64,000 bases of DNA from Terriglobus albidus (GTDB lineage Bacteria; Acidobacteriota; Terriglobia; Terriglobales; Acidobacteriaceae): positions 1,302,001-1,366,000 of the forward strand of contig NZ_CP042806.1 of the NCBI RefSeq assembly GCF_008000815.1, given 5' to 3'. Position numbers and translations under genes: made by a program. Position 1 is the first letter of the stretch. The number at the start of each line of letters is the position of its first letter. This document shows, piece after piece, positions 1 through 64,000 of the stretch. Under the pieces are notes generated by a model. It made no database searches. It worked only from the letters and a program-made list of their open reading frames with translations, and was not told where the DNA came from.

Positions 1-863
1 CCTTCCCGTATGTCGGCCGCAGTTTCTGGCAGGGCTTTCACGCACAGCTGCACGGCTTGTATCCGAAGCTGACGACCGTGGGTGAGGTCTTCAATCCCGA
101 TGCAACGATCGTCTCGTCGTTTGCCGGAGGAGTGACGCGGAACAGCCTCGACACCGGCCTTGATACGCCCTTCGACTTTCCCAGCTACTTCGCGCTGCGG
201 GATGTCTTTGTGAAGGGTGAACCCATGACGAAGCTGGCGGAGACGCTGCGTATGGATGCTCTCTATCCACATCCTGAGCGTCTGACTCCCTTCCTTGGCA
301 ATCACGATACGACCCGGTTCCTCTGGGAGAAGGGCGCCACGCTGCCGCGGCTCAAGCTTGCCTTTGCTGTGTTGTTGACCATGCGTGGCATGCCGCAGAT
401 CTACTCCGGCGATGAGATTGCGATGACCGGCGGCGAAGATCCTGATAACCGCAGAGATTTTCCCGGTGGCTGGGCCGGCGATCCCCAGAATGCCTTTACC
501 TCTGGCGGCCGGAGTACGCAGCAGGCAGAGATGTATGACTGGGTTCGTGAGTTGGCAATACTTCGCAGCAGATGCGACGAGCTGCAACGCGGGGAAGAGC
601 AGGTCCTGCTCGCCGACAAAGACACGATGGTCTACGTCCGTGGCGACGCTCTCAATCTTGCAGCGAATGGGAAGCGCAGAGTCATCGTCGCGATCAACCG
701 GTCACAGGAGAGCCGTTCGATACAGCTCGCCACGTCTGACACCAGCCTTGCCGGTGGTAAGACGATCGAGATGTTGCTTGGGAGCGGCACAATTGATTCG
801 TCTGCCGAGTACCTTGAGCTCAAGCTCCTAGGAGAGTCGGTTACGGTCTTCAGTATCCACTAA
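1..863 (+). CDS. Alpha-amylase family (GH13) enzyme, 3' part only
   Basis: The gene enters from the left edge; the reading frame is open from base 3, so the apparent TTG start at 57 is not the true start. It is a retaining alpha-glycoside hydrolase acting on alpha-glucans. Visible landmarks are TVGEVF, which matches GH13 region III with the catalytic acid Glu, and FLGNHDTTRF, which matches region IV with the stabilising Asp. RGMPQIYSGDEI follows, typical of the end of the (beta/alpha)8 barrel, and then a beta-rich C-terminal domain. The nucleophile Asp and any signal peptide lie outside the window. It is followed 89 bases later by a GH16 gene on the same strand, which fits a glucan-degradation cluster. 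The exact substrate cannot be told. Confidence 0.9.
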   Translation, partial: FPYVGRSFWQGFHAQLHGLYPKLTTVGEVFNPDATIVSSFAGGVTRNSLDTGLDTPFDFPSYFALRDVFVKGEPMTKLAETLRMDALYPHPERLTPFLGNHDTTRFLWEKGATLPRLKLAFAVLLTMRGMPQIYSGDEIAMTGGEDPDNRRDFPGGWAGDPQNAFTSGGRSTQQAEMYDWVRELAILRSRCDELQRGEEQVLLADKDTMVYVRGDALNLAANGKRRVIVAINRSQESRSIQLATSDTSLAGGKTIEMLLGSGTIDSSAEYLELKLLGESVTVFSIH

Positions 864-952
864 TCACTGTTGTATCCCTCCCTTGTATCCATCCCCTTTG
901 GGAACGCTACCGCGTTCCCCATCTTTTTGAAACCAGCTATAGTCAGGTACGA

Positions 953-1819
953 ATGTCTGGTATCGGATCAGCCTTTGTTGCCGGCCTGCTGTTGCTGTGC
1001 TCTGTCCGGCAGGCAGTGCCCGCCTCTGTTCACGCCCACTGGAAGCTCACCTGGAGCGACGAGTTCAATGGTGCTGACCGTGCGGCGCCGGATCCGGCAA
1101 AGTGGTCAATCGTTACCGGTGGCCGCGGCTTTGGCAACCATGAACTGGAGCAGTACACCGATCGCAGTGAGAATGTTCGCCAGGAGCATGGCCACTTGGT
1201 GATCACAGCCCTCAAGGAGGCATTCACCGGAACGGACGGCATTGCGCGTGAGTACACCTCGGCTCGTCTGCAGACGAAAGGGAAGTTTGCACAGAAGTAC
1301 GGCCGCTTTGAAGCTCGTATCCGTATTTCGAAGGGACAGGGGATGTGGCCGGCGTTCTGGCTTCTGGGTTCTGATATTGACGCCGTGGGTTGGCCGGCGT
1401 GCGGCGAGATCGATGTCATGGAGAATGTCGGCTTCGAACCCGCCAAGGTGCATGGCACGTTGCACGGTCCGCGCTACTCCGGCGATAGCCCGCTGACCGG
1501 GGCTTATACGCTGCCGCACGGAGCGTCCACCACCCCAGCCAGCAAAGCCGGCCGGGGACCCCGGGCGTTCAGCGACGACTTCCATGTGTATGCGGTCGAA
1601 TGGAATGAACACGAGATCCGCTTCTTTGTCGACAACCATCTCTACGAGACCCAGACGACGGACAGCATCCCGGGCAATAAACGTTGGGTCTTCGATCATC
1701 CCTTCTATTTGTTGTTGAATCTCGCGGTCGGTGGAGACTGGCCGAAGAATCCGGATGAGACGACACAGTTTCCGCAACAGATGCTTGTGGACTACGTTCG
1801 CGTCTATCAACGGCGGTAA
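953..1819 (+). CDS. Secreted GH16 endo-beta-glucanase (laminarinase-like)
   Basis: A 288-residue glycoside hydrolase family 16 protein. Residues 1-24 look like a signal peptide with a hydrophobic core, so it acts in the periplasm or outside the cell. The catalytic signature is GEIDVMENVG, with E152, D154 and E157 as the ExDxxE nucleophile, helper and acid/base triad of the family. WSDEFNG near residue 35 is the usual start of the GH16 jelly roll, and HVYAVEWNEHEIRFFVDN is the usual late strand set. Length fits a single-domain laminarinase. The likely substrate is a beta-1,3 or mixed-linkage glucan; this is inferred from family only. It lies between GH13 and GH1 genes in the same direction, suggesting joint expression. 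Confidence 0.92.
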   Translation: MSGIGSAFVAGLLLLCSVRQAVPASVHAHWKLTWSDEFNGADRAAPDPAKWSIVTGGRGFGNHELEQYTDRSENVRQEHGHLVITALKEAFTGTDGIAREYTSARLQTKGKFAQKYGRFEARIRISKGQGMWPAFWLLGSDIDAVGWPACGEIDVMENVGFEPAKVHGTLHGPRYSGDSPLTGAYTLPHGASTTPASKAGRGPRAFSDDFHVYAVEWNEHEIRFFVDNHLYETQTTDSIPGNKRWVFDHPFYLLLNLAVGGDWPKNPDETTQFPQQMLVDYVRVYQRR

Positions 1820-1859
1820 GTCATACTGTTGTTCGTAGCCACTAAAGGAGTTTGCTGAG

Positions 1860-3320
1860 ATGTTGCTTTCTTTTTCCAGACGCAGATTTGCGCAACTCTT
1901 CGGCGCCGCCGCTGCGGCGCTTCCGTTCCGTGGGTTCGATGCACTTGCAGCAGCTCCTGGTGACGCTGCTGCCACTCGGCCACTGGCCTTTCCAAAGGGA
2001 TTCCTCTGGGGCTCTGCAACCGCCTCTTACCAGGTAGAAGGGGCAGCTAAGGAAGACGGGAGGGGACACTCGATCTGGGACACTTTCTCGCATACGCAGG
2101 GAAAGACGCATAACGGCGATACCGGCGACGTGGCCGACGACTACTACCATCGTTATCGCGATGACATCCGCCTGATGAAGGATCTCGGGCTTACCGTCTG
2201 CAGGTTTTCGGTGTCGTGGTCACGCATCTTCCCCAATGGCACGGGTTCGATAAACCAGCAGGGCGTTGATTTCTATAAGAAGATGGTCGATGCCATGCTG
2301 GAGGCTGGGATTCAGCCCTATTGCACGTTGTATCACTGGGATCTGCCGCAGGCGTTGCAGGATAAGGGGGGATGGGAGAACCGTGATACGGCGCAGGCAT
2401 TTGCAGATTACGCTGGGTATGTCGCTTCCAAGCTGTCTGACCGCGTAAAGCATTTCATGACGACCAACGAGATCCGTAGCTTTGTGGAGCTCGGTTATCG
2501 CGAGGGGATTCACGCTCCGGGATTGCGCCTGGACCGCGCAAAGGTCGCGCAGATCGCGCACCATGCGGTGCTGGGACATGGGCTGGCCGTACAGGCCATC
2601 CGCGCGAAGGCCGCGAGCGGTACACGTGTGGGTCTGGCGGAAAATCCTACCGTTACGAATCCCGCGATCGAGACCCCAGAGCATATCGCGGCGGCGCATA
2701 AGGCCTTCCGCGAGGAGAATGCGATGTATCTCTCAGTGATCATGGAAGGCCGCTACACAGACTTGTACTTGAAGCAGCTCGGCGCTGATGCCCCGAAGTT
2801 TACGCCGGAGGAACTGCGTACGATTGCGAGTCCGTTGGACTTTGTCGGGATCAACGTCTACGCGCCCACGTATGTCCGAGCCGATGCCGGTGAGCGGGGA
2901 TATGTGATGATCACGCCGCCAACCTCGTTTCCTAAGATGGCGAGCCCATGGCTGACCGTAGGGCCAGAGAGTCTGTACTGGGCGCCGAAGCTGATTCACG
3001 ATCTCTGGAAAGTGAAGGAGATGTACATCACGGAGAACGGTGCGTCTTCGGATGATGTGGTCGCTGCGGATGGTCACGTTTACGATACTGACCGCGTGAT
3101 GTATCTACGCAACTATCTGACTCATCTGCAGCGCGCTATCAGCCAGGGTGTTCCGGTGAAGGGTTATTTTCTCTGGAGTCTGCTGGATAACTTTGAGTGG
3201 GCTGATGGATACAGCAAGCGCTTCGGCATTGTGTACGTGGACTTTGCTACGCAGAAGAGGATTCCGAAGCTGAGTTCGCAGTTTTATGCGGATGTGATTC
3301 GGCGGAATGGGCTTGGATAG
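1860..3320 (+). CDS. Tat-exported GH1 beta-glucosidase
   Basis: A 486-residue family 1 glycosidase. The N-terminus SRRRFAQLFG followed by an Ala-rich stretch is a twin-arginine signal, so the folded enzyme is probably sent to the periplasm. The barrel starts at FPKGFLWGSATASYQVEG. The acid/base Glu is E204 in MTTNEI; most GH1 enzymes have NEP here, so the Pro to Ile change is unusual. The nucleophile is E392 in YITENG. The end has the usual WSLLDNFEW. A good ribosome site (AAAGGAG) precedes the ATG. It lies 40 bases after the GH16 gene, so it may finish the oligosaccharides made by that enzyme. Sugar specificity is not readable. Confidence 0.92.
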   Translation: MLLSFSRRRFAQLFGAAAAALPFRGFDALAAAPGDAAATRPLAFPKGFLWGSATASYQVEGAAKEDGRGHSIWDTFSHTQGKTHNGDTGDVADDYYHRYRDDIRLMKDLGLTVCRFSVSWSRIFPNGTGSINQQGVDFYKKMVDAMLEAGIQPYCTLYHWDLPQALQDKGGWENRDTAQAFADYAGYVASKLSDRVKHFMTTNEIRSFVELGYREGIHAPGLRLDRAKVAQIAHHAVLGHGLAVQAIRAKAASGTRVGLAENPTVTNPAIETPEHIAAAHKAFREENAMYLSVIMEGRYTDLYLKQLGADAPKFTPEELRTIASPLDFVGINVYAPTYVRADAGERGYVMITPPTSFPKMASPWLTVGPESLYWAPKLIHDLWKVKEMYITENGASSDDVVAADGHVYDTDRVMYLRNYLTHLQRAISQGVPVKGYFLWSLLDNFEWADGYSKRFGIVYVDFATQKRIPKLSSQFYADVIRRNGLG

Positions 3321-3349
3321 GGTCGACGGGTGACTATTCTTTTTGATCT

Positions 3350-3444
3350 GTCATCCTGAGCGTGAGCGAAGGACCCGTTTTGTTTCCTCGTCACTGAAGA
3401 CGGCGGGTGGGAAGCAGATTTCTCCGCCTCGCTACGAAATGACA
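3350..3444. repeat. Intergenic palindromic repeat, family R1 (GTCAT-ended)
   Basis: It begins GTCATCCTGAGCGTGAGCG and ends CTCGCTACGAAATGAC. Related ends occur at 32326-32411 and 60471-60644, and one arm occurs as a fragment near 9178-9192. The element has no credible gene. Multi-copy intergenic palindromes of this kind resemble REP/BIME-like sequences. Together with the next repeat it fills the 323-base gap between the GH1 and GH92 genes. Confidence 0.6.
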
Positions 3445-3462
3445 AAACAAAAAACGGTAGAT

Positions 3463-3617
3463 GGGTGGGAGCAGCGGGCTTCAGCCCGCTGGTACATCTC
3501 GCAAAAGAGATCGGGCTTTAGCCCTGGGCTCCTATCACAAATGCCCAGGGCTAAAGCCCAACTCTTGATGACTGCTTGACCGAGGGCTTCAGCCGGCTTC
3601 AGCCCTCGGCTCCCACC
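3463..3617. repeat. Compound palindrome of GGGCTTCAGCCC type
   Basis: The stretch opens with GGGTGGGAGC and closes with GGCTCCCACC, which are inverted copies. Inside are several shorter palindromes: CGGGCTTCAGCCCG, a GGGCTTTAGCCCTGGGC / GCCCAGGGCTAAAGCCC pair, and a GAGGGCTTCAGCC / GGCTTCAGCCCTC pair. It could fold into a multi-branched structure. It lies between two convergent genes and may also help end transcription, but no U-tract is seen. Confidence 0.6.
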
Positions 3618-3643
3618 GGAAATACTACAACGACGAGCCGCGC

Positions 3644-5932
3644 TTACTGCGCAAGCTCGAAGCGTAATGTTCCGCCCTGCTTCAGCGCGTCGTGTGTGAG
3701 TTGAGAGTCAGTGATCTTCTTCCCATTCCAGGTAACCTCGCGGACGGTGAACTTTCCGGCTTCGGCGCCTTTCGCGATGACGTGCAGCTTCTGCCCATTG
3801 GGTAAGGAGATAGTCGCGTCGTCAAAGCGTGGAACACCCAAGGTGTAGACCGGTACGCCGGGGCATACCTGGTAGAGGCCGAGTGCGCTGAGCACATACC
3901 ATGCGCTCATCTGCCCGGCATCGTCGTTGCCTGCAAGACCGTCGGGACCATCTTTGTATTGGCTGTCCAGAATGGAGCGCACGTGTTGTTGTGTCTTCTC
4001 CGGAGCGCCTGCCACTGCGTATAGATAGGCGATGTGATGGCTGGGCTCATTGCCGTGCTCGTAGTAGCTCTTCGCGAAGAGCTCGTCGAGTTTCGCGACG
4101 AACTTTTCCCGGCCGCCGAGATACTCCATCAGTCCGGGAACATTCTGCGGAACGAAGAAGGTGTACTGCCATGGCAGGCCTTCCGTGATCCACGAGGCGT
4201 GCGCTGTTGGATCGAAGGGGGCGGCCCATGAGCCATCGCTGTTACGTCCACGCGCGAAACCTGTCTTCGGGTCGATTACGTTCCGCCAGTTCTCTCCGTG
4301 CTTTGCGAAGAGGGCGGCATCTTCGGTGTGTCCCAGAGCCTTGGCAAAGCGGGCCAGCATGGCGTCGTCGTAGGCGTACTCCAGCGTGCGCGAGACCTGC
4401 TCGTTCCGATGGAAGGCGTCGTCGATGTGGTCTTCCAGTGGGATGTAGCCGTACTTCAGATACGAGTCCAGGCCGCGACGGCCCTTACCGTCGAGATATT
4501 CGGCGCGATTCTGCGGAATGGTCAGCGCATTTTTGCGCATCAGTGTGTAGGCGCTCTCGGTGTCAAAGCCGCGAATGCCCTTCTCCCATGCATCGATGAT
4601 CATGGAGACCGAATGATCGCCGACCATCTCGGAGGTGTAGCTGTTCCATGCCGGGAAGATGGGAAGATAGCCGCCCTGCTCTCCCTTGGTGATGATCGAC
4701 TGCAGCATTGAAGCTTCAAGCTTCGGATCGAGGATCATCATCAATGGCGCCTGGGCGCGGAAGATATCCCATACCGAGAAGTCATCGAATTGCGTCTGTC
4801 CAGCAGCCACGTGTTCCGGTGTGCCGTGATCGTGGAAGCGTGGATAGGTGCCGCTCACGTCGCTGTAGGTGCGGGGCTGCAGCATGGCGTGATACAGCGA
4901 GGTATAGAAGACGGTCTTAGCCGGATCGTTGCCGGCGATCTGGATGCGGCCCAGTGCATCGTGCCATGCTTTGTGAGCGGAGGCCTCGATACGCTTCGCA
5001 TCCCAGTCAGCAATCTCTGCGTGAAGGTTGCGCCGCGCCTCCGCTTCGGAGACGAATGAGCTGCCCACGCGCACCGTGATGGTCTCTCCCTTGTGAACAG
5101 CGCCGAAATGGAGATATGCACCGAAGCCGGGCCGGGGAGCCGAGACCGGATTCGTGGCGGCAGCCGCCGACGCTCCACCGGTGGAGGTCATCATCTTCGG
5201 GACAACAACGACGCCCGCGGGCTTGCCGTCACCGACCTGCTTCGTGACCCCGTCATGTGCCGCCGCGCCAATGTAGGTTCCGACCGAGGTGACAGGATGG
5301 TCGAACTCGGCAACATACCAGGCGCTGTATCCCGCGGGTTTGCCGGAGCCGGCGTACTCGCGGCGGATCGGCACCTCCGCGGTTACTTCTTTGACCGCAG
5401 CGCTGACATTCACCCAGCCCTCTCCGGCACGGGCGTTGTTCTCGAAGACGATCCATCCGTCCGCGGAATCTTCCGTGAAGGTAAAGCGAAGAATGCCTGC
5501 GCGTGAGGTGGCGGTGACGTAGGCGGTTGCATGGGCATCGGGAAGATCGACCGTATAGGAGTACGGTGTTGCGTGCTCGCTGGTGCGGTCAAAACTGGAA
5601 GAGCGCTCGACGGCGTCTGTTTTCAGGGTGTCGGTACCGGGCATTAGAGTTACGCTGCCGTAGTCAGGGACACAGCTCCCACTCAGAAAGTGAGTCGCGC
5701 GAAGTCCCTGGATCCGTGTGTCGGGGAAGTAGTACGGCGCGACGCATTTGATCTCTCCCGCGCGTGTCTGCGGTGTCCAGTGCGTCATCGCGAAAGGGAC
5801 GCCGACGGCAGGATAAGTCTGGCCCTCGTTCTGCGTTCCGGTGAGCGGATGCACCAGGTCTTCCGGTGTGGTCTGGCTGAGAGAGGGAAGGCTAAGCAGA
5901 GAGGCAACAACGATTGGGATCAGTCGGGACAT
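3644..5932 (-). CDS. Secreted GH92 alpha-mannosidase
   Basis: A 762-residue glycoside hydrolase family 92 protein, a calcium-dependent inverting exo-alpha-mannosidase family. The start at 5932 is preferred because it gives a clean signal peptide (MSRLIPIVVASLLSLPSLSQ); an in-frame ATG at 5980 would add 16 charged residues ahead of it. Family landmarks are VHPLTGTQNEGQTYPAVGVP at the N-terminus, SVWDIFRAQAPL in the middle, HGNEPSHHIAYLY, and GNDDAGQMSAWYVLSALG near the C-terminus. It is probably periplasmic and trims mannose from glycans such as N-glycans or yeast mannan. It is convergent with the GH1 gene and followed upstream by a same-strand aminotransferase gene. Confidence 0.93.
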   Translation of the reverse strand: MSRLIPIVVASLLSLPSLSQTTPEDLVHPLTGTQNEGQTYPAVGVPFAMTHWTPQTRAGEIKCVAPYYFPDTRIQGLRATHFLSGSCVPDYGSVTLMPGTDTLKTDAVERSSSFDRTSEHATPYSYTVDLPDAHATAYVTATSRAGILRFTFTEDSADGWIVFENNARAGEGWVNVSAAVKEVTAEVPIRREYAGSGKPAGYSAWYVAEFDHPVTSVGTYIGAAAHDGVTKQVGDGKPAGVVVVPKMMTSTGGASAAAATNPVSAPRPGFGAYLHFGAVHKGETITVRVGSSFVSEAEARRNLHAEIADWDAKRIEASAHKAWHDALGRIQIAGNDPAKTVFYTSLYHAMLQPRTYSDVSGTYPRFHDHGTPEHVAAGQTQFDDFSVWDIFRAQAPLMMILDPKLEASMLQSIITKGEQGGYLPIFPAWNSYTSEMVGDHSVSMIIDAWEKGIRGFDTESAYTLMRKNALTIPQNRAEYLDGKGRRGLDSYLKYGYIPLEDHIDDAFHRNEQVSRTLEYAYDDAMLARFAKALGHTEDAALFAKHGENWRNVIDPKTGFARGRNSDGSWAAPFDPTAHASWITEGLPWQYTFFVPQNVPGLMEYLGGREKFVAKLDELFAKSYYEHGNEPSHHIAYLYAVAGAPEKTQQHVRSILDSQYKDGPDGLAGNDDAGQMSAWYVLSALGLYQVCPGVPVYTLGVPRFDDATISLPNGQKLHVIAKGAEAGKFTVREVTWNGKKITDSQLTHDALKQGGTLRFELAQ

Positions 5933-6025
5933 AGGTATCACAATGGCTTCAGGATCGTGGAGCGGTGAGAGATGGTGCATGACAAGGCGGGCAGGTTACG
6001 AACCTGCCCACCCGGACGGGAAAAT

Positions 6026-7327
6026 CTAAGCTTTCTTGCCTGCGGCGAGCTCGCCGATGGCATTGACGAAGCGGTCCAGGTCCGCGAGCGTCGTGTAAAC
6101 GTGAGGCGTGACGCGGATGCAGCGCACTCCCTCATAGTCGATGCCGACCGTATGGATCTTGTAGCGGTCGAACAATGTGTTCATTAACTCTGTGGGCGTA
6201 TATCCCTCGACACTGACTCCGCAGATGGCGCAGGAGAAGCGAGGATCGAGCGAGGTATGGAGCGTTACGCCCTTAATCTCACGTACTCGAGTTGCCCAGT
6301 AGCTCTTCAGGTAATGGATACGCTCCTGCTTGCGGCGGGATCCGATAGCCTCATGAAAGTTGATGGCCTCGCCGATACCCTGCTCGATGGGGAAGCTGCG
6401 TGTTCCAAGGGCTTCGAACTTGCGGATGTTGGGGCTGTGCGGATCACCGTAGCAGGTCAGCGGCCATAGCTTCGCGATCTTTTCCTGCTTCACCCACATC
6501 ATGCCTGACCCGATGGGGGCGGACAGGAACTTGTGCAGGCTGGTGCCGAAGTAGTCGCAGTGCAGGTCGGGAATCCTGAAGTCCAGCAGCCCGAAGGAAT
6601 GTGCGCCGTCGACAATGACTTCGGCCCCGTGGGCATGCGCCATATCGGCGATCTGCTGCACCGGCATGATCTGGCCTACCCAGTTGACGACGTGGGTGAT
6701 GTGCACCAGCTTCGTGCGCGGCGTCATCGCCTGCTCGTAGGTCTTTACGATGGCGTCTACGTCTTCTACCGGGAACTTGAAGGTGACCTGTTTGTAAACG
6801 ATGCCGTCGCGCTCTGCCCGCTGGCGGTAGGCATTCATCATGTTGGGGTAGTCGAACTTGCAGCCGACTACCTCGTCGCCTGTCTTGAGGGGCAGGCCGT
6901 AGATGATGGTGTTCAGCGCCTCGGTCGCATTCCGGTTGATAGCGATCTCTTCAGCGGAGGCGCCTGCCAGCCGCGCAAGTTTTTGACGGAGCGGCTCGCG
7001 GCCCTGATCCAGGATCTGCCACATGAAGTACGAAGGCCCCTCGTTCGTCATCTGGTTATAGCGGGCGACTGCCTCCTGCACGACAATCGGGGCGGGGGAG
7101 ACGCCGCCATTATTAAGGTTCAAGATAAGCGGGCTCACCGAATAGCCACGCTGGATCACGCTCCAGAAGTCCTCGTTCTGCGCCACCGTCGCCGCATCGT
7201 GATGATGGACAGCGCTGGCCGCCGCCTGCCACTCCTCCGCATGCGCCTGCTGGAAAAAGCTGTTCGATGAAAATGCGCCGGCTAGGGCGGTCAGCTTCAG
7301 GAAGGAGCGACGATCGTGCTGGGCCAT
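6026..7327 (-). CDS. Tat-exported class V aminotransferase (isopenicillin-N epimerase-like)
   Basis: A 433-residue fold-type I PLP enzyme of aminotransferase class V. The preferred start at 7327 gives MAQHDRRSFLKLTALAGA, a clear twin-arginine signal; a second ATG lies 18 bases upstream at 7345. PLP landmarks are VDGAHSFG, with the Asp that contacts the pyridine nitrogen, and YFGTSLHKFLSAPIGSG, with the Schiff-base Lys (K266). The nearest named relatives are isopenicillin-N epimerase-like and cysteine desulfurase-like proteins, but the substrate is unknown. Export of a PLP enzyme is what the Tat signal predicts. The gene is divergent from an oxidoreductase gene, and the 338-base gap holds several palindromes. 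Confidence 0.85.
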   Translation of the reverse strand: MAQHDRRSFLKLTALAGAFSSNSFFQQAHAEEWQAAASAVHHHDAATVAQNEDFWSVIQRGYSVSPLILNLNNGGVSPAPIVVQEAVARYNQMTNEGPSYFMWQILDQGREPLRQKLARLAGASAEEIAINRNATEALNTIIYGLPLKTGDEVVGCKFDYPNMMNAYRQRAERDGIVYKQVTFKFPVEDVDAIVKTYEQAMTPRTKLVHITHVVNWVGQIMPVQQIADMAHAHGAEVIVDGAHSFGLLDFRIPDLHCDYFGTSLHKFLSAPIGSGMMWVKQEKIAKLWPLTCYGDPHSPNIRKFEALGTRSFPIEQGIGEAINFHEAIGSRRKQERIHYLKSYWATRVREIKGVTLHTSLDPRFSCAICGVSVEGYTPTELMNTLFDRYKIHTVGIDYEGVRCIRVTPHVYTTLADLDRFVNAIGELAAGKKA

Positions 7328-7351
7328 ACCAGCAATGTAGGGCATGCTGTT

Positions 7352-7362
7352 CTGTTACGTAA
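7352..7362. promoter_or_regulatory. CTGTTACGTAA motif upstream of the aminotransferase gene
   Basis: This 11-base string is identical to the left part of a perfect palindrome at 17899-17919 ahead of a TonB-dependent receptor gene. It lies 25 bases upstream of the preferred aminotransferase start. A shared regulator is inferred, not shown. Confidence 0.3.
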
Positions 7363-7368
7363 ACAACG

Positions 7369-7401
7369 CTTCACCGTGAAGACTTTGGCGTTCACGGTGA
7401 A
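7369..7401. promoter_or_regulatory. Tandem operator-like palindromes TTCAC(C/G)GTGAA
   Basis: Two 11-base palindromes, TTCACCGTGAA centred on 7375 and TTCACGGTGAA centred on 7396, lie 21 bases apart, about two helical turns, so both face the same side of DNA. The first extends to CTTCACCGTGAAG. They lie between the divergent aminotransferase and oxidoreductase genes, closer to the former. This is the layout of a dimer-of-dimers repressor site. Confidence 0.45.
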
Positions 7402-7490
7402 AACCCTGTTGGCATCAGTGGTTTGCGGTGGGAAGTAGTGCTTGCAGCGGATTTAGTTCAAATCGCCATCATAATTTCGTCAAACCATTG

Positions 7491-7503
7491 TTCCGTGACG
7501 GAA
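7491..7503. promoter_or_regulatory. Operator-like palindrome TTCCGTGACGGAA
   Basis: A perfect 6+1+6 inverted repeat lies 163 bases ahead of the Gfo/Idh/MocA gene in an otherwise gene-free gap (7346-7665). Function is inferred from symmetry and position only. No convincing -35/-10 pair was identified in the gap. Confidence 0.3.
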
Positions 7504-7665
7504 ATGGGATGCGAGATGCCGAATTTCACCGGAAGTGTGTAAGATTGTCGCGCTTCTCAAGTCGTTCAGAATTCGTCGGCTTGAGATCGGCTGATCGGCG
7601 ATTGTTTCTTCCGCAAACGAATCAGGCGCCGCTGGCACAGCCGCAACTAACAAGAGGGATGAGTC

Positions 7666-9057
7666 ATGGAAGCAGAGAAGAGCACGAAGAACACGACCTA
7701 CTCGCGCCGGCGGTTTCTGAAGACCTCGGCCACTGCCGCGGTCGCTGCCGGATTTCCGGCGATTGTTCCAAGTTCGGTTTTCGGACAGAACGCCCCCTCG
7801 AACCGCATCAACATCGGAGCCATTGGCGTCGGCCGTATCTCCCGCACGCACGATCTGCCTAATCTCTGGAAGTACGACCAGGCGCGCATCCTCGCCGTCT
7901 GCGATCTGGATGCCGGCCGCGTTCAGGCGGGCAGGGAATTGATTGACGGTGTCTATGCCAAAAAGACCGGCAAGCCCTATCAGGGGACGTTGGGCTACAG
8001 CAATTATCACGAGCTGCTGGCTAACAAGGATATCGATGCGGTTGTGATCTCCACGCCGGATCACCAGCACGCCATTCTTGCTGTCTATGCGGTTCGTGCC
8101 GGCAAGGATGTGTATCTACAAAAACCGGCTTCGCTCACCATCGAGGAGGGCAGGCGCATGGCGGACGAGGTCAAGAAGTCAGGCCGCATCCTGCAGATCG
8201 GTTCGCAGCAGCGGTCGTGGAAGCAATTCCGTCGCGCCTGTGAGCTGGTACGGAATGGACGCATCGGAGACATCAAGCACGTCGAGATCGGCCTGCCAGG
8301 CGATCCTTCGGGCGGTAACCCGGCGCCGATGCCGGTGCCGGCGGGCTTCAACTACGACGCCTGGCTTGGCTCTACGCCCGAGGTGCCGTATACGCTGGAT
8401 CGCGTTATGCCCACCCATGGTTTCGATCGTCCCGGCTGGTTGCGCTGTGAACAATTCGGCGCCGGCATGATTACGGGATGGGGTGCCCACCACGTCGATA
8501 CCGCGCACTGGGGCATGAATACGGAGCTTACAGGTCCGGTCGAGATCTGGGGGACGGCGGAGTTCCCGACCTCCGGATTGTGGGATGTCCATGGACCCTT
8601 CAAGACCAACGCCGTCTATGCGAATGGCGTGACGATGACGATCAGCGGAGAGTTCCAGAACGGCATCAAGTTCTATGGCACCAAGGGATGGATCTTCGTT
8701 TGCCGTGATGAACAGGCATCGCCTACGGCTGCCGCGGGCGAGAAGGCAAAGATCGAGCCGCTGGTGGCAAGTGATCCGAAGATCCTCGACAGTGTTATCG
8801 GACCGAACGAGACCCATCTCTACTACAGCGAAGATCAGCATGGAAACTGGCTCGACTGTATCCGCTCGCGCAAGGAGCCTATTGCTCCGGCAGAGATTGG
8901 ACACCGGGCTTGCTCCACCTGTCTGCTGCATCACATTGCGATGAAGACCAAGCGTCGCTTGCATTGGGATCCGATGAAAGAGCGCTTTGTGAAGGATGAC
9001 GATGCGAACCGGTATCTCAGCCGTACGCAGCGTGCGCCGTATACGTTGCCGGTTTAG
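7666..9057 (+). CDS. Tat-exported Gfo/Idh/MocA family oxidoreductase
   Basis: A 463-residue NAD(P)-dependent dehydrogenase-type protein. Residues 13-40 (SRRRFLKTSATAAVAAG and onward) form a twin-arginine signal. The Rossmann fold starts at INIGAIGVGRIS (residues 48-59) and continues to AVCDLD. The catalytic Lys of the EKP motif is present as QKP (K163), so the Glu is replaced. GWGAHHVDTAHWG carries the usual His residues of the C-terminal domain. Family members oxidise or reduce sugars, inositols or glycosides; some exported members act as glycosidases or lyases with bound NAD. The setting among glycosidases suggests sugar modification in the periplasm. The start follows a GAGGG ribosome site. 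Confidence 0.88.
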   Translation: MEAEKSTKNTTYSRRRFLKTSATAAVAAGFPAIVPSSVFGQNAPSNRINIGAIGVGRISRTHDLPNLWKYDQARILAVCDLDAGRVQAGRELIDGVYAKKTGKPYQGTLGYSNYHELLANKDIDAVVISTPDHQHAILAVYAVRAGKDVYLQKPASLTIEEGRRMADEVKKSGRILQIGSQQRSWKQFRRACELVRNGRIGDIKHVEIGLPGDPSGGNPAPMPVPAGFNYDAWLGSTPEVPYTLDRVMPTHGFDRPGWLRCEQFGAGMITGWGAHHVDTAHWGMNTELTGPVEIWGTAEFPTSGLWDVHGPFKTNAVYANGVTMTISGEFQNGIKFYGTKGWIFVCRDEQASPTAAAGEKAKIEPLVASDPKILDSVIGPNETHLYYSEDQHGNWLDCIRSRKEPIAPAEIGHRACSTCLLHHIAMKTKRRLHWDPMKERFVKDDDANRYLSRTQRAPYTLPV

Positions 9058-9081
9058 CAGGTTGAAGAGTAGTCCAGAACT

Positions 9082-9278
9082 GGGTGCCCCACATACGCGC
9101 CGCGGGTCCCAGCTAGCTTTGCTAGCTGGGTGCAAGCTTATGTGGGTGTATCGAGCGAAGCTCGATCCGCTTTTGTTTGTCATTTCGTAGCGATCTGTTT
9201 TCTATTGCTTTACAGAAGGCTAAGACGGTCGAGCTCCGCTCGAATGTCCCACATAAGCTTCGCGTATGTGGGGCACCC
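9082..9278. repeat. 197-base nested palindrome between convergent genes
   Basis: Perfect 18-base outer arms (GGGTGCCCCACATACGCG at 9082-9099 and its complement at 9261-9278) enclose further inverted pairs: AAGCTTATGTGGG (9134-9146) with its complement at 9248-9260, a hairpin CCCAGCTAGC/GCTAGCTGGG at 9108-9130, and ATCGAGC/GCTCGAT near 9150-9166. The centre holds a short piece of the R1 repeat family (TTTGTCATTTCGTAGCG). It separates the oxidoreductase gene from the convergent ROK gene and could act as a two-way transcription stop. Confidence 0.6.
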
Positions 9279-9294
9279 GGTGCATGGAGTTTCG

Positions 9295-10479
9295 CTAACG
9301 AAGGGCCGTCAACCGTTTGAAACCCGTATGGCGTTGCAGTACGACTGCTGCGGCGCCACGAAGCCGCGCTGCTTCGCCGTCCGCTAATGCGATCAGCTTT
9401 GGCGGAGCCCCGGTCAACATGCGCGTAGAGAGTTCTGAGGCGACGATGGGGCCTACCGTATCCCAGCGCAGGGTGATGTCGCCGGCAAACAGAATCACCT
9501 CAGGATCGAAGGTTGCCGTCACGATTCGCAGGCCTCGGCCGATTCCCCTGGCCTGCTTCTCCAGTGCGATTCGGGCTTTCTCATTGCCGCTCGCTTCCAT
9601 ATTGAGAAGCTGTTGAATCGTCGGCGTCTCGCTGGAACCGGTGCCTTCGTGGAAGTAGCGTAGTGCTGCCCGTGAGGAGGCAAACATCTCCCAGCAGCCC
9701 ACCTGGCCGCATGCGCACTGCGGGCCGGAGTCGGCGATGGGGATATGCCCCAGTTCTCCTGCCATGCCGGTTGCACCTTCGACGAGATTGCCGTTCACCA
9801 GTAACGCGGCGCCGACACCTTCCGAGATCGTGACCAGCACGGCATTGCGGATTCCCTGGAGTCGTCCGAACCACTGTTCTGACAACATGCAGGCATTGGC
9901 TGCGTTCTCCAACTCTACCTGGAGTCCAAGGCGTTTCTGCAGGGCGCCGCGGATATCGAAGCCAACCCAGGGAAGGTTCGGCGCCAGCGCCAGTCGGTGC
10001 GATCGTTTGTCGACACGGCCGGGAAGGCTGATGCCGACTCCCTCGCAGGTCTTGTCGGCAAACTGTGTCTGTAGACGCTTCATCCCTTCGGCAATGGCAT
10101 CGACGCCTTGTTTGGCATTGGCGATCACCGGTACCAGGGTGCGGTCGAGAAATCTTCCATTCAGATCGACAACGGCGAGAATCGTCTGCGTCGGGCGCAC
10201 ATCCGCGACCAGAATGACGAGATCGTCATTCATGGTCAGCATGGTCGGCCTGCGGCCGCGTGCTGTCTTCAGTATCTGTCCTTCACGGATCCAGCGCTCT
10301 TCGATCAGGCCGTCCACGATGGCGGAGACGGTGGAGCGCTGCAGGCCCGACCGTCGCGCGATATCGACACGGGAGATGGGTTGGTTGCAGCGCAAGACTT
10401 CCAGTACGAGATCACGGTTGTGATCTCGTATCGGCGCGGCAGTACGGGGAGTGGGAGCGGGAGACGGAGGTCGTTTCAT
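9295..10479 (-). CDS. ROK family transcriptional regulator (NagC/XylR type)
   Basis: A 394-residue sugar-responsive regulator. Residues about 20-75 form a winged helix-turn-helix (SRVDIARRSGLQRSTVSAIVDGL). The rest is a ROK domain with the family zinc site: H245 in GELGHIPI, then C255, C257 and C262 in CACGQVGCWE. The kinase phosphate loop is degraded (ADVRPTQ instead of DxGxT), and the ENDAN motif reads ENAAN, so it probably binds sugar without phosphorylating it. It is divergent from a TonB-dependent receptor gene, the likeliest target. AT-rich repeats in the shared gap are candidate binding sites. Confidence 0.92.
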   Translation of the reverse strand: MKRPPSPAPTPRTAAPIRDHNRDLVLEVLRCNQPISRVDIARRSGLQRSTVSAIVDGLIEERWIREGQILKTARGRRPTMLTMNDDLVILVADVRPTQTILAVVDLNGRFLDRTLVPVIANAKQGVDAIAEGMKRLQTQFADKTCEGVGISLPGRVDKRSHRLALAPNLPWVGFDIRGALQKRLGLQVELENAANACMLSEQWFGRLQGIRNAVLVTISEGVGAALLVNGNLVEGATGMAGELGHIPIADSGPQCACGQVGCWEMFASSRAALRYFHEGTGSSETPTIQQLLNMEASGNEKARIALEKQARGIGRGLRIVTATFDPEVILFAGDITLRWDTVGPIVASELSTRMLTGAPPKLIALADGEAARLRGAAAVVLQRHTGFKRLTALR

Positions 10480-10521
10480 TCGAGCTGGAAAAGGTACCTC
10501 AAAAGAGCGCGTGTATTTATT

Positions 10522-10551
10522 TCACAAATCTCCCATAAATCACAAATTATG
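10522..10551. promoter_or_regulatory. AT-rich repeats, candidate ROK operator
   Basis: TCACAAAT occurs twice as a direct repeat (10522-10529 and 10540-10547), overlapping an inverted pair CATAA (10534-10538) and TTATG (10547-10551). It lies 43 bases or more upstream of the ROK start, within the gap it shares with the receptor gene. NagC/Mlc-type regulators bind AT-rich sites of this sort; the assignment is inferred. Confidence 0.35.
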
Positions 10552-10654
10552 GCTGATTTAGCACGCAGCTCGGACCAAAGTTATTTCTACGAACCAAATC
10601 GGGATTGCTTCAATTTTCTTTGGTTGCCGTACAAAACACCCTCGATCAAATGCC

Positions 10655-10684
10655 TTGACACTCATTCGAAAGCAACCATATAGT
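10655..10684 (+). promoter_or_regulatory. Sigma-70-type promoter for the TonB-dependent receptor gene
   Basis: TTGACA (10655-10660) and TATAGT (10679-10684) are separated by 18 bases. The -10 box lies 37 bases before the receptor ATG at 10722. This is the best consensus-like promoter noticed in the window. Confidence 0.6.
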
Positions 10685-10721
10685 TCGGTCCGCTTCCAAA
10701 AGATGCACTGGAGATGCACTG

Positions 10722-13700
10722 ATGTCAAAAAAACGTAGCTTTCTTCTCTTGCAGTTCTTGTTGTTGGTCGGGTGTTTTTTGGGGTACAACGCTTTCGGGC
10801 AGACACTCTACGGAACATTGACCGGTGTTGTCAGCGATGCGACCGGTTCCGTTCTTTCCAACGCACAGATCACCGCAACCAACCCATCCACCGGTCTTAG
10901 CCGCACCACAACGACGGACGCCTCCGGCAACTATCAGTTCACCGATCTTCCGCCAGGCACGTACGACGTAACCTTCTCGGCGCCGAACTTCACGCAGAGC
11001 ATCAGCAAGGGTGTTGCCGTCAGCGCCAACCAGACCCGCCGTATCGACACGACGATGTCGCTTGGCGCGGTCTCCGACAAGATTGAAGTCACCACGGCTC
11101 CGCCGGCACTGCAGACCGATCGTGCCGACGTGAACTACGAGATCACCAGCACCCAGGTGCAGGAGCTGCCGACGACGTCTACGGCTGGCCGTAACTTCCA
11201 GGGACTCTACCGTCTGATCCCCGGTGTGCCTCCGCCGACAGAGAACAACTCTCAGGCAGGTAACCCGGGCCGTACTCAGGCCGTGACGGCAAACGGAATT
11301 GCGAACACGATCAACTCCACCAAGATTGACGGCGCAGCCGTGGGATACCCGTGGCTTCAGTCGATCGTTGCGTATATTCCGCCGACCGACTCGATCGAGT
11401 CAGCCAACATTGTGACCAACAGCTTCAACGCCGAGCAGGGCGCTGCCGGTGGTATCGCAGCGAACCTGATCGTCAAGAGCGGTACGAACAACTTCCACGG
11501 CGGCGCCTGGGAGTACAACTCGATCACGCAGTTCAATGCACGTCAGTACTTCACGCGTGTTTCGACGACTCCGGTAACGCCGAAGAACATTCTGAATGAG
11601 TACGGCGCGAACATCGGCGGCCCGATCATCAAAGACAAGCTCTTCTTCTTCTTTGGCTATAACAAAGTTTCCTTGCGCCAGTTCAAGACAGGCAATGCAA
11701 TGAACGTGCCGCTTGCTGCCGTGCGTGGAGGCAACTTCGCCGGTACCGGGGTTACGATTTACGATCCCACGACAGGCAATGCCGACGGTTCCGGCCGTAC
11801 GGCGTTCGCGGGGAATGTGATTCCGAGTTCGCGTCTCAGCTCGGCTTCGCAGAAGATTCTTGCCCTGCTGCCCACGGAGAAGCTCAACGCCACCTCGAAT
11901 AACTATCCAGGCGGTGCGATTCTGTCATTTGACCGCGCAGCCTATGACACCAAGGTGACTTACAACCCAACGACGAAGATGACGGTCTTCGGCCGTTACT
12001 CCGTGCAGCGCTCACAGATCACTGATCCTCCGGCGCTTGGTAATGCCATCGGCAATACCTGGGATGGTGGCCAGCCTGGTTCCGCACCTGGAACGATCCA
12101 GAACATCGGTATCGGTGCTTCGTATGTCGTTACACCGAACTTCGTGATCGACGGCAACGTCGGTTTTGTCCGCATCAATCTCGCCGCACGCGCTCCGGAC
12201 TATGGAACGAATGTAGGTCTCGATACGCTGGGGATCTCTGGAACCAACGGGTCTACGCCGTTCCAGTCTGGTACGCCTGGCTTCATCGTCGCCAATAACT
12301 CAAGCTTCGGAAATTACATCCAGTCCAATCCGTTCCAGTTCCGCGATATGCAGTATGTCAGCAACCTCAATGCTTCCTGGATTCGCGGACGCCACACGAT
12401 GCGTTTCGGCGGTGAGTATGTACACTCCGCCATCAATCACCTTCAGGCCAACAACGCCGGTCCCCGCGGACAGTTCACGTTCTCCGGCGGTGTGACCGGC
12501 AATAACAGCGGCGCAACTGCGGACGCTCCGACCTACTATCGTGCGGTTGCCGATCTTCTTCTCGGTATGCCGCAGGCCATCGGCAAGACGGTGCAGTCTT
12601 TCCAGCCAAACGGTCCGCGCTTTTCGAGCTTCAGCTTCTTCGCGCAGGATACCTGGAAGGCTACCGCAAACCTTACCATCAACTATGGCGTTCGCTATGA
12701 GTACTATCCCTTCGCGAACCGCGACCACACTGGCGTCTTCCGCTTCGACCCCTCAACCAGCAATGTGTTGATCGGCGGTCGCGGCAATGTACCGACTAAC
12801 ACTGGCGAAGACGTCGGTCACGGCATGCTGGTCCCGCGTCTCGGACTCAACTATCGCATCAATGACAAGACCGTAATCCGCACCGGCTCGGGGCTCACAG
12901 TCGATCCGGAAAACTTCCGTTTCTTCCGTGACTCCTATCCGGCACTGATTACGCTGAACAATACCGGCACGAATAACTACGTTCCCGCGGGTGCGCTCAC
13001 GGCTCCGAACTCGTCAGCACCAAACATGAACACACTGCCGAGCGGTACTTTGACAGCAGGTGTTCCGACTGTAGGCGTGCCGGATATCTCGTCCGGTATT
13101 GTGCCGCTCCCGTACAACTACACGACACAGACCGCTCCGCAGAAGTGGCGTCGCGGTTATATCGAAACATGGAACCTGTTCGTCGATCGCGACCTGTTCA
13201 AGGGCATGGTCCTGAACATCGGCTACGTTGGCACCCATCACGTGCGCCAGGTCGTCGGTATCGACATCAATGCAGGTGGCGTCAGTACATTGGGCGCCAA
13301 CAGCCGTCCACTCTTTGCCAATGCAAATGCCCCAGGTGGCGCGAGGCGCTATACCGGAACCATCCTGAACGTCCTTCCGTGGGCAGATGAAAAATATTCC
13401 GGCATGCAACTGCAGTTGAGCAATCGTAGTTCTGCGCAGTTGCAGTATGGCTATTCCTATACCTGGTCGCACTACATGAATAACTACGACGCGGACAGTA
13501 CTCTCGGAGCGGTCGCCTTCAATACTCCGGCGCTGCAGAAGCGTAACTTTGCCAACTCGCAGTTCGATCGCAAGCACCTCAACGTACTGTGGACTGTGTG
13601 GCAGATGCCGGTCGGTCGTGGACGTCGCTTCCTGAACCAGGGGATTGTCGGCAACCTCGTCGGTGGATGGGATATGAACACCATCATGACCTACTACAGC

Positions 13701-14123
13701 GGACGTCCGTTCCAGATTACGGATAACTCGCAGGCTGGTAACGGCGACACGGTTGTTCCCAACCAGGTGAGCCCCCTGCAACTGAGTGGAACGAAGTACA
13801 CGAGCGGTTCCACCACGTATCCGTATTACTTCGTCAATAACGGCAATATCACCAAACTGCCGAATGCAAGCTCCAACGGCAACATGGGCCGTAACTCTGT
13901 CCGTGGCCCTGGCTACTTCAATCTGGATGTGGGACTCACGCGTAATATCCCCATCTGGAGGGAGATTGCCGTGGTGCTGAAGGCGGAGTCGTTCGACGTC
14001 ACCAACACGCCGCAGTGGAGCAACCCCACCGCTAATGTGAATGACGCCGGCTTCGGCCAGATCACCAGCGTTCTTTCAACCAGCAACCGGACGCTGCGGT
14101 TCAGCGGACGTATCAAGTTCTAA
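10722..14123 (+). CDS. TonB-dependent receptor, Oar-like, with carboxypeptidase-regulatory-like domain
   Basis: A 1133-residue outer-membrane protein. A signal peptide (MSKKRSFLLLQFLLLVGCF and onward, cleavage near AFGQ) is followed by a carboxypeptidase-regulatory-like beta-sandwich at about residues 28-115 (GTLTGVVSDATGSVLSNAQI; GNYQFTDLPPGTYDV). A plug-like region contains NIVTNSFNAEQGAAGG and VKSGTNNFHGGAWEY. A long barrel follows and ends RTLRFSGRIKF, with the terminal Phe expected for outer-membrane assembly. Such acidobacterial receptors are thought to import glycan pieces or other large nutrients. It is divergent from the ROK regulator and has its own promoter. Ligand unknown. Confidence 0.92.
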   Translation: MSKKRSFLLLQFLLLVGCFLGYNAFGQTLYGTLTGVVSDATGSVLSNAQITATNPSTGLSRTTTTDASGNYQFTDLPPGTYDVTFSAPNFTQSISKGVAVSANQTRRIDTTMSLGAVSDKIEVTTAPPALQTDRADVNYEITSTQVQELPTTSTAGRNFQGLYRLIPGVPPPTENNSQAGNPGRTQAVTANGIANTINSTKIDGAAVGYPWLQSIVAYIPPTDSIESANIVTNSFNAEQGAAGGIAANLIVKSGTNNFHGGAWEYNSITQFNARQYFTRVSTTPVTPKNILNEYGANIGGPIIKDKLFFFFGYNKVSLRQFKTGNAMNVPLAAVRGGNFAGTGVTIYDPTTGNADGSGRTAFAGNVIPSSRLSSASQKILALLPTEKLNATSNNYPGGAILSFDRAAYDTKVTYNPTTKMTVFGRYSVQRSQITDPPALGNAIGNTWDGGQPGSAPGTIQNIGIGASYVVTPNFVIDGNVGFVRINLAARAPDYGTNVGLDTLGISGTNGSTPFQSGTPGFIVANNSSFGNYIQSNPFQFRDMQYVSNLNASWIRGRHTMRFGGEYVHSAINHLQANNAGPRGQFTFSGGVTGNNSGATADAPTYYRAVADLLLGMPQAIGKTVQSFQPNGPRFSSFSFFAQDTWKATANLTINYGVRYEYYPFANRDHTGVFRFDPSTSNVLIGGRGNVPTNTGEDVGHGMLVPRLGLNYRINDKTVIRTGSGLTVDPENFRFFRDSYPALITLNNTGTNNYVPAGALTAPNSSAPNMNTLPSGTLTAGVPTVGVPDISSGIVPLPYNYTTQTAPQKWRRGYIETWNLFVDRDLFKGMVLNIGYVGTHHVRQVVGIDINAGGVSTLGANSRPLFANANAPGGARRYTGTILNVLPWADEKYSGMQLQLSNRSSAQLQYGYSYTWSHYMNNYDADSTLGAVAFNTPALQKRNFANSQFDRKHLNVLWTVWQMPVGRGRRFLNQGIVGNLVGGWDMNTIMTYYSGRPFQITDNSQAGNGDTVVPNQVSPLQLSGTKYTSGSTTYPYYFVNNGNITKLPNASSNGNMGRNSVRGPGYFNLDVGLTRNIPIWREIAVVLKAESFDVTNTPQWSNPTANVNDAGFGQITSVLSTSNRTLRFSGRIKF

Positions 14124-14134
14124 CGAACACCTAC

Positions 14135-14180
14135 CGAAGCGGGCCTCGTTCCTTTAGGGATGAGGCCCGCTTCGCATTTG
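14135..14180 (+). terminator. Terminator-like hairpin after the receptor gene
   Basis: CGAAGCGGGCCTC (14135-14147) pairs perfectly with GAGGCCCGCTTCG (14162-14174), followed by CATTTG. The T-run is weak, so the stop may be partial and could let some reading into the SGNH gene. Confidence 0.65.
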
Positions 14181-14199
14181 TGTAAGAATCGGCTTCGCG

Positions 14200-14871
14200 A
14201 TGCGAGGCCTTTCTTTTTTACTCACTCTCTTGATGGCGGTTGCAATGCATGGGCAGATACATGTGGTGAACGCCGGCTTTGGCGGCAGAAATACTGCCGA
14301 GCTCGAAAAACGTTTCGCGCATGAGTTGGCGGAGGCCAAGCCTGCCTATGTCGTGCTCTTTGCCGGTACCAACGATGCATTGAACGATACCAAGTTTCTT
14401 ACTCCATCGCAGACGAGAGAGAATCTCACCGCGATGGTCCAGCAGGCCCAGGCTGCAGGAGCGTCTGTGGTTCTGGTGACCGTGCACGATCCGGATCTCA
14501 CGCGCCTGCTGAAACGCCACCGGCCCGAGGCATACGGTAGTGTGCCGCCTGTGGAGCGGGTTGCCCAGGTGAATGCCGTGATCGAGGAAGTGGCTCGGAC
14601 CCACCATGCCGTCGTTGTCCCGTTTCATGAGATCCTCCAGCAGGCCGGCGGGGCGAACGCCGAACTAAGCACCGACGGAGTTCATCTGACTGCGAAGGGC
14701 TATGGCATGCTGGCCGCAGCAGTGCGCTCAAGGCTGCCGCTGCAGATTCCTCCAAACGTTTCGGTTTTGTGCATGGGAGACAGCTTGACCTACGGCATCG
14801 GCGTCCGTCCTGATGGGGCGCCGGAGACCGCCGAAACCTACCCCGCACAGTTAAGCGCTCTTCTTCGGTGA
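14200..14871 (+). CDS. Exported SGNH/GDSL-type hydrolase with permuted block order
   Basis: A 223-residue protein with a short signal peptide (residues 1-19). It carries all SGNH marks but in a shifted order: block II VVNAGFGGRNT (G28), block III GTND (N58), block V DGVHL (D159, H162), and only then block I VLCMGDSLTYG with the nucleophile S195, ending YPAQLSALLR. In ordinary family members GDS is first. The C-terminal 30 residues are what would normally precede the N-terminus, so the protein reads as a circular permutation that may still make a full Ser-Gly-Asn-His site. The next gene begins 28 bases later, so the family is not simply continued after a frameshift. Likely an esterase or deacetylase acting on glycans; substrate unknown. 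Confidence 0.8.
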   Translation: MRGLSFLLTLLMAVAMHGQIHVVNAGFGGRNTAELEKRFAHELAEAKPAYVVLFAGTNDALNDTKFLTPSQTRENLTAMVQQAQAAGASVVLVTVHDPDLTRLLKRHRPEAYGSVPPVERVAQVNAVIEEVARTHHAVVVPFHEILQQAGGANAELSTDGVHLTAKGYGMLAAAVRSRLPLQIPPNVSVLCMGDSLTYGIGVRPDGAPETAETYPAQLSALLR

Positions 14872-14898
14872 CGACAAAGCAGCCCGGGCGTCGGTAGA

Positions 14899-16191
14899 AT
14901 GCCCTGCATGGCAACGACTCTCCCGCCGCCGGTTCAGGAATCTTCGGAGACCTCCGGCGTCATCGAAGCGCATGTGCAGCGGGTGCTGCACAGTCCGCAC
15001 TTCGCCCGGGCTGAAACGCAACGCAAGTTGCTGCAATACCTATGGGAACATCGCTTTGGGAATGTGAGCGAGTATGCCATCGCCACGGATGCGCTTGGCC
15101 GTCACAGCAACTTCGATTCCACGACGGATGCCTCGGTTCGCGTTCACATCTCCCGCCTGCGCCGCAAGCTGAAGGACTACTACCAGCAGGAGACCGACGA
15201 GCTTGAGCTCCTGGTTATCCCCACCGGTACCCATCAACTGATGGTGCTCGACCATCCCGCGCCTTCCGTGGCTGAGCCGCTGCCGGCTCCGGATCTCGAT
15301 CCCGTCGCCGTGCCAGAGGTGACCCGGTCGGCAGTTCCGTTCCTGTGTGGAGCTATTGTTCTTCTGGTCATGGCCGTCGTATGGCTGGCCTGGAGCAACC
15401 ATGTCTTGCGCGCGACGAATGATCGACGGGCGCCAAATGCCTTCTGGGCCTCGTTCCTGGAGGGTTCAGCCCCGATCCGCATCATTCTGCCGACGCCGAT
15501 CCTGTTTTCGTTTTCGAATGCCCCGACCTTCCGTTTCCGTTCCACTCAAGTTAACGATTACAACGACATCCCCAAGGACCCCCAGTTCGAGGCATTGACG
15601 AAGGATCTGGGGAAGCCGTCGTTGGAGCAACCCTACACTGTATCCTGGGACACGCTTGCCGCCATCGATATGGCGCGCTACCTGGACTCGGTCGGGGCCA
15701 AACAGCGCGTCTCGTTCGATGTGACTCGGGATCTGTCTCCGATGGTCCTGGAACAGGCGAATGTGATTGCCCTCGGGACTCATCAGACGCTGCAGCCGCT
15801 CCATGACTATCTGCAGGCGATGAACTTTTCGCTGTCGCAGTCGGAGCTCCGGGTTACCAACGCCCATCCCTCCAAGGGAGAGCAGGGGACCTACGAGATC
15901 ATCCATAAGTCGAGGGATCATGAGGTGCGCCCCTCCATTATTTCCATCCTTCCAGGCCGTGCACCGGGACTTAAAGTCCTGCTGATGCAATCTCGGGATA
16001 CAGGAGCCTTGGTTGCGTTGATCTCGTCTTCGGCCGGCTCCAACTCGATTGAAGAGATGTGGAGGAAAAACGGTTCACCGAAATACTTCGAAATGGTGAC
16101 CTATACCGAGGTGGAGAGCAATCGGGCACTGGGCACCTGGCCGGTGGCAATGCACGTCTTCACCTCGCAAGCCCCTGCAAATTCAATGTAA
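14899..16191 (+). CDS. Membrane-anchored winged-helix regulator (ToxR-like)
   Basis: A 430-residue protein. Residues about 20-115 form a winged-helix domain of an acidobacterial type: HSPHFARAETQRKLLQYL, SEYAIATDALGRHSNFD, then SVRVHISRLRRKLKDYY as the recognition region. A Pro-rich linker leads to one membrane helix at about residues 145-166 (VPFLCGAIVLLVMAVVWLAW). The remaining 260 residues would lie in the periplasm and show no domain that I recognise. The plan is that of ToxR/CadC one-component regulators that sense outside the membrane and bind DNA inside. It sits between the SGNH gene and the FAD oxidoreductase gene in the same direction and may control the cluster. A second ATG at 14908 is an alternative start. 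Confidence 0.75.
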   Translation: MPCMATTLPPPVQESSETSGVIEAHVQRVLHSPHFARAETQRKLLQYLWEHRFGNVSEYAIATDALGRHSNFDSTTDASVRVHISRLRRKLKDYYQQETDELELLVIPTGTHQLMVLDHPAPSVAEPLPAPDLDPVAVPEVTRSAVPFLCGAIVLLVMAVVWLAWSNHVLRATNDRRAPNAFWASFLEGSAPIRIILPTPILFSFSNAPTFRFRSTQVNDYNDIPKDPQFEALTKDLGKPSLEQPYTVSWDTLAAIDMARYLDSVGAKQRVSFDVTRDLSPMVLEQANVIALGTHQTLQPLHDYLQAMNFSLSQSELRVTNAHPSKGEQGTYEIIHKSRDHEVRPSIISILPGRAPGLKVLLMQSRDTGALVALISSSAGSNSIEEMWRKNGSPKYFEMVTYTEVESNRALGTWPVAMHVFTSQAPANSM

Positions 16192-16203
16192 CAGCGCGTA
16201 ACA
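16188..16203. promoter_or_regulatory. Direct GTAACA half-sites before the FAD oxidoreductase gene
   Basis: GTAACA occurs at 16188-16193 and 16198-16203, with a 10-base period. It resembles the right arm of the palindrome at 17899-17919. It overlaps the stop of the ToxR-like gene and lies 51 bases before the next start. Weak evidence, listed because the same motif recurs nearby. Confidence 0.25.
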
Positions 16204-16253
16204 TACGGCTCGAAACGTGTCAGCCATGTCGTCGGGATGGCAGTATCCTTTCC

Positions 16254-17870
16254 ATGACTGGATTGCTGCATCGCATATTCCCTCTTACTGCTGCTCTTCT
16301 TCTTTTCGCCCCGTCAGCCATTTCGCAAAGTGCTCCGCCCGATGACCTGGTGGTCTACGGCGGCACGGCCTCGGGAGTCATGACCGCTTATGCCGCGGCA
16401 AAGGAAGGGCTGCATGTCGTGCTGCTCGAGCCTGGTACGCACCTCGGTGGCATGGTGACCGGTGGGCTGTCGGCGACAGATGTCGCGCACTATCAGATCA
16501 TCGGTGGCTATGCCCGCGAGTTCTACCGGCAGGCTGCAGCTCACTACGGCGTGCACACCCTGAACAAGCATGACGACTGGCTGTCGGAGCCGAAGGTGGG
16601 AGAGGCGATCTTCCAGCAGTGGCTCAAGCAAGCAGGCGTCGAGGTTAAGTTTCATGAGCGCCTGAAGGAACACGGCGGTGTCTCGAAATCGGGAACGACC
16701 GTTCTTTCTATCACGACAGAAGACGGCAAGGTGTGGAAGGCGAAGACCTTTGCCGACTGCTCCTATGAAGGCGACCTGATGGCGCAGGCGGGCGTGCACT
16801 ATACCGTCGGCCGTGAGGGCATGGAGGTCTATCACGAAGATCTCGCGGGGGTTCGCGTCGACACGCCCAAACACCAGTTCCTGTGGAAGATCTCGCCCCT
16901 CGACGAGAAGGGAAAGCTGATGCCCGAGGTTGATCCCGGGCCGATGGGGGCAAACGGTGCGGGGGATAAGAAGGTACAGGCCTATAACTTCCGCATGATT
17001 CTGACCGACTCTCCGGGCAACAAGCTTCCGTGGACGAAGCCTGAGGGATATGACGCCTCCAACTTCGCGCTGCTGGCGAAGTACCTGGGCGAATGGAAGG
17101 AGCACATGCATCGTGAACCAACCTTCCGCGACGTCATGAACCCGGTCATGATCCCCAACCATGAAGCGGACTTCAACAACAACGGCGCCTTCTCCAGCGA
17201 CTACATCGGCAAGAGCTGGACCTACCCCGACGCCGGCTATGCCGAGCGGCAGAAGATCTGGGACGACCATCTGCTCTATACCAAGTCGTTCCTGTGGTTC
17301 CTTGCCTCTGACTCGCGGGTACCAAAGCAACTGCAGGCGGAGGTCAACAGCTGGGGCCGGGCGAAGGACGAATTTCTCGATACGGAGGGTTGGCCCAACC
17401 AGCTCTACATCCGCGAAGGGCGCCGCATGATTGGCGTGTACGTCATGAAGCAGGCTGACCTGCAGACCGATCGCACCAAGCCTGACTCCATTGCCATGGG
17501 TTCCTACAACAGCGACTCCCACAACATTCAGCGCGTCGCTACGCCCGACGGCGGCGTCCGGAATGAAGGTGATGTGCAGGTTTCGGTTAAGCCCTATGAG
17601 ATCGCCTTCGGCACCATCCTTCCCAAAAAGGAGGAGACGGTGAACCTGCTCGTCCCGGTCTGTCTTTCGGCATCGCATGTCGCCTACTCCTCCGTTCGTA
17701 TGGAGCCGCAGTACATGATGCTCGGTCAGGCTGCGGGGGTGACGGCTGCGATGGCGGTCCGGGGTAAGACGGCTGTTCAGGAGATCGATGTGAAGTCTCT
17801 CCAAAAGCGTCTGCGCGAGCAGAAGGCCATCCTCCATATTGACCAGGAAGAGTCCGGGGATAGCCTCTAA
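16254..17870 (+). CDS. Secreted FAD-dependent oxidoreductase
   Basis: A 538-residue protein from the ATG at 16254, chosen because it gives a signal peptide (MTGLLHRIFPLTAALLLFAP, cleavage near AISQ); the frame is open further upstream but overlaps the previous gene. The FAD-binding Rossmann start is LVVYGGTASGVMTAYAAAKEG followed by VVLLEPG. HLGGMVTGGLSATD is typical of the FAD_oxidored family (PF12831-like). AYSSVRMEPQYMMLGQAAG near the C-terminus is the second flavin-binding part of the same family. Relatives sit in polysaccharide-use loci, and their substrates are mostly unknown. It precedes a TonB-dependent receptor gene, with an operator-like palindrome between. Confidence 0.85.
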   Translation: MTGLLHRIFPLTAALLLFAPSAISQSAPPDDLVVYGGTASGVMTAYAAAKEGLHVVLLEPGTHLGGMVTGGLSATDVAHYQIIGGYAREFYRQAAAHYGVHTLNKHDDWLSEPKVGEAIFQQWLKQAGVEVKFHERLKEHGGVSKSGTTVLSITTEDGKVWKAKTFADCSYEGDLMAQAGVHYTVGREGMEVYHEDLAGVRVDTPKHQFLWKISPLDEKGKLMPEVDPGPMGANGAGDKKVQAYNFRMILTDSPGNKLPWTKPEGYDASNFALLAKYLGEWKEHMHREPTFRDVMNPVMIPNHEADFNNNGAFSSDYIGKSWTYPDAGYAERQKIWDDHLLYTKSFLWFLASDSRVPKQLQAEVNSWGRAKDEFLDTEGWPNQLYIREGRRMIGVYVMKQADLQTDRTKPDSIAMGSYNSDSHNIQRVATPDGGVRNEGDVQVSVKPYEIAFGTILPKKEETVNLLVPVCLSASHVAYSSVRMEPQYMMLGQAAGVTAAMAVRGKTAVQEIDVKSLQKRLREQKAILHIDQEESGDSL

Positions 17871-17898
17871 TTCTCCGTAATCCTATGAAAACAAAGAT

Positions 17899-17919
17899 GC
17901 TGTTACGTAACGTAACAGC
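17899..17919. promoter_or_regulatory. Perfect 10+1+10 palindrome, operator candidate
   Basis: Arms GCTGTTACGT (17899-17908) and ACGTAACAGC (17910-17919) flank a central A. It lies 131 bases upstream of the receptor ATG at 18050 and just after the FAD oxidoreductase gene. Perfect symmetry of this length is typical of a repressor site (LacI, GntR or similar). The left part recurs at 7352-7362. Confidence 0.55.
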
Positions 17920-18049
17920 TTGGAACTTCACCGGCATCGATCCGGGAACGAATAGTTAGCTGCCATAAGGGACAACTGGCGATTCCTTTTCTTTGGGAAT
18001 CGCCTCCCTTGGACCCAGGACAAACTGCAGTGCTTATGAGGCCCAACCT

Positions 18050-21000
18050 ATGAAGCAAATTCTCAAGACGCAAGGCCGTTGCTTTGGCCTTCTCCTCGTT
18101 CTTCTCCTCGTTTCGTCTATGTTGCCGGCGCAGGTTGCGAACGGGGTCATCACCGGACGTCTGACCGACAGCACCGGCGCAGTGATTCCCAACGCCCAAC
18201 TCACCCTTACCAAGACTGACACCGGACTGAAGCTGGCGACCCAGAGCAACAGCGACGGTATCTACAACTTCTTCTCACTTCAGACCGGACCCTACAAAAT
18301 TCAGGTCTCGCAGAGCGGTTTCAAGTCGGCAGAGACGACGCTGACGCTCACCGTAGGGCAGACGGCGACGATCGATCTCTCGCTTGAGATCGGCTCCAGT
18401 ACCGAGACCATCAATGTCGAGTCGGCCGGTATGGCCGATCTCGAGACCAGCGATTCCACCATCAGTTACACGGTCGGGACCCGCCAGGTGAGCGACCTTC
18501 CGTTGAATGGACGCAACCCCTACGGCCTGGCAGCACTGTCGCCCGGCATCGCGCCTGGTGGCGGCTTCGGACAGGGGGTAAGCCAGACACGCGGCGCTGT
18601 TGTGGCTGCGGGTACCAACAATTTCGAATCCAATGGCGGAGCGGCGGGTTCGAACGAGATCTTCTTCGACGGCGTGCCGGTAACAGTTTGCTGCCAGGGC
18701 CAACCGGCGCTAACACCTTCGGTTGAGGTTGTCGATCAGTTCAAGGTCATCACCGCGGTTCCTTCGGCGCAGTTCGGACGTTCTTCCGGCGGCATTCTGA
18801 ACATTGTGTCGAAGACCGGTACGAACCAGATCCACGGTTCCGCCTACGACTACCTGCGCAACGAAAAGCTCGACGGCGCGAACTACTTCCTGAAGTACAA
18901 CAACACGCCGCCGATCCGCGGACGCAACGACTTTCGCGCACCGCACAAGTTCAATCAGTATGGCTTCTTCCTGAACGGTCCTGTGTGGTTGCCGAAGATC
19001 TACAACGGCCGTGAGAAGACCTTCTTCACCTTCGGGTGGGAGGCCTCGCGCAACGTACTGTATAACGCGGTGACGGCGACTGTGCCGACGGCTTTACAGC
19101 GTCAGGGTGTGTTTACTGAAGCTCCCGGAATGATTTATGACCCCTACAGCACCAGCGGCAATACCCGTCAGCCATTGGCTGCCGGCTGCAACTCAACGGG
19201 ATGCTATGGCGCCGGCAAGCTGGTGCAGAATATCAATCCCGTCTCGCAGAAGCTGTTACAGTTCCTGCCGCTTCCCAACATCTCCGGCACGTCGAATAAC
19301 TACGTCTACGCCAATCGCACCAGCGATCAGGTAGACCAGTTCAACTTCCGCGTCGATCACAACTTCTCGCCATCGCAGCGTGTCTTCGTACGCGGCACCC
19401 GCGACACCAATACGCATCACGAGAACGATCTCTTCAATCAGGCCAACGGTCCCAGCGGCATCAACCAGACCCTGCGCGCCTATCTGTTTGCGGTTGGCGA
19501 TACCTGGACGATTACGCCGAACTTTCTGCTGCAGACCAACTACGGCTTCGCTTACCAGAAGAACTTTCAGATTCCCCAGAACTACACCGGCTACAAAGCA
19601 TCCGACTACGGATTTACCAACCTTGACTCACAACAGCAGCTTCCTGGCCTGCCATATATCGGCATTAGTGGCTACGCCAATATGTCAAACGCCACTAATA
19701 CCAACCGCTGGGAGCACTACAGCCACTTCCTCGAATCGACGGCGGTGTGGCAGCACGGCAAGCATACTCTGACTTTTGGTTATGACGGCCGTCTCATCCA
19801 GGAGCACCAGCAAAGCGCCGGCAACGGCCCGGGCTCCCTCACCTTCGACACCACACTGACCAACGGTCCGATTGTCACCAGCGCGGCGCCATCCAGCCAG
19901 GCGCAGTTCGACTCCTTCGCGGCATTTCTGATGGGGACCTTCACCAATGCTGCGATCGTTCGCCAGGTGAAGCCGGCGTATGACTCCTGGTATCACGCCC
20001 TGTATGTGCAGGAGGACTGGCGGGCGAATTCGAAGCTGACCATGAACTTCGGTCTGCGTTATGACATCGAGACCGGATATCGTGAGCGGCATAACCAGTG
20101 GGCCGATCTGGACCTGTCAGCATCGAATCCGCTTTCGAGCTCAGCGTTGCCCTTTACCGGCGGAGCGCGTTATCTCGGCAGCAACTTTCCCAATCGCACG
20201 TGGAAGACCTATTACAACAAGTTCGCTCCACGTATTGGCCTGGCCTTCCAGGTAACGGATAAAACCGTACTTCGTGCCGGATATGGCCTGCTGTATCTGC
20301 CGACGTCGCAGCGGTTCTACAGTACAGGAACGCTCGGTTATTCGCAGCAGACGCAGACAACCTTTACCAGCACCAGTGTTCCGACGACCACGATTGCGAA
20401 TCCATTTCCATCGGGTGTGTTATTGCCGGCAGGCCCGAGTGCCGGTGTGACTGCTGGTACAGGTACCTCTGTCAGCGGCGCGATTTATAACAATCCAGTG
20501 CCTTACTTTCAGCAGTACAACGCCGGCGTTGAGCGGCAGATCGCTAATGGCGTCGTTGTCCACTTCAACTACGTCGGCACCCACGGTGTCCACCTGCCCA
20601 TCAACTATCGTCCGAATGACCTTCGCGATCAGTACTGGGGTGCGCCGGGAAGCCAGTCTCAAATCGACTACCTCAACACGCAGGTTGCGAATCCGTTCTA
20701 CGGAAATTCACAGGCTGGTCCGCTGGCCACACCGACTACCGTGCAGCGGGTGCAATTGCTCTCGCTTTATCCGCAATACACGCCGAACACCGGTATGGCA
20801 AACAATTCCATTACCGTCGCCCAGATGGGGATCGGCGCCTCCATCTTCAACGCAGCGCAGGCCTTCATTACCATCCAGCGCTCGAAGAATCTTTCGGCAA
20901 CCGTCAGTTATACCTTTTCCAAGTTGATGGGCAATGGCACGCCTTCGCTGACCGCCTTCCTCAACGCTAACTACTCCAACGGAAGCCCCGGCATCCAGAA

Positions 21001-21613
21001 CAGCTATCACATTCAGGATAAGGAGTGGTCTGTGCTCTCGACGGATATTCCTCATCGCATCGTTGCAAACGCCAATTACACGCTGCCTTTCGGCCGCGGC
21101 CAATCATTCGGAAGCAACGTGAGTGGATGGATGAACCAGGTCATCGGCGGATGGAAGCTCAACAGCATTGTCTCCGTTCAGTCTGGCTACACGCTGGGCA
21201 TTACACAGACCGGCGGTCAGGCTTACTCCGGTGGGCGTCCCTTCTTTGTCTCCGGTGTCGATCCTCTTACCTCGGGTGATGTTCATCAACGCCTCGGCGG
21301 TAACGGCCAGACACAGGGCTATCTCAACCCCAACGCCTTCCGCAAAGCGACCGCCTTCGAACTTGGGGATACGCCTCGCTTCTCTGGCCGGATGCGCAGC
21401 CCGGTTGGCTTCCAGGATGACGTGTCTCTGCTGAAGGACTTCGCCATTCACGAGCGTCTCGGATTGCAGTTCCGTCTTGAAGCCTTCAACTTCCTCAACA
21501 AGGTGCAGTTCGGTGTGCCAAACACTCAGTTTGGGTCCGCGACGTTCGGCGCCATCACAACGCAGGCAAACCTTCCACGCAACATTCAGACTGCGCTCAA
21601 GCTGACGTTCTAG
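18050..21613 (+). CDS. TonB-dependent receptor, Oar-like
   Basis: A 1187-residue outer-membrane protein. The start at 18050 gives a good signal peptide (MKQILKTQGRCFGLLLVLLL, cleavage near LPAQ); an earlier in-frame ATG at 17993 would add 19 non-signal residues. A carboxypeptidase-regulatory-like domain occupies about residues 30-115 (NGVITGRLTDSTGAVIPNAQ). A plug-like segment follows (VSDLPLNGRNPYGLAALSPG; VVDQFKVITAVPSAQFGRSSGG; GTNQIHGSAYDYLRN), and then a large barrel ending NIQTALKLTF with terminal Phe. The role is import of a bulky nutrient across the outer membrane. It is the last gene of the carbohydrate region and is preceded by an operator-like palindrome. Confidence 0.92.
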   Translation: MKQILKTQGRCFGLLLVLLLVSSMLPAQVANGVITGRLTDSTGAVIPNAQLTLTKTDTGLKLATQSNSDGIYNFFSLQTGPYKIQVSQSGFKSAETTLTLTVGQTATIDLSLEIGSSTETINVESAGMADLETSDSTISYTVGTRQVSDLPLNGRNPYGLAALSPGIAPGGGFGQGVSQTRGAVVAAGTNNFESNGGAAGSNEIFFDGVPVTVCCQGQPALTPSVEVVDQFKVITAVPSAQFGRSSGGILNIVSKTGTNQIHGSAYDYLRNEKLDGANYFLKYNNTPPIRGRNDFRAPHKFNQYGFFLNGPVWLPKIYNGREKTFFTFGWEASRNVLYNAVTATVPTALQRQGVFTEAPGMIYDPYSTSGNTRQPLAAGCNSTGCYGAGKLVQNINPVSQKLLQFLPLPNISGTSNNYVYANRTSDQVDQFNFRVDHNFSPSQRVFVRGTRDTNTHHENDLFNQANGPSGINQTLRAYLFAVGDTWTITPNFLLQTNYGFAYQKNFQIPQNYTGYKASDYGFTNLDSQQQLPGLPYIGISGYANMSNATNTNRWEHYSHFLESTAVWQHGKHTLTFGYDGRLIQEHQQSAGNGPGSLTFDTTLTNGPIVTSAAPSSQAQFDSFAAFLMGTFTNAAIVRQVKPAYDSWYHALYVQEDWRANSKLTMNFGLRYDIETGYRERHNQWADLDLSASNPLSSSALPFTGGARYLGSNFPNRTWKTYYNKFAPRIGLAFQVTDKTVLRAGYGLLYLPTSQRFYSTGTLGYSQQTQTTFTSTSVPTTTIANPFPSGVLLPAGPSAGVTAGTGTSVSGAIYNNPVPYFQQYNAGVERQIANGVVVHFNYVGTHGVHLPINYRPNDLRDQYWGAPGSQSQIDYLNTQVANPFYGNSQAGPLATPTTVQRVQLLSLYPQYTPNTGMANNSITVAQMGIGASIFNAAQAFITIQRSKNLSATVSYTFSKLMGNGTPSLTAFLNANYSNGSPGIQNSYHIQDKEWSVLSTDIPHRIVANANYTLPFGRGQSFGSNVSGWMNQVIGGWKLNSIVSVQSGYTLGITQTGGQAYSGGRPFFVSGVDPLTSGDVHQRLGGNGQTQGYLNPNAFRKATAFELGDTPRFSGRMRSPVGFQDDVSLLKDFAIHERLGLQFRLEAFNFLNKVQFGVPNTQFGSATFGAITTQANLPRNIQTALKLTF

Positions 21614-21627
21614 GTCGCCCGCGTATT

Positions 21628-21668
21628 CGTTGCCCCACCCTTTTGCTCCGCAAAGGAATGGGGCAACG
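21628..21668. terminator. Bidirectional terminator-like hairpin
   Basis: CGTTGCCCCA (21628-21637) pairs perfectly with TGGGGCAACG (21659-21668), with an inner CCTTTTGC / GCAAAGG pair. It lies between the convergent receptor gene and the VWA gene. No clear U-tract on either side. Confidence 0.5.
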
Positions 21669-21715
21669 AGACCGTCGGTTTCCAAATGGGAGTATCGATT
21701 TTCGATGATTTTCAG

Positions 21716-23836
21716 TTACTGCACTTCAACCTTGGCTGACCAGAAGAAGCTCTTCTGGTCGGTCGCGCCCAGGACGGTTACCTGGCACTGGTATTCGCCG
21801 GGCTCAAGCTGGTCCAGCGGAATCGTCATGGCGATTGGGGTAATGTGCAGTTGTGTGCTGCCGGCGTTCGATGCAATGACCGTCGGTGTCTGCATGGCGA
21901 CCTCCTGCTTCCCATCGTGAGTACGGAAGAAGGTGGCATATGCCAGCAGGGGCTCTGGTGGAGTGGTGCCCTGCTGGTAAGCCTGCAGAAAGATGGTCGC
22001 CGGCCGCGCGTGATGGAAGACGCGTGTCACCGAGGGGATCAGCTTCTCTCCGCCCAGCATCAGCGGATTGACGGCATCGTTCTTCGCCTGCTGCTTCTGC
22101 TTCTCTACATTGAACAGAGCCTGTGAGGCTGCAACACGCTGGCTGCTCAGAACCACGGAGCTTATGGCAAGGCGCTCGATTTGCTTGTTGAGGTTCGGGA
22201 CGATGAAGTTGGCCTGGTAGGTCCCGATGCGTCCGGTCTCATTATCGCGTGCGAGGAACTTGATCAGGTACTTGCCGGGCAGCAGCGTGAAACCTGCGTC
22301 GTATTGGATCGGGCGGCGAGCCAGTTCCTGAGCGGTGGAGTCGGAGAGCTTGATGTCGACCGAATCGCGCAGGTTCTGCACAGTAGAGCCGTAGCTGTCC
22401 TTCACTTCGCCGATGAAGTCGATCAGCGTATGCTGCGAGCCGCGTTTCTTGGCCAGCGCCAGCTCGCGTCCCGGAATCTTTACGGCGATGGGGACGAAGT
22501 ACTCCGCACGGTTGAGCTGGAAGTAATTCACCTCCATCGCGATGGTGAGATCGGTGACCGGATCGGGCTGCATCAGCGCATCTTCAAGCTGACGCTCTTT
22601 GTCTGCGGTGTTGAACTTGGAGTAGTCTTTGCCGGCGTAGTAACCCTGACGGTACTCGAGCGTTGCTTCCTGCCCATTGTTCAGCGTGATCTTGATGCGG
22701 CGGAACTTGCCGTCCTTGTCTCCGTTGGTTGTGTAGTAGCCGAGGAGGTAGTAGCTGGACATCGACTCCTGCGCATTGCGAATGCCGCGGGTGAGGTCGT
22801 TGTTATCCAGCAGTGCCTTTCCACCGGTATCTGAGGCCAACGCATAGAGAGTGTCCTGCGACTGGGCGCGCGCATTTGTGACTGAGGTAGCAGATGCACC
22901 GGTGTACATAGCCAGTCCGCCGGGCGAGCTCTGCGTGGCATCACCCATCGGCGGTGTAGCCACCAGACCACGTGCATCGATCGGCCAGAACGAGACGCCG
23001 GCCCGGATAGCCGCGTTGGTGGTGGCATGCATCTGCGCCTGGTTGTTCAGGCCATTCAGGTTTAAGCCAGAGCCGAAGTAGAGCAGCGACTTCTTCTCAC
23101 TCAACCGGCCCAGCATGTCGGCGGCAGTTTGCAGCGCCGCGAGCTGACGGTCGGTGTTGAAGATGTTGAACTCCGCATCGTCCTGTCCGAAGGCCGCTCC
23201 GGGATCAGAGGTGTCGTCGCCGGAGTTATCGCCTGCCATGCCCTGACCTTCACCGACGATCATGGTGCTCAGGATAGACAGCAAACGGTTGCGGTCAGCA
23301 GAGAAGTCCTGCAGCACATCCACGGAGCCGCCGCCATAGCGCAGAAGCGCGACGAGATCTTCCGGAAGCATCTGTGTGCGAATGAATTTTTCGGCAGCCT
23401 GCAAGGCACGCAACTGATCCGGTGGAGGCATCGATGTCATATCGAAGTACATCGCCAGCAGGCGATGATCGCGATACTTCGGCGTTGCGGCGGACTCGCC
23501 GGCGATCTGCGTGCGGCTGAGCTTGTCGTAGATCTTTATCTTCTCGTCGTTCTTCGCCGGTTCTACCGGTACGGCCGCGGACGGGGCAGAGAGCTTCTGG
23601 AACTCGAAGAGCTTGATGTTCTGCTCTGCGCCATTCTCCGTAATGGTGAAGTCCTTCGCCGTCAGGCCAGGGATCGTATTGCCCTTCTTGTCTTTCACGG
23701 TCAGGGTCTCGACGACAAGATTCGACGTTACCTTCATGGTGAAGACTTGGTCTTGTCCATCGCCCTGTGGCTTGTTGGTGCCGGTCTGTTGGGCGGTGAG
23801 CGTCGTTGCGAGCAGCAGTGGCAGAAGTTTGCGCAT
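21716..23836 (-). CDS. VWFA-related acidobacterial-type exported protein
   Basis: A 706-residue protein with a short signal peptide (MRKLLPLLLATTLTAQ). The segment LVVETLTVKDKKGNTIPGLTAKDFTITENG is the hallmark start of the VWFA-related acidobacterial domain family (TIGR03436 type). The von Willebrand A region follows at about residues 125-340, with LLAMYFDMTSM; the metal-site motif DxSxS is altered to D132-M-T-S-M. The last 280 residues are beta-rich and unassigned. Relatives are exported and of unknown function. Its ATG shares a base with the TAA stop of the receptor-like gene upstream (TAATG), so the two are translationally coupled. It is the last gene of a six-gene minus-strand operon. 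Confidence 0.85.
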   Translation of the reverse strand: MRKLLPLLLATTLTAQQTGTNKPQGDGQDQVFTMKVTSNLVVETLTVKDKKGNTIPGLTAKDFTITENGAEQNIKLFEFQKLSAPSAAVPVEPAKNDEKIKIYDKLSRTQIAGESAATPKYRDHRLLAMYFDMTSMPPPDQLRALQAAEKFIRTQMLPEDLVALLRYGGGSVDVLQDFSADRNRLLSILSTMIVGEGQGMAGDNSGDDTSDPGAAFGQDDAEFNIFNTDRQLAALQTAADMLGRLSEKKSLLYFGSGLNLNGLNNQAQMHATTNAAIRAGVSFWPIDARGLVATPPMGDATQSSPGGLAMYTGASATSVTNARAQSQDTLYALASDTGGKALLDNNDLTRGIRNAQESMSSYYLLGYYTTNGDKDGKFRRIKITLNNGQEATLEYRQGYYAGKDYSKFNTADKERQLEDALMQPDPVTDLTIAMEVNYFQLNRAEYFVPIAVKIPGRELALAKKRGSQHTLIDFIGEVKDSYGSTVQNLRDSVDIKLSDSTAQELARRPIQYDAGFTLLPGKYLIKFLARDNETGRIGTYQANFIVPNLNKQIERLAISSVVLSSQRVAASQALFNVEKQKQQAKNDAVNPLMLGGEKLIPSVTRVFHHARPATIFLQAYQQGTTPPEPLLAYATFFRTHDGKQEVAMQTPTVIASNAGSTQLHITPIAMTIPLDQLEPGEYQCQVTVLGATDQKSFFWSAKVEVQ

Positions 23837-26800
23837 TAGAAACGAAGCCTCGAGACGAATTGCACGGTACGCATGCCGTTCCAGGTTGCGGGAAGGCCGA
23901 ACTGGGTAGAAGTGAGCGTTGTGTTCCAGCGGGTAAAGGCGACGTGATTCAGTGCATTGGTTACATCAGCACGGATATCCAGGTTCATGTCGCTCTTCAG
24001 GCGGAAGGTGCGTGCGAGCGATGCATTCAGGCGGAACTGACCGGGGCCGGTAATGGAGTTGCGGCCTGCGTTGCCGAAGGTGCCGGCGGCGGGCGTGGTA
24101 AATGCTGCGGGATTCAGATGCAGCCCTGCAGGCGCGGCGTAGACATCTGCACCTGTCAGTTGCGCGCGCAGGTTGTTACTAACCCCGGTGCCGGGTGTCG
24201 CTACGGGATAGATCGGTGTCTGCGGCTCTCCGCTATTGAGCATAATCTGACCGAGTACCGTCCATTCTTTGAACGCCGTGCCTGCTTTGCCGTTCATGAG
24301 GGTGCCGCCACCAACGCCCATCCCAGTGGTGTACTGGGCCGTCAGCGAGAGCGTGTGACGCTGATTGAAGGCTGAGCGTCCGCGTTCTGCCTGCAGGTCG
24401 CGCCAGTTCTGCGCAACAGTCGTGTCGTTCTTGGTGGTGGGTGCAGGTACGGCAAAGGGATTCTGCGAGGTGGCGCCTGTGCCGGACGATGCATTCTGTC
24501 CGCCGAGGAAGGATGCATTGTCGATAGCGTTGGCGTAGGTGTAGTCCAGCGATGCGGTAAATCCGTTATGCAGGCGGCGGCGAAGTTGTACCTGTCCCGC
24601 GTGACGCGTGGAGTTCCCGCCCGAGGTCAGATAGGTGAAGCCGTTCGGGCATGAAGGGCACAGGTCCGCGCCGCCATAGGCATAAGTGTTTGGCAGGATC
24701 TGCTGGGCCGCGTGTGTGCCTTTCAGGCCGTTGTAGGTGGCGGTCAACTGCAGCGAGAACGGGAGATCACGTTGAATGGCGAGTTGCCAATCCTGTACAT
24801 AGCCCGCACGGAATCTCGGATCGACGGCGAAGGTGTTTGATGTGATACCGGCGCAGTTCTGAAAGCCGTTGGCCAGGGTGATGGGGCAAGTGCTCGAACG
24901 CTGTACGGACAAGGAACGCGAGAGTGGCGCCTGCTGCGCCAGCTTCAGGGCCGTGGTCTGGTAGACAGAACTATCGAAGTAAATGCCATAGCCCGCCCGC
25001 ACGACAACAGAGGATGCAGGGATAGGCCGCCATGCGACGCCGATACGCGGCTGGAAGGCCTTGCGGAAGGGACGGATGAGCGAGTCGGGATAGTGTTGTC
25101 CGGTCAGGCTGCCGGTCGGGGAAGAGGCCAGCACTTGCGAGACAGCCGAGAAGTCCGGCAGGATATCGAGATTCACCATGCGATCTTTCAGTTCGGTGAT
25201 GGGCGCACCGTACTCCCAGCTGACGCCGGCCTTGACAGTGAAGGTCGGTGTCATGCGGAAGTCGTCGTCGATATAGGCCCTGAAGACGTTCTGGCGGAAG
25301 TACTTGTCGGGGTTGCCGGTAGCAAGGGTGCTGGTATCGGGCACGCCGAGCAGAAAGCCCGCGAGATCGTTACCGGTAGCCGTACCGGTAAAGCCGAACG
25401 AGCCGCGCGGATTCTCCTGGGTGAAGTAGTTGAACTGCTGGCGCCGGTACTCACCGCCGAAGGTAAGGTTGTGGCGCCCGCGGTTCCACTGCACGGCTCC
25501 AGTGGCTGTCTGCGTCTGGTTCCGGTTGTACGCTGGAATTCCATCAGTCAGGGGCGTAATGCCGCTGGCGAAGGAAAGCGTCGGCGGACCGTAGTTGAAC
25601 GGGTCCTGGTTATTGCCGGAGATGCCGGCATTGCCGGAGACGTTGGTGCGGCCCTGAAAGTAGGCAGTGGTGCGCTGCGTCTGCCGCGCAAATTTATAGC
25701 CGACGTTGAACGACCAGCGCCCATTGATGCGGTGCGACCAGTTCACGCCACCGGCGAGGCCGAAGTTTTTCTGGCGGTCAGTGAACTGGAAGACCGTGTT
25801 CGACGAACTGCGGATGGACTGGAAGTTGAGGTTTCCGTAGACCTGGTTCTTTCGATTGACGGTCTTATCAACACGCGTTTGCAGCGCATCCTTGTGCGAG
25901 CTGTTTAGCAGTGTTGTCTGATAGTTGTAGCGCGTGCTTCCGGATAGATTCGGCAGTGGATAGAACTGCAGCAGCGATGCCGCCTGCGATGACACCGGGA
26001 CCTGGTTGTTGGCGTACGGAAGTCCGGTTGCCGGATTGATGATGGATGTAGCGACCGAAGAGAGATCGCCGTTGCGCTGCGCCTGCGTTGGCACCAGTGC
26101 TGAGGAAGAGTTGGCATTGCTGTCCCGTGTCCATTGATACGCGAGAAAGAACGTAGGTGCGTTGTTGCGGTTCGTCAGATGCGGAATACGCAATGGTCCG
26201 CCGAGTGTGGCCAGGCCGGTGAAGTTGTAGTACGAGGGTTTGGGAACATCAAGGCCTGTGAGCGAGTACGGCTTTGCATCGAAGATCGCATTGCCGAAGC
26301 TCATGATGCCGATACCGCCGTTGTAGAGCGAGCGGCGGTTATTACGACGATTGCCGATGGCGGCAAACTGCGCAAAGGGTGAAGACGCTCCATTGTTCAC
26401 GCTGCCATTGATCAGCAGGCCATCGTTGTTACGCGCTTCCTGTGTCGCCGGAGGTGGAGGTGCGGCCGCGGCCTCGTCTTTGCTGTCAGAGCCTTTCTTT
26501 GCGGGTGCAGGCAGAGCGGCAGTAATCACCGGGGCAATCGGCTGATCTGCGGGCTGCGCATGAATCTCCGCCAGGGGCATCAGCTTCATTTCGAACTTAG
26601 TTGCATCAGTAGCCGTGGAAGTGACGTTTACCTCCTGCGTCATGGTGGTAAAGGCCGGCTTGCTGATACGGATCGCCCACGCGCCGTCGGCGATGTTTGA
26701 GAGCGTGTAGAAACCCTGTTCGTCCGTTACGGCTGTAACGGTAGTGCCCGCGTGAGTCGCGGTGATAACAGCGCCCGGAACGGGGAAGCCGCCATAGAGA

Positions 26801-26886
26801 ACCTGTCCCCGTTGTTCAGCGGCGAAGGCGGCGCAGGGGAAGAGAACGTATGCGCAGAGCGAGCGGAGTGTACGTATCAGAGTCAT
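23836..26886 (-). CDS. Oar-like TonB-dependent outer-membrane protein in the TIGR03435 operon
   Basis: A 1016-residue outer-membrane protein. A signal peptide (MTLIRTLRSLCAYVLFPCAAFA) is followed by a carboxypeptidase-regulatory-like domain at about residues 24-100 (GAVITATHAG; GFYTLSNIADGAWAIRISKPAF). An Ala/Pro-rich linker near residues 110-150 follows, then a long barrel with SNTVFQFTDRQKNFGLAGGVNW-like strands and the terminal TVQFVSRLRF. The plug region is less typical than in the other three receptors of this window. It starts 33 bases after the last TIGR03435 gene and its stop overlaps the VWA gene start, so it belongs to that operon. Whether it imports anything or acts as a surface scaffold cannot be told. 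Confidence 0.85.
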   Translation of the reverse strand: MTLIRTLRSLCAYVLFPCAAFAAEQRGQVLYGGFPVPGAVITATHAGTTVTAVTDEQGFYTLSNIADGAWAIRISKPAFTTMTQEVNVTSTATDATKFEMKLMPLAEIHAQPADQPIAPVITAALPAPAKKGSDSKDEAAAAPPPPATQEARNNDGLLINGSVNNGASSPFAQFAAIGNRRNNRRSLYNGGIGIMSFGNAIFDAKPYSLTGLDVPKPSYYNFTGLATLGGPLRIPHLTNRNNAPTFFLAYQWTRDSNANSSSALVPTQAQRNGDLSSVATSIINPATGLPYANNQVPVSSQAASLLQFYPLPNLSGSTRYNYQTTLLNSSHKDALQTRVDKTVNRKNQVYGNLNFQSIRSSSNTVFQFTDRQKNFGLAGGVNWSHRINGRWSFNVGYKFARQTQRTTAYFQGRTNVSGNAGISGNNQDPFNYGPPTLSFASGITPLTDGIPAYNRNQTQTATGAVQWNRGRHNLTFGGEYRRQQFNYFTQENPRGSFGFTGTATGNDLAGFLLGVPDTSTLATGNPDKYFRQNVFRAYIDDDFRMTPTFTVKAGVSWEYGAPITELKDRMVNLDILPDFSAVSQVLASSPTGSLTGQHYPDSLIRPFRKAFQPRIGVAWRPIPASSVVVRAGYGIYFDSSVYQTTALKLAQQAPLSRSLSVQRSSTCPITLANGFQNCAGITSNTFAVDPRFRAGYVQDWQLAIQRDLPFSLQLTATYNGLKGTHAAQQILPNTYAYGGADLCPSCPNGFTYLTSGGNSTRHAGQVQLRRRLHNGFTASLDYTYANAIDNASFLGGQNASSGTGATSQNPFAVPAPTTKNDTTVAQNWRDLQAERGRSAFNQRHTLSLTAQYTTGMGVGGGTLMNGKAGTAFKEWTVLGQIMLNSGEPQTPIYPVATPGTGVSNNLRAQLTGADVYAAPAGLHLNPAAFTTPAAGTFGNAGRNSITGPGQFRLNASLARTFRLKSDMNLDIRADVTNALNHVAFTRWNTTLTSTQFGLPATWNGMRTVQFVSRLRF

Positions 26887-26919
26887 CCAATGGCTTTCTT
26901 GTGCTGCGGAACGTCAGGT

Positions 26920-27744
26920 TTAGTTTTCTGTAGGACGTTCGATATGGTTGATGGCAACCGCCGGGACAGTATCTTTTTGTGATTCCAGTTTCAGGCCAAG
27001 TTGCTCCTGCAATGCCGTGAACAGCGTCGGACCTGCTTCGGCGGCAGGAGCGCTGCTTGCATCTGTCGCAGCGTTGGACTGTGGTGTCCAGTGGAGCTTC
27101 CAGTCATACTCTCCGGACATATTGGTTTTGTTTATGACGACGCGTCCGTCCGCCTCCGGCATGTTGGAGATGACCCTGGCAACCAGGTCCATGGTGATCG
27201 CGCTACCCTCGGCGTTGCCAGGACCTCGCCCCTGCCATCCATGGTTCCGTTGTTCTCCGGGGGTGGGTGGAGGTGTGGGTGTTACCTTCGCTCCGCCCTT
27301 CGCGACCACCAGCGCATAGATCGGTACCTCGGCACTCTGTGGCGTGGTTTCGAGATGGAAGCGCTCGACCAGCATCTGCCGCACGATCTCCCGTACTGCT
27401 GTAAAACGGCCTTCGAACCCCATCTTCATCAGCTCTGCACTCAGAGCCTCATCTTCCTTGGCATCGATCTCATACCGGTCCGTGTTTACCCAGACCGGAG
27501 CGTTCAAGAGTTGCGAGTCAGACTTCAGGTCGTAGGCAAACTTGATCACGTCTTTGAGTGGCATGTTATGTACGGTCATCTTGCCCTGGCCAAACAGGAG
27601 TGAGTTGCCTGTAGAGCCGGGCGGGGTGGGCTTAATGACGACGACCTCAAACTTCGCATCGGCTATCGGTTGCGATGTCTGTCCAATGCAAAGAGGAGCC
27701 GCGAGAGCGAGCATGCTTACTAGAAGAGACGGGACGCGTGTCAT
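26920..27744 (-). CDS. TIGR03435 family exported protein, copy 4 of 4
   Basis: A 274-residue protein of the soil-associated TIGR03435 family, whose function is unknown. It has a signal peptide (MTRVPSLLVSMLALAAPLCIGQ). Family marks in order are FEVVVIKP at the mature N-terminus, HNMPLKDVIKFAYDL, ERFHLETTPQSAEVPIYALVVAKGG, VINKTNMSGEYDWKLHWTP, LFTALQEQLGLKLE, and the extreme C-terminus HIERPTEN. It starts two bases after the stop of copy 3 and lies 33 bases before the Oar-like gene. It is the last of the four tandem copies in transcription order. Confidence 0.9.
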   Translation of the reverse strand: MTRVPSLLVSMLALAAPLCIGQTSQPIADAKFEVVVIKPTPPGSTGNSLLFGQGKMTVHNMPLKDVIKFAYDLKSDSQLLNAPVWVNTDRYEIDAKEDEALSAELMKMGFEGRFTAVREIVRQMLVERFHLETTPQSAEVPIYALVVAKGGAKVTPTPPPTPGEQRNHGWQGRGPGNAEGSAITMDLVARVISNMPEADGRVVINKTNMSGEYDWKLHWTPQSNAATDASSAPAAEAGPTLFTALQEQLGLKLESQKDTVPAVAINHIERPTEN

Positions 27745-27746
27745 AT

Positions 27747-28544
27747 TCAGTTCTCCGTCGGCCGTTCCAGATGGTCAATGACAACGATGTCGATGGGAGC
27801 CTTGTCCTGTTCCAGCTTCAGGCCCAGCTGCTCCTGTACGGCGGTAAAGAGAGAAGGTTTTGATGTGTCTTGTGCCGCGTCGGGTGACCAGCTCAGCTCC
27901 CAGTCATAATGTTTTGTCAGGCCAGTCTTGTCGACGACGACTCGTTCATCGACATCTTCAAGGTGTGACAGCATGGCGGCGAATATCGCCATCGTGACAT
28001 TTGTGGCCGTGATGTGCGTAGAAGTGAATGAGAGGCTACCCTCGGTTTCACTCGATGAATCGGAAGAATCCTCGATCTGCGGTTTCGGAGCCGATTCCTT
28101 CAGTTTTGGTCCGCCTTTTGCAACGGTGAGGGCGTAGACCGGACGTTCGCGGTGGATGTGCGTGACCTTGAGATGGAAGCGATCTTCCAGAAGGTGTTGC
28201 ATCTCAGCTCTACAGAGTTCCTCTGATTTCTGATCGGATAAGGTTTTCGACATCGCGATGGTCGCGTCGTCGGCCTTTGCCTCGATGGTGTAGTGGGTTG
28301 ACCGAGCCCATTCAGGGAGATTCTCGAGTTGCGATTCGGAACGGATATCGAATGCGATCTTGATGATGTCGCGGAGGCTCGCATTTACTAGCCGAAGTCC
28401 CTCCGCTCCAATCTTCCAGTTTGCATTGGAATCTTCAATCGTCGGGGGCCGTATCGACGCTACCTCGTAGGCATAGCGCGCCTGCCCATAACCGGCTATA
28501 GAGGCAAACAGCAGGCAACCCATCAGAATGTGGCGTCGACTCAT
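27747..28544 (-). CDS. TIGR03435 family exported protein, copy 3 of 4
   Basis: A 265-residue paralogue. Signal peptide MSRRHILMGCLLFASIAGYG. It keeps YEVASIRPP, LVNASLRDIIKIAFDIRSESQL, DRFHLKVTHIHRERPVYALTV, VVDKTGLTKHYDWELSWSPD, LFTAVQEQLGLKLEQDKAPID and the C-terminal HLERPTEN. It resembles copy 2 most over the last 40 residues. It starts five bases after the stop of copy 2 with no strong ribosome site of its own, so translation is probably coupled. Function unknown; the signal peptide places it in the envelope. Confidence 0.9.
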   Translation of the reverse strand: MSRRHILMGCLLFASIAGYGQARYAYEVASIRPPTIEDSNANWKIGAEGLRLVNASLRDIIKIAFDIRSESQLENLPEWARSTHYTIEAKADDATIAMSKTLSDQKSEELCRAEMQHLLEDRFHLKVTHIHRERPVYALTVAKGGPKLKESAPKPQIEDSSDSSSETEGSLSFTSTHITATNVTMAIFAAMLSHLEDVDERVVVDKTGLTKHYDWELSWSPDAAQDTSKPSLFTAVQEQLGLKLEQDKAPIDIVVIDHLERPTEN

Positions 28545-28549
28545 GGTGC

Positions 28550-29416
28550 TCAGTTCTCCGTCGGACGTTCCAGATCATCAATCACCAGCAGGTCTACCGG
28601 AGCTTTGTCCTGCTCCACTTTCAGACCTAGCTGTTCCTGCAGTGCGGTAAAGAGGTTTGGTTTTGAGGTATCGGCTGTTGGAACCAGCGCTGGATTGCCA
28701 TCGGCTCCACGAAAGCTATTTTGCTGTCTCTCAGGCGACCAGTCCAGTGTCCAGTCGAATCTTCCGGGAAGATTTGTCCGGTCCAGCACGACACGGCCAT
28801 CCGTCTCGGTCATGTGCGAGAGCTGGTTGGCAAACATCTCCATGCTGCCGTTGGTGACAACCATGTGCCCGTTGCTTGTGCTGGCGCTGGTTCCGCGGTC
28901 CCGGGGTTTGGCGTTGGGGTCGGTGTCCGGGGGGGGCGGGGGAGGGATGGTTGCCTTCAGCTTGCTGCCGCTTTTGGCAACCGTAAGGCTATAGACCGGC
29001 AGCTCTTTCTTTGCCCAATGGAACTTCAGGTGGAAGCGGTCTTCGAGCAGCGACTGCATCATCTCCTGCTGCCACTTCTGGCGCTCGTCGCGGGAGAGGC
29101 CTTTCATCGTGACGGCGGTTTCTTCATCCACCTTGGCATCGATATTGAACCGCTCCGATTTTGCCCAGTCGGGCATACTCTCGATCTGTGATTCAGACCG
29201 GATGGTGAAGCCCATCATGAGAAGTTGCCGCAACAGGACGTTTTCGCAGCGAATGCGATACGGTGTAGTGCTAACGCTCGTACTATCGTTGGCCGCAGCC
29301 GACGGCTTTACCGAGACGACTTCAAAGCTGTGTTTCTGTTGGCCGGTCTGAGACGGGCTCTGGGCACAGGCGGCTAATGCGCCGCCCAGCACGGCAGTTG
29401 CAAGAAGTCGACGCAT
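28550..29416 (-). CDS. TIGR03435 family exported protein, copy 2 of 4 (possible lipoprotein)
   Basis: A 288-residue paralogue from the ATG at 29416; a GTG at 29440 in frame would add eight residues. The signal MRRLLATAVLGGALAACAQS contains LAAC, which fits a lipobox, so this copy may be lipid-anchored while the others look freely secreted. Family marks are FEVVSVKPS, LLRQLLMMGFTIRSESQI, DRFHLKFHWAKKELPVYSLTV, VLDRTNLPGRFDWTLDWSPE, LFTALQEQLGLKVEQDKAPVD and the C-terminal DLERPTEN. A Pro-rich insert lies around residues 155-170. Function unknown. Confidence 0.88.
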   Translation of the reverse strand: MRRLLATAVLGGALAACAQSPSQTGQQKHSFEVVSVKPSAAANDSTSVSTTPYRIRCENVLLRQLLMMGFTIRSESQIESMPDWAKSERFNIDAKVDEETAVTMKGLSRDERQKWQQEMMQSLLEDRFHLKFHWAKKELPVYSLTVAKSGSKLKATIPPPPPPDTDPNAKPRDRGTSASTSNGHMVVTNGSMEMFANQLSHMTETDGRVVLDRTNLPGRFDWTLDWSPERQQNSFRGADGNPALVPTADTSKPNLFTALQEQLGLKVEQDKAPVDLLVIDDLERPTEN

Positions 29417-29443
29417 GGCGATGGATACGCAGGCGGCCACGGT

Positions 29444-30346
29444 TTAGTTCGCTGTCGGGTGGTCCAGACTCTCAACATGGTAGCTCGTCACCAGATCTTT
29501 GGCCGTCTCCAGCTTGAGACCGAGTTGCTCCTCCAGGGCGGTGAAAAGGGTCGGCCCGTTATTGTCCGACGCTGGGGGTGGAGGCGCTCCGCTGTCGGCT
29601 CCTCGGAAGGCGGGCGCAGGCATCTCCGGAGTCCACTTCAGGGTGAAGTCATAGTGTCCGGTCAGGCCGGTCTTATCGACGACGACGCGTTCGCTTGCTT
29701 CAGGCATGTGAGAGATCACATTCGCAATCATGCCTGTGGTCGAGTCAGTACCGGTTAGCTGACCGCGGCCATCCATCATCATGCCCCGCCGCATACGTTG
29801 AGGCCCCCCGGCTCCCGGCCCTGCATCCGGTCTGGCGCCAGGGCCGGCCTTCTCGTCTGCGGGTGGAGCCGCTGACGGCTTCATCTTCACGCCACTCTTT
29901 GCCACGACCAGCGCGTAGACGGGCTGCTCTTTCTGTTCCTTGGTGAGCTTCAGGTGAAGTCTCTCTTCCAGCATCTTCTGCACCATGCGCCGCGTGGCAT
30001 AACCGCGTTCTTCCTCGGGCAGTTTTCGCAGAGCCCGGGCCTCTTCCTCATCCTGTTTGGCCTCGACATCATAGTGCTCCTGCTTTGCCCACTCCGGCAG
30101 GCCGCTCAATAAGGAGGAGGACTTGATCTCGTAGGCGAAGTTGATCAGCTCCACCAGTGGCATGTTCTTCGCATGCAGGACTCCCTCGGACATCTGCATC
30201 ATCATGCGCCGTTCTGCCGGATCGCTGGGTTTGATGGTGGCGACTTCAAAGGCCGGCTCGGGCCTGGCGGTCTGTTGTGCCGCACCGATGCGCGTAACCG
30301 CGATGCACGTAACCGTGCAGAGGAAGAGAGCAGGAAGACGGTTCAT
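29444..30346 (-). CDS. TIGR03435 family exported protein, copy 1 of 4 (operon lead gene)
   Basis: A 300-residue paralogue from the ATG at 30346, chosen for its ribosome site (GAGGA, eight bases away) and signal peptide (MNRLPALFLCTVTCIAVTRI, cleavage near GAAQ); an ATG at 30382 is less likely. It keeps FEVATIKPSDP, KNMPLVELINFAYEIKSSSL, ERLHLKLTKEQKEQPVYALVV, VVDKTGLTGHYDFTLKWTPE and LFTALEEQLGLKLE. Its C-terminus is SLDHPTAN, the most diverged of the four. A Gly/Pro/Ala-rich insert with GPGARPDAGPGAGG lies in the middle. It is the first gene of the operon, 75 bases after the DNA glycosylase gene. Confidence 0.9.
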   Translation of the reverse strand: MNRLPALFLCTVTCIAVTRIGAAQQTARPEPAFEVATIKPSDPAERRMMMQMSEGVLHAKNMPLVELINFAYEIKSSSLLSGLPEWAKQEHYDVEAKQDEEEARALRKLPEEERGYATRRMVQKMLEERLHLKLTKEQKEQPVYALVVAKSGVKMKPSAAPPADEKAGPGARPDAGPGAGGPQRMRRGMMMDGRGQLTGTDSTTGMIANVISHMPEASERVVVDKTGLTGHYDFTLKWTPEMPAPAFRGADSGAPPPPASDNNGPTLFTALEEQLGLKLETAKDLVTSYHVESLDHPTAN

Positions 30347-30421
30347 GAGATTTCCTCGATGTGTTTCCTTGGACAGCGCCACCGACGCATGGTTAGGTGC
30401 AAGGCCAAAATTTTCTCCAAC

Positions 30422-31321
30422 TTACCGGCGTTTTAGTGCATCCAGCTCGTCCAGGGTCCGCGGCCAGTCCTTGCCGAGAAGGCGGGAAAGACTACGGTCG
30501 GCCAGTACCCGGCCTTCGGTCTGACAGGTCGCGCAGTAGTTGGTTTCGTTATCTGCATAGCGGATGCGCTGCACCGGCGACCCGCACCGCGGGCACGGCT
30601 TGCCGAAGCGTCCATGCACAGCCATCTCCGGGCGGAAGGCGGTGACCTTCTCCGGGAACTTCTCCTCGGCCTCTGCTTGCAGCCGGTCGATCCATTGCTG
30701 CAAGGCTGTGCCGGTTCCGTCATAGAGCCGGTGCCACTCGTCTTCGCTCAGCTTGCCGGTCTGGAGGATGGGTGAAAGCCGGGCCGTCCATAGAATCTCG
30801 TCTGAGTAGGCATTGCCGATTCCGCTGACGATGCGCGGGTCGGTCAAGGCACGCTTGAGCGTCCGGTTCTCAGCACGCAGGGCGGCGCGGAACTGCTCCG
30901 GTGTCGCGGTCATGACGTCGATGCCGCCGGGGTCCATCTCCAGCAGCGCGGCCTCGCCCCGCACCAGGTGCAGCGAGGCTCGCCGTTTGGTTCCGGCCTC
31001 CGTTAACAGGAGTGATCCATCCTCGAAGTCGAAGGCGGCAAGGTTGATCCTGCCGCTGAGTTTGGCTCCCGCGGGCTTCCAGTGCAGTCGGCCGGCGATC
31101 ATCAGGTGCAGCACCAGGAAGAGATCGTCCTCCAGAACGAAGACGATGCGTTTGCCCACGCGCCGCAGCGCGAGGACGGCCTTGCCTTCGGCTTTATAGA
31201 TGGGTGGGTCGGCTGTCCGCAGAAGGGATGGTCCCTGAATCCGTACCTGCAGCAGGCGCTTGCCAACGACCCGGGGAGCGAGGGCGTGGAGATAGGCGGC
31301 GATATCAGGCAGCTCCGGCAT
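30422..31321 (-). CDS. Fpg/Nei family DNA glycosylase
   Basis: A 299-residue base-excision repair enzyme that removes oxidised bases and cuts the abasic site. The N-terminus MPELPDI supplies the catalytic Pro2 and Glu3 after removal of Met. The helix-two-turn-helix region is around GIGNAYSDEILW, and the C-terminal zinc finger is CPRC...CATC (near residues 245-270). After the finger there are about 30 extra residues. It is cytoplasmic. Whether it is Fpg (8-oxoguanine) or Nei-like (oxidised pyrimidines) is not certain; the PELPD start is closer to Fpg. It lies upstream of the TIGR03435 operon in the same direction, with a 75-base gap that may hold the operon promoter. Confidence 0.9.
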   Translation of the reverse strand: MPELPDIAAYLHALAPRVVGKRLLQVRIQGPSLLRTADPPIYKAEGKAVLALRRVGKRIVFVLEDDLFLVLHLMIAGRLHWKPAGAKLSGRINLAAFDFEDGSLLLTEAGTKRRASLHLVRGEAALLEMDPGGIDVMTATPEQFRAALRAENRTLKRALTDPRIVSGIGNAYSDEILWTARLSPILQTGKLSEDEWHRLYDGTGTALQQWIDRLQAEAEEKFPEKVTAFRPEMAVHGRFGKPCPRCGSPVQRIRYADNETNYCATCQTEGRVLADRSLSRLLGKDWPRTLDELDALKRR

Positions 31322-31349
31322 GGCACCAATATCTTATGGAAACCGGAAT

Positions 31350-31465
31350 TAGGGCGTTTTCCCTGTTGCTGGGTGTCCCGGAGGAGCCGTGCGGCGGCGT
31401 TTTCATCGCGGAAAACGCCCATAGACGCGGAAGCCCTGCATTACACCCACAGGGAAAGCGCTCTA
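31350..31465. mobile_element. MITE-like element B, uninterrupted copy, TA-flanked
   Basis: A 116-base element bounded by TA on both sides. Terminal inverted repeats of 17 bases are TAGGGCGTTTTCCCTGT and, on the other strand, TAGAGCGCTTTCCCTGT (two differences). An internal hairpin has arms GGCGTTTTC and GAAAACGCC. No coding capacity. A second copy at 44506-44733 is interrupted by element A exactly at the TA that is intact here at 31422-31423. TA target sites are typical of elements moved by IS630/Tc1-mariner transposases; no such transposase gene is in the window. Confidence 0.75.
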
Positions 31466-31522
31466 GGGAACCGGCTTGAAGGCTCCAGCGTAGAATCCAT
31501 TCGAAGGAGGCGCCCCATCGCC

Positions 31523-32281
31523 ATGCAAAGCCGTATTACCGGAACCACCATGCCCGTTCTCGAGTTCCTGCTCGAGCCCGGCGAAACCATCATCTCTGAA
31601 GCTGGAGAACTCTCCTGGATGTCGCAGAGCATTCAGATGCAGACTCACACGCAGTTCGGGGGCGGAGGTGGTTTCTTCGGCGCGATCAAGCGTATGGCCG
31701 GCGGCGGATCGCTCTTCATGACCGAGTACCGGGCCTTCAATTATCCGGGCGAGGTCGCCTTCGCGACCAAGGTCCCAGGACACATTGTTCCGGTGGAGGT
31801 CTCTCCCGGTCACGAGTACCTTATTCATCGCCACGGTTTCCTCTGTGCGACCTCGCAGATACAGCTCGGCGTCGGCTTCCAGCAGTCGCTTGGAGCCGGT
31901 ATCTTTGGCGGCAGCGGCTTCATCCTCCAACGTGTGAGCGGTCAGGGCACGGCCTGGCTGGAGCTTTCGGGCGAGCTAGTCATCAAAGACCTTCAGCCTG
32001 GAGAGGTCCTGCGCGTTCACCCCGGTCATGTCGGCGCCTTCCACACGAATGTGAACTTCCAGATCACGACAGTCCCGGGCATCAAGAATATGCTCTTCGG
32101 CGGCGACGGCATCTTCCTGGCGCAACTTACCGGCCCGGGGCGCGTATGGCTGCAGACGCTGCCGCTTCCGCGTCTGGCGCATGCGCTGCAGGAATACATC
32201 ACGGTCGAACGAGTGCGAGAAAGCGGTGAAGCCGGCGCGATTGGAGCGATTGTCGGATCGGTATTGAGAGATCGTTTTTAA
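31523..32281 (+). CDS. AIM24 family protein
   Basis: A 252-residue protein from the ATG at 31523, preceded by AAGGAGG 12 bases away; the frame is open much further upstream across the MITE and the DNA glycosylase gene, which is not taken as coding. The family is the TIGR00266/AIM24 beta-rich group: FLLEPGETIISEAGELSWMS at the start, a Gly-rich stretch GGGGGFFGAIKRMAGGG, FMTEYRA, VPGHIVPVEVSPGHEYLIHRHGFLCA, and GPGRVWLQTLPLPRLA at the end. The bacterial role is not known, though a scaffold or membrane-stress role has been suggested for relatives. No signal peptide, so probably cytoplasmic. Confidence 0.88.
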   Translation: MQSRITGTTMPVLEFLLEPGETIISEAGELSWMSQSIQMQTHTQFGGGGGFFGAIKRMAGGGSLFMTEYRAFNYPGEVAFATKVPGHIVPVEVSPGHEYLIHRHGFLCATSQIQLGVGFQQSLGAGIFGGSGFILQRVSGQGTAWLELSGELVIKDLQPGEVLRVHPGHVGAFHTNVNFQITTVPGIKNMLFGGDGIFLAQLTGPGRVWLQTLPLPRLAHALQEYITVERVRESGEAGAIGAIVGSVLRDRF

Positions 32282-32325
32282 GGGCGATGAAAGGAAAGCA
32301 GGGGGAGTTCCCATGCTTTTTGTTT

Positions 32326-32411
32326 GTCATTTCGTAGCGTAGCGGAGAAATCTGCTTTTCTGCCCGAGAGTTAGGGGGAATCGGGCGAAAAGCAGATCCC
32401 TGCAGGATGAC
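32326..32411. repeat. Intergenic palindromic repeat, family R1
   Basis: It begins GTCATTTCGTAGCGTAGCGG and ends AGGATGAC, with GAAATCTGCTTTTC and GAAAAGCAGATC as inverted inner arms. It shares both end types with 3350-3444 and 60471-60644. With element A at 32499-32613 it occupies most of the 367-base gap between the AIM24 and PIG-L genes. Confidence 0.6.
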
Positions 32412-32498
32412 AAGCAAAAGAAATCGTGCGACACGCCCGGGGGTGGAATCGGGAATCGAGGGTTGCGCTTGGTGGCTCCGCTCAGTAAGACTCAGGTA

Positions 32499-32613
32499 TA
32501 AAGCATTTCTCCTAAAACGGTAGCTTTGGAAAAATCTGCGAATGCCGTTTTCTTCGCGGAAAACGGCGCAGACAGCCAAAACTCCGCTCTACACCCTTAG
32601 GAGAAATGCTTTA
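32499..32613. mobile_element. MITE-like element A, TA-flanked
   Basis: A 115-base element with perfect 17-base terminal inverted repeats (TAAAGCATTTCTCCTAA and its complement), TA at both ends and an internal hairpin with arms CCGTTTTC and GAAAACGG around TTCGCG. It is about 90 percent identical to the copy at 44548-44661. It has no gene. It lies 36 bases before the PIG-L gene, so it may carry part of that gene's leader. Confidence 0.75.
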
Positions 32614-32648
32614 GCTCAAGCGCTCTACCTGAAAGGCCTTCATCACTG

Positions 32649-35468
32649 ATGCAACCGAACGCCATGCTGCACCCTGCTTTGTCTTTGCTTCTCACCGCCA
32701 CCCTGGTGGCGCAGAGTGCGCCGCCACCGCTGGCAGGCACATCGTTGCCTCCGGCTTCGGCGATGCCGTTGCCCTATGACCGCGGCTCGGCAGCCGTCTG
32801 GCAGGGGCTGCAGAAGCTCAGGACTCGCGCCAGCCTGCTGACCGTCAACGCCCATCCCGATGACGAGGACGGCGCCATGATGGCTTATGAGGCGCGCGGC
32901 AAGGGAGTCGATGCCTCGCTGTTTGTCCTGACGCGTGGTGAGGGCGGCCAGAACGTGATGTCCGGCGACTATTGGGATCAGCTCGGTCTTGTCCGCACGC
33001 AGGAGTTGCTTGCCAGCACCGGCTACGAGGGCATTCATCTTTACTTTGGACGCTTTGCTGATTATGGCTTCTCCAAGACACTGGAAGAGGCGCATAAGCA
33101 GTGGGGGCATGAAACCGTGCTGCGCGACGCCGTGCGTATCGTGCGTATTCTGCGGCCGATGGTGGTGACGTCGAGCTTCAACGGCAACTTCGCCGACGGC
33201 CATGGACAGCACCAGGTCTCCGGAGAGATGGCGCAGGAGGTTTTCAACGCGGCTGCCGATCCCAACATGTTCCCGGAGCAGATCAAGGAAGGCCTTCTGC
33301 CCTGGAAGGTGCAGAAGGTCTATGCGCGTGTGCCGTTTGCGCGCGTAACCGAAAAGGGCATCTTCGACTACGCCACCACCCGCTGGGAGCCGGTGGTCTT
33401 CCATAACTACGTCAACATTACGGATATCAAGACGCTGCCTTCGGTCACGGTGCAGATCCCTGTTGGCGACTACAGCTATGTGCTGGCCAACAACTACTCG
33501 GCGATCGCCCGTGAGGGATTGGCGCAGCAGCGCTCACAAAACGGCGGTATCGGTCCTGCCCTGCCGGCTCCACAGAACTCGGCTTACCATCTGTGGGCTA
33601 CGCGCGCTACGGCTGCCGTGCCGGAGAAAGAGAGCGACTTCTTCGAAGGCATCGATACCACGTTGCCGGCCATTGCCGATTATCTTCCGGCGGCGGAGCG
33701 CAACCCCTGGCAGCAGCAACTGATCCGGCTTGCCACGACGATCGCGGACGCAGGTACGCACTTCGATCCGGCTGATCCCGGCAAGGTAGTGCCGATGCTT
33801 GCCAAGGGACTGGAGCAGACCAACAAGCTGCTCGCCGATCTCGATGCGGCGAAGCTTCCCGAAGAAGCCGCATACAACATGAAGCACGAGCTGCGGGTGA
33901 AGCAGCAGCAGTTCCAGACCACGCTGGCAGCAGCACTCGGTATCTCGCTTACGGCCTTCACCGGCCGTCCGCCGGCGACTGGCCCCGGAGGTCCGAGTGG
34001 CCCTGTTGGTCCGGCAGACTTCTCGCAGACAGCGCTGCCGGGGCAGACGGTGCAGGTGAATTTGCATGTCGCCAACATGGGTTCGCAGGAGGTTTCGGTG
34101 CATGTTGCTGCGCTCAACCTCTATGACGGCAAGACGGTGAACGAGATTGGCGAAGGCGCTGCCGATCTCGAGAAGCTCGCTGGTGGTAAGGTGATCGACC
34201 GTCCCATCAGTATTCAAGTGCCGGAGACGCAGCCGTACACCAAGCCATACTTCTCACGGAGCAGCCTGGAGCAGACTGTCTACGATGTACAGAATCCAGC
34301 CGCACTCGGTATGCCGATTGAGCCGTATCCACTCAGCGCCGTGATTCATGTGCAGTACGACGGCGTCACCTTCCCCGTCACCGCGACGGTGCAGACACAG
34401 CATCGCTATCTCGGCTTTGGCATTGTCTATGAGCCGCTGTTGATTGCTCCTGCGATCTCGGTTACGGTCTCGCCGCATGCGGGTATTGTTCCTATGACAG
34501 CGACGAGCTTTACGTTGAACGTGAACGTGCGTTCGAACGTGAAGGGAGCAGCGAAGGGAGAGCTTATGCTCAACCTGCCTGCGGGATGGACTTCCTCACC
34601 GGCGAAGGCCACCTTCAGCGCTATGCGCGACGGCGATGAGCAGAGCATCAGCTTCCAGGTGACACCGAAGTCGGTTGAAGCAAAGGCGTACACGCTTACG
34701 GCGGTCGCAACCTATAACGGCAAGCAATATACGGATGGCTACGTCACAACCGGCTATACGGGGCTTCGCCCGTATCCGTCGTATCGTGATGCGGCGTATC
34801 GCACGACGGGCACGGATGTGAAGATCGCGCCGGGTCTCAAGGTGGCCTATGTGACCGGCACCGGCGATGAGGTGCCGCAGACCTTGGCGGACTTCGGTAT
34901 CCATCCCACATTTCTTTCCCCGCAGGACATCGCCAAGGCCGATCTCTCGGCCTATGACGTCATTCTGCTGGGCATCCGCTCCTATGCGGCTCGGCCGGAG
35001 CTGCGGACCTTCAACAATCGCCTGCTCGAATACGTGCAGCAGGGCGGCGTGGTGATCTCGCAGTACCAGAGCAACGAGTACGACCACAACTTCGGCCCAT
35101 ACCCCATCACGCTGGGTGGGGAAGGGGAGCGCGTCGTGGAAGAGGACTGCAAGGTTACGATCCTCGATGACAAAGACCCTGTTCTTAGCTGGCCCAACAA
35201 GATCACGACGGCAGACTTTGATGGGTGGGTAGAAGAGCGTGGCCACGGCTTCCTGCAGAGCTGGGATGCGAAGTACACGGCTCCGACCGAGATGCACGAC
35301 ACCCAGATGGATCCGCAGAAAGGCGGCCTGATCTATGCCCGCTACGGCAAAGGTGTTTATGTCTACATGGCGTATGCGTTCTTCCGCCAGATGCCGGATG
35401 GTGTGCCGGGAAGTTTCCGCATCATGGCGAACCTGTTGAGTGTGGGGAAGAATAAGAGTTTGAAGTAA
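32649..35468 (+). CDS. Large exported PIG-L family deacetylase
   Basis: A 939-residue protein. A signal peptide covers residues 1-22 (an ATG six codons in, at 32664, is an alternative start). The N-terminal third is a PIG-L/LmbE zinc deacetylase: AHPDDE with H69, D71 and D72, then DGHGQHQ with H198 as a likely third zinc ligand. PIG-L enzymes remove acetyl groups from N-acetylglucosaminyl compounds. The middle (about 440-720) is beta-sandwich-like and resembles NEW3-type modules. The last 200 residues (LKVAYVTGTGDEVPQTLADFGI; GVVISQYQSNEY) look like a class I glutamine amidotransferase-like fold without clear catalytic residues. Such three-part exported proteins probably act on extracellular or periplasmic amino sugars; substrate unknown. 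Confidence 0.85.
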   Translation: MQPNAMLHPALSLLLTATLVAQSAPPPLAGTSLPPASAMPLPYDRGSAAVWQGLQKLRTRASLLTVNAHPDDEDGAMMAYEARGKGVDASLFVLTRGEGGQNVMSGDYWDQLGLVRTQELLASTGYEGIHLYFGRFADYGFSKTLEEAHKQWGHETVLRDAVRIVRILRPMVVTSSFNGNFADGHGQHQVSGEMAQEVFNAAADPNMFPEQIKEGLLPWKVQKVYARVPFARVTEKGIFDYATTRWEPVVFHNYVNITDIKTLPSVTVQIPVGDYSYVLANNYSAIAREGLAQQRSQNGGIGPALPAPQNSAYHLWATRATAAVPEKESDFFEGIDTTLPAIADYLPAAERNPWQQQLIRLATTIADAGTHFDPADPGKVVPMLAKGLEQTNKLLADLDAAKLPEEAAYNMKHELRVKQQQFQTTLAAALGISLTAFTGRPPATGPGGPSGPVGPADFSQTALPGQTVQVNLHVANMGSQEVSVHVAALNLYDGKTVNEIGEGAADLEKLAGGKVIDRPISIQVPETQPYTKPYFSRSSLEQTVYDVQNPAALGMPIEPYPLSAVIHVQYDGVTFPVTATVQTQHRYLGFGIVYEPLLIAPAISVTVSPHAGIVPMTATSFTLNVNVRSNVKGAAKGELMLNLPAGWTSSPAKATFSAMRDGDEQSISFQVTPKSVEAKAYTLTAVATYNGKQYTDGYVTTGYTGLRPYPSYRDAAYRTTGTDVKIAPGLKVAYVTGTGDEVPQTLADFGIHPTFLSPQDIAKADLSAYDVILLGIRSYAARPELRTFNNRLLEYVQQGGVVISQYQSNEYDHNFGPYPITLGGEGERVVEEDCKVTILDDKDPVLSWPNKITTADFDGWVEERGHGFLQSWDAKYTAPTEMHDTQMDPQKGGLIYARYGKGVYVYMAYAFFRQMPDGVPGSFRIMANLLSVGKNKSLK

Positions 35469-35503
35469 CGCATATTGCGTGTTTCTTTTGGTGGTGGAAA
35501 TCT

Positions 35504-36451
35504 ATGAGCCTTGTGACAAGAAGTATTTCAAAAGACGGCACGCTTGCTCCTTCGGCTCTAAATATTTTGGACCACATTCCCGAGGAGGCATTGTTTCATA
35601 CCGCGCATCGGCTTCGGCATCCTGCTTCGATATACGAGTTATCACTCAAGAAGCTTGCTGAAGCATTTTGCCAGGTAGGTAATGAATATTTGCTTGAAAC
35701 AGAGCGTTGCCTCCATGATCCTGATGCTTCACTCAAGATGTCTCAACTTCTAAAGTTTCAAGTGAACTTTCTTCGTGCGTTGCAGGAGCACGTGGACGAG
35801 TTGTGGCTGATCTTAAAAACGCTCGTCGATCCGGTTTCAGCCGTAAAACATGGAGATTACAGCGAGAGTTACGTGGTCGACAACAAGCTCCCAGGCGCAA
35901 AATCTTTTCGTGAGGCCATTGCGGACTATAAGAGAGCACTACGCATTGCGAATAAATTGAAGCACCAGCAATGCCATCTGCGAGGAGTTGGGGTCCGCCT
36001 AGAGAATAGTATTCATCTCGGTTATTGCCTCGAAGAGCCGCATCCTGACGGAGCAATGGGGCCGTCATTGGATATCCATCCCGATCAAGGGGCATTTTCG
36101 TTTGCCCGCGACCTCACGTGGCATCTTGCGAATGTGTATCTTTGTTCTGAAAAGCTGGTAAAGGCAATTACGAAGGCATTGGGAGCTCGTGGGATTTCCA
36201 TTCAGTACCGGAAGGCATCAGTCAGTGAAGAGTGGAAAGCCGTCGTGTCTTTAGTGGACAAAATCCCCATGGCGTACTTCCCTAAAGAACTTCGGCTGCC
36301 CCTCGCTCGATTTAGCCTTAATAGCAATTTCGACGTGTTGAGCCTAAAGATTCCAAGTCGGATAGATTTGGAGTTTCCTAGTTCTTTGAAAGTCACATAT
36401 TCGTTTGCGGTAGATCGCCATAGTCCAAGATGTCGGGTGCCAGTTCCATAG
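35504..36451 (+). CDS. Unrecognised protein, AT-richer than its surroundings
   Basis: A 315-residue protein that I cannot place in a family. There is no signal peptide or membrane helix. Residues about 35-170 look mainly helical, with many Leu/Ala/Lys heptad-like stretches (LSLKKLAEAFCQVGNEYLLE; LKFQVNFLRALQEHVDELWL). A His/Asp-rich middle (GYCLEEPHPDG; DIHPDQGAF) and a beta-like C-terminus follow. A GGTGG ribosome site precedes the ATG at 35504. Codon use is visibly AT-richer than in the flanking genes, and the downstream gap is AT-rich too, which suggests transfer from elsewhere. Genuine coding is likely because of the long open frame and proper start, but the function is open. Confidence 0.65.
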   Translation: MSLVTRSISKDGTLAPSALNILDHIPEEALFHTAHRLRHPASIYELSLKKLAEAFCQVGNEYLLETERCLHDPDASLKMSQLLKFQVNFLRALQEHVDELWLILKTLVDPVSAVKHGDYSESYVVDNKLPGAKSFREAIADYKRALRIANKLKHQQCHLRGVGVRLENSIHLGYCLEEPHPDGAMGPSLDIHPDQGAFSFARDLTWHLANVYLCSEKLVKAITKALGARGISIQYRKASVSEEWKAVVSLVDKIPMAYFPKELRLPLARFSLNSNFDVLSLKIPSRIDLEFPSSLKVTYSFAVDRHSPRCRVPVP

Positions 36452-36561
36452 GAGTTGGACTTATTTGCGGTGTCTGCACTTCTCGGAAATGTGAGGCTAG
36501 ATGCGATATTGTCGTTGGTTTATCGCCAATAAATATAAATTTCAGCCAATGAAAAATTAAC

Positions 36562-36589
36562 TTGCACGGTCTCTGCGTGCATGTATAGA
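36562..36589 (+). promoter_or_regulatory. Promoter with overlapping inverted repeat before the beta-helix gene
   Basis: TTGCAC (36562-36567) and TATAGA (36584-36589) are 16 bases apart. An inverted repeat, TGCACG (36563-36568) and CGTGCA (36576-36581), lies within, so a bound repressor would cover the promoter. The coding start is 147 bases downstream. Confidence 0.35.
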
Positions 36590-36652
36590 GTGGCTGGCGG
36601 CCGATCTCACGCCGATAGAGACACACATCAGAGAGCGGCTCGGACATCGCGC

Positions 36653-36679
36653 ACATTCGCGCGAATGTATACGTGTACA
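36653..36679. promoter_or_regulatory. Overlapping palindromes upstream of the beta-helix gene
   Basis: ACATTCGCGCGAATGT (36653-36668) is a perfect 16-base palindrome. It is overlapped by an imperfect one, ATGTATACGTGTACAT (36664-36679). Both lie in the untranslated leader, 58-84 bases before the ATG at 36737. They could be an operator or an RNA hairpin. Confidence 0.4.
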
Positions 36680-36736
36680 TTTTGCATCCGCAATGTTCCT
36701 CTCCCCTCCCCGGTCGCACCCCAAACGGAGACATGC

Positions 36737-39220
36737 ATGCAAACCTCATCGCTGTATCGTTCTACACACAGAGCTAAACCTGGACTGAAAGCTCTGGCCG
36801 TTCTTTTGTTTTCTCCAACCGTTCTTTTGTTTTCCCCAACCCTGATGCTTGCGCAGGGACCGCGTCATCCTGGTCTTTATCTTCCGCCGGTCTCCAGTTA
36901 CGTCGTAGCCCCAACGGAGACCGCCGTGCAGCTTCAGTTCGGTACCGTGCCACTGGCGACCGTGCAGACACAGCTTAATGCTGCGCGCGTGGCCAATCCT
37001 GATTCACCCATCGTGCTTACGCTTACCGGAACGTATTGGGTGCGCTCGGCTCCGCTGGTTCTGCCATCGAAGACCTCCGTTGTTCTTTACGGCACGATTG
37101 CCGCGTTTCCCGGCGCGACGGCGAGCAGCCTGATCTCCATCTCCGGTCAGAGTAAGGTTGCGATCGCGGGTGGTGTGCTCGAAGGGAACTTCGCGAATCT
37201 CTCCGGCATCGATGCTGAGGCTTCCACCAAGATCAATATCGACTCCGTCACCATCCGCAACACTGGGCGCGACGCCATCGTGCTCTCCGGCAATGGCAAT
37301 ACGGTATTTGACAGCGGGTCGGCCATCACCCGCTGCGATATCGCCGGATCAGCGGCCAACGGCATTACGGTTGAGAACATCACCCAGGCGCTCCTGCTGG
37401 ACAACTTCGTTCATGCCAACAGAGGAACCGGTGTGCAGTTGAGTGCGGCTCACTCGTCCGTGACCAACAATGAGATCAGCGGAAACAGGATTGGTGTCTT
37501 TGCCGATGCCAATAACAATCTCATCTCGGATAACGATCTGAGTGATAACTCTCAGTCGGGTGTGCAACTGGCATCCATCAGCTCCGTGACCTCGATCATG
37601 CGCAATGTGATTCGCCACAACGGGGTTAGCGGGATTGATTTCGACGGTACTGGAAACTTCATCTTTGATAACGTGCTAGCCAATCAGAACGATCTCGCCG
37701 ACCGCTCCTCGGCGAACTATGTTGTTGCTCATGGAACTCCGCTGAACGCGCCGGCGAGCACCTACTTCTATCCGCCCACCATCGACAACCAGCACAACGA
37801 CCCCATTCTCAATGGCGTCAGTCGTGCTGACGTTACGGTCAACGGGGGCAACCTCAACGATGTGCAGACAGCCTACAACGCGGCGCTTGCGGCGAATCCA
37901 GGAAGCTATATCGTCCTGCACATGAATGGGACATTCACCATGGACGGGACCTCGCCTCTCACGCTCAGCTCTAATACGGCGGTTCTGCTTAACGGCACGA
38001 TCAGTGTGACCTCGAAACCCGCTCAGGTCATCACGGCCACCAACCCTGCGTCGTTCGTCTCAATCTCCGGAGGCACGATCGATATGAACGGCCAGGGGAA
38101 GATTACGGGAATCTTGTTTCCTTCAAGCACGAATGCAAACATCGATCACGTTACGGTGATCAACGGCGGCATCCCGACGGTTCGCACCAGTGGCGGCATG
38201 ATCCAGTTGCAGCGCGGAGGAGGCTACAGCATCCTGTATCGCAATACGGTCAACATGAGCGGTGGACGCTGCATCTGGACCGAACATTCGAATGCTCACT
38301 ACGTGGTGATGGAAAACAAGGTGAGCAACTGCAATATGGATGGAGTCGATCTGGATGCTGCCACCTCCAACAGCTTCGCGATCGACAACAGCAACATCGA
38401 CAACGTCCGCTATGGCGTCTTTATCGAGCAGTCTGATTCCTTTAACAAGATCTACGGCAACTACACGACGACCCGCGACTATGCTTCGCCGACCGGTCAC
38501 GGAATCGGGGTCTACAACAATGCCACCGCCAGCTCGACACGCGCAGTGACGGATGGCAATGTTGCCTTCAGCAATGTGAACGATGTTGTCAGCAACGGTC
38601 TGCGCATCGGCTCCATTGCGACGGCGAGTGGAGGCGTTGCAGAGTCGGCGCACACCTTCTTCTTCAACAACGTCGCCACCAACAATGGCGGAAACGCCAT
38701 TCTGTTCGACACGCAGTTCCCGGGAAGTGTCGAGAACTATCTCTCGCAGACGGTTCTGGCGGGGAACAAGAACAACATTAGCCAGCAGAACACCAATGGA
38801 GCGGCGCCGCCGGACTTCTTCAATCCGATGTCCGCGATCGATCTGGCGCTCAGCCGGCCGGTAACGGTCTCTTCGACGGCGACGGGCTCTGACCCGGCAA
38901 ATGCCGTCGATAGCCTGGCCTTTACCGGCTGGAAGGCAGGCGGCAGTTCAGAGGAATGGCTGACGGTGGACCTGGGCAGCTCAACCAGTTTCCAACGGGT
39001 TGTCGTAAATCCATCAACGCTGTTGGGGCTCCTTCAGCCTATCCAGCTCCAGTCTTCGGATGACGGGGTGAACTTCTCCGATATCCGGAGCGTCGGGCTC
39101 CCCGGTTCTGTACGCACCTTCCTCTTCAAGGCTGTCTCCGCACGTTATCTGCGGGTGAACGTACGGAGTATTCCTGGCGTCGAGATCAATCTGCGTGAGG
39201 TCGGGGTCTATCCGCAGTAA
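36737..39220 (+). CDS. Secreted parallel beta-helix protein with C-terminal discoidin domain
   Basis: An 827-residue protein from the ATG at 36737, supported by GGAG seven bases upstream and a signal peptide with a doubled LLFSPT unit. Two related right-handed beta-helix halves follow: compare VQTQLNAARVANPDSPIVL near residue 75 with VQTAYNAALAANPGSYIVL near residue 380, each followed by LSSNTAVLLNGTI-like strands and many short Asn-rich turns. The last 130 residues form an F5/8 type C (discoidin) domain (EEWLTVDLGSSTSFQRVVV; ARYLRVNVRSI), a common carbohydrate-binding module. Beta-helix enzymes of this kind are often pectin or alginate lyases or epimerases, but I see no decisive catalytic residues, so the activity is left open. 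Confidence 0.82.
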   Translation: MQTSSLYRSTHRAKPGLKALAVLLFSPTVLLFSPTLMLAQGPRHPGLYLPPVSSYVVAPTETAVQLQFGTVPLATVQTQLNAARVANPDSPIVLTLTGTYWVRSAPLVLPSKTSVVLYGTIAAFPGATASSLISISGQSKVAIAGGVLEGNFANLSGIDAEASTKINIDSVTIRNTGRDAIVLSGNGNTVFDSGSAITRCDIAGSAANGITVENITQALLLDNFVHANRGTGVQLSAAHSSVTNNEISGNRIGVFADANNNLISDNDLSDNSQSGVQLASISSVTSIMRNVIRHNGVSGIDFDGTGNFIFDNVLANQNDLADRSSANYVVAHGTPLNAPASTYFYPPTIDNQHNDPILNGVSRADVTVNGGNLNDVQTAYNAALAANPGSYIVLHMNGTFTMDGTSPLTLSSNTAVLLNGTISVTSKPAQVITATNPASFVSISGGTIDMNGQGKITGILFPSSTNANIDHVTVINGGIPTVRTSGGMIQLQRGGGYSILYRNTVNMSGGRCIWTEHSNAHYVVMENKVSNCNMDGVDLDAATSNSFAIDNSNIDNVRYGVFIEQSDSFNKIYGNYTTTRDYASPTGHGIGVYNNATASSTRAVTDGNVAFSNVNDVVSNGLRIGSIATASGGVAESAHTFFFNNVATNNGGNAILFDTQFPGSVENYLSQTVLAGNKNNISQQNTNGAAPPDFFNPMSAIDLALSRPVTVSSTATGSDPANAVDSLAFTGWKAGGSSEEWLTVDLGSSTSFQRVVVNPSTLLGLLQPIQLQSSDDGVNFSDIRSVGLPGSVRTFLFKAVSARYLRVNVRSIPGVEINLREVGVYPQ

Positions 39221-39301
39221 TTAATTAGGAGTGAGCGCCGGCGAGGGAAGGCGCAACCCTTCCCCCGCGGCGTTTGCGGCCACGTACAATCGAACCCGGG
39301 C

Positions 39302-40246
39302 ATGACCACCGTTCGCTCTTACTCCAAGATCAATCTCGGCCTGCATATCGGTCCGCCTCGCCCGGACGGCTACCACCACCTGGCAACCATCTACCAGACC
39401 ATCGAGCTCCACGATCTGGTGACGGTCACGGCGACTGTATCCGGAGAGACCAGCATCACCCTTCGTTGCCAACATCCTGGCGTTCCTTGTGATGAACGGA
39501 ACACGGCCTATAAAGCAGTGGCCATGGCGTTGGACGCGCTGGAGACAAAGGCCGCGGTCGAGATCGCGATCGACAAGCGGCTGCCGGTACAGGGAGGCAT
39601 CGGCGCCGGGTCGGCAAATGCCGCTGCCGCGATTCTGGCTCTTGAGGCCGAACTCGGCCGCCAGCTGACTGCCAACGCCCGGCTGGCTCTGGCGGGCGGG
39701 GTGGGTTCGGACGTCCCGATGTTCCTTATCGGCGGGACGATGCTCGGCATCGAACGCGGCGAGGAGACTTTTCCCTTACCGGATCTTCCTTCGTTTCATA
39801 TAGTTACGGCATTTCCCGAAGTGGGCGTCTCAACGCCGCAGGCCTTCCGTGACTGGGACGCCACATTGACCCAAAATGCTGAAAACGATAGACTAATTGA
39901 GTTTCGTCGGCGTGTTGCCATGGCATTCGCCGGCCAACCTGGTGTCTCCGGCAAGGCTGGAGACCTGGCCGAGGAACCTCTTCTCGCGCTTGTCCGCACC
40001 GGGCTTGAGAACGACTTTGAAACGGTCGTCTTTCCCCAGCAGCCATCGCTGCGTGCGCTCAAATCTGCGTTAGAAGAAGGTTCTCTGTACTCGGCCCTGT
40101 CCGGCTCCGGTTCTTCTCTGTTTGGTTTGTACTGCACAGAAGAGGCCGCACAAGCCGCACAGCAGAGAGTTCGTTCGCTTGGATGTGAGGCGCGACAAAC
40201 ACGCACCTTGCCTCGGAGCGAGTACTGGGCCACGATGTTTATATAG
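39302..40246 (+). CDS. ispE: 4-diphosphocytidyl-2-C-methyl-D-erythritol kinase
   Basis: A 314-residue GHMP-family kinase that phosphorylates CDP-methylerythritol in the non-mevalonate isoprenoid pathway, in the cytoplasm. Marks are SYSKINLGLHIGPPRPDGYHHL with the substrate-binding N-terminal motif, the ATP loop VQGGIGAGSANAAAA, and LSGSGSSLFGLY near the C-terminus. The usual loop is PxGAGLGGGSS; here it is slightly altered but keeps the Gly/Ser pattern. Length is normal for IspE (about 290-315). It is followed 11 bases later by a tRNA gene and then prs, the same ispE-prs neighbourhood seen in many bacteria. Confidence 0.95.
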   Translation: MTTVRSYSKINLGLHIGPPRPDGYHHLATIYQTIELHDLVTVTATVSGETSITLRCQHPGVPCDERNTAYKAVAMALDALETKAAVEIAIDKRLPVQGGIGAGSANAAAAILALEAELGRQLTANARLALAGGVGSDVPMFLIGGTMLGIERGEETFPLPDLPSFHIVTAFPEVGVSTPQAFRDWDATLTQNAENDRLIEFRRRVAMAFAGQPGVSGKAGDLAEEPLLALVRTGLENDFETVVFPQQPSLRALKSALEEGSLYSALSGSGSSLFGLYCTEEAAQAAQQRVRSLGCEARQTRTLPRSEYWATMFI

Positions 40247-40257
40247 GCCGCAGTAGA

Positions 40258-40331
40258 TGGGCGATCGACTAATGGTAGGTCAAGTGCCTTTGGAGCACTT
40301 TGTCTAGGTTCGAATCCTAGTCGCCCAGCCA
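40258..40331 (+). tRNA. tRNA-Gln (anticodon TTG)
   Basis: The acceptor stem TGGGCGA (40258-40264) pairs fully with TCGCCCA (40321-40327). The anticodon stem AGTGC/GCACT holds the loop CTTTGGA, anticodon TTG. The T arm reads CTAGG-TTCGAAT-CCTAG. The 3' CCA is encoded (40329-40331). U1-A72 is usual for glutamine tRNA. It lies between ispE and prs. Confidence 0.95.
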
Positions 40332-40454
40332 AAATATGCCGTATGCCAACGGGCATGCGGGAAGCGCAGTGTGCCGAACATGGCTCGCTGCATGACCAGA
40401 TCGGACGGACGCAGCACCTCAAAGGGCAAACCTGCCCGGAAGGAAGCACGAAGC

Positions 40455-41492
40455 ATGACCGACGCCACCCTCTCGCAGAGCGAACTGAACAGCATGCCAT
40501 CCCCCGCGGTAAAACCCGCGGAGCGCAAGCGGGCCTCCCGCATCGCCGACGACAAGCGTTTCAAGATTTTCTGTGGTTCCGCCAACAAACCGTTGTGTGA
40601 AGAGGTATGCAAATTCCTGGGAGTCGCCATGGGCGAGACGCGCTTACAGCGCTTCTCTGATGGTGAGATTCACTTCCAGCTTCTTGAGAATGTGCGCGGC
40701 GCCGATGTCTTCCTGGTACAGCCCACCAGCTTCCCCGTCGATCAGCACCTGGTCGAGCTGCTTATCATGATCGATGCTCTGAAGCGCGCCTCTGCCGGCC
40801 GGATCACTGTGGTGATTCCGTACTACGGTTATGCCCGGCAGGACCGCAAGGATCGTCCGCGTGTGGCCATCAGCTCCAAGCTGGTTGCCGACCTGCTGCA
40901 GACCGCGGGAGCGAACCGCGCTCTGCTGGTCGACTTGCATGCGGCGCAGATTCAGGGCTTCTTCAATATCCCGGTCGATCATCTGTTCGCTTCGCCGGTT
41001 CTGGTCTCGCACTTCCGCGAGATGAACCTGCCGAACCTGACGGTGGTTTCGCCCGATGCAGGCGGCGTGGAGCGCGCCCGTTTCTTCGCGCAGAAGATCA
41101 ATGCTCCGCTGGCCATCGTCGACAAGCGCCGTACCGATATCAACGTCACCGAGGTGATGAACGTGATCGGCGACGTGAAGGGCCGTACCTGCCTGGTCCT
41201 CGATGACATCATCGACACCGCCGGAACGCTGGTAAAGACGGCTGAAGCTCTTCTGGAGCAGGGGGCGGCCGAGGTCTATGCCTGCGCTTCGCATGCTGTC
41301 CTCTCGGGTCCTGCCTCTGAGCGTATCGCGGCCAGTCGTTTGAAGCAGGTGGTCGTCACCAACACCATCCCGCTGAATGAGGACGCGCAAAAGCTGGGAG
41401 ACAAAATTAAGGTTCTTTCGATCGCCGGTCTGCTGGGACGCGCCATCGAGAGTATTCACATGGAGACCAGCGTCAGCTCGCTGTTCTCTTAG
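40455..41492 (+). CDS. prs: Ribose-phosphate pyrophosphokinase
   Basis: A 345-residue enzyme that makes PRPP from ribose 5-phosphate and ATP for nucleotide, His and Trp synthesis. The ATG at 40455 is chosen from the AAGGA site and family length; the frame is open to 40371. The N-terminus has about 35 extra residues before FKIFCGSANKPL. Catalytic and binding marks are FSDGEIHFQL, YYGYARQDRKDRPR (ATP flexible loop), SPDAGGVERARFFA, and the PRPP loop CLVLDDIIDTAGTL. It starts the run prs-rplY-pth-rpsF-rpsR-rplI, all on the plus strand. Confidence 0.95.
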   Translation: MTDATLSQSELNSMPSPAVKPAERKRASRIADDKRFKIFCGSANKPLCEEVCKFLGVAMGETRLQRFSDGEIHFQLLENVRGADVFLVQPTSFPVDQHLVELLIMIDALKRASAGRITVVIPYYGYARQDRKDRPRVAISSKLVADLLQTAGANRALLVDLHAAQIQGFFNIPVDHLFASPVLVSHFREMNLPNLTVVSPDAGGVERARFFAQKINAPLAIVDKRRTDINVTEVMNVIGDVKGRTCLVLDDIIDTAGTLVKTAEALLEQGAAEVYACASHAVLSGPASERIAASRLKQVVVTNTIPLNEDAQKLGDKIKVLSIAGLLGRAIESIHMETSVSSLFS

Positions 41493-41584
41493 CAGTTTGC
41501 AGTTGCAGTTCAACTCAACCGCGGCGATGAGCCGCAAAGGGAGCGATCGGTCAGTAAGCCGACCGTGCCCGAAAGGAAAACATA

Positions 41585-42238
41585 ATGTCAGAAGCAGTTC
41601 TCGCATCTGTTCGCGAAGGCAAGTTCAACAAGAATGCGGCTCGCCGTGTACGCGTCGCCGGTCAGATTCCGGCTGTCGTGTACGGTGCCGGACAGGAGTC
41701 GCAGGCGATTGCCGTCGATCCGAAGGTCATCACCCGCATTCTGCACTCTGAGTCCGGTCACAACACGATCTTCGATCTCACCGTCGGATCGGCTGCTCCT
41801 ATCAAGGCCATGATTGTTGACTGGCAGTATGAGCCCATCAAGGGCAAGCTGCTGCACATCGACCTGAAGCGTATTGCCATGGACAAGGCTATCCGCGTCA
41901 GCGTTCCGGTCATGCTGATTGGTACGGCTACCGGCGTGAAGAACCAGGGCGGCATTCTGGACCATATCCTGCGTGAGGTCGAGGTCGAGTGCCTTCCGGG
42001 CGACATCCCCTCGCACATCGATGTGGACGTCAGCAACCTCTCACTGCACCAGGTGATCCACGTCTCCGATCTGCCGCACGCCGGCAAGGTCAAGTTCCTG
42101 GAGGACGAGGGCGCTGTTGTGGCTCACGTCACCATCGTGAAGGAAGAGGCTCCAGTGGAAGCTGTTGCCGCAGCCGAACCGGAAGTAGCCAAGAAGGGCA
42201 AGGAAGCTGCTCCTGCAGCTGACTCTGCCAAGAAGTAA
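41585..42238 (+). CDS. rplY: 50S ribosomal protein L25 (general stress protein CTC form)
   Basis: A 217-residue protein of the long L25/CTC form. The N-terminal L25 domain binds 5S rRNA (AARRVRVAGQIPAVVYGAGQE; HTIFDL-like strands), and the second, TL5-type domain covers about residues 95-185 (ECLPGDIPSHIDVDVSNLSL). The C-terminal 30 residues are Ala/Glu/Lys-rich and probably disordered. The start follows GAAAGGA. Spacing of 92 bases from prs and 68 from pth, all in one direction, matches the common prs-rplY-pth order. Confidence 0.96.
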   Translation: MSEAVLASVREGKFNKNAARRVRVAGQIPAVVYGAGQESQAIAVDPKVITRILHSESGHNTIFDLTVGSAAPIKAMIVDWQYEPIKGKLLHIDLKRIAMDKAIRVSVPVMLIGTATGVKNQGGILDHILREVEVECLPGDIPSHIDVDVSNLSLHQVIHVSDLPHAGKVKFLEDEGAVVAHVTIVKEEAPVEAVAAAEPEVAKKGKEAAPAADSAKK

Positions 42239-42306
42239 CTGCCTGACGGCGGCTGCCGGAGTGCATAGCCTGGCAGCCGCTGCAGGATCTGTAAGGGATT
42301 TGGAAC

Positions 42307-42897
42307 GTGAAGCTGATTGTCGGACTTGGAAATCCAGGAATCGAATATCAGTTCACGCCGCATAATGCGGGGTTTCTGGCCATTGACCGCATCGCGGACG
42401 ACGCGGGAGCGGTGGTGGCCAACCGGAGAGGAAAGGCGCTCACCGGCAGGGCGATTCTGGCAGGGCAGGAAGTTCTGCTGGCAAAGCCTGAGACCTTTAT
42501 GAATCTGAGCGGGCTTTCCGTAGCTGCTCTGGTTCAGGAGCTCGGCATCGATCCGTCGAAGGACGTGATTGTGTTGTATGACGAGCTGGCGCTTCCGCTG
42601 GGCACCATCCGCATTCGCGAACGGGGCAGCGCCAACGGGCACAACGGTGTGAAGTCCATCACCGGAGTGCTTGGAACAGAAGATTGGATCCGCATCCGGA
42701 TCGGGGTAGGTAAACCGCCTGCCGCCGACGGCCGCGAGATCAGGGCCGGTGGTTCGAACTACCTGCTCGCGCCCATGAAAAAGGCCGAGCTCACCGCGCT
42801 GGATGAAGTACTCGATCGCGTGAAGCTGGCGGTTGAGGCGGTGCTGACAGAAGGTGTCGGTCCCGCGATGAGCAAGTTCAATGCACCACCTAAGTAA
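42307..42897 (+). CDS. pth: Peptidyl-tRNA hydrolase
   Basis: A 196-residue enzyme that frees tRNA from peptidyl-tRNA released by stalled ribosomes. It begins with GTG (42307) after a TAAGG-like site. Family marks are IVGLGNPGIEYQFTPHNAGF with the catalytic His of PHNAG, KPETFMNLSG with the conserved Asn, IVLYDELALPLG with the Asp that activates the His, and RGSANGHNGVKSI. Length is normal. It lies between rplY and the rpsF-rpsR-rplI group. Confidence 0.95.
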   Translation: MKLIVGLGNPGIEYQFTPHNAGFLAIDRIADDAGAVVANRRGKALTGRAILAGQEVLLAKPETFMNLSGLSVAALVQELGIDPSKDVIVLYDELALPLGTIRIRERGSANGHNGVKSITGVLGTEDWIRIRIGVGKPPAADGREIRAGGSNYLLAPMKKAELTALDEVLDRVKLAVEAVLTEGVGPAMSKFNAPPK

Positions 42898-42948
42898 GAC
42901 AGGCAGCGGCGACGCGGTCTGGCAGTAAACGAAGCACCTAACTTCCAT

Positions 42949-42983
42949 ACCGCCTTAAACGGCGGTGCCCGGCAAAACCGGGC
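42949..42983 (+). promoter_or_regulatory. Two adjacent hairpins in the rpsF leader
   Basis: ACCGCC/GGCGGT with loop TTAAAC (42949-42966) is directly followed by GCCCGG/CCGGGC with loop CAAAA (42967-42983); the rpsF ATG is 16 bases later. Many bacteria have an S6:S18-binding structure in this leader for feedback control. Position and CCG-rich sequence fit, but I could not confirm that motif. Confidence 0.35.
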
Positions 42984-42998
42984 AGAAAGAAGAACCGA

Positions 42999-43430
42999 AT
43001 GAATCGCACTTACGAAGTCATGTTTATCGTCCGTCCTGACGTGCAGGAAGAGGACCTGGACAAGCTGATCGAAGGCTTCTCCGGCACCGTCACCAGCAAC
43101 GCTGGCGAAGTGAAGTCCGTGGAGAAGATGGGCCGCCGCCGTCTGGCGTATGTCGTCCGCAAGTTCCAGGATGGCCAGTACATTCTGATGAACGTCGCCG
43201 CCGACGGAAAGCTGATCGCCGAGCTGGAGCGCCGTCTCCGCGTTACTGAGCAGGTTATCAAGTTCATCACCGTCCGTACGGACGAGGAAGACAAGCGCCT
43301 CGCCAAGATCAAGGCGATCCGCGACACCAAGGTCAAGCGCTCGGCGCAGAGCTCTGAGGCTCCGGCGGTCGTTGCCGCTGCTGCTACTACTGCCGCCCCT
43401 GCTGCTGAGCCTGAGGCTGCTACCGCCTAA
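42999..43430 (+). CDS. rpsF: 30S ribosomal protein S6
   Basis: A 143-residue small-subunit protein that pairs with S18 in the platform of the 30S subunit. The family core is at residues 1-95: NRTYEVMFIVRPDVQEEDLD, GRRRLAYVVRKFQDGQYILM and ERRLRVTEQVIKFITVR. The remaining 45 residues are Ala/Pro/Glu-rich and look disordered, a common extension. A GAAAGAAG site precedes the ATG. It is the first gene of rpsF-rpsR-rplI. Confidence 0.96.
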   Translation: MNRTYEVMFIVRPDVQEEDLDKLIEGFSGTVTSNAGEVKSVEKMGRRRLAYVVRKFQDGQYILMNVAADGKLIAELERRLRVTEQVIKFITVRTDEEDKRLAKIKAIRDTKVKRSAQSSEAPAVVAAAATTAAPAAEPEAATA

Positions 43431-43555
43431 GCCAGTTTTTTGAGTACTACCGACGAAGAATGCGGTCCTGATCGCTTCCCGGCATAGCCGGTCCGGAGGT
43501 CTCCTCGCAGACCTGGGGCGACAAGCCGCCATAACCATCGAAAGGATAATCAGCA

Positions 43556-43906
43556 ATGGCTGACGAGATTACGACAACACAAGCAGCAGCTCCCTCCGAA
43601 CGTTCTTCCGAACGTCCCTCCGGCCCTCGTGGCCCACGTCCTGGCGGCCCCGGCGGCCCTGGTGGACCGGGTGGCCCTGGCGGCCGCAAGTTTTTCCGCC
43701 GCAAGAAGGTCTGCAAGTTCTGCACCGAGAAGATCGATGCCATCAGCTACCGCGATGTGCGTCTGCTGCAGGGCTTCGTTGCCGAGCGCGGAAAGATTGT
43801 TCCCCGCCGCCTGACGGGCGTGTGCACCACTCACCAGCGCAAGCTCAGCGCGGCCATCAAGCAGGCTCGTAACATCGCCCTGCTGCCGTTCGCGGCTCGC
43901 TACTAA
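43556..43906 (+). CDS. rpsR: 30S ribosomal protein S18
   Basis: A 116-residue protein, longer than the usual 75-90 because of an N-terminal extension of about 45 residues rich in Gly, Pro and Arg. The S18 core begins at [21 protein letters not shown] and includes [20 protein letters not shown]-x2-C with a later C-x2-H suggests a zinc-binding (C+) form. The start follows GAAAGGA. The partner S6 gene lies 125 bases upstream. Confidence 0.95.
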
Positions 43907-43930
43907 GCAAAGAGATCAGGAGAGATTCAA

Positions 43931-44437
43931 ATGGAAGTCATTCTGAAGGAAGATATCCTCAAGCTCGGCCACCGTGGCGACGTCGTGAAGGTTGCCGACG
44001 GCTATGGCCGTAACTATCTGCTGCCGCAGAAGCTCGCGATCGAAGCAACCGCGGCGAACAAGGCCGTCATCGAGCAGATGAAGGGCTCCGCTCTGCGCAA
44101 GTCCGCGCGTGAGAAGGGCGATGCCGAGACGCAGGCCGCCAGCCTCAACAACGCCGAGCTCGTCTTCGAGCGCAAAGTTGGCGAGGGCGACCACCTCTTC
44201 GGTTCGGTTACCTCCTCTGACATTGCACACGCTCTCGAAGCGCAGGGCTTTACCGTTGACCGCCGCAAGATCGCTCTGGACGAGCCGCTGAAGACCATCG
44301 GCGAGTTCCACGTGCCGATCAAGCTGCACCGTGAGGTTTCGGCCCACGTCAAGGTAGTCATCAAGAGCGACAAGCCGGAAGAAGTTATCTCCAGCGCCGC
44401 TCCCGCGGAAGAGCCGGAGGCGGTTGAGGCTGAGTAA
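43931..44437 (+). CDS. rplI: 50S ribosomal protein L9
   Basis: A 168-residue large-subunit protein with two domains joined by a long helix. The N-terminal domain is MEVILKEDILKLGHRGDVVKVADGYGRNYLLPQKLA, with the family signature. The connecting helix runs at about residues 45-75, and the C-terminal domain includes LFGSVTSSDIAHAL and HREVSAHVKVVI. The last 15 residues are acidic. It closes the ribosomal group and is followed by an intrinsic terminator. Confidence 0.96.
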   Translation: MEVILKEDILKLGHRGDVVKVADGYGRNYLLPQKLAIEATAANKAVIEQMKGSALRKSAREKGDAETQAASLNNAELVFERKVGEGDHLFGSVTSSDIAHALEAQGFTVDRRKIALDEPLKTIGEFHVPIKLHREVSAHVKVVIKSDKPEEVISSAAPAEEPEAVEAE

Positions 44438-44462
44438 GCCCTTCCCGCACAGGCAAGACACG

Positions 44463-44490
44463 AAGGCCGCCCGACAGGGCGGCCTTTCTG
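44463..44490 (+). terminator. Intrinsic terminator after rplI
   Basis: AAGGCCGCCC (44463-44472) and GGGCGGCCTT (44477-44486) form a perfect 10-base stem with a four-base loop, followed by TCTG. It lies 26 bases after the rplI stop and probably ends the ribosomal transcript. Confidence 0.85.
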
Positions 44491-44505
44491 CTTGTGTTGG
44501 TGAAA

Positions 44506-44733
44506 TAGAGCATTTTCCCTGTAGGTGTAATGTAGGGTTTCCGCATCTAGAGCATTTCTCCTAATACGGTAGCCTTGGAAAAAATCTGCGAATGCCGTTT
44601 TCTTCGCGGAAAACGGCGCAAACAGCGAAAACTCCTCTACACCATTAGGAGAAATGCTCTATGGGCGTTTTCCGCAATGAAAACGCCGCTGCACTCCTCT
44701 ACCGGGATACCCAGCAACAGGGAAAATGCTTTA
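44506..44733. mobile_element. MITE-like element B, interrupted by element A
   Basis: Outer ends are TAGAGCATTTTCCCTGT and, on the other strand, TAAAGCATTTTCCCTGT. Removing the 112 inserted bases leaves 116 bases, exactly the size of the whole copy at 31350-31465 and similar throughout when that copy is read on the minus strand. The internal hairpin GGCGTTTTC/GAAAACGCC is kept. It lies between the rplI terminator and the sigma gene in a 348-base gap. Confidence 0.75.
44548..44661. mobile_element. MITE-like element A inserted into element B
   Basis: A 114-base element with perfect 17-base inverted ends (TAGAGCATTTCTCCTAA and its complement). TA is present on each side, whereas the uninterrupted B copy has a single TA at the matching place (31422-31423), so the insertion duplicated a TA target. 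The internal hairpin CCGTTTTC/GAAAACGG is the same as in the copy at 32499-32613, which differs by a G to A change at both ends, a few substitutions and two small indels. Confidence 0.78.
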
Positions 44734-44785
44734 ATCCGAACACTTCTTCCGCTTTCACGGTCTATTAGTGCAGAAGGGACAACGA

Positions 44786-45343
44786 ATGGGTTCGCCTGCC
44801 CTGCAACTCGGAATGCACCGCGAACTTATTGCCGACTTGGTTCTGGTGCGCAAGAACGAATGGGATGCGGTCTTCTCCGGGCTTGTCCAGGAACATGCGC
44901 GGCTGCTATATCGCATCGCCTATGCGGTGGTGAGAAATCAGCAGGATGCGGAAGACGCCGTGCAGGATGTCTTTCTCAAGGCCTATCGAGCCCAGCCCAA
45001 TCCGCAGGATGCACGTGCATATCTGGCGCGGGCGGCGTATCGGTCGGCTCTTGATAGGCTGCCGCGCAAGGACACCCGGGCCTTTGCTGAGCATGAGGAC
45101 TTTCCCGCAGGAATGGCATCCCAGGAGGATCTCGCCGCCGGATGGAGTGAGCAGCGACGGCTACATCGCCTGATCGATGCGTTGCCTGGAGAGCTGCGTC
45201 AGCCCCTGCTGCTGACAGCGATTGAAGGCCTCACCTCGCGTGAGGTTGCTGCCATATTAGGTATTCCCGAGGGCACGGTGAGAACGCGTGCACAGCGGGC
45301 AAGGGAAGAGCTTCGGAAACGATTGGAAAGGAGGAAGGTGTGA
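44786..45343 (+). CDS. ECF-type RNA polymerase sigma factor
   Basis: A 185-residue sigma-70 family protein. The start at 44786 is preferred for its AAGGGA site; a GTG at 44768 is in frame. Region 2 covers about residues 35-80 (LYRIAYAVVRNQQDAEDAVQDVFLKAYR), which binds core enzyme and the -10 element. Region 4 covers about residues 125-180 (LPGELRQPLLLTAIEGLTSREVAAILGI, GTVRTRAQRAREELRK), which reads the -35 element. Regions 1 and 3 are absent, as in ECF factors. The stop overlaps the next start (TGATG), so it is co-translated with a single-helix membrane protein that may hold it inactive. Confidence 0.93.
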   Translation: MGSPALQLGMHRELIADLVLVRKNEWDAVFSGLVQEHARLLYRIAYAVVRNQQDAEDAVQDVFLKAYRAQPNPQDARAYLARAAYRSALDRLPRKDTRAFAEHEDFPAGMASQEDLAAGWSEQRRLHRLIDALPGELRQPLLLTAIEGLTSREVAAILGIPEGTVRTRAQRAREELRKRLERRKV

Positions 45344-45867
45344 TGGAAGAACTGGACGATCTGCTTCGCCGTGAAGCGAACGCAGAGCCGCTGCATGGAT
45401 TCGAAGAACGCATCCTGCATCGTGTTGCCTCGCAACGGGACCGCCGATCCTTGTGGGTGTGGGCAGTTGGAGCGGCTGCGATCTGTGCCGCGGGCATTGT
45501 GATCTGGACGGCGCGGTCTCCCAAACCGCTCGAGCAAAAGCCTGCTATCACAATCGTTCAATCGCCGGCGGAAGGCACTCTTGTGTCTTTGCCGATGAAG
45601 CCGTTGCCATCGCCATCAGCGCCTTCCCGTCATGTTCGGAAAGACCGTCCCGCGCTTGGCCCAGTTATCACCACTGCCACCGAAGAGAAGCTTCCCAAGC
45701 TCGATGTCTTTCCTTCACCTGTAGAAGACACGCCGGAACGTCGCATGCTTGCCGCCTTGTCCGATCCCCGTGTGGCCGAGGCGGCCGCCGATCTTAAACA
45801 ACGGCAGGAAGAGCCGATCGAGATTGCTGAAATTCACATTGCACCATTACCCGAGGAGCCCCGATGA
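45343..45867 (+). CDS. Single-pass membrane protein, putative anti-sigma factor
   Basis: A 174-residue protein beginning at the ATG that overlaps the sigma stop, with AAGGAGGA seven bases upstream. Residues 1-30 are charged and start MEELDDLLRREANAEPLHGFEERI, a pattern often seen before the membrane helix of anti-sigma-like proteins. One membrane helix lies near residues 40-60 (VWAVGAAAICAAGIVIW). The outer part is Pro/Ser-rich and unassigned. I see no zinc-type HxxxCxxC motif. The role as anti-sigma factor is inferred from gene order and topology. Confidence 0.6.
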   Translation: MEELDDLLRREANAEPLHGFEERILHRVASQRDRRSLWVWAVGAAAICAAGIVIWTARSPKPLEQKPAITIVQSPAEGTLVSLPMKPLPSPSAPSRHVRKDRPALGPVITTATEEKLPKLDVFPSPVEDTPERRMLAALSDPRVAEAAADLKQRQEEPIEIAEIHIAPLPEEPR

Positions 45868-46430
45868 TTCGCCGACTCAAATCTTGCACTCTTCTTCTAG
45901 TTGTTGTTCTTATGCTCTCCAGCGCCGCTTCCGCACAGGAGACAGCGGCCAAAGACGCTGCTCCATCCGGACCATCGGTGCGCCATCTGCTGAAGTTTGT
46001 CGTGAAAGAACTTGAGGGTGGGAAGGTGATCAACAGCCGTGAGTATTCGACTTATCTGGCGGGCGGTTCGAAGGAAACGGCAGGAACGTCCTCGATTCGC
46101 ACCGGCAGTAAGGTGCCGATTCCTGTCAGCTACGAGCCGAAGCAGCCAAACTTTGCGCAGATAACGTACATCGATATCGGTGTGAATATCGATATCCGCG
46201 GAGACCGCGTCGAAGACGGCAAGCTTTACTGTTTCATCAAGGCTGAGATCACCAGTATCGACACCAGCGCTAGCGCTGAAAGCAGCACCTTTCCCAAGGT
46301 CGTCCGGCAGAACGTCTGGAACTCTCCTGTCTTTGCGCCGCTCGGCAAGCCAATCACACTCTTCTCGTCCGACGATGTCGCCTCGAAGCGCACCATGCAA
46401 CTGGAGCTGACTGCAACCGAGGTCAAATAG
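45864..46430 (+). CDS. Exported protein of unknown function in the sigma operon
   Basis: A 188-residue protein with a signal peptide (residues 1-24, cleavage near ASAQ). It starts by an ATGA overlap with the previous stop, so three genes are translationally coupled. The mature part is beta-rich: GGKVINSREYSTYLAGG, TGSKVPIPVSYE, TYIDIGVNIDIRG, then QNVWNSPVFAPLGKPITLFSSDD and MQLELTATEVK. The pattern of a VGVNIDI strand followed by a W and a PLGKP turn loosely recalls the end of secretin beta-domains, but this is not a firm assignment. Similar small proteins are common in acidobacteria. The substrate or partner is unknown. Confidence 0.7.
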   Translation: MIRRLKSCTLLLVVVLMLSSAASAQETAAKDAAPSGPSVRHLLKFVVKELEGGKVINSREYSTYLAGGSKETAGTSSIRTGSKVPIPVSYEPKQPNFAQITYIDIGVNIDIRGDRVEDGKLYCFIKAEITSIDTSASAESSTFPKVVRQNVWNSPVFAPLGKPITLFSSDDVASKRTMQLELTATEVK

Positions 46431-46431
46431 C

Positions 46432-46463
46432 AAAAAAATGGCGGCTGCTTAATCGCAGCCGCC
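46432..46463 (-). terminator. Intrinsic terminator for the receptor gene on the minus strand
   Basis: GGCGGCTGC (46440-46448) and GCAGCCGCC (46455-46463) form a nine-base stem; on the minus strand it is followed by a run of seven U (46438-46432). On the plus strand the U-run is missing, so it mainly serves the minus-strand gene. Confidence 0.85.
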
Positions 46464-46482
46464 GTCAGGAGACCACCTCAGT

Positions 46483-49400
46483 TTAGAAGCGGTATTTCAA
46501 TGCGAATTGAAGCTGCCGTTGCTGCGACCGGGTGCTCTGGATGAAACCGAACGATGCCGGTGAAGAAGCGCTGCGGCCCGGGTTGTTGTAGCTGGAGATA
46601 TTGCCGACGTTATACGCGTCGACACGGAACTGCAGCTCGTGCGACTCGTAGATTGGGAAGGTCTTGAAGCCCGCCGCATCGATTCCGCGGAAGCCGGGCG
46701 AACGCTCCGATCCGATGCCGGCGTTACCGTAGGTTCCCAGTGCAGGTACGCCGTAGGCGCAGACGCCGTTATCAACACCCGGCGTGGTGCAGGGCGTTGC
46801 CGATGGATCATTACCCCACCAGCCGTAGAAGCCGGCGCCGGTGTTCGGAGGAAGGAAGCGTGCATTCGTCCGCTTCAGTGCGCGGTAGTGGTTGGCGCGT
46901 CCGGTCGACTGGTTCGTGCCTGCCATGTTGTTTGCCTGAATCGTGATCGGGAAGCCGGAGTACAGCGTGGCGTTGCCCGCGACCTTCCATCCGCCCACGG
47001 CCAGATCCAGCAGGCGGTTCATGTTGCGGCCGAAGTGCTGTCCGCGGCCGAAGGGCATTTCGACGACCCAGGTAGAGGTCAGGTTGTTCCGGATGTCGAA
47101 TCCCGCCGGACCGTACTCCGCACGCAGGTCATAGGCATTCTGCGGATAGTTTGCTCCGCCCGAGATATTGGACGGTGCGGCATACCCCTGTGCATTGGTC
47201 AGGTTCTTCGAGTAGGTGTAGTTCAGGGTGAAGGTAACCCCGCGGCTGGCACGCTTACGGTAGATCGCTTCAGCGGCGTTGTAGTTCTGCATGCCCTCGT
47301 GATCGAACAGCGTGACCGTGCCGGTCTGTCCTGCCAGCGAGAAGTAAGGCGCTACTTCTGTCGTCGTGCCCGTGTTGGTCTGCTTCAACTGGTTGATGTT
47401 GCGCAGATTCAACAAGCGGTTTCCGATGTTGCCGACGTAGGCGAACATGACGGTCTGCGTGTTGCTGATCTGGTACTCCACGGCGAGGTCGAACGACGGC
47501 ACGAATGAGGGCCGCAGGTCGTCACGCCAGATGTTGTAGTTGGTGGCAGTGTTGACTGCCGATGCATTCGCAAAGCCACTTGCGGGGTTGACGATGGTGC
47601 CTCCCGAGGTTGTTGTCGGGACGGTTGCTGTTGCTGCAGCAGTATTCACATAAGGGCGATTGGTGAGGTGGTTCACGAACTGGTTGAAGTCCATGAACGT
47701 GGTGCTGGCGAACCCTCCACGTATGACGGTGCGGTTGTTGACCTGCCAGGCAAAGCCGAAGCGCGGATCGAACTGTCCATAGAACGGGTTGTAGAGAGCA
47801 CGGTTATTTCCGTTCTGACCTGCAAGACGCAATTGGCCGGTGGCGACGTCAACCTTCGCCATGCGGTTCTGCACCTCATAGAACGGAGTGTCGTACTCGT
47901 ACCGCAGACCCAGGTTGAGGGTCAGCTTGTCGGTGATGCGCCAGTCGTCCTGGAAAAAGTAGGCAGAGCGCCACTGGCGTCCGCCGCGGCGTCCAAGGCT
48001 ACCAACGCTGATCGAAGATCCAGAGCTGTAGCCGAGTACGAAGTCGGCATAGTCATATCCGTTCGGTTTGCCGATGCGTGGATTTCCCGTGTAGAGACCG
48101 TTGTAGTTGAAGTTGCCCAGAGCTCCGGCGGGATTTGCCTGGAAGTTGTTCTGGTACCACACCCACTGCAAGCCCGCTTTGAACAGATGCCGTCCGTGCT
48201 GGATGGACAGCGTGTCGTCGTACTCGTAGTTGTTATTCAGTGCCAGGCGTCCGCTGCCGGTCGTTCCCAGCGAGGTTGTCGGGCTGGATGCTGACTGCGT
48301 TCCGGTAAACGACTGCTGTGTGAAACCGGGGATGGTCTGCACGAATGAGGTCGCAATGCCGACCAGGCTGTCGCCTTTCGTACCGAACACGCCGGTGTAG
48401 TCGATGTTGTAGCTGTTATAGGCCATCCGCGTGAAGCCGCCGCGGAACTCATTCACGATCGCCGGGGAAAAGGTATGAGTATAGCTTGCGGCGTAGCTGG
48501 CAAACGGAAACTCTGAGATCAGCGGAAGCACTACACCCATGCCCTGGTTGTTGCTTCCAGAGCGTGCGCGGCCATAGGAGATGCGAGCAAAGACTGCGTC
48601 GTTCTCGCCGATCTTGTAATCGACCTTCAGATCGCCCTGGTCGTTACGATCGAGCGCCTTGATCGCGGTTCCGGAGTAGTTCTGATACACGCCATCAGGA
48701 GCGGTGGAGGCGCGGTTCGGCAGCGGATACAGCTCAGGATGAGCAAAGAGGTAGGCTGCTACAGGATTGTTGATCGGCAGCTTGTTGTTGGTAAACGCAG
48801 CGTAGTTGTTCTGCGAGTCGTAGAGCTGGCCGTAGGAGGTTCCGAGCAGTGAAGAGAAATCACCGCTCCTGAAGGCGGCTGGAGCCACGCTGTAGATTGG
48901 AATCGAAGAACTGGGTTTGCGGTATCCGGCATAGTCGCCGAAGAAGAACAGCCGGTCGCGTACGATGCGTCCGCCAAGAGAGGCGCCGAAGGTCTGCTGC
49001 GTGTACTTCGTTCGAGCCGTGGGTGCGCTGCCCGGCGTGACACGCTTGTTGCTCCAGGTGTTGGCGTCCTGGTTCCAGTTCTGCAGGTAGTCATAGACGC
49101 TGCCGTGGAAGCGATTGCTGCCGCTCTTCAACACCGTCAGAATCTGGCCGCCGGTGCCGAAGCCGAACTCGGCAGCGGGGCTGGTGCTCACTACAGTGAC
49201 CTGTTGAATTGCGTCAGGGCTCGGGTTGTAGCCGGGCAGGCCGAAAGCGTTGGAGAAGTTGGCGCCGCTGTCGAAGAACTGAATTCCGTCCAGCGTGTAG
49301 TTGTTGGTGATCATGCGATTGCCGTTGATACTCGGCGCTGTAGCGACACTCTGCTGGCGGACACCGGAGTTGTTCGGGCTACCTGTCGCGCCATTCCACT

Positions 49401-49911
49401 GGTTCTGGTTGGTCAGCGCGATGCCGGGCATGAACTGCGTCAACTGGGTAAAGTTACGCCCGTTTACCGGAATGTTGTCGACTGTGGTGGCGTCCACCAC
49501 GGCGTTGATGGTTCCGTTCTCCGCGTTCAGTAGCGGCACCTCGGTCGTCACCTGCACCTGCAGGGTGTCTCCAACGGTCAGACGGCCATCTACTTTGAGC
49601 TGCTGATTGGTTTCCAGAGTGAATGGACCAACCTGGTAGCGATTAAAACCCTGTGCTTCAACAACGACCTGGTACGAACCGATCTGCAGGAAGCGGATCG
49701 AGTAAACGCCTTCCTGGTTCGTGGTCGATTTGGTGGCGACATTGGTGTCGCGGTTGATGGCAGTCACTGAGGCGTTCGGAATCACGGCGCCTGACGCATC
49801 AGTCACTGTGCCTCCAATTGCACCCGAAGAAGACTGCGCAAGAGCAGTAGCGCCGGCCAGGCTGCAGCACAGCGCCAGGAAGATCAGCTTCATGCGATTC
49901 AGTAGTTGCAT
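46483..49911 (-). CDS. TonB-dependent receptor, Oar-like
   Basis: A 1142-residue outer-membrane protein. The ATG at 49911 follows a GGGGGT site and opens a signal peptide (MQLLNRMKLIFLALCCSLAG, cleavage near ALAQ); the frame is open to 49977. The carboxypeptidase-regulatory-like domain lies at about residues 30-110 (GAIGGTVTDASGAVIPNASV). Plug-like parts are VDNIPVNGRNFTQLTQFMPG, VTVVSTSPAAEFGFGTGGQI and SGSNRFHGSVYDYLQN. The barrel ends QLQFALKYRF. It is divergent from an exported glycosidase-like gene with a palindromic site between, which hints that the two handle the same substrate. Confidence 0.92.
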   Translation of the reverse strand: MQLLNRMKLIFLALCCSLAGATALAQSSSGAIGGTVTDASGAVIPNASVTAINRDTNVATKSTTNQEGVYSIRFLQIGSYQVVVEAQGFNRYQVGPFTLETNQQLKVDGRLTVGDTLQVQVTTEVPLLNAENGTINAVVDATTVDNIPVNGRNFTQLTQFMPGIALTNQNQWNGATGSPNNSGVRQQSVATAPSINGNRMITNNYTLDGIQFFDSGANFSNAFGLPGYNPSPDAIQQVTVVSTSPAAEFGFGTGGQILTVLKSGSNRFHGSVYDYLQNWNQDANTWSNKRVTPGSAPTARTKYTQQTFGASLGGRIVRDRLFFFGDYAGYRKPSSSIPIYSVAPAAFRSGDFSSLLGTSYGQLYDSQNNYAAFTNNKLPINNPVAAYLFAHPELYPLPNRASTAPDGVYQNYSGTAIKALDRNDQGDLKVDYKIGENDAVFARISYGRARSGSNNQGMGVVLPLISEFPFASYAASYTHTFSPAIVNEFRGGFTRMAYNSYNIDYTGVFGTKGDSLVGIATSFVQTIPGFTQQSFTGTQSASSPTTSLGTTGSGRLALNNNYEYDDTLSIQHGRHLFKAGLQWVWYQNNFQANPAGALGNFNYNGLYTGNPRIGKPNGYDYADFVLGYSSGSSISVGSLGRRGGRQWRSAYFFQDDWRITDKLTLNLGLRYEYDTPFYEVQNRMAKVDVATGQLRLAGQNGNNRALYNPFYGQFDPRFGFAWQVNNRTVIRGGFASTTFMDFNQFVNHLTNRPYVNTAAATATVPTTTSGGTIVNPASGFANASAVNTATNYNIWRDDLRPSFVPSFDLAVEYQISNTQTVMFAYVGNIGNRLLNLRNINQLKQTNTGTTTEVAPYFSLAGQTGTVTLFDHEGMQNYNAAEAIYRKRASRGVTFTLNYTYSKNLTNAQGYAAPSNISGGANYPQNAYDLRAEYGPAGFDIRNNLTSTWVVEMPFGRGQHFGRNMNRLLDLAVGGWKVAGNATLYSGFPITIQANNMAGTNQSTGRANHYRALKRTNARFLPPNTGAGFYGWWGNDPSATPCTTPGVDNGVCAYGVPALGTYGNAGIGSERSPGFRGIDAAGFKTFPIYESHELQFRVDAYNVGNISSYNNPGRSASSPASFGFIQSTRSQQRQLQFALKYRF

Positions 49912-50055
49912 TCGACCCCCATAGATAAAGCCGCGCATTCCGGTGATCGATATCATCCGGCTCAGCGAAATAAACACTAAAAGTGATCGATTTCCGTTGA
50001 AGTGTGCAGCATAGACGCACGGTAACCCGTCGTTTAGTCACAAAGCAATAATTAT

Positions 50056-50090
50056 TTGTCGACAATTTGCATTTTTTATATCGACAATTG
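50056..50090. promoter_or_regulatory. TTGTCGACAA palindrome and half-site in a divergent promoter region
   Basis: A perfect palindrome TTGTCGACAA (50056-50065) is followed, 25 bases on centre-to-half-site, by TCGACAATTG (50081-50090), which repeats one arm. The gap separates the minus-strand receptor gene and the plus-strand glycosidase-like gene. TTGTnnACAA sites are typical of GntR-family regulators with an FCD domain; no such regulator is encoded in this window. Confidence 0.45.
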
Positions 50091-50113
50091 TTTATGGGAT
50101 ACTCCAAAGGCCT

Positions 50114-52528
50114 ATGAGACGAATCACTTTCCTTGCCGCATGTCTTTCGGTGTGCACCGGCTGCGCATTGGCGTACGCGACGGCCGCCGTTCCTGTCCGT
50201 TCTACGGTTGTCGCCCGCCCGCAGACACCAGTCGAGGCAAAGGCGATTGAGATGCTGCGTGAGGAGTCGGGCAGGCATAGCCGGACGTCTCTGGAGTTCG
50301 CAGAGAAACTACCTTCACGTTCCAGCAATCCCGTACTGCTCATCGCCACGCGGCAACAGGTCTCCACACTTCTTCCCGCCGATTTGCAGACCTCATGGCA
50401 ACAAACTCTCTCCCGGCTTGACCCCTCATCGGCCTCGGAAGGTTATCTGGTGGCGCCGCTTCGTTGGAAGAGCATGCCATTTCTGGTGATTGCCGGGAAC
50501 GATGCACGCGGCGAGCTGTTCGGTATTGGCTGGCTACTGCGTCAGCTGGCAGGCAGCGATGTGGCTGCGATCTTCACGACGAAAGCCTTCTTCACCGCAC
50601 CGGAGAAGCCTGTTCGCGGCTATCAGATCGGCTATCGGATGAAGAACAACACCTACGATGCCTGGACGCTGCCGCAGTTTGAACAGCAACTGCGCGATCT
50701 GGCTGTCTTCGGCATGAACACCATGCAAGTGGTGGCTCCGGTTTCGGACGATGCCCTCACCAGTCCTCTCTATCCTGCTCCGGCACTGGAGACTGTAATC
50801 GGCCTTTCGCGTATGAGCGCGGCATACGGCCTGCGTTTCGACCTCTACTATCCTGAGCTCAGAAGAGACTACGGCCGTGCGCAGGATCAGGACGATGAGC
50901 TGAAAGACTTTGAAGCACTGGTGCGTCAACTTCCCCAGGTCGATTCGCTCCACATTCCCGGTGGTGACCCGGGCCGTACGCCTCCCGAGCTTCTCTTTCC
51001 TCTCGTAGAGCGGGAGGCCGGGATCCTTCATCGCTATCATCCTGGCGCAACCATCTGGATCTCCGGGCAAGGTTTCGATGCTCAACGTTATGAGACCTTC
51101 TATCGCCTGCTGCAGCAGAAGCCTTCATGGCTGACCGGCGTCTTCTTCGGGCCGCAGTCGCGTGACGGTCTGCCGATACAGCGCCAACGGATTCCTCGTG
51201 AGATCGCACTCGAGTTCTATCCCGATATTGCACATACGATGCACGCACAGTTTCCCGTGCCGCAGTGGGACCCGATCTTTGCACTCACCGAAGGCCGTGA
51301 GCCTATCTGTCCGCGCCCTGCGGGCTTCACAGCTATCTACCGCCACTTCGCTCCATTGCACTCCGGTTTCATGCTGTATTCCGAGGGAGTCAATGACGAT
51401 GTGAACAAGTTTCTGTGGGCGCAGTGGGGCTGGTCTTCTGCGTCTTCCGCTCATCAGACACTGACGCAGTACGCTCACTACTTCCTGCATGCATCGAGTG
51501 CTCAGATGGCAGAACAGACCGCTTCTGCCATCGAAGATCTGGAACGGAACTGGAGCGGTCCACTCCTCGCCAACACGCATATTCCCGATACACTTGCGGA
51601 GCTTCGCCGCATACAGCAGCCTATGGAGAGCGGGTGGCGCTGGAAGTCGCTACTCTATCGTGCTGTCTACGATGCGTACGTCCAGCAGAAGCGCAAGCGA
51701 GAGGTGAGCGCGGAGCAAGAAGCCTATGCGGCGCTTGCGGGTTCGGGCAGCAGTGAAGAGATTGCCAACCGCGCGCGCACAGCGCTTGCGTCCAGCACAC
51801 CTTCGGCGACGGAAGTTGAGCTGCACCGGGAGCTCTTCCAGCTTGCAGACGAGCTCTTTCATGAAGCAGGGTTGCAGCTCAGCGTCTCCCGTTATCAGGC
51901 ATCCAACTGGGAGCGCGGCGCGAACCTCGATCGTGCTGATACACCGCTCAACGATCGTGTCTGGATCGAGTCCGAGATCGGCAAAGCGATGCAGCAGGCA
52001 TCTGAACAAGAACGTATCCAGCGCCTGCATCAACTCGCGCACGCCACAAGCGTGCAGGCCGGAACACTGTATGACGACCTCGGCAATCCCTCCGCGGAAC
52101 CCCATTTAGTGCGCGGTAGGGGATGGCGACAGGACCCGGAGCTCTATGAAACCGCGATCGACGGCATCGCCGACCAGACCCTGGAGCATGGATGGAAGTT
52201 CTCCTGGCTGAGCTATGCAGAGACTCTCTATGAGACGCCACTGCGGATGCACTACGATCACCTGCAAACCGGTTGCCCTTATCGTCTCCGCGTCGTCTAC
52301 GCCGGCGAGGAGTATCACCTGCCCATGCGACTCATCGCAAACGGAAGTACTGAGCTGCAGCCATACCGTCTGCGCGCTACGAACCCCGAAGTTGTCGAGT
52401 ACGAGCTCAACCCCGCGATTACGGCTCGCGGAAACCTGGACCTCGCATGGAATCGTCCTGGTGGAGCCGGAGGAGGCGGTCGAGGAGGCCAGATCGCTGA
52501 GGTGTGGTTGATTCCATGTGCGCAATAA
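50114..52528 (+). CDS. Exported putative glycoside hydrolase with GH67N/GH20b-like N-terminal domain
   Basis: An 804-residue protein with a signal peptide (residues 1-24; the Cys in CTGCAL could also be a lipid site). Residues about 90-160 resemble the alpha/beta domain found before GH20 and GH67 barrels (FLVIAGNDARGELFGIGWLLRQL). A barrel-like core follows: GYQIGYRMKNNTYDAW, FGMNTMQVVAP, DSLHIPGGDPGRTPPELLFP, HPGATIWISGQGF, LEFYPDIAHTMHAQFPVPQWD and MLYSEGVNDDVNKFLWAQWGW. The D and E residues of GGDPG and YSEGVNDD are candidates for the active site. The C-terminus is beta-rich and ends in a Gly-rich stretch before QIAEVWLIP. I do not recognise the exact family; alpha-glucuronidase-like activity is only one possibility. 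It is divergent from a TonB-dependent receptor. Confidence 0.7.
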   Translation: MRRITFLAACLSVCTGCALAYATAAVPVRSTVVARPQTPVEAKAIEMLREESGRHSRTSLEFAEKLPSRSSNPVLLIATRQQVSTLLPADLQTSWQQTLSRLDPSSASEGYLVAPLRWKSMPFLVIAGNDARGELFGIGWLLRQLAGSDVAAIFTTKAFFTAPEKPVRGYQIGYRMKNNTYDAWTLPQFEQQLRDLAVFGMNTMQVVAPVSDDALTSPLYPAPALETVIGLSRMSAAYGLRFDLYYPELRRDYGRAQDQDDELKDFEALVRQLPQVDSLHIPGGDPGRTPPELLFPLVEREAGILHRYHPGATIWISGQGFDAQRYETFYRLLQQKPSWLTGVFFGPQSRDGLPIQRQRIPREIALEFYPDIAHTMHAQFPVPQWDPIFALTEGREPICPRPAGFTAIYRHFAPLHSGFMLYSEGVNDDVNKFLWAQWGWSSASSAHQTLTQYAHYFLHASSAQMAEQTASAIEDLERNWSGPLLANTHIPDTLAELRRIQQPMESGWRWKSLLYRAVYDAYVQQKRKREVSAEQEAYAALAGSGSSEEIANRARTALASSTPSATEVELHRELFQLADELFHEAGLQLSVSRYQASNWERGANLDRADTPLNDRVWIESEIGKAMQQASEQERIQRLHQLAHATSVQAGTLYDDLGNPSAEPHLVRGRGWRQDPELYETAIDGIADQTLEHGWKFSWLSYAETLYETPLRMHYDHLQTGCPYRLRVVYAGEEYHLPMRLIANGSTELQPYRLRATNPEVVEYELNPAITARGNLDLAWNRPGGAGGGGRGGQIAEVWLIPCAQ

Positions 52529-52532
52529 ATGA

Positions 52533-52556
52533 AAGGGCCGCCTGAGTGCGGCCCTT
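52533..52556 (+). terminator. Terminator-like hairpin after the glycosidase-like gene
   Basis: AAGGGCCGC (52533-52541) pairs with GCGGCCCTT (52548-52556) around a six-base loop; the A and T flanks let it work in both directions. It lies between convergent genes. Confidence 0.75.
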
Positions 52557-52578
52557 CGTTGCTCGTGCTGCGCCATGA

Positions 52579-52785
52579 TCAGGCGGTCTTGCGGAGCCGA
52601 TTCACCGATGCTTTGGAATCCTCACGGCGGTCTTCGCTAATCTCTTCTGCATGATGGGTAACGAAGCGCCGTTCTTCCTCGGCGCTCAGGCCAAGGTCTT
52701 CGATTGCCTGCTCTTCATCCAGATCGCTCTCCGCAACATCGACATTCGGCTGTGTCGGGATGTGGAGCGTTCTATGAATTGCCAT
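52579..52785 (-). CDS. Small acidic protein downstream of valS
   Basis: A 68-residue protein, rich in Glu, Asp and Arg, with no signal or membrane helix (ESDLDEEQAIEDLGLSAEEERRF). I do not recognise a family. It is likely real because an exact AAGGAGG site lies five bases before the ATG. That site is inside the 3' arm of a perfect 14-base hairpin (52789-52824), so its translation is probably controlled. The gene begins 48 bases after the valS stop and may be read from the valS transcript. Helix-forming, acidic small proteins of this type can be stress proteins, but that is a guess. Confidence 0.7.
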   Translation of the reverse strand: MAIHRTLHIPTQPNVDVAESDLDEEQAIEDLGLSAEEERRFVTHHAEEISEDRREDSKASVNRLRKTA

Positions 52786-52788
52786 TGC

Positions 52789-52824
52789 GTCCTCCTTGGG
52801 CGATATAGGACGCCCAAGGAGGAC
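52789..52824 (-). promoter_or_regulatory. Hairpin hiding the ribosome-binding site of the small acidic protein gene
   Basis: On the minus strand GTCCTCCTTGGGCG (52824-52811) pairs perfectly with CGCCCAAGGAGGAC (52802-52789) around an eight-base loop. The 3' arm holds the AAGGAGG used by the gene at 52785, and the 5' arm holds CCTCCTT. There is no U-run after it, so it is a better match to translation control than to a terminator for valS. Confidence 0.7.
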
Positions 52825-52833
52825 AATACGTTG

Positions 52834-55575
<2,742 letters not shown>

Positions 55576-55696
55576 GTCTATTTCCGGCGTGGCGCATGTT
55601 TGTGTGCACCATGAAGCGCACAGGGCCAAAGTTCAATTTTAGTACGAGCCGCCGGTGCTCACGGTAGAATCGGGTGCACCGCCAGGAGTGGATCTC

Positions 55697-56197
55697 ATGC
55701 GTCGTCTACCGATTCTTGCTGCCGTTTCGCTACTATCCATCTCCGCTGCCGTGGCACATGCCCGCAGCTCTGAAGATCGTGCGGGAGTTGGAAACCAGAT
55801 TGTTGTGGAAGAAGACCAGACCGTTGGCGATATTGCCTGTGCTTTCTGCGACGTTGTTGTGCACGGACGCGTCACCGGGGATGTCGCGATTGCCTTCGGC
55901 AAGCTGCAGGTCGATGGCGGCAAATCCATCTCAGGCGATGTGGCCGCGTTTGCTACCCCCATTACGCTGGAGGAGGGGTCCAGCATCGGGGGCGATCTTG
56001 CGACGATTGGCGGGAACTACACGGAAAAAGGCGCAACGGTCCACGGAGACCGCCTTATCTCGTCCAGCCCGCTCTGGATCCTGATTCCGCTGGCGCCGAT
56101 CCTCTTCTTCGCTGGCCTGATCTGGCTGTTGATCAGCACCATTCGTAATCGGACTCCGATGCCGCCGCCTTATCCAGGGCGTTATCAGAGGATGTAG
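55697..56197 (+). CDS. Exported single-anchor protein with bactofilin-like strand repeats
   Basis: A 166-residue protein from the ATG at 55697, which has AGGAG eight bases upstream and a signal peptide ([20 protein letters not shown]). The centre has short repeated strands ([41 protein letters not shown] and so on, in pieces of about 12 residues) like the beta-solenoid of polymer-forming proteins. One membrane helix lies near residues 125-148 ([21 protein letters not shown]), so the solenoid would face the periplasm. The last 13 bases overlap the convergent hslU gene. Function is unknown. Confidence 0.7.
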
Positions 56198-57675
56198 CGG
56201 CTCAGGTCTTCGTTCTTCACGATGCTGGCGACCTGCGTCTTCACGTACTCCGGTCCAATGACAATCACCTTCTCCACCGGACCGGCCTTGGTCTGACGAT
56301 CCTCAACGGGAATCGCCGGCTGACCGTCTTCGATCTTCGGGCTCTTGAAGAGATCGGGAGCCTGGAAGCTGACCTCGTCCAGTACTCGCTCCATGATGGT
56401 ATGCAGACGACGAGCGCCGATGTTCTCCGTCGTCTCATTGACGCGGAAGGCAAACTCCGCCATCTCGCGGAGCGACTCCGTAGTGAACTCCAGCTTTACG
56501 CCTTCGGTTTCCAGCAGTGCGGTGTATTGCTTGGTCAGTGAGGACTTGGGCTCGGTCAGGATCTTGATGAAGTCTTCCACGGTGAGCGATTGCAGCTCCA
56601 CCCGGATGGGGAAGCGGCCCTGCAGCTCTGGAATCAGGTCGGAAGGCTTCGAAACATGGAAGGCGCCGGCGGCGATGAACAGGATATGGTCGGTTGAGAC
56701 CATGCCGTACTTGGTGCTTACGGTGGTGCCTTCGACGATCGGCAGAATGTCGCGCTGTACGCCCTCGCGTGAGACATCAGGGCCGTGACCGCCCTCGCGT
56801 CCGGCGATCTTGTCGATCTCATCCAGAAAGACGATGCCGGAGTCTTCCACACGTTCCACTGCCTGACGGGTCACCTGGTCCAGGTCAATCAGCCGCTGCT
56901 CTTCTTCCTGCACGAGGTAATCGAAAGCTTCGGGCACCTTCATCTTGCGCTTCTTGGTGCGCGGAGCGAAGAGGCCGGGAAGCATGTCCTTCAGGTTGAC
57001 GTCCATCTCTTCCTGGCCCTGGCTGGTGATGATCTCGAACGAGGGGCCATTCTTGTCGCGGACATCCAGTTCTACGGTGCGGTCATCCAGCTTGCCCTCG
57101 CGGAACTGCTGGCGGAGCTTCTCGCGCGTCTTGTGCTCGCTGGCCTGCGCCGTCTCAGCGTTGCCTTCGAGCAGCGGCTTGCCATCCTGGGTTGCCACTG
57201 GCGGTACGACGGGTGTGGGAGGAAGCAGGAGATCGAGCAGACGCTCCTCGGCATTCAGCTCGGCCTTGTCTTCGATCTCATCCAGCTTCTCCTCGCGCAC
57301 CATGTCGATGGAGATCTCGACGAGATCGCGAACGATCGATTCGACGTCGCGGCCCACATAGCCGACCTCGGTGAATTTGCTGGCCTCAACCTTCAGGAAG
57401 GGCGAGTTGGTCAGCTTGGCCAGCCGGCGGGCGATCTCGGTTTTGCCTACGCCGGTGGGCCCGATCATGATGATGTTCTTAGGCATGATCTCGTCGGCAA
57501 GCTCGGGGGAGAGCTTCTGACGGCGCATGCGGTTGCGCAGGGCAATGGCGACGGCGCGCTTGGCTGCCTTCTGGCCGACGACATATTTGTCGAGTTCGGC
57601 GACGATCTCGCGGGGCGTCAGCTCGTCGAGCGCGAGAGCCTGGTCTTCGGCGGTGCCGGGGAGGTAGATGGCCAT
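56185..57675 (-). CDS. hslU: ATP-dependent protease ATPase subunit HslU
   Basis: A 496-residue AAA+ unfoldase that feeds proteins to HslV. The start MAIYLPG lies before [17 protein letters not shown]. Walker A is GPTGVGKT (residues 72-79), Walker B is [13 protein letters not shown], and the pore loop region follows GYVGRDVES. The I-domain is longer than in E. coli, with a Pro/Gln-rich stretch near residues 150-190. The C-terminus SRYIL keeps the hydrophobic tail that docks into HslV. It starts five bases after the nucleotidyltransferase gene, so hslV and hslU are separated here by two small genes rather than being adjacent. Confidence 0.96.
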
Positions 57676-57680
57676 GGGAA

Positions 57681-58151
57681 TTAGTCCTTCTTCTGGGCTT
57701 GCTTGGCGGCTTGTAGATCTTCAACGTCTGCCAGATCGCGGAGTCTGCCGCTCGCTGTCTTATTTCGTATCAAATCGTCGATCGACATATAGTTGACCAT
57801 CATCGGGTCGTCTGGATCCGTCTGTCCTGGGATGCGGCTCTTCCACGCGTCGTCAAACGCCACCCCGTCGATTTGCTGGATAATGTCCACTCTGTACGGT
57901 GCTACCCCGATCTGAAATGTCGTGGTCCCGTCCTCAAATACTTCTTTCGGAATCTCTGCCATTGGAGCGCCAAACGCGCAGAGCGCTTGATAGATCGCAG
58001 TCGCATTCTGAGGTGTGGACTCTATAAAGATATCCAAATCCTTCGTGGCTCGAGGCTCCGCATGAAAGGAAATGGCATATCCTCCGACAACGAGATAACG
58101 AACGCTATGGGCGTTGAGTACGGACAAGAGTTCTCTGAAGTCTTTGTCCAT
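57681..58151 (-). CDS. Nucleotidyltransferase-fold protein (DUF6036-like)
   Basis: A 156-residue protein with a minimal nucleotidyltransferase fold: [25 protein letters not shown], giving G23-G24, the metal pair D38 and D40, and a third acidic residue D89 in YRVDII. Relatives are found in toxin-antitoxin-like or defence-like pairs next to a short partner protein, and some nucleotidyltransferase toxins modify tRNA. Here the partner is the 66-residue gene that overlaps its start by 47 bases. It sits between hslV and hslU with a five-base gap to hslU. Activity is inferred from motif only; it could be a housekeeping modifier rather than a toxin. Confidence 0.82.
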
Positions 58152-58305
58152 CGTTGGCCAGCCCTTTCAGCCTGTAGAAACGCAAACTCAGTTCCCATGT
58201 GGCGCGCATCCGTTCCCCGCTGGAGACACTCTGCCAATAGCGATAGGTATCAGCCTTTTGTTCTTCTGGATTCGCGGCTCGAACGAGCGTCTTATCCATA
58301 GACAT
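58105..58305 (-). CDS. Small partner protein of the nucleotidyltransferase
   Basis: A 66-residue protein (start MSMDKTLVRAANPEEQKADT) that begins three bases after the hslV stop and overlaps the nucleotidyltransferase gene by 47 bases in another frame. The segment YWQSVSSGERMRATWELSLRFY followed by GQRLQRTLV follows the pattern, as I recall it, of short proteins commonly encoded just before such nucleotidyltransferases (YW-RP-ER-EE, then RLQR). It is basic at the end and lacks membrane or signal segments. It may be the antitoxin or specificity partner; that role is inferred from pairing alone. A start at the second Met (58299) is possible. Confidence 0.65.
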   Translation of the reverse strand: MSMDKTLVRAANPEEQKADTYRYWQSVSSGERMRATWELSLRFYRLKGLANDGQRLQRTLVRTQRP

Positions 58306-58308
58306 ATT

Positions 58309-58923
58309 TTAAGCCTTCAGCTCTTCAATCGTGAATGTCTGGTTGGTATAGATGCAGATGTCGCCGGCGATCTTCATCGCCTTCTCGGCGATCTCGCGTG
58401 GGCCCATTTCCGTGTTCTGGTACAGCGCGCGGGCTGCGGCGAGGGCAAAGCTGCCGCCGGAGCCGATGGCACAGATGCCTTCGTCCGGATCGATCACATC
58501 GCCGGTTCCGGAGAGCAGGAAGGTCTGGTTCAGGTCCGCTACGACGAGCAGGGCTTCCAACTGGCGCAGCATCTTGTCCGTGCGCCAGTCCTTCGCCAGC
58601 TCCACCGCCGCGCGGCCGAGGTTTCCGGCGTACTGTTCCAGCTTCGACTCGAACCGGCCAAAGAGCGAAAAGGCGTCGGCGGTCGAGCCTGCAAACCCTG
58701 CCAGCACCTTGTCCTGGTACAGCCGGCGGATCTTCTTGGCCGAGTGCTTCAGCACGCTGGACCCCAGGGTGACCTGCCCGTCGGCGGCCATGACCACCTG
58801 GTTATTGCGCCGTACGCAGATGACCGTCGTCGACCGAATGCGGCCGGCGGAGAGGTCGATCGGATGCCCGATCTGGTGTCCGGTTTGGACGGAATTTCCT
58901 TTGCTTGCAGCGGTTTTGCTCAC
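58309..58923 (-). CDS. hslV: ATP-dependent protease proteolytic subunit HslV, with long prosequence
   Basis: A 204-residue threonine peptidase of the HslUV complex. The catalytic N-terminal Thr would be T32 in [10 protein letters not shown], so 31 residues must be removed; most HslV proteins lose only Met. The start is GTG (58923), and no ATG, GTG or TTG codon lies between it and T32, so the extension seems real. Other marks are [33 protein letters not shown] and [14 protein letters not shown]. It is followed three bases after its stop by the small-protein/nucleotidyltransferase pair and then hslU. Confidence 0.95.
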
Positions 58924-59060
58924 ACCTTATTGTACGCCGCCGGGCAGCGCTTCCCGTCCGCCCGCCCGGGCATCAAATAAGTGTCGGGTAGTGGGAAATC
59001 CGCCAGGGCTGCACCGCCGCGATGGCATACTAGCGGCAGCAAGTCTGAGGTACTTTCGCA

Positions 59061-59498
59061 ATGCGTTTTGCTGGGCTTCCTTTGGTTCAAACCGTGATGC
59101 ACCATCCGCGGGTGGTCATCGCTATCGGCGCCGGATTCGTCGTCGCCGTGGCGGTCGCCGGATGGCTGGCGCTTCGGCGCAAGCCTTCCCCGGAGGAGTT
59201 GGAACGCCGTCGCCGACAGCTGCTGGCCGAGTCCGGGAGGCTGATCGACGGTACCATCGTGGAAGCTACCGGCCCCGAGGAGATTCCGGATGTGTTGGTT
59301 TACAAATACGAGCTTGCCGGCGTCGAATACGAAGCCGCACAGGACGTTACACCACTCCGGGACCGTATTGTCAAAGTCCGCTGGGACTTGCCCGTGAGCA
59401 TTAAGTACGATCCCCGCAACCCGGGAAATAGCATCGTGCTCGCCGAAAGCTGGAGCGGCCTGCGCGGCAGCGAACGTAACTCCGCAGGAGCTCTCTGA
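59061..59498 (+). CDS. Membrane-anchored protein, DUF3592-like
   Basis: A 145-residue protein with one membrane helix near residues 17-38 (VVIAIGAGFVVAVAVAGWLAL). The soluble part contains RLIDGTIVEATGPEEIPDVLVYKYELAGVEYEAAQDV and a YDPRNPGNSIV segment, both in the style of DUF3592-type domains. Function is unknown. It ends three bases before the CDF transporter start, so the two are probably cotranscribed. It is divergent from hslV. Confidence 0.65.
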   Translation: MRFAGLPLVQTVMHHPRVVIAIGAGFVVAVAVAGWLALRRKPSPEELERRRRQLLAESGRLIDGTIVEATGPEEIPDVLVYKYELAGVEYEAAQDVTPLRDRIVKVRWDLPVSIKYDPRNPGNSIVLAESWSGLRGSERNSAGAL

Positions 59499-59501
59499 TC
59501 G

Positions 59502-60440
59502 ATGCATGTCCACGGCAGTCCGACTGGTAAAACGCAGCGTGTGCTGCAGCTTTCTCTGCTGCTGACGGCGCTCTACGTGATCGCGACTCTGTGGTTCGGC
59601 ATCCGCGCTCGATCTCTGGCGCTGGTCGGTGAGGCCGGTCACAATGCCAGCGACTTCTTCGCCATCCTGCTCAGCTTTGTGGCCGTCTACTTTCAGGCGA
59701 AGCCGGCCACGGACGAAAAGACCTTCGGTTACCAGCGCGCCGGAGTTCTGGCTGCCTTCGTCAATGGCCTCACCCTGATCGTGATTGCCATCTGGATCGG
59801 CCTTGCCGCCGTCGGACGGCTCTACCGGCCAGTCGATGTACAGCCGGGAATCATGATGACGGTCGCCGCCTTCGGCGTGGTGATGAATGGCGTCATCGCG
59901 CTGCTGTTGTGGCGCGTGGGCCGTGATCTGAATCTGCGCTCGGTCTTCCTGCATATGATGGGCGACGCTCTGTCGACGGCCGCTGTGATCGTCGGAGGTG
60001 CGGCCATTGCCTGGACCGGTCTGCGCTGGATCGATCCTGTCCTGTCGATTGGTATTGCCGCCATGATCCTGTGGTCGAGTATCGGCATTGTGCGCGAGAC
60101 CCTGAACATCCTGTTGGAAGGCACGCCGCGCAATCTCTGCCTGGCCGATGTCCGCGAGGCGATGCGTGATATCCCGGGAGTACGCGATGTGCATGATCTG
60201 CACGTCTGGAGCCTGGGCTCGCAGAGTTATGCCCTGGCCAGCCACGTTACGGTTGGCGATGTACCGATGCAGGACCAGGCCGGCATCCTCGATGGCATTC
60301 GGGGCGCCTTACGCCGCAACTTCCACATCACCCATACGACGATTCAGTTCGAGATGGAGTGCTGCCCGCGCGCGGAAGAGAATTGCTGCGCACCTCCGGA
60401 AGAAGCGCACCACGAGTGCGATCATACCCACGCGCACTAG
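59502..60440 (+). CDS. Cation diffusion facilitator (CDF) metal exporter
   Basis: A 312-residue inner-membrane transporter that exports divalent metals such as Zn, Co or Cd in exchange for protons. Six membrane helices are visible. The two metal-binding pairs are H47 and D51 in GEAGHNASD, and H151 and D155 in LHMMGDAL. A cytoplasmic domain follows (VRDVHDLHVWSLGSQSYALASHV). The C-terminal tail is unusually rich in Cys and His (CCPRAEENCC, then HHECDHTHAH), probably an extra metal-binding arm. AGGAG lies 10 bases upstream of the ATG. The metal cannot be fixed; HxxxD pairs at both places suit zinc-type CzcD proteins. Confidence 0.92.
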   Translation: MHVHGSPTGKTQRVLQLSLLLTALYVIATLWFGIRARSLALVGEAGHNASDFFAILLSFVAVYFQAKPATDEKTFGYQRAGVLAAFVNGLTLIVIAIWIGLAAVGRLYRPVDVQPGIMMTVAAFGVVMNGVIALLLWRVGRDLNLRSVFLHMMGDALSTAAVIVGGAAIAWTGLRWIDPVLSIGIAAMILWSSIGIVRETLNILLEGTPRNLCLADVREAMRDIPGVRDVHDLHVWSLGSQSYALASHVTVGDVPMQDQAGILDGIRGALRRNFHITHTTIQFEMECCPRAEENCCAPPEEAHHECDHTHAH

Positions 60441-60470
60441 GTCGATCCGGAATCAGTAGTTTTTACGTTG

Positions 60471-60644
60471 TGATCCTGAACGCAGTGAAGGACCTGCTTT
60501 GTCATTTCGTAGTAGCGGAGAAATCTGCTTCTCCACGCAGACTTTTTGGTGCCGAAAGTAGTATCGCGCGTAGCGCGATGTCCATTCCTCGCTTTCAGCG
60601 AGGAATGGAAGAACAAGCAGATCCTTCGCTACGCTCAGGATGAC
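60471..60644. repeat. Composite palindromic repeat, family R1 with internal hairpin
   Basis: It opens with TGATCCTGAACGCAGTG, closes with CGCTACGCTCAGGATGAC, and contains GTCATTTCGTAGTAGCGG from the other R1 arm. Inside, CCATTCCTCGCT/AGCGAGGAATGG forms a perfect 12-base hairpin near 60581-60607, next to ATCGCGC/GCGCGAT. The inner block looks like a second palindrome placed into an R1 element. It fills the gap between two convergent genes. Confidence 0.6.
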
Positions 60645-60659
60645 AAAAAAAGAGGGTAC

Positions 60660-61271
60660 CTAAATCGGCTGATAATACCGCTCTTTCGGTGCGGCGCAGG
60701 CTCGGCATAAGATCTCGCCTTCGCCTTCTCCAACTACGAAGCGGTCATAGTTGATACCTTCTCCGCATTGCGCACAAGCGACGCGCTCTCCCTTGTACCC
60801 GGGAAACTCCTTCGGCGGCAGGTACACCGAGACCCACTCCTCGCTGAACAGCTCTGCTTCCGGCATCTCGCGATAGGCCAGCATCTGCTGCGCGTTCTTC
60901 GGCTCGACGTCGGGATAGAGTTCCTTTGCCCGCTGCTTGCTGCTCTCCAGCGCGCAGACGCGAATCGCTTTGTAGCGGTCTTCACCCAAAGGCAGGGAGA
61001 GATCGGCAAAGGTTGCGGCCATCTTGCCGTAGTCCACTGGTTTGAGGGCTCGCTTGCCCAACCGGCAACCGGTGACGACACCGATCGCGTCAGTGGCGCA
61101 GCGATCGATCTCGACCCAGGTCACCAGCCGCTTGCGATCTTTGCCGCGTGGCTCGTCGATACCCAGACGGGCACAGGCCAGCATTGCCATACGCACACCG
61201 AGAATCTGCCCGGCACAAAGATGCCCGTGCGCGACCTCAGCCTCCTTGAGCAACTCATCTAGGGTCAACAT
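60660..61271 (-). CDS. FmdE family protein with C-terminal zinc ribbon
   Basis: A 203-residue protein of the FmdE (formylmethanofuran dehydrogenase subunit E-like) group. The N-terminus has HGHLCAGQILGVRMA with H15, H17 and C19, and DRCATDAIGVVTGCRLGKR, both typical of the family. The C-terminal 45 residues form a Cys4-type zinc ribbon (CAQCGEGINYDRF, then CRACA), like DksA/TraR. The role in aerobic acidobacteria is unclear; relatives are linked to molybdenum or tungsten enzyme maturation. It is cytoplasmic and has no obvious operon partner here. Confidence 0.85.
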   Translation of the reverse strand: MLTLDELLKEAEVAHGHLCAGQILGVRMAMLACARLGIDEPRGKDRKRLVTWVEIDRCATDAIGVVTGCRLGKRALKPVDYGKMAATFADLSLPLGEDRYKAIRVCALESSKQRAKELYPDVEPKNAQQMLAYREMPEAELFSEEWVSVYLPPKEFPGYKGERVACAQCGEGINYDRFVVGEGEGEILCRACAAPKERYYQPI

Positions 61272-61508
61272 GGCTTAATGGTGCCGGGTTCCACTGGCAA
61301 AATACAAGGTGGTCCTTCTGGGAGCGAGAAGTCCTTTTTTCTCCGTATCTTCGCTGGTAACAAGATAGGTCCCCTGTGGAAACCGTCCCCAGTTTTCCGC
61401 AAACTTTGCGACTAGGGGATTAACCACGGAGTAATATCAACCCTATAAGGGCAGCGGACGCGAGCCGCAGTCAAACACGCGTACGAACGAAAGGAAACAG
61501 GATTCACC

Positions 61509-62036
61509 ATGTGGAAACCGAACCAGCCCGGCAACGTGCCCACCTCAACCCCCGAACCAATTCGTCCGACCACGCCAGCGACCGGCTATGAACCGGCAGC
61601 GGCGCGGACACCCGCTGCTTCTTCTTCTTCTCCTGCTGCCGCCAATACCGGCGAGCAGGCTACGATCGGCAAATCCCTCGTCGTCAAGGGCGAAGTCTCC
61701 GGCTCGGAGAGCTTGTTCATCGACGGCAAGGTGGAAGGTGCCATCAATCTGCCGGGGAACCGTGTAACGATTGGCCGTAACGGTCAGGTAGCCGCAAACA
61801 TCAGCGCGCGCGAAATCGTCGTGCTGGGTAAGGTGCGGGGCAATTGCCAGGCCAGTGATCGCGTGGAAATCCGCAGCGAAGGTTCGCTGACCGGCGATGT
61901 GATCGCCGCCCGCATCAGCATCGAGGACGGCGCCTTCTTCAAAGGCGGCATCGACATCCGCAAGCCCGGTGGCCAGGATGCCAAGGGCAGCCCGGCGATC
62001 GTCGAGAAGGCCGAACCGGTTGCGGCAGAAGCCTAA
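61509..62036 (+). CDS. Bactofilin family cytoskeletal protein
   Basis: A 175-residue polymer-forming protein. Residues 1-45 are Pro/Thr/Ser/Ala-rich and disordered. The beta-solenoid core runs at about residues 50-155 with the bactofilin pattern (TIGKSLVVKGEVSGSESLFIDGKVEGAI; VTIGRNGQVAANISA; EGSLTGDVIAARISIEDGAFFKGGI). The C-terminal tail is again low in structure. Bactofilins form membrane-associated filaments that guide cell-wall or polarity functions. An AAAGGA site precedes the ATG. The upstream gap 61272-61508 holds no gene or clear promoter that I can name. Confidence 0.92.
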   Translation: MWKPNQPGNVPTSTPEPIRPTTPATGYEPAAARTPAASSSSPAAANTGEQATIGKSLVVKGEVSGSESLFIDGKVEGAINLPGNRVTIGRNGQVAANISAREIVVLGKVRGNCQASDRVEIRSEGSLTGDVIAARISIEDGAFFKGGIDIRKPGGQDAKGSPAIVEKAEPVAAEA

Positions 62037-62089
62037 CCCGGATCGTTTCCCAGATCACTCCTCAGATCTGCACGGTTGCAATACACAAG

Positions 62090-62117
62090 AAAGCCCCGCT
62101 CTCAGCGGGGCTTTTTC
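62090..62117 (+). terminator. Intrinsic terminator after the bactofilin gene
   Basis: AAAGCCCCGCT (62090-62100) and AGCGGGGCTTT (62104-62114) form a perfect 11-base stem with a three-base loop and a T-run. The A-run on the other side lets it also serve the convergent zapA gene. Confidence 0.9.
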
Positions 62118-62157
62118 GTGTCTGTTCGCTCTATTGATTCGGGGGTCGGAAACCTCG

Positions 62158-62481
62158 TCAGCCGACGCGGCGTTCTTCCAGAATCGAATCGAGCAGACCG
62201 GCCAGCGAATCGGCGCGGTTGCGTACTGTTGTCGAGGTCTCTTCCACGCTGCCCTCAAGCTCTGAGTAACGGCCGCGTGCCTGTTCCAATTCATCGGCGA
62301 TATTCAGTGCGGCCAGAACAGCGACACGCAGAGAATCTACGGTTGCGCCATGCGAGGCAACGGCGCGCATCTTCGCATCGACCAATGCAGCCAGGCGCTC
62401 GATGTACTGCGGATCGGTACCGCGCAGATTGTAGATCTGCCCATAGATATCAACACTGACGGCCTGGGGGACTTCTGCCAT
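62158..62481 (-). CDS. zapA: Cell division protein ZapA
   Basis: A 107-residue protein that bundles FtsZ filaments. The N-terminal beta-alpha part is SVDIYGQIYNLRGTDPQYIERLAALVDAKM, matching the family, followed by a long coiled coil (VLAALNIADELEQARGRYSELEGSVEET). It lies directly after a small coiled-coil gene and downstream of pheT on the same strand, an order common for zapA. Length is normal. Confidence 0.92.
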   Translation of the reverse strand: MAEVPQAVSVDIYGQIYNLRGTDPQYIERLAALVDAKMRAVASHGATVDSLRVAVLAALNIADELEQARGRYSELEGSVEETSTTVRNRADSLAGLLDSILEERRVG

Positions 62482-62489
62482 CGTTCCTC

Positions 62490-62771
62490 CTACAGTGTCT
62501 CGAGCTGCTCGAGCAGCTTCTCCATGCGTCCGCGCACGTTCTCGCGCTCACCCTTCAGGCTCTCGACCTGCGTCTGAACGTCCTGGGTCTCCATCTGCTG
62601 CAGCTCGAGCTGTTCGCGCAACGACTGCAGTTGCTGCGTGAGTTGCGCGACCTTCGCCTCGGCGGCGGCGCGCTCTTCGCGCTCCTTGCGGACAATCTCA
62701 ACGGCACGGAGCACCTTCTGTTCGAGTGCCTGCAGTTCATCAACGGTTACGGTGGTTGCGGTGGTGCTCAT
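62490..62771 (-). CDS. Small coiled-coil protein (ZapB-like)
   Basis: A 93-residue protein from the ATG at 62771; the frame is open to 62864, but the upstream part lacks coding character. Almost the whole chain is a predicted coiled coil (DELQALEQKVLRAVEIVRKE; LTQQLQSLREQLELQQMETQ; MEKLLEQLETL). Together with the neighbouring zapA (eight bases downstream) and pheT (upstream), it matches the position of small ZapB-like division proteins. No sequence motif proves the ZapB role. Confidence 0.75.
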   Translation of the reverse strand: MSTTATTVTVDELQALEQKVLRAVEIVRKEREERAAAEAKVAQLTQQLQSLREQLELQQMETQDVQTQVESLKGERENVRGRMEKLLEQLETL

Positions 62772-62912
62772 AGCTGAAAATCTACCTCTTCTGGGCGAAG
62801 TATAGCCTTCGCGCGGGTGAATATGCGGCTGGAAATCCACAACCTGGGGAATCTGGCTTGGCACCCCAGGCTGTCACTCAACTCCGGACTGACAGGAATT
62901 GGATGACACGCG

Positions 62913-64000
62913 CTATGCACGCAGTTTTCCGCCAAGCCCTTCCAGCGTTTTGATGATCTCGGCTGACCAGCCCGTCAGCTCTTCGTCGCGCAACGTGCGC
63001 TCCTGCGACTGGAAGACAACACGGGTCAGCAGGGAATAGTGCCCGGCAGCGACAGCCTTGCCCTTCGCATCGCGGAAGATCTCCTCCGGGGCCACTCGCA
63101 ACAGTTCGGTGTTGTCGAGCCCGTAGATCGCCGATTCTACTGTTGCCCATGTCACGGCATCCGGGAAGACAAACGAGAAGTCGCGTTCGACCGCCTGATA
63201 ACGCGAGATTTCATGCGCTACCGGCGTGCGCAATGGGAAAGCGAAGAGCTTCGCCAGATTCACCTCGGCCAGCCACACCGGCTGCCGCAGCTTGCGCTTG
63301 CCGGCTTCTGCAGAAGAGAGTTCTCCCAACACGGCCACAATCTGGCCTTCGATGGAGATGGTGGCCCCGCGGCCTGGCTCGACCCACGATGGCAGGTTCG
63401 CCTGCGCATACACATGCGCCGGAATGCGGAAGCGAGCAAACAGCTTCTCGATCGCGCCCTTCAGCTCGTAGAAGAGAGCATCGGCCTCGCTTACAACTGC
63501 GGTGGCACGGGCTCCGCCGGTTGCTCCCAGAGAGAGTGACGGCTCTTCGACGACCGTTGTCGTGGATCCGGTGAAGCGTGTGCCCATCTCATAAAGCCGC
63601 ACGTCGTTCACATCGCGATTCAGGTTCGTCGCCAGCATGGTCACCATGCCTGGCAGCAGCGAGGGACGCAGGTTACCGGCCTCTTCATTCAGCGGATTGC
63701 CCATCGGCACGCCGCCACCGGCGAAGGTTTGCGAATCGGCATCAGAGGCAAAGGTACTGGAGATCGCTTCTGTGAAACCCGCTGCAAGCAATGTTGACCG
63801 GACTGCGCGCTCCGGAGCCTCGTAGGGCAGCTCTACCACTCCACCGGAGAACGACGGCAGCGTGTTTTCGAAACGGTTGTAGCCATACACGCGAGCGACC
63901 TCTTCGATCAGGTCGATCTCGCGCTCAAGATCAAGCCGCCACGAGGGAAGCGTTACCGCATAAGCGCTATCGCCGGCAGGAGCCAGGACGCAGCCGAGGG
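62913..64000 (-). CDS. pheT: Phenylalanine-tRNA ligase beta subunit, C-terminal part
   Basis: The gene runs off the right edge; the frame is open beyond the apparent ATG at 63890 (LIEEVARVYGYNRFENTLP crosses it), so the true start is outside. The B5/catalytic-like part has GFTEAISSTFASD, MGNPLNEEAGNLRPSLLPGM and RLYEMGTRF. The last 95 residues are the ferredoxin-like anticodon-binding (FDX-ACB) domain (RYQAVERDFSFVFPDAVTW; SLLTRVVFQSQERTLRDEEL). It forms the alpha2beta2 synthetase with PheS. The order pheT, coiled-coil gene, zapA on one strand is a known arrangement. Confidence 0.96.
   Translation of the reverse strand, partial: LGCVLAPAGDSAYAVTLPSWRLDLEREIDLIEEVARVYGYNRFENTLPSFSGGVVELPYEAPERAVRSTLLAAGFTEAISSTFASDADSQTFAGGGVPMGNPLNEEAGNLRPSLLPGMVTMLATNLNRDVNDVRLYEMGTRFTGSTTTVVEEPSLSLGATGGARATAVVSEADALFYELKGAIEKLFARFRIPAHVYAQANLPSWVEPGRGATISIEGQIVAVLGELSSAEAGKRKLRQPVWLAEVNLAKLFAFPLRTPVAHEISRYQAVERDFSFVFPDAVTWATVESAIYGLDNTELLRVAPEEIFRDAKGKAVAAGHYSLLTRVVFQSQERTLRDEELTGWSAEIIKTLEGLGGKLRA

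Follow-up and report, generated by a model that had tools for sequence, protein, structure and literature searches.

Can an SGNH hydrolase whose nucleophile comes last in the chain be a complete enzyme, or is such a gene a leftover of a larger one? The question is raised by a 223-codon gene of Terriglobus albidus, located in a stretch of 64,000 nucleotides that is called the window hereafter. In canonical SGNH enzymes, the conserved blocks follow one another in the order I-II-III-V, and helix alpha1, which comes after Block I, leads into strand beta2. In the 223-residue protein the order is II-III-V-I, with G29, N58 and D159/H162 preceding GDSLT, and S195 sits 28 residues before the C-terminus. 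The features of the gene are as follows.

14200-14871, plus strand: gene of a putative permuted SGNH hydrolase (223 aa and a stop codon); the same arrangement in 17 intact members
14200-14256, plus strand: predicted signal peptide, residues 1-19, proposed from the hydrophobic N-terminus and the alignment; strand beta2 directly after it
14266-14295, plus strand: Block II VNAGFGGRNT, residues 23-32; oxyanion Gly G29, invariant in 13/13
14365-14376, plus strand: Block III GTND, residues 56-59; oxyanion Asn N58, invariant in 13/13; GxND in 17/17
14668-14691, plus strand: Block V STDGVHLT, residues 157-164; D159 and H162 invariant in 13/13 and present in 17/17
14767-14808, plus strand: C-terminal Block I LCMGDSLTYGIGVR, residues 190-203; nucleophile S195; GDSLT invariant in 13/13 and present in 17/17
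14839-14868, plus strand: helix alpha1 YPAQLSALLR, residues 214-223; a helix at 195-203 of the model (mature numbering), also placed by the rotated profile against 1yzf

The motifs are numbered G26-F27-G28-G29, G56-T-N58-D59, D159-G-V-H162 and G193-D-S195-L. The preliminary description of the locus had already reported the II-III-V-I order with the Ser near the C-terminus, and this order proved common to all 17 intact members. Its list of active-site residues stands for N58, D159, H162 and S195 but not for G28: the oxyanion glycine is G29, as this residue is invariant in the 13 aligned sequences and position 28 varies (Pro in eight, Gly in four, Ala in one). There is no place for a Block I upstream, since the end of the preceding gene is at 14123 and the SGNH frame extends for just 12 codons 5' of its ATG. 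The interval between that upstream gene, which encodes a receptor, and the SGNH gene contains a perfect 13-base inverted repeat (14135-14174) that resembles a terminator with a weak T run. The SGNH gene ends with a stop codon at 14869-14871.

The Pfam profile Lipase_GDSL_2 (PF13472) matches the 223-residue protein with an E-value of 4.7e-30 in two stretches, the main one beginning at profile position 28. When four other members were each scanned alone, only the II-III-V stretch passed, which makes the C-terminal Block I by itself a weak profile match. The strength of this block lies in its conservation, not in its profile match.

A canonical profile was built from 22 SGNH proteins of canonical order from the same and related genomes. 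L005, which is not an SGNH protein, and L003, an SGNH protein with an atypical Block V, were dropped from both the profile and the tree described below. As it stands, the window protein matches profile positions 30-179 with its mature residues 4-159 (84.7 bits) and positions 4-18 with residues 169-183 (5.7 bits), an order inverted with respect to the profile. Once rotated to canonical order, it matches in a single stretch, at 99.1 bits over profile positions 4-179. The behaviour is alike in all 13 members tested, with one continuous match after rotation and two out-of-order stretches as they are, and cutting them at two wrong places leaves the match split in 13/13. The C-terminal stretch of the unrotated match is weak throughout (3.0-6.4 bits across members). 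It is the continuity and not the score that constitutes the evidence of this test, since the whole-sequence scores of the window protein differ little (92.3 as is, 99.3 rotated, 93.4 and 82.1 wrongly rotated). In addition, a single uninterrupted alignment links the rotated family profile to 1yzf, covering positions 3-202 of 205 and including Block I. A natural permutant is recognised by a rotated copy that aligns continuously with the canonical family, and at the level of sequence this is what we find. The proposal that YPAQLSALLR is the segment that normally leads into Block II agrees with its alignment in the rotated profile and with its helical conformation in the model.

That model, obtained with AlphaFold2 for the mature protein from 13 sequences, shows a complete alpha/beta fold and is predicted with confidence (pLDDT 92.1, pTM 0.90; mean pLDDT of the five models 88-92). 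Its C-terminal part comprises, in mature numbering, a strand at 169-174, a short helix at GDSL and a helix at 195-203, which in the model are the beta1-Block I-alpha1 unit of canonical enzymes. The GDSLT segment is thus predicted not to hang free but to form the expected strand and helix, and an unpaired segment would have spoken against a permuted enzyme in the preliminary description. Confidence is lowest at Block I and in the loop after GDSL, with ten-residue block means of 82 and 77. The predicted model has the alpha/beta/alpha architecture of SGNH proteins and its top PDB matches are SGNH enzymes; overall, its matches (Foldseek, VIA-align 2) are mainly SGNH hydrolases, together with designed scaffolds and PatB O-acetyltransferases. 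The best one is 3mil_B (Z 17.7, rmsd 2.1, 164 aligned), and 1yzf matches with Z 16.9 and rmsd 2.1 over 153 aligned residues. Most matches span model residues 1 to about 165, corresponding in 1yzf to chain residues 40-193, after its Block I, and residue 204 is reached by 2 of 50 among the PDB matches listed. That they stop near residue 165 is as expected from a sequential aligner on a permuted chain. Among viral structure models, Foldseek matches are mainly esterase and tail-protein proteins of the SGNH type.

The gene is not peculiar to the window. A search for homologues of like order, suggested in the preliminary description, was performed with a junction profile (A3) that covers the V-to-I junction, residues 148-223. 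In the taxonomic family, 18 of 398 genomes matched, with 17 full junctions in two genera and one partial junction in a third genus. The 17 intact members thus belong to one taxonomic family of Acidobacteria: 11 are in the genus of the window, where a search of 19 genomes recovered the gene from 11 (including that of Terriglobus albidus, G008), and 6 are in the second genus, including an Edaphobacter sp. MAG (G392). Every one of them has the order II-III-V-I, keeps the block motifs and reaches its stop codon shortly after Block I; the Block V His and GDSLT are 28-30 residues apart, and the chain ends 8-21 residues past the YP of the last helix, alpha1. Across the 13 aligned rows, identity with the window protein ranges from 44 to 91%, and G29, N58, D159, H162 and GDSLT are invariant. 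By a counting method, omega is 0.09-0.14 for the II-III-V part and 0.01-0.25 for the C-terminal Block I part (39-41 codons), in both cases for seven of eight pairs, the eighth being saturated and synonymous distances exceeding 1 in some pairs. Both parts are, by these values, under purifying selection. The conserved order, the invariant residues and the low omega in both parts make a fragment or frame artefact unlikely. The gene can nevertheless be lost, as indicated by a decayed copy in a genome of the third genus (G236, locus L066, 1468-1998, minus strand), whose frame is shortened and in which the Ser of GDSL is replaced; this copy adjoins an intact gene for the winged-helix regulator described below.

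Beyond the family, the junction profile matched 15 of 298 genomes in an order sample, 11 of 299 in a class sample and 6 of 297 in a phylum sample, these samples overlapping. None of the matches lies outside the one taxonomic family, in a search whose scoring was limited to 19 first-look candidates per genome and that weak cases may escape. The decayed copy is among the order-sample matches. One class-sample match, L067, was discarded as a permuted member: it is a different protein, with canonical order. The single scan of genome contigs was run with the whole protein and barely sampled other phyla. In the viral scan, 14 loci were retrieved, Block I being matched in 12 and Block V alone in 2. 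The junction profile found no match in plasmids and phages at E <= 0.01. With the whole protein, plasmid matches amount to four records of at most 32% identity, the longest of which, from Parabacteroides, was rejected as a permuted protein: the first 70 codons of an annotated SGNH gene lie before the match, which continues past the stop of that gene.

How did the permutation arise? In a tree of the 17 rotated permuted sequences and 36 canonical ones, built with 14 of the 22 frames of one listing and including L067 and L002 as long, unreliable rows, the permuted sequences are on one side of a branch with support 97/98. They share one long branch, and the tree names no sister. As the permuted rows form one side of that branch, a single origin of the permutation in this sample would be the simple reading. 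Searching 200 family genomes with the rotated protein gave matches in 43 at E <= 1e-13, with the permuted family itself in 8; the remaining ones, among the matches listed, are canonical paralogues of 28-41% identity, and no closer canonical parent was found at that threshold. Likewise, the rotated profile retrieved the permuted family alone (7 genomes), and no parent, from 200 class genomes at E <= 1e-24. Tandem-domain intermediates were not found either, no two rows being near enough, on inspection by eye, among the Lipase_GDSL_2 matches listed for 41 genomes. Six listed Lipase_GDSL_2 proteins outside the family lack the start of the profile and were considered as further permutants, but all have canonical order; Block I is degenerate in two of them, and four have a long stretch after Block I. 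A tandem in genome G138 (L150, 417-2005), which carries the permuted gene besides, was set aside as an intermediate too: it consists of two SGNH genes of canonical order, the first with GAS for GDS.

SGNH proteins of relatives at four loci (L140-L143) have a long stretch that separates Blocks I and II; it is in this region that the permuted chain is cut. These proteins are in canonical order, with frames of 462-638 aa and the stretch inserted, whereas the window family is permuted; the two have in common that large changes occur in the alpha1-beta2 region. This region thus appears to be a tolerant place for cutting. Given these proteins and the tandem of G138, permutation by duplication is plausible from the sequences at hand.

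With canonical SGNH/GDSL hydrolases (PF13472; 1yzf, 3p94), the window family shares the four blocks and catalytic residues, the alpha/beta/alpha fold of the model and the single-domain size. It differs from them by its order, II-III-V-I instead of I-II-III-V, and by its chain ends, which lie between alpha1 and beta2; Block I is C-terminal, not N-terminal, in 17/17 members. As for permutation itself, the preliminary description knew of no described permuted SGNH family. Such proteins are on record: according to a 2022 review, AlgJ and AlgX are circularly permuted, with the order H-S-G-N, a Tyr in Block III, GTSYS and DxH, and PatB1 is similar (PMC9487903). The AlgJ order is also given as H-S-G-Y (PMC4148444), that of WssI as H-S-G-D (PMC10302187), and the permutation in AlgX, AlgJ and PatB1 is noted in a paper on OatA (PMC5697884). 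These O-acetyltransferases resemble the window family in their permuted SGNH fold, in which Block V precedes Block I in the chain. Their cut point, however, is another one, H-S-G-N as opposed to G-N-H-S, and in AlgX and AlgJ the motifs are GTSYS, DxH and a Tyr in Block III where the window family has GDSLT, DxxH and Asn. AlgX further contains a carbohydrate-binding module, for which the window protein, with about 204 mature residues, would have no room. The Pfam profile ALGX (PF16822) gives weak matches in 3 of 13 members, the best at 1.7e-5. No SGNH permutant of the G-N-H-S type was found in the literature searched, whose coverage mostly excludes subscription journals and preprints. The best reading, within that coverage, is that of a known superfamily and a known phenomenon, SGNH permutation, the new element being the G-N-H-S cut with unaltered canonical motifs.

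What the enzyme might do is suggested by its surroundings. The genes that follow it in the window are listed here.

14899-16191, plus strand: winged-helix (Trans_reg_C) regulator, by Pfam; likely start 14908; C-terminal domain of about 250 aa
16059-17870, plus strand: FAD-dependent oxidoreductase (PF12831), whose true start is probably further in
17993-21613, plus strand: TonB-dependent-receptor-like outer membrane protein (OMP_b-brl_4), by Pfam

The frame after the SGNH stop, from 14899, thus encodes an unrelated regulator and not a second SGNH domain. A full second domain behind the gene in homologues would, for the preliminary description, have betrayed a truncated tandem gene; no second SGNH match is present in the flanks read at the family loci. 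The regulator may be membrane-anchored. Its C-terminal domain gives a fair model (pLDDT 82) that has no PDB match at E <= 0.001. In 12 of 17 genomes the regulator gene lies next to the permuted gene, divergently in two of these; it is absent from the flanks read in five, G013 and G017 among them. Where the flanks are long, at the loci L009, L010, L012 and L013, the FAD oxidoreductase comes next and then the TonB-receptor-like protein, cut by the end of the locus. In two genomes (G002, G007) the regulator-oxidoreductase-receptor set is present and the permuted gene is located elsewhere, and in another (G351) the permuted gene adjoins the receptor. The regulator is rare, with 5 of 120 family genomes matching at E <= 1e-40; four of these have the permuted gene, and the fifth (G108) has regulator and oxidoreductase, with no SGNH match in the 7.5 kb read. 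Together, these genes suggest that a substrate is taken up and de-acylated.

Other features of the region deserve mention. At 14895-14910, a TAGAAT is followed 7 bases on by the conserved ATG of the regulator. TA[AG]AATnCCnnnCATG lies 5' of this ATG in 9 of 10 aligned rows (the window and nine relatives), the tenth having TGGAAT. This pattern suggests a leaderless regulator transcript with a promoter just past the end of the SGNH gene. No Rfam match was obtained between 13900 and 16300. Farther upstream, at 3644-10479, genes for a GH92 glycoside hydrolase, a ROK-family protein and a GFO/IDH/MocA oxidoreductase hint at a sugar-utilisation region. On the minus strand, DUF3738 proteins are encoded at 26920-27744, 28550-29440 and 29444-30382, i.e. 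by three of four neighbouring frames, 27747-28544 not having been scanned; this cluster (26920-30382) adjoins a VWA-domain gene and another receptor-like gene.

We consider the protein to be a serine ester hydrolase that is exported, belongs to the SGNH superfamily and has a circularly permuted chain, a reading to which we give a probability of roughly 0.8 from sequence and model. The complete but permuted enzyme proposed in the preliminary description is supported by the order conserved in 17 genomes, the invariant catalytic residues, selection in both parts, the confident fold model and the homology seen after rotation. One rival reading would be a functionless truncated tandem gene or decaying fragment, made of the last two-thirds of one SGNH copy and the first third of a lost second copy. 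The decayed copy in G236 and the canonical tandem in G138 lend it some colour; yet a single architecture in 17 genomes, invariant catalytic residues, an omega of about 0.1 for the II-III-V part as well as for the Block I part, a complete model predicted with confidence and no second SGNH match in the flanks read make it very improbable.

A folded SGNH-like protein that is no hydrolase, either an O-acyltransferase or a ligand-binding signalling partner of the winged-helix regulator, is unlikely, if the least so of these rivals. The regulator adjoins the gene in 12 of 17 genomes and is rare, most of the genomes that have it also having the permuted gene (4 of 5); moreover, the permuted SGNH proteins described in the papers cited above are acetyltransferases, and two bacterial SGNH-fold PatB O-acetyltransferases are among the PDB matches. 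However, all four blocks of canonical hydrolases are intact, with the Block III Asn and the DxxH that are altered in AlgX/AlgJ, and none of the 13 frames of the window around the gene that were scanned with Pfam matches an acyl-donor (MBOAT-like) family. It is also conceivable, with a probability that we regard as small, that the protein forms a domain-swapped oligomer, each active site being completed by the C-terminal Block I of a partner chain. The 28-30 residues between the Block V His and GDSLT would permit it, and the confidence of Block I is below that of the core; the single-chain model is nevertheless confident (pTM 0.90), and the near-constant spacing fits both cases.

The permuted hydrolase is very likely, as predicted from sequence and model, an active exported acyl or acetyl esterase. 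Its new chain ends would be in the loop that joins helix alpha1, which follows Block I, to strand beta2 of Block II, such that the signal peptide is joined straight to beta2, and the last elements to be synthesised are beta1, Block I (GDSLT, S195) and alpha1. Folding would then slot beta1 into its usual position in the sheet. The triad would consist of S195, H162 and D159, and the oxyanion hole of the backbone of S195, G29 and N58. The enzyme would most likely remove acyl or acetyl groups from a substrate that the outer-membrane receptor and the FAD oxidoreductase encoded nearby handle as well, with the adjacent winged-helix regulator in control; this view of substrate and pathway is drawn from the neighbouring genes alone.

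Natural permutants in which all canonical motifs are intact show which breakpoints evolution accepts. The SGNH permutants described in the papers cited above have the order H-S-G-N, or a replaced Asn, and altered motifs in AlgX/AlgJ and PatB1. As the window family cuts the fold at a second place and keeps the textbook catalytic blocks, the effect of topology can be separated from that of chemistry, in a small, single-domain protein from a cultured soil bacterium, Terriglobus albidus. The family also carries a warning for annotation: profile tools label the protein an ordinary GDSL lipase, and their main match leaves out the nucleophile block. As for what the permutation might bring, one doubtful option is that the G-N-H-S proteins form a new topological SGNH class in which the permutation itself contributes to function, through activity delayed by a late nucleophile or through a switch made of Block I. 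If so, the nucleophile would be translated and exported last, and there would be no activity until export is complete. Alternatively, the C-terminal Block I segment would act as the switch, which the winged-helix regulator encoded alongside would sense or release.
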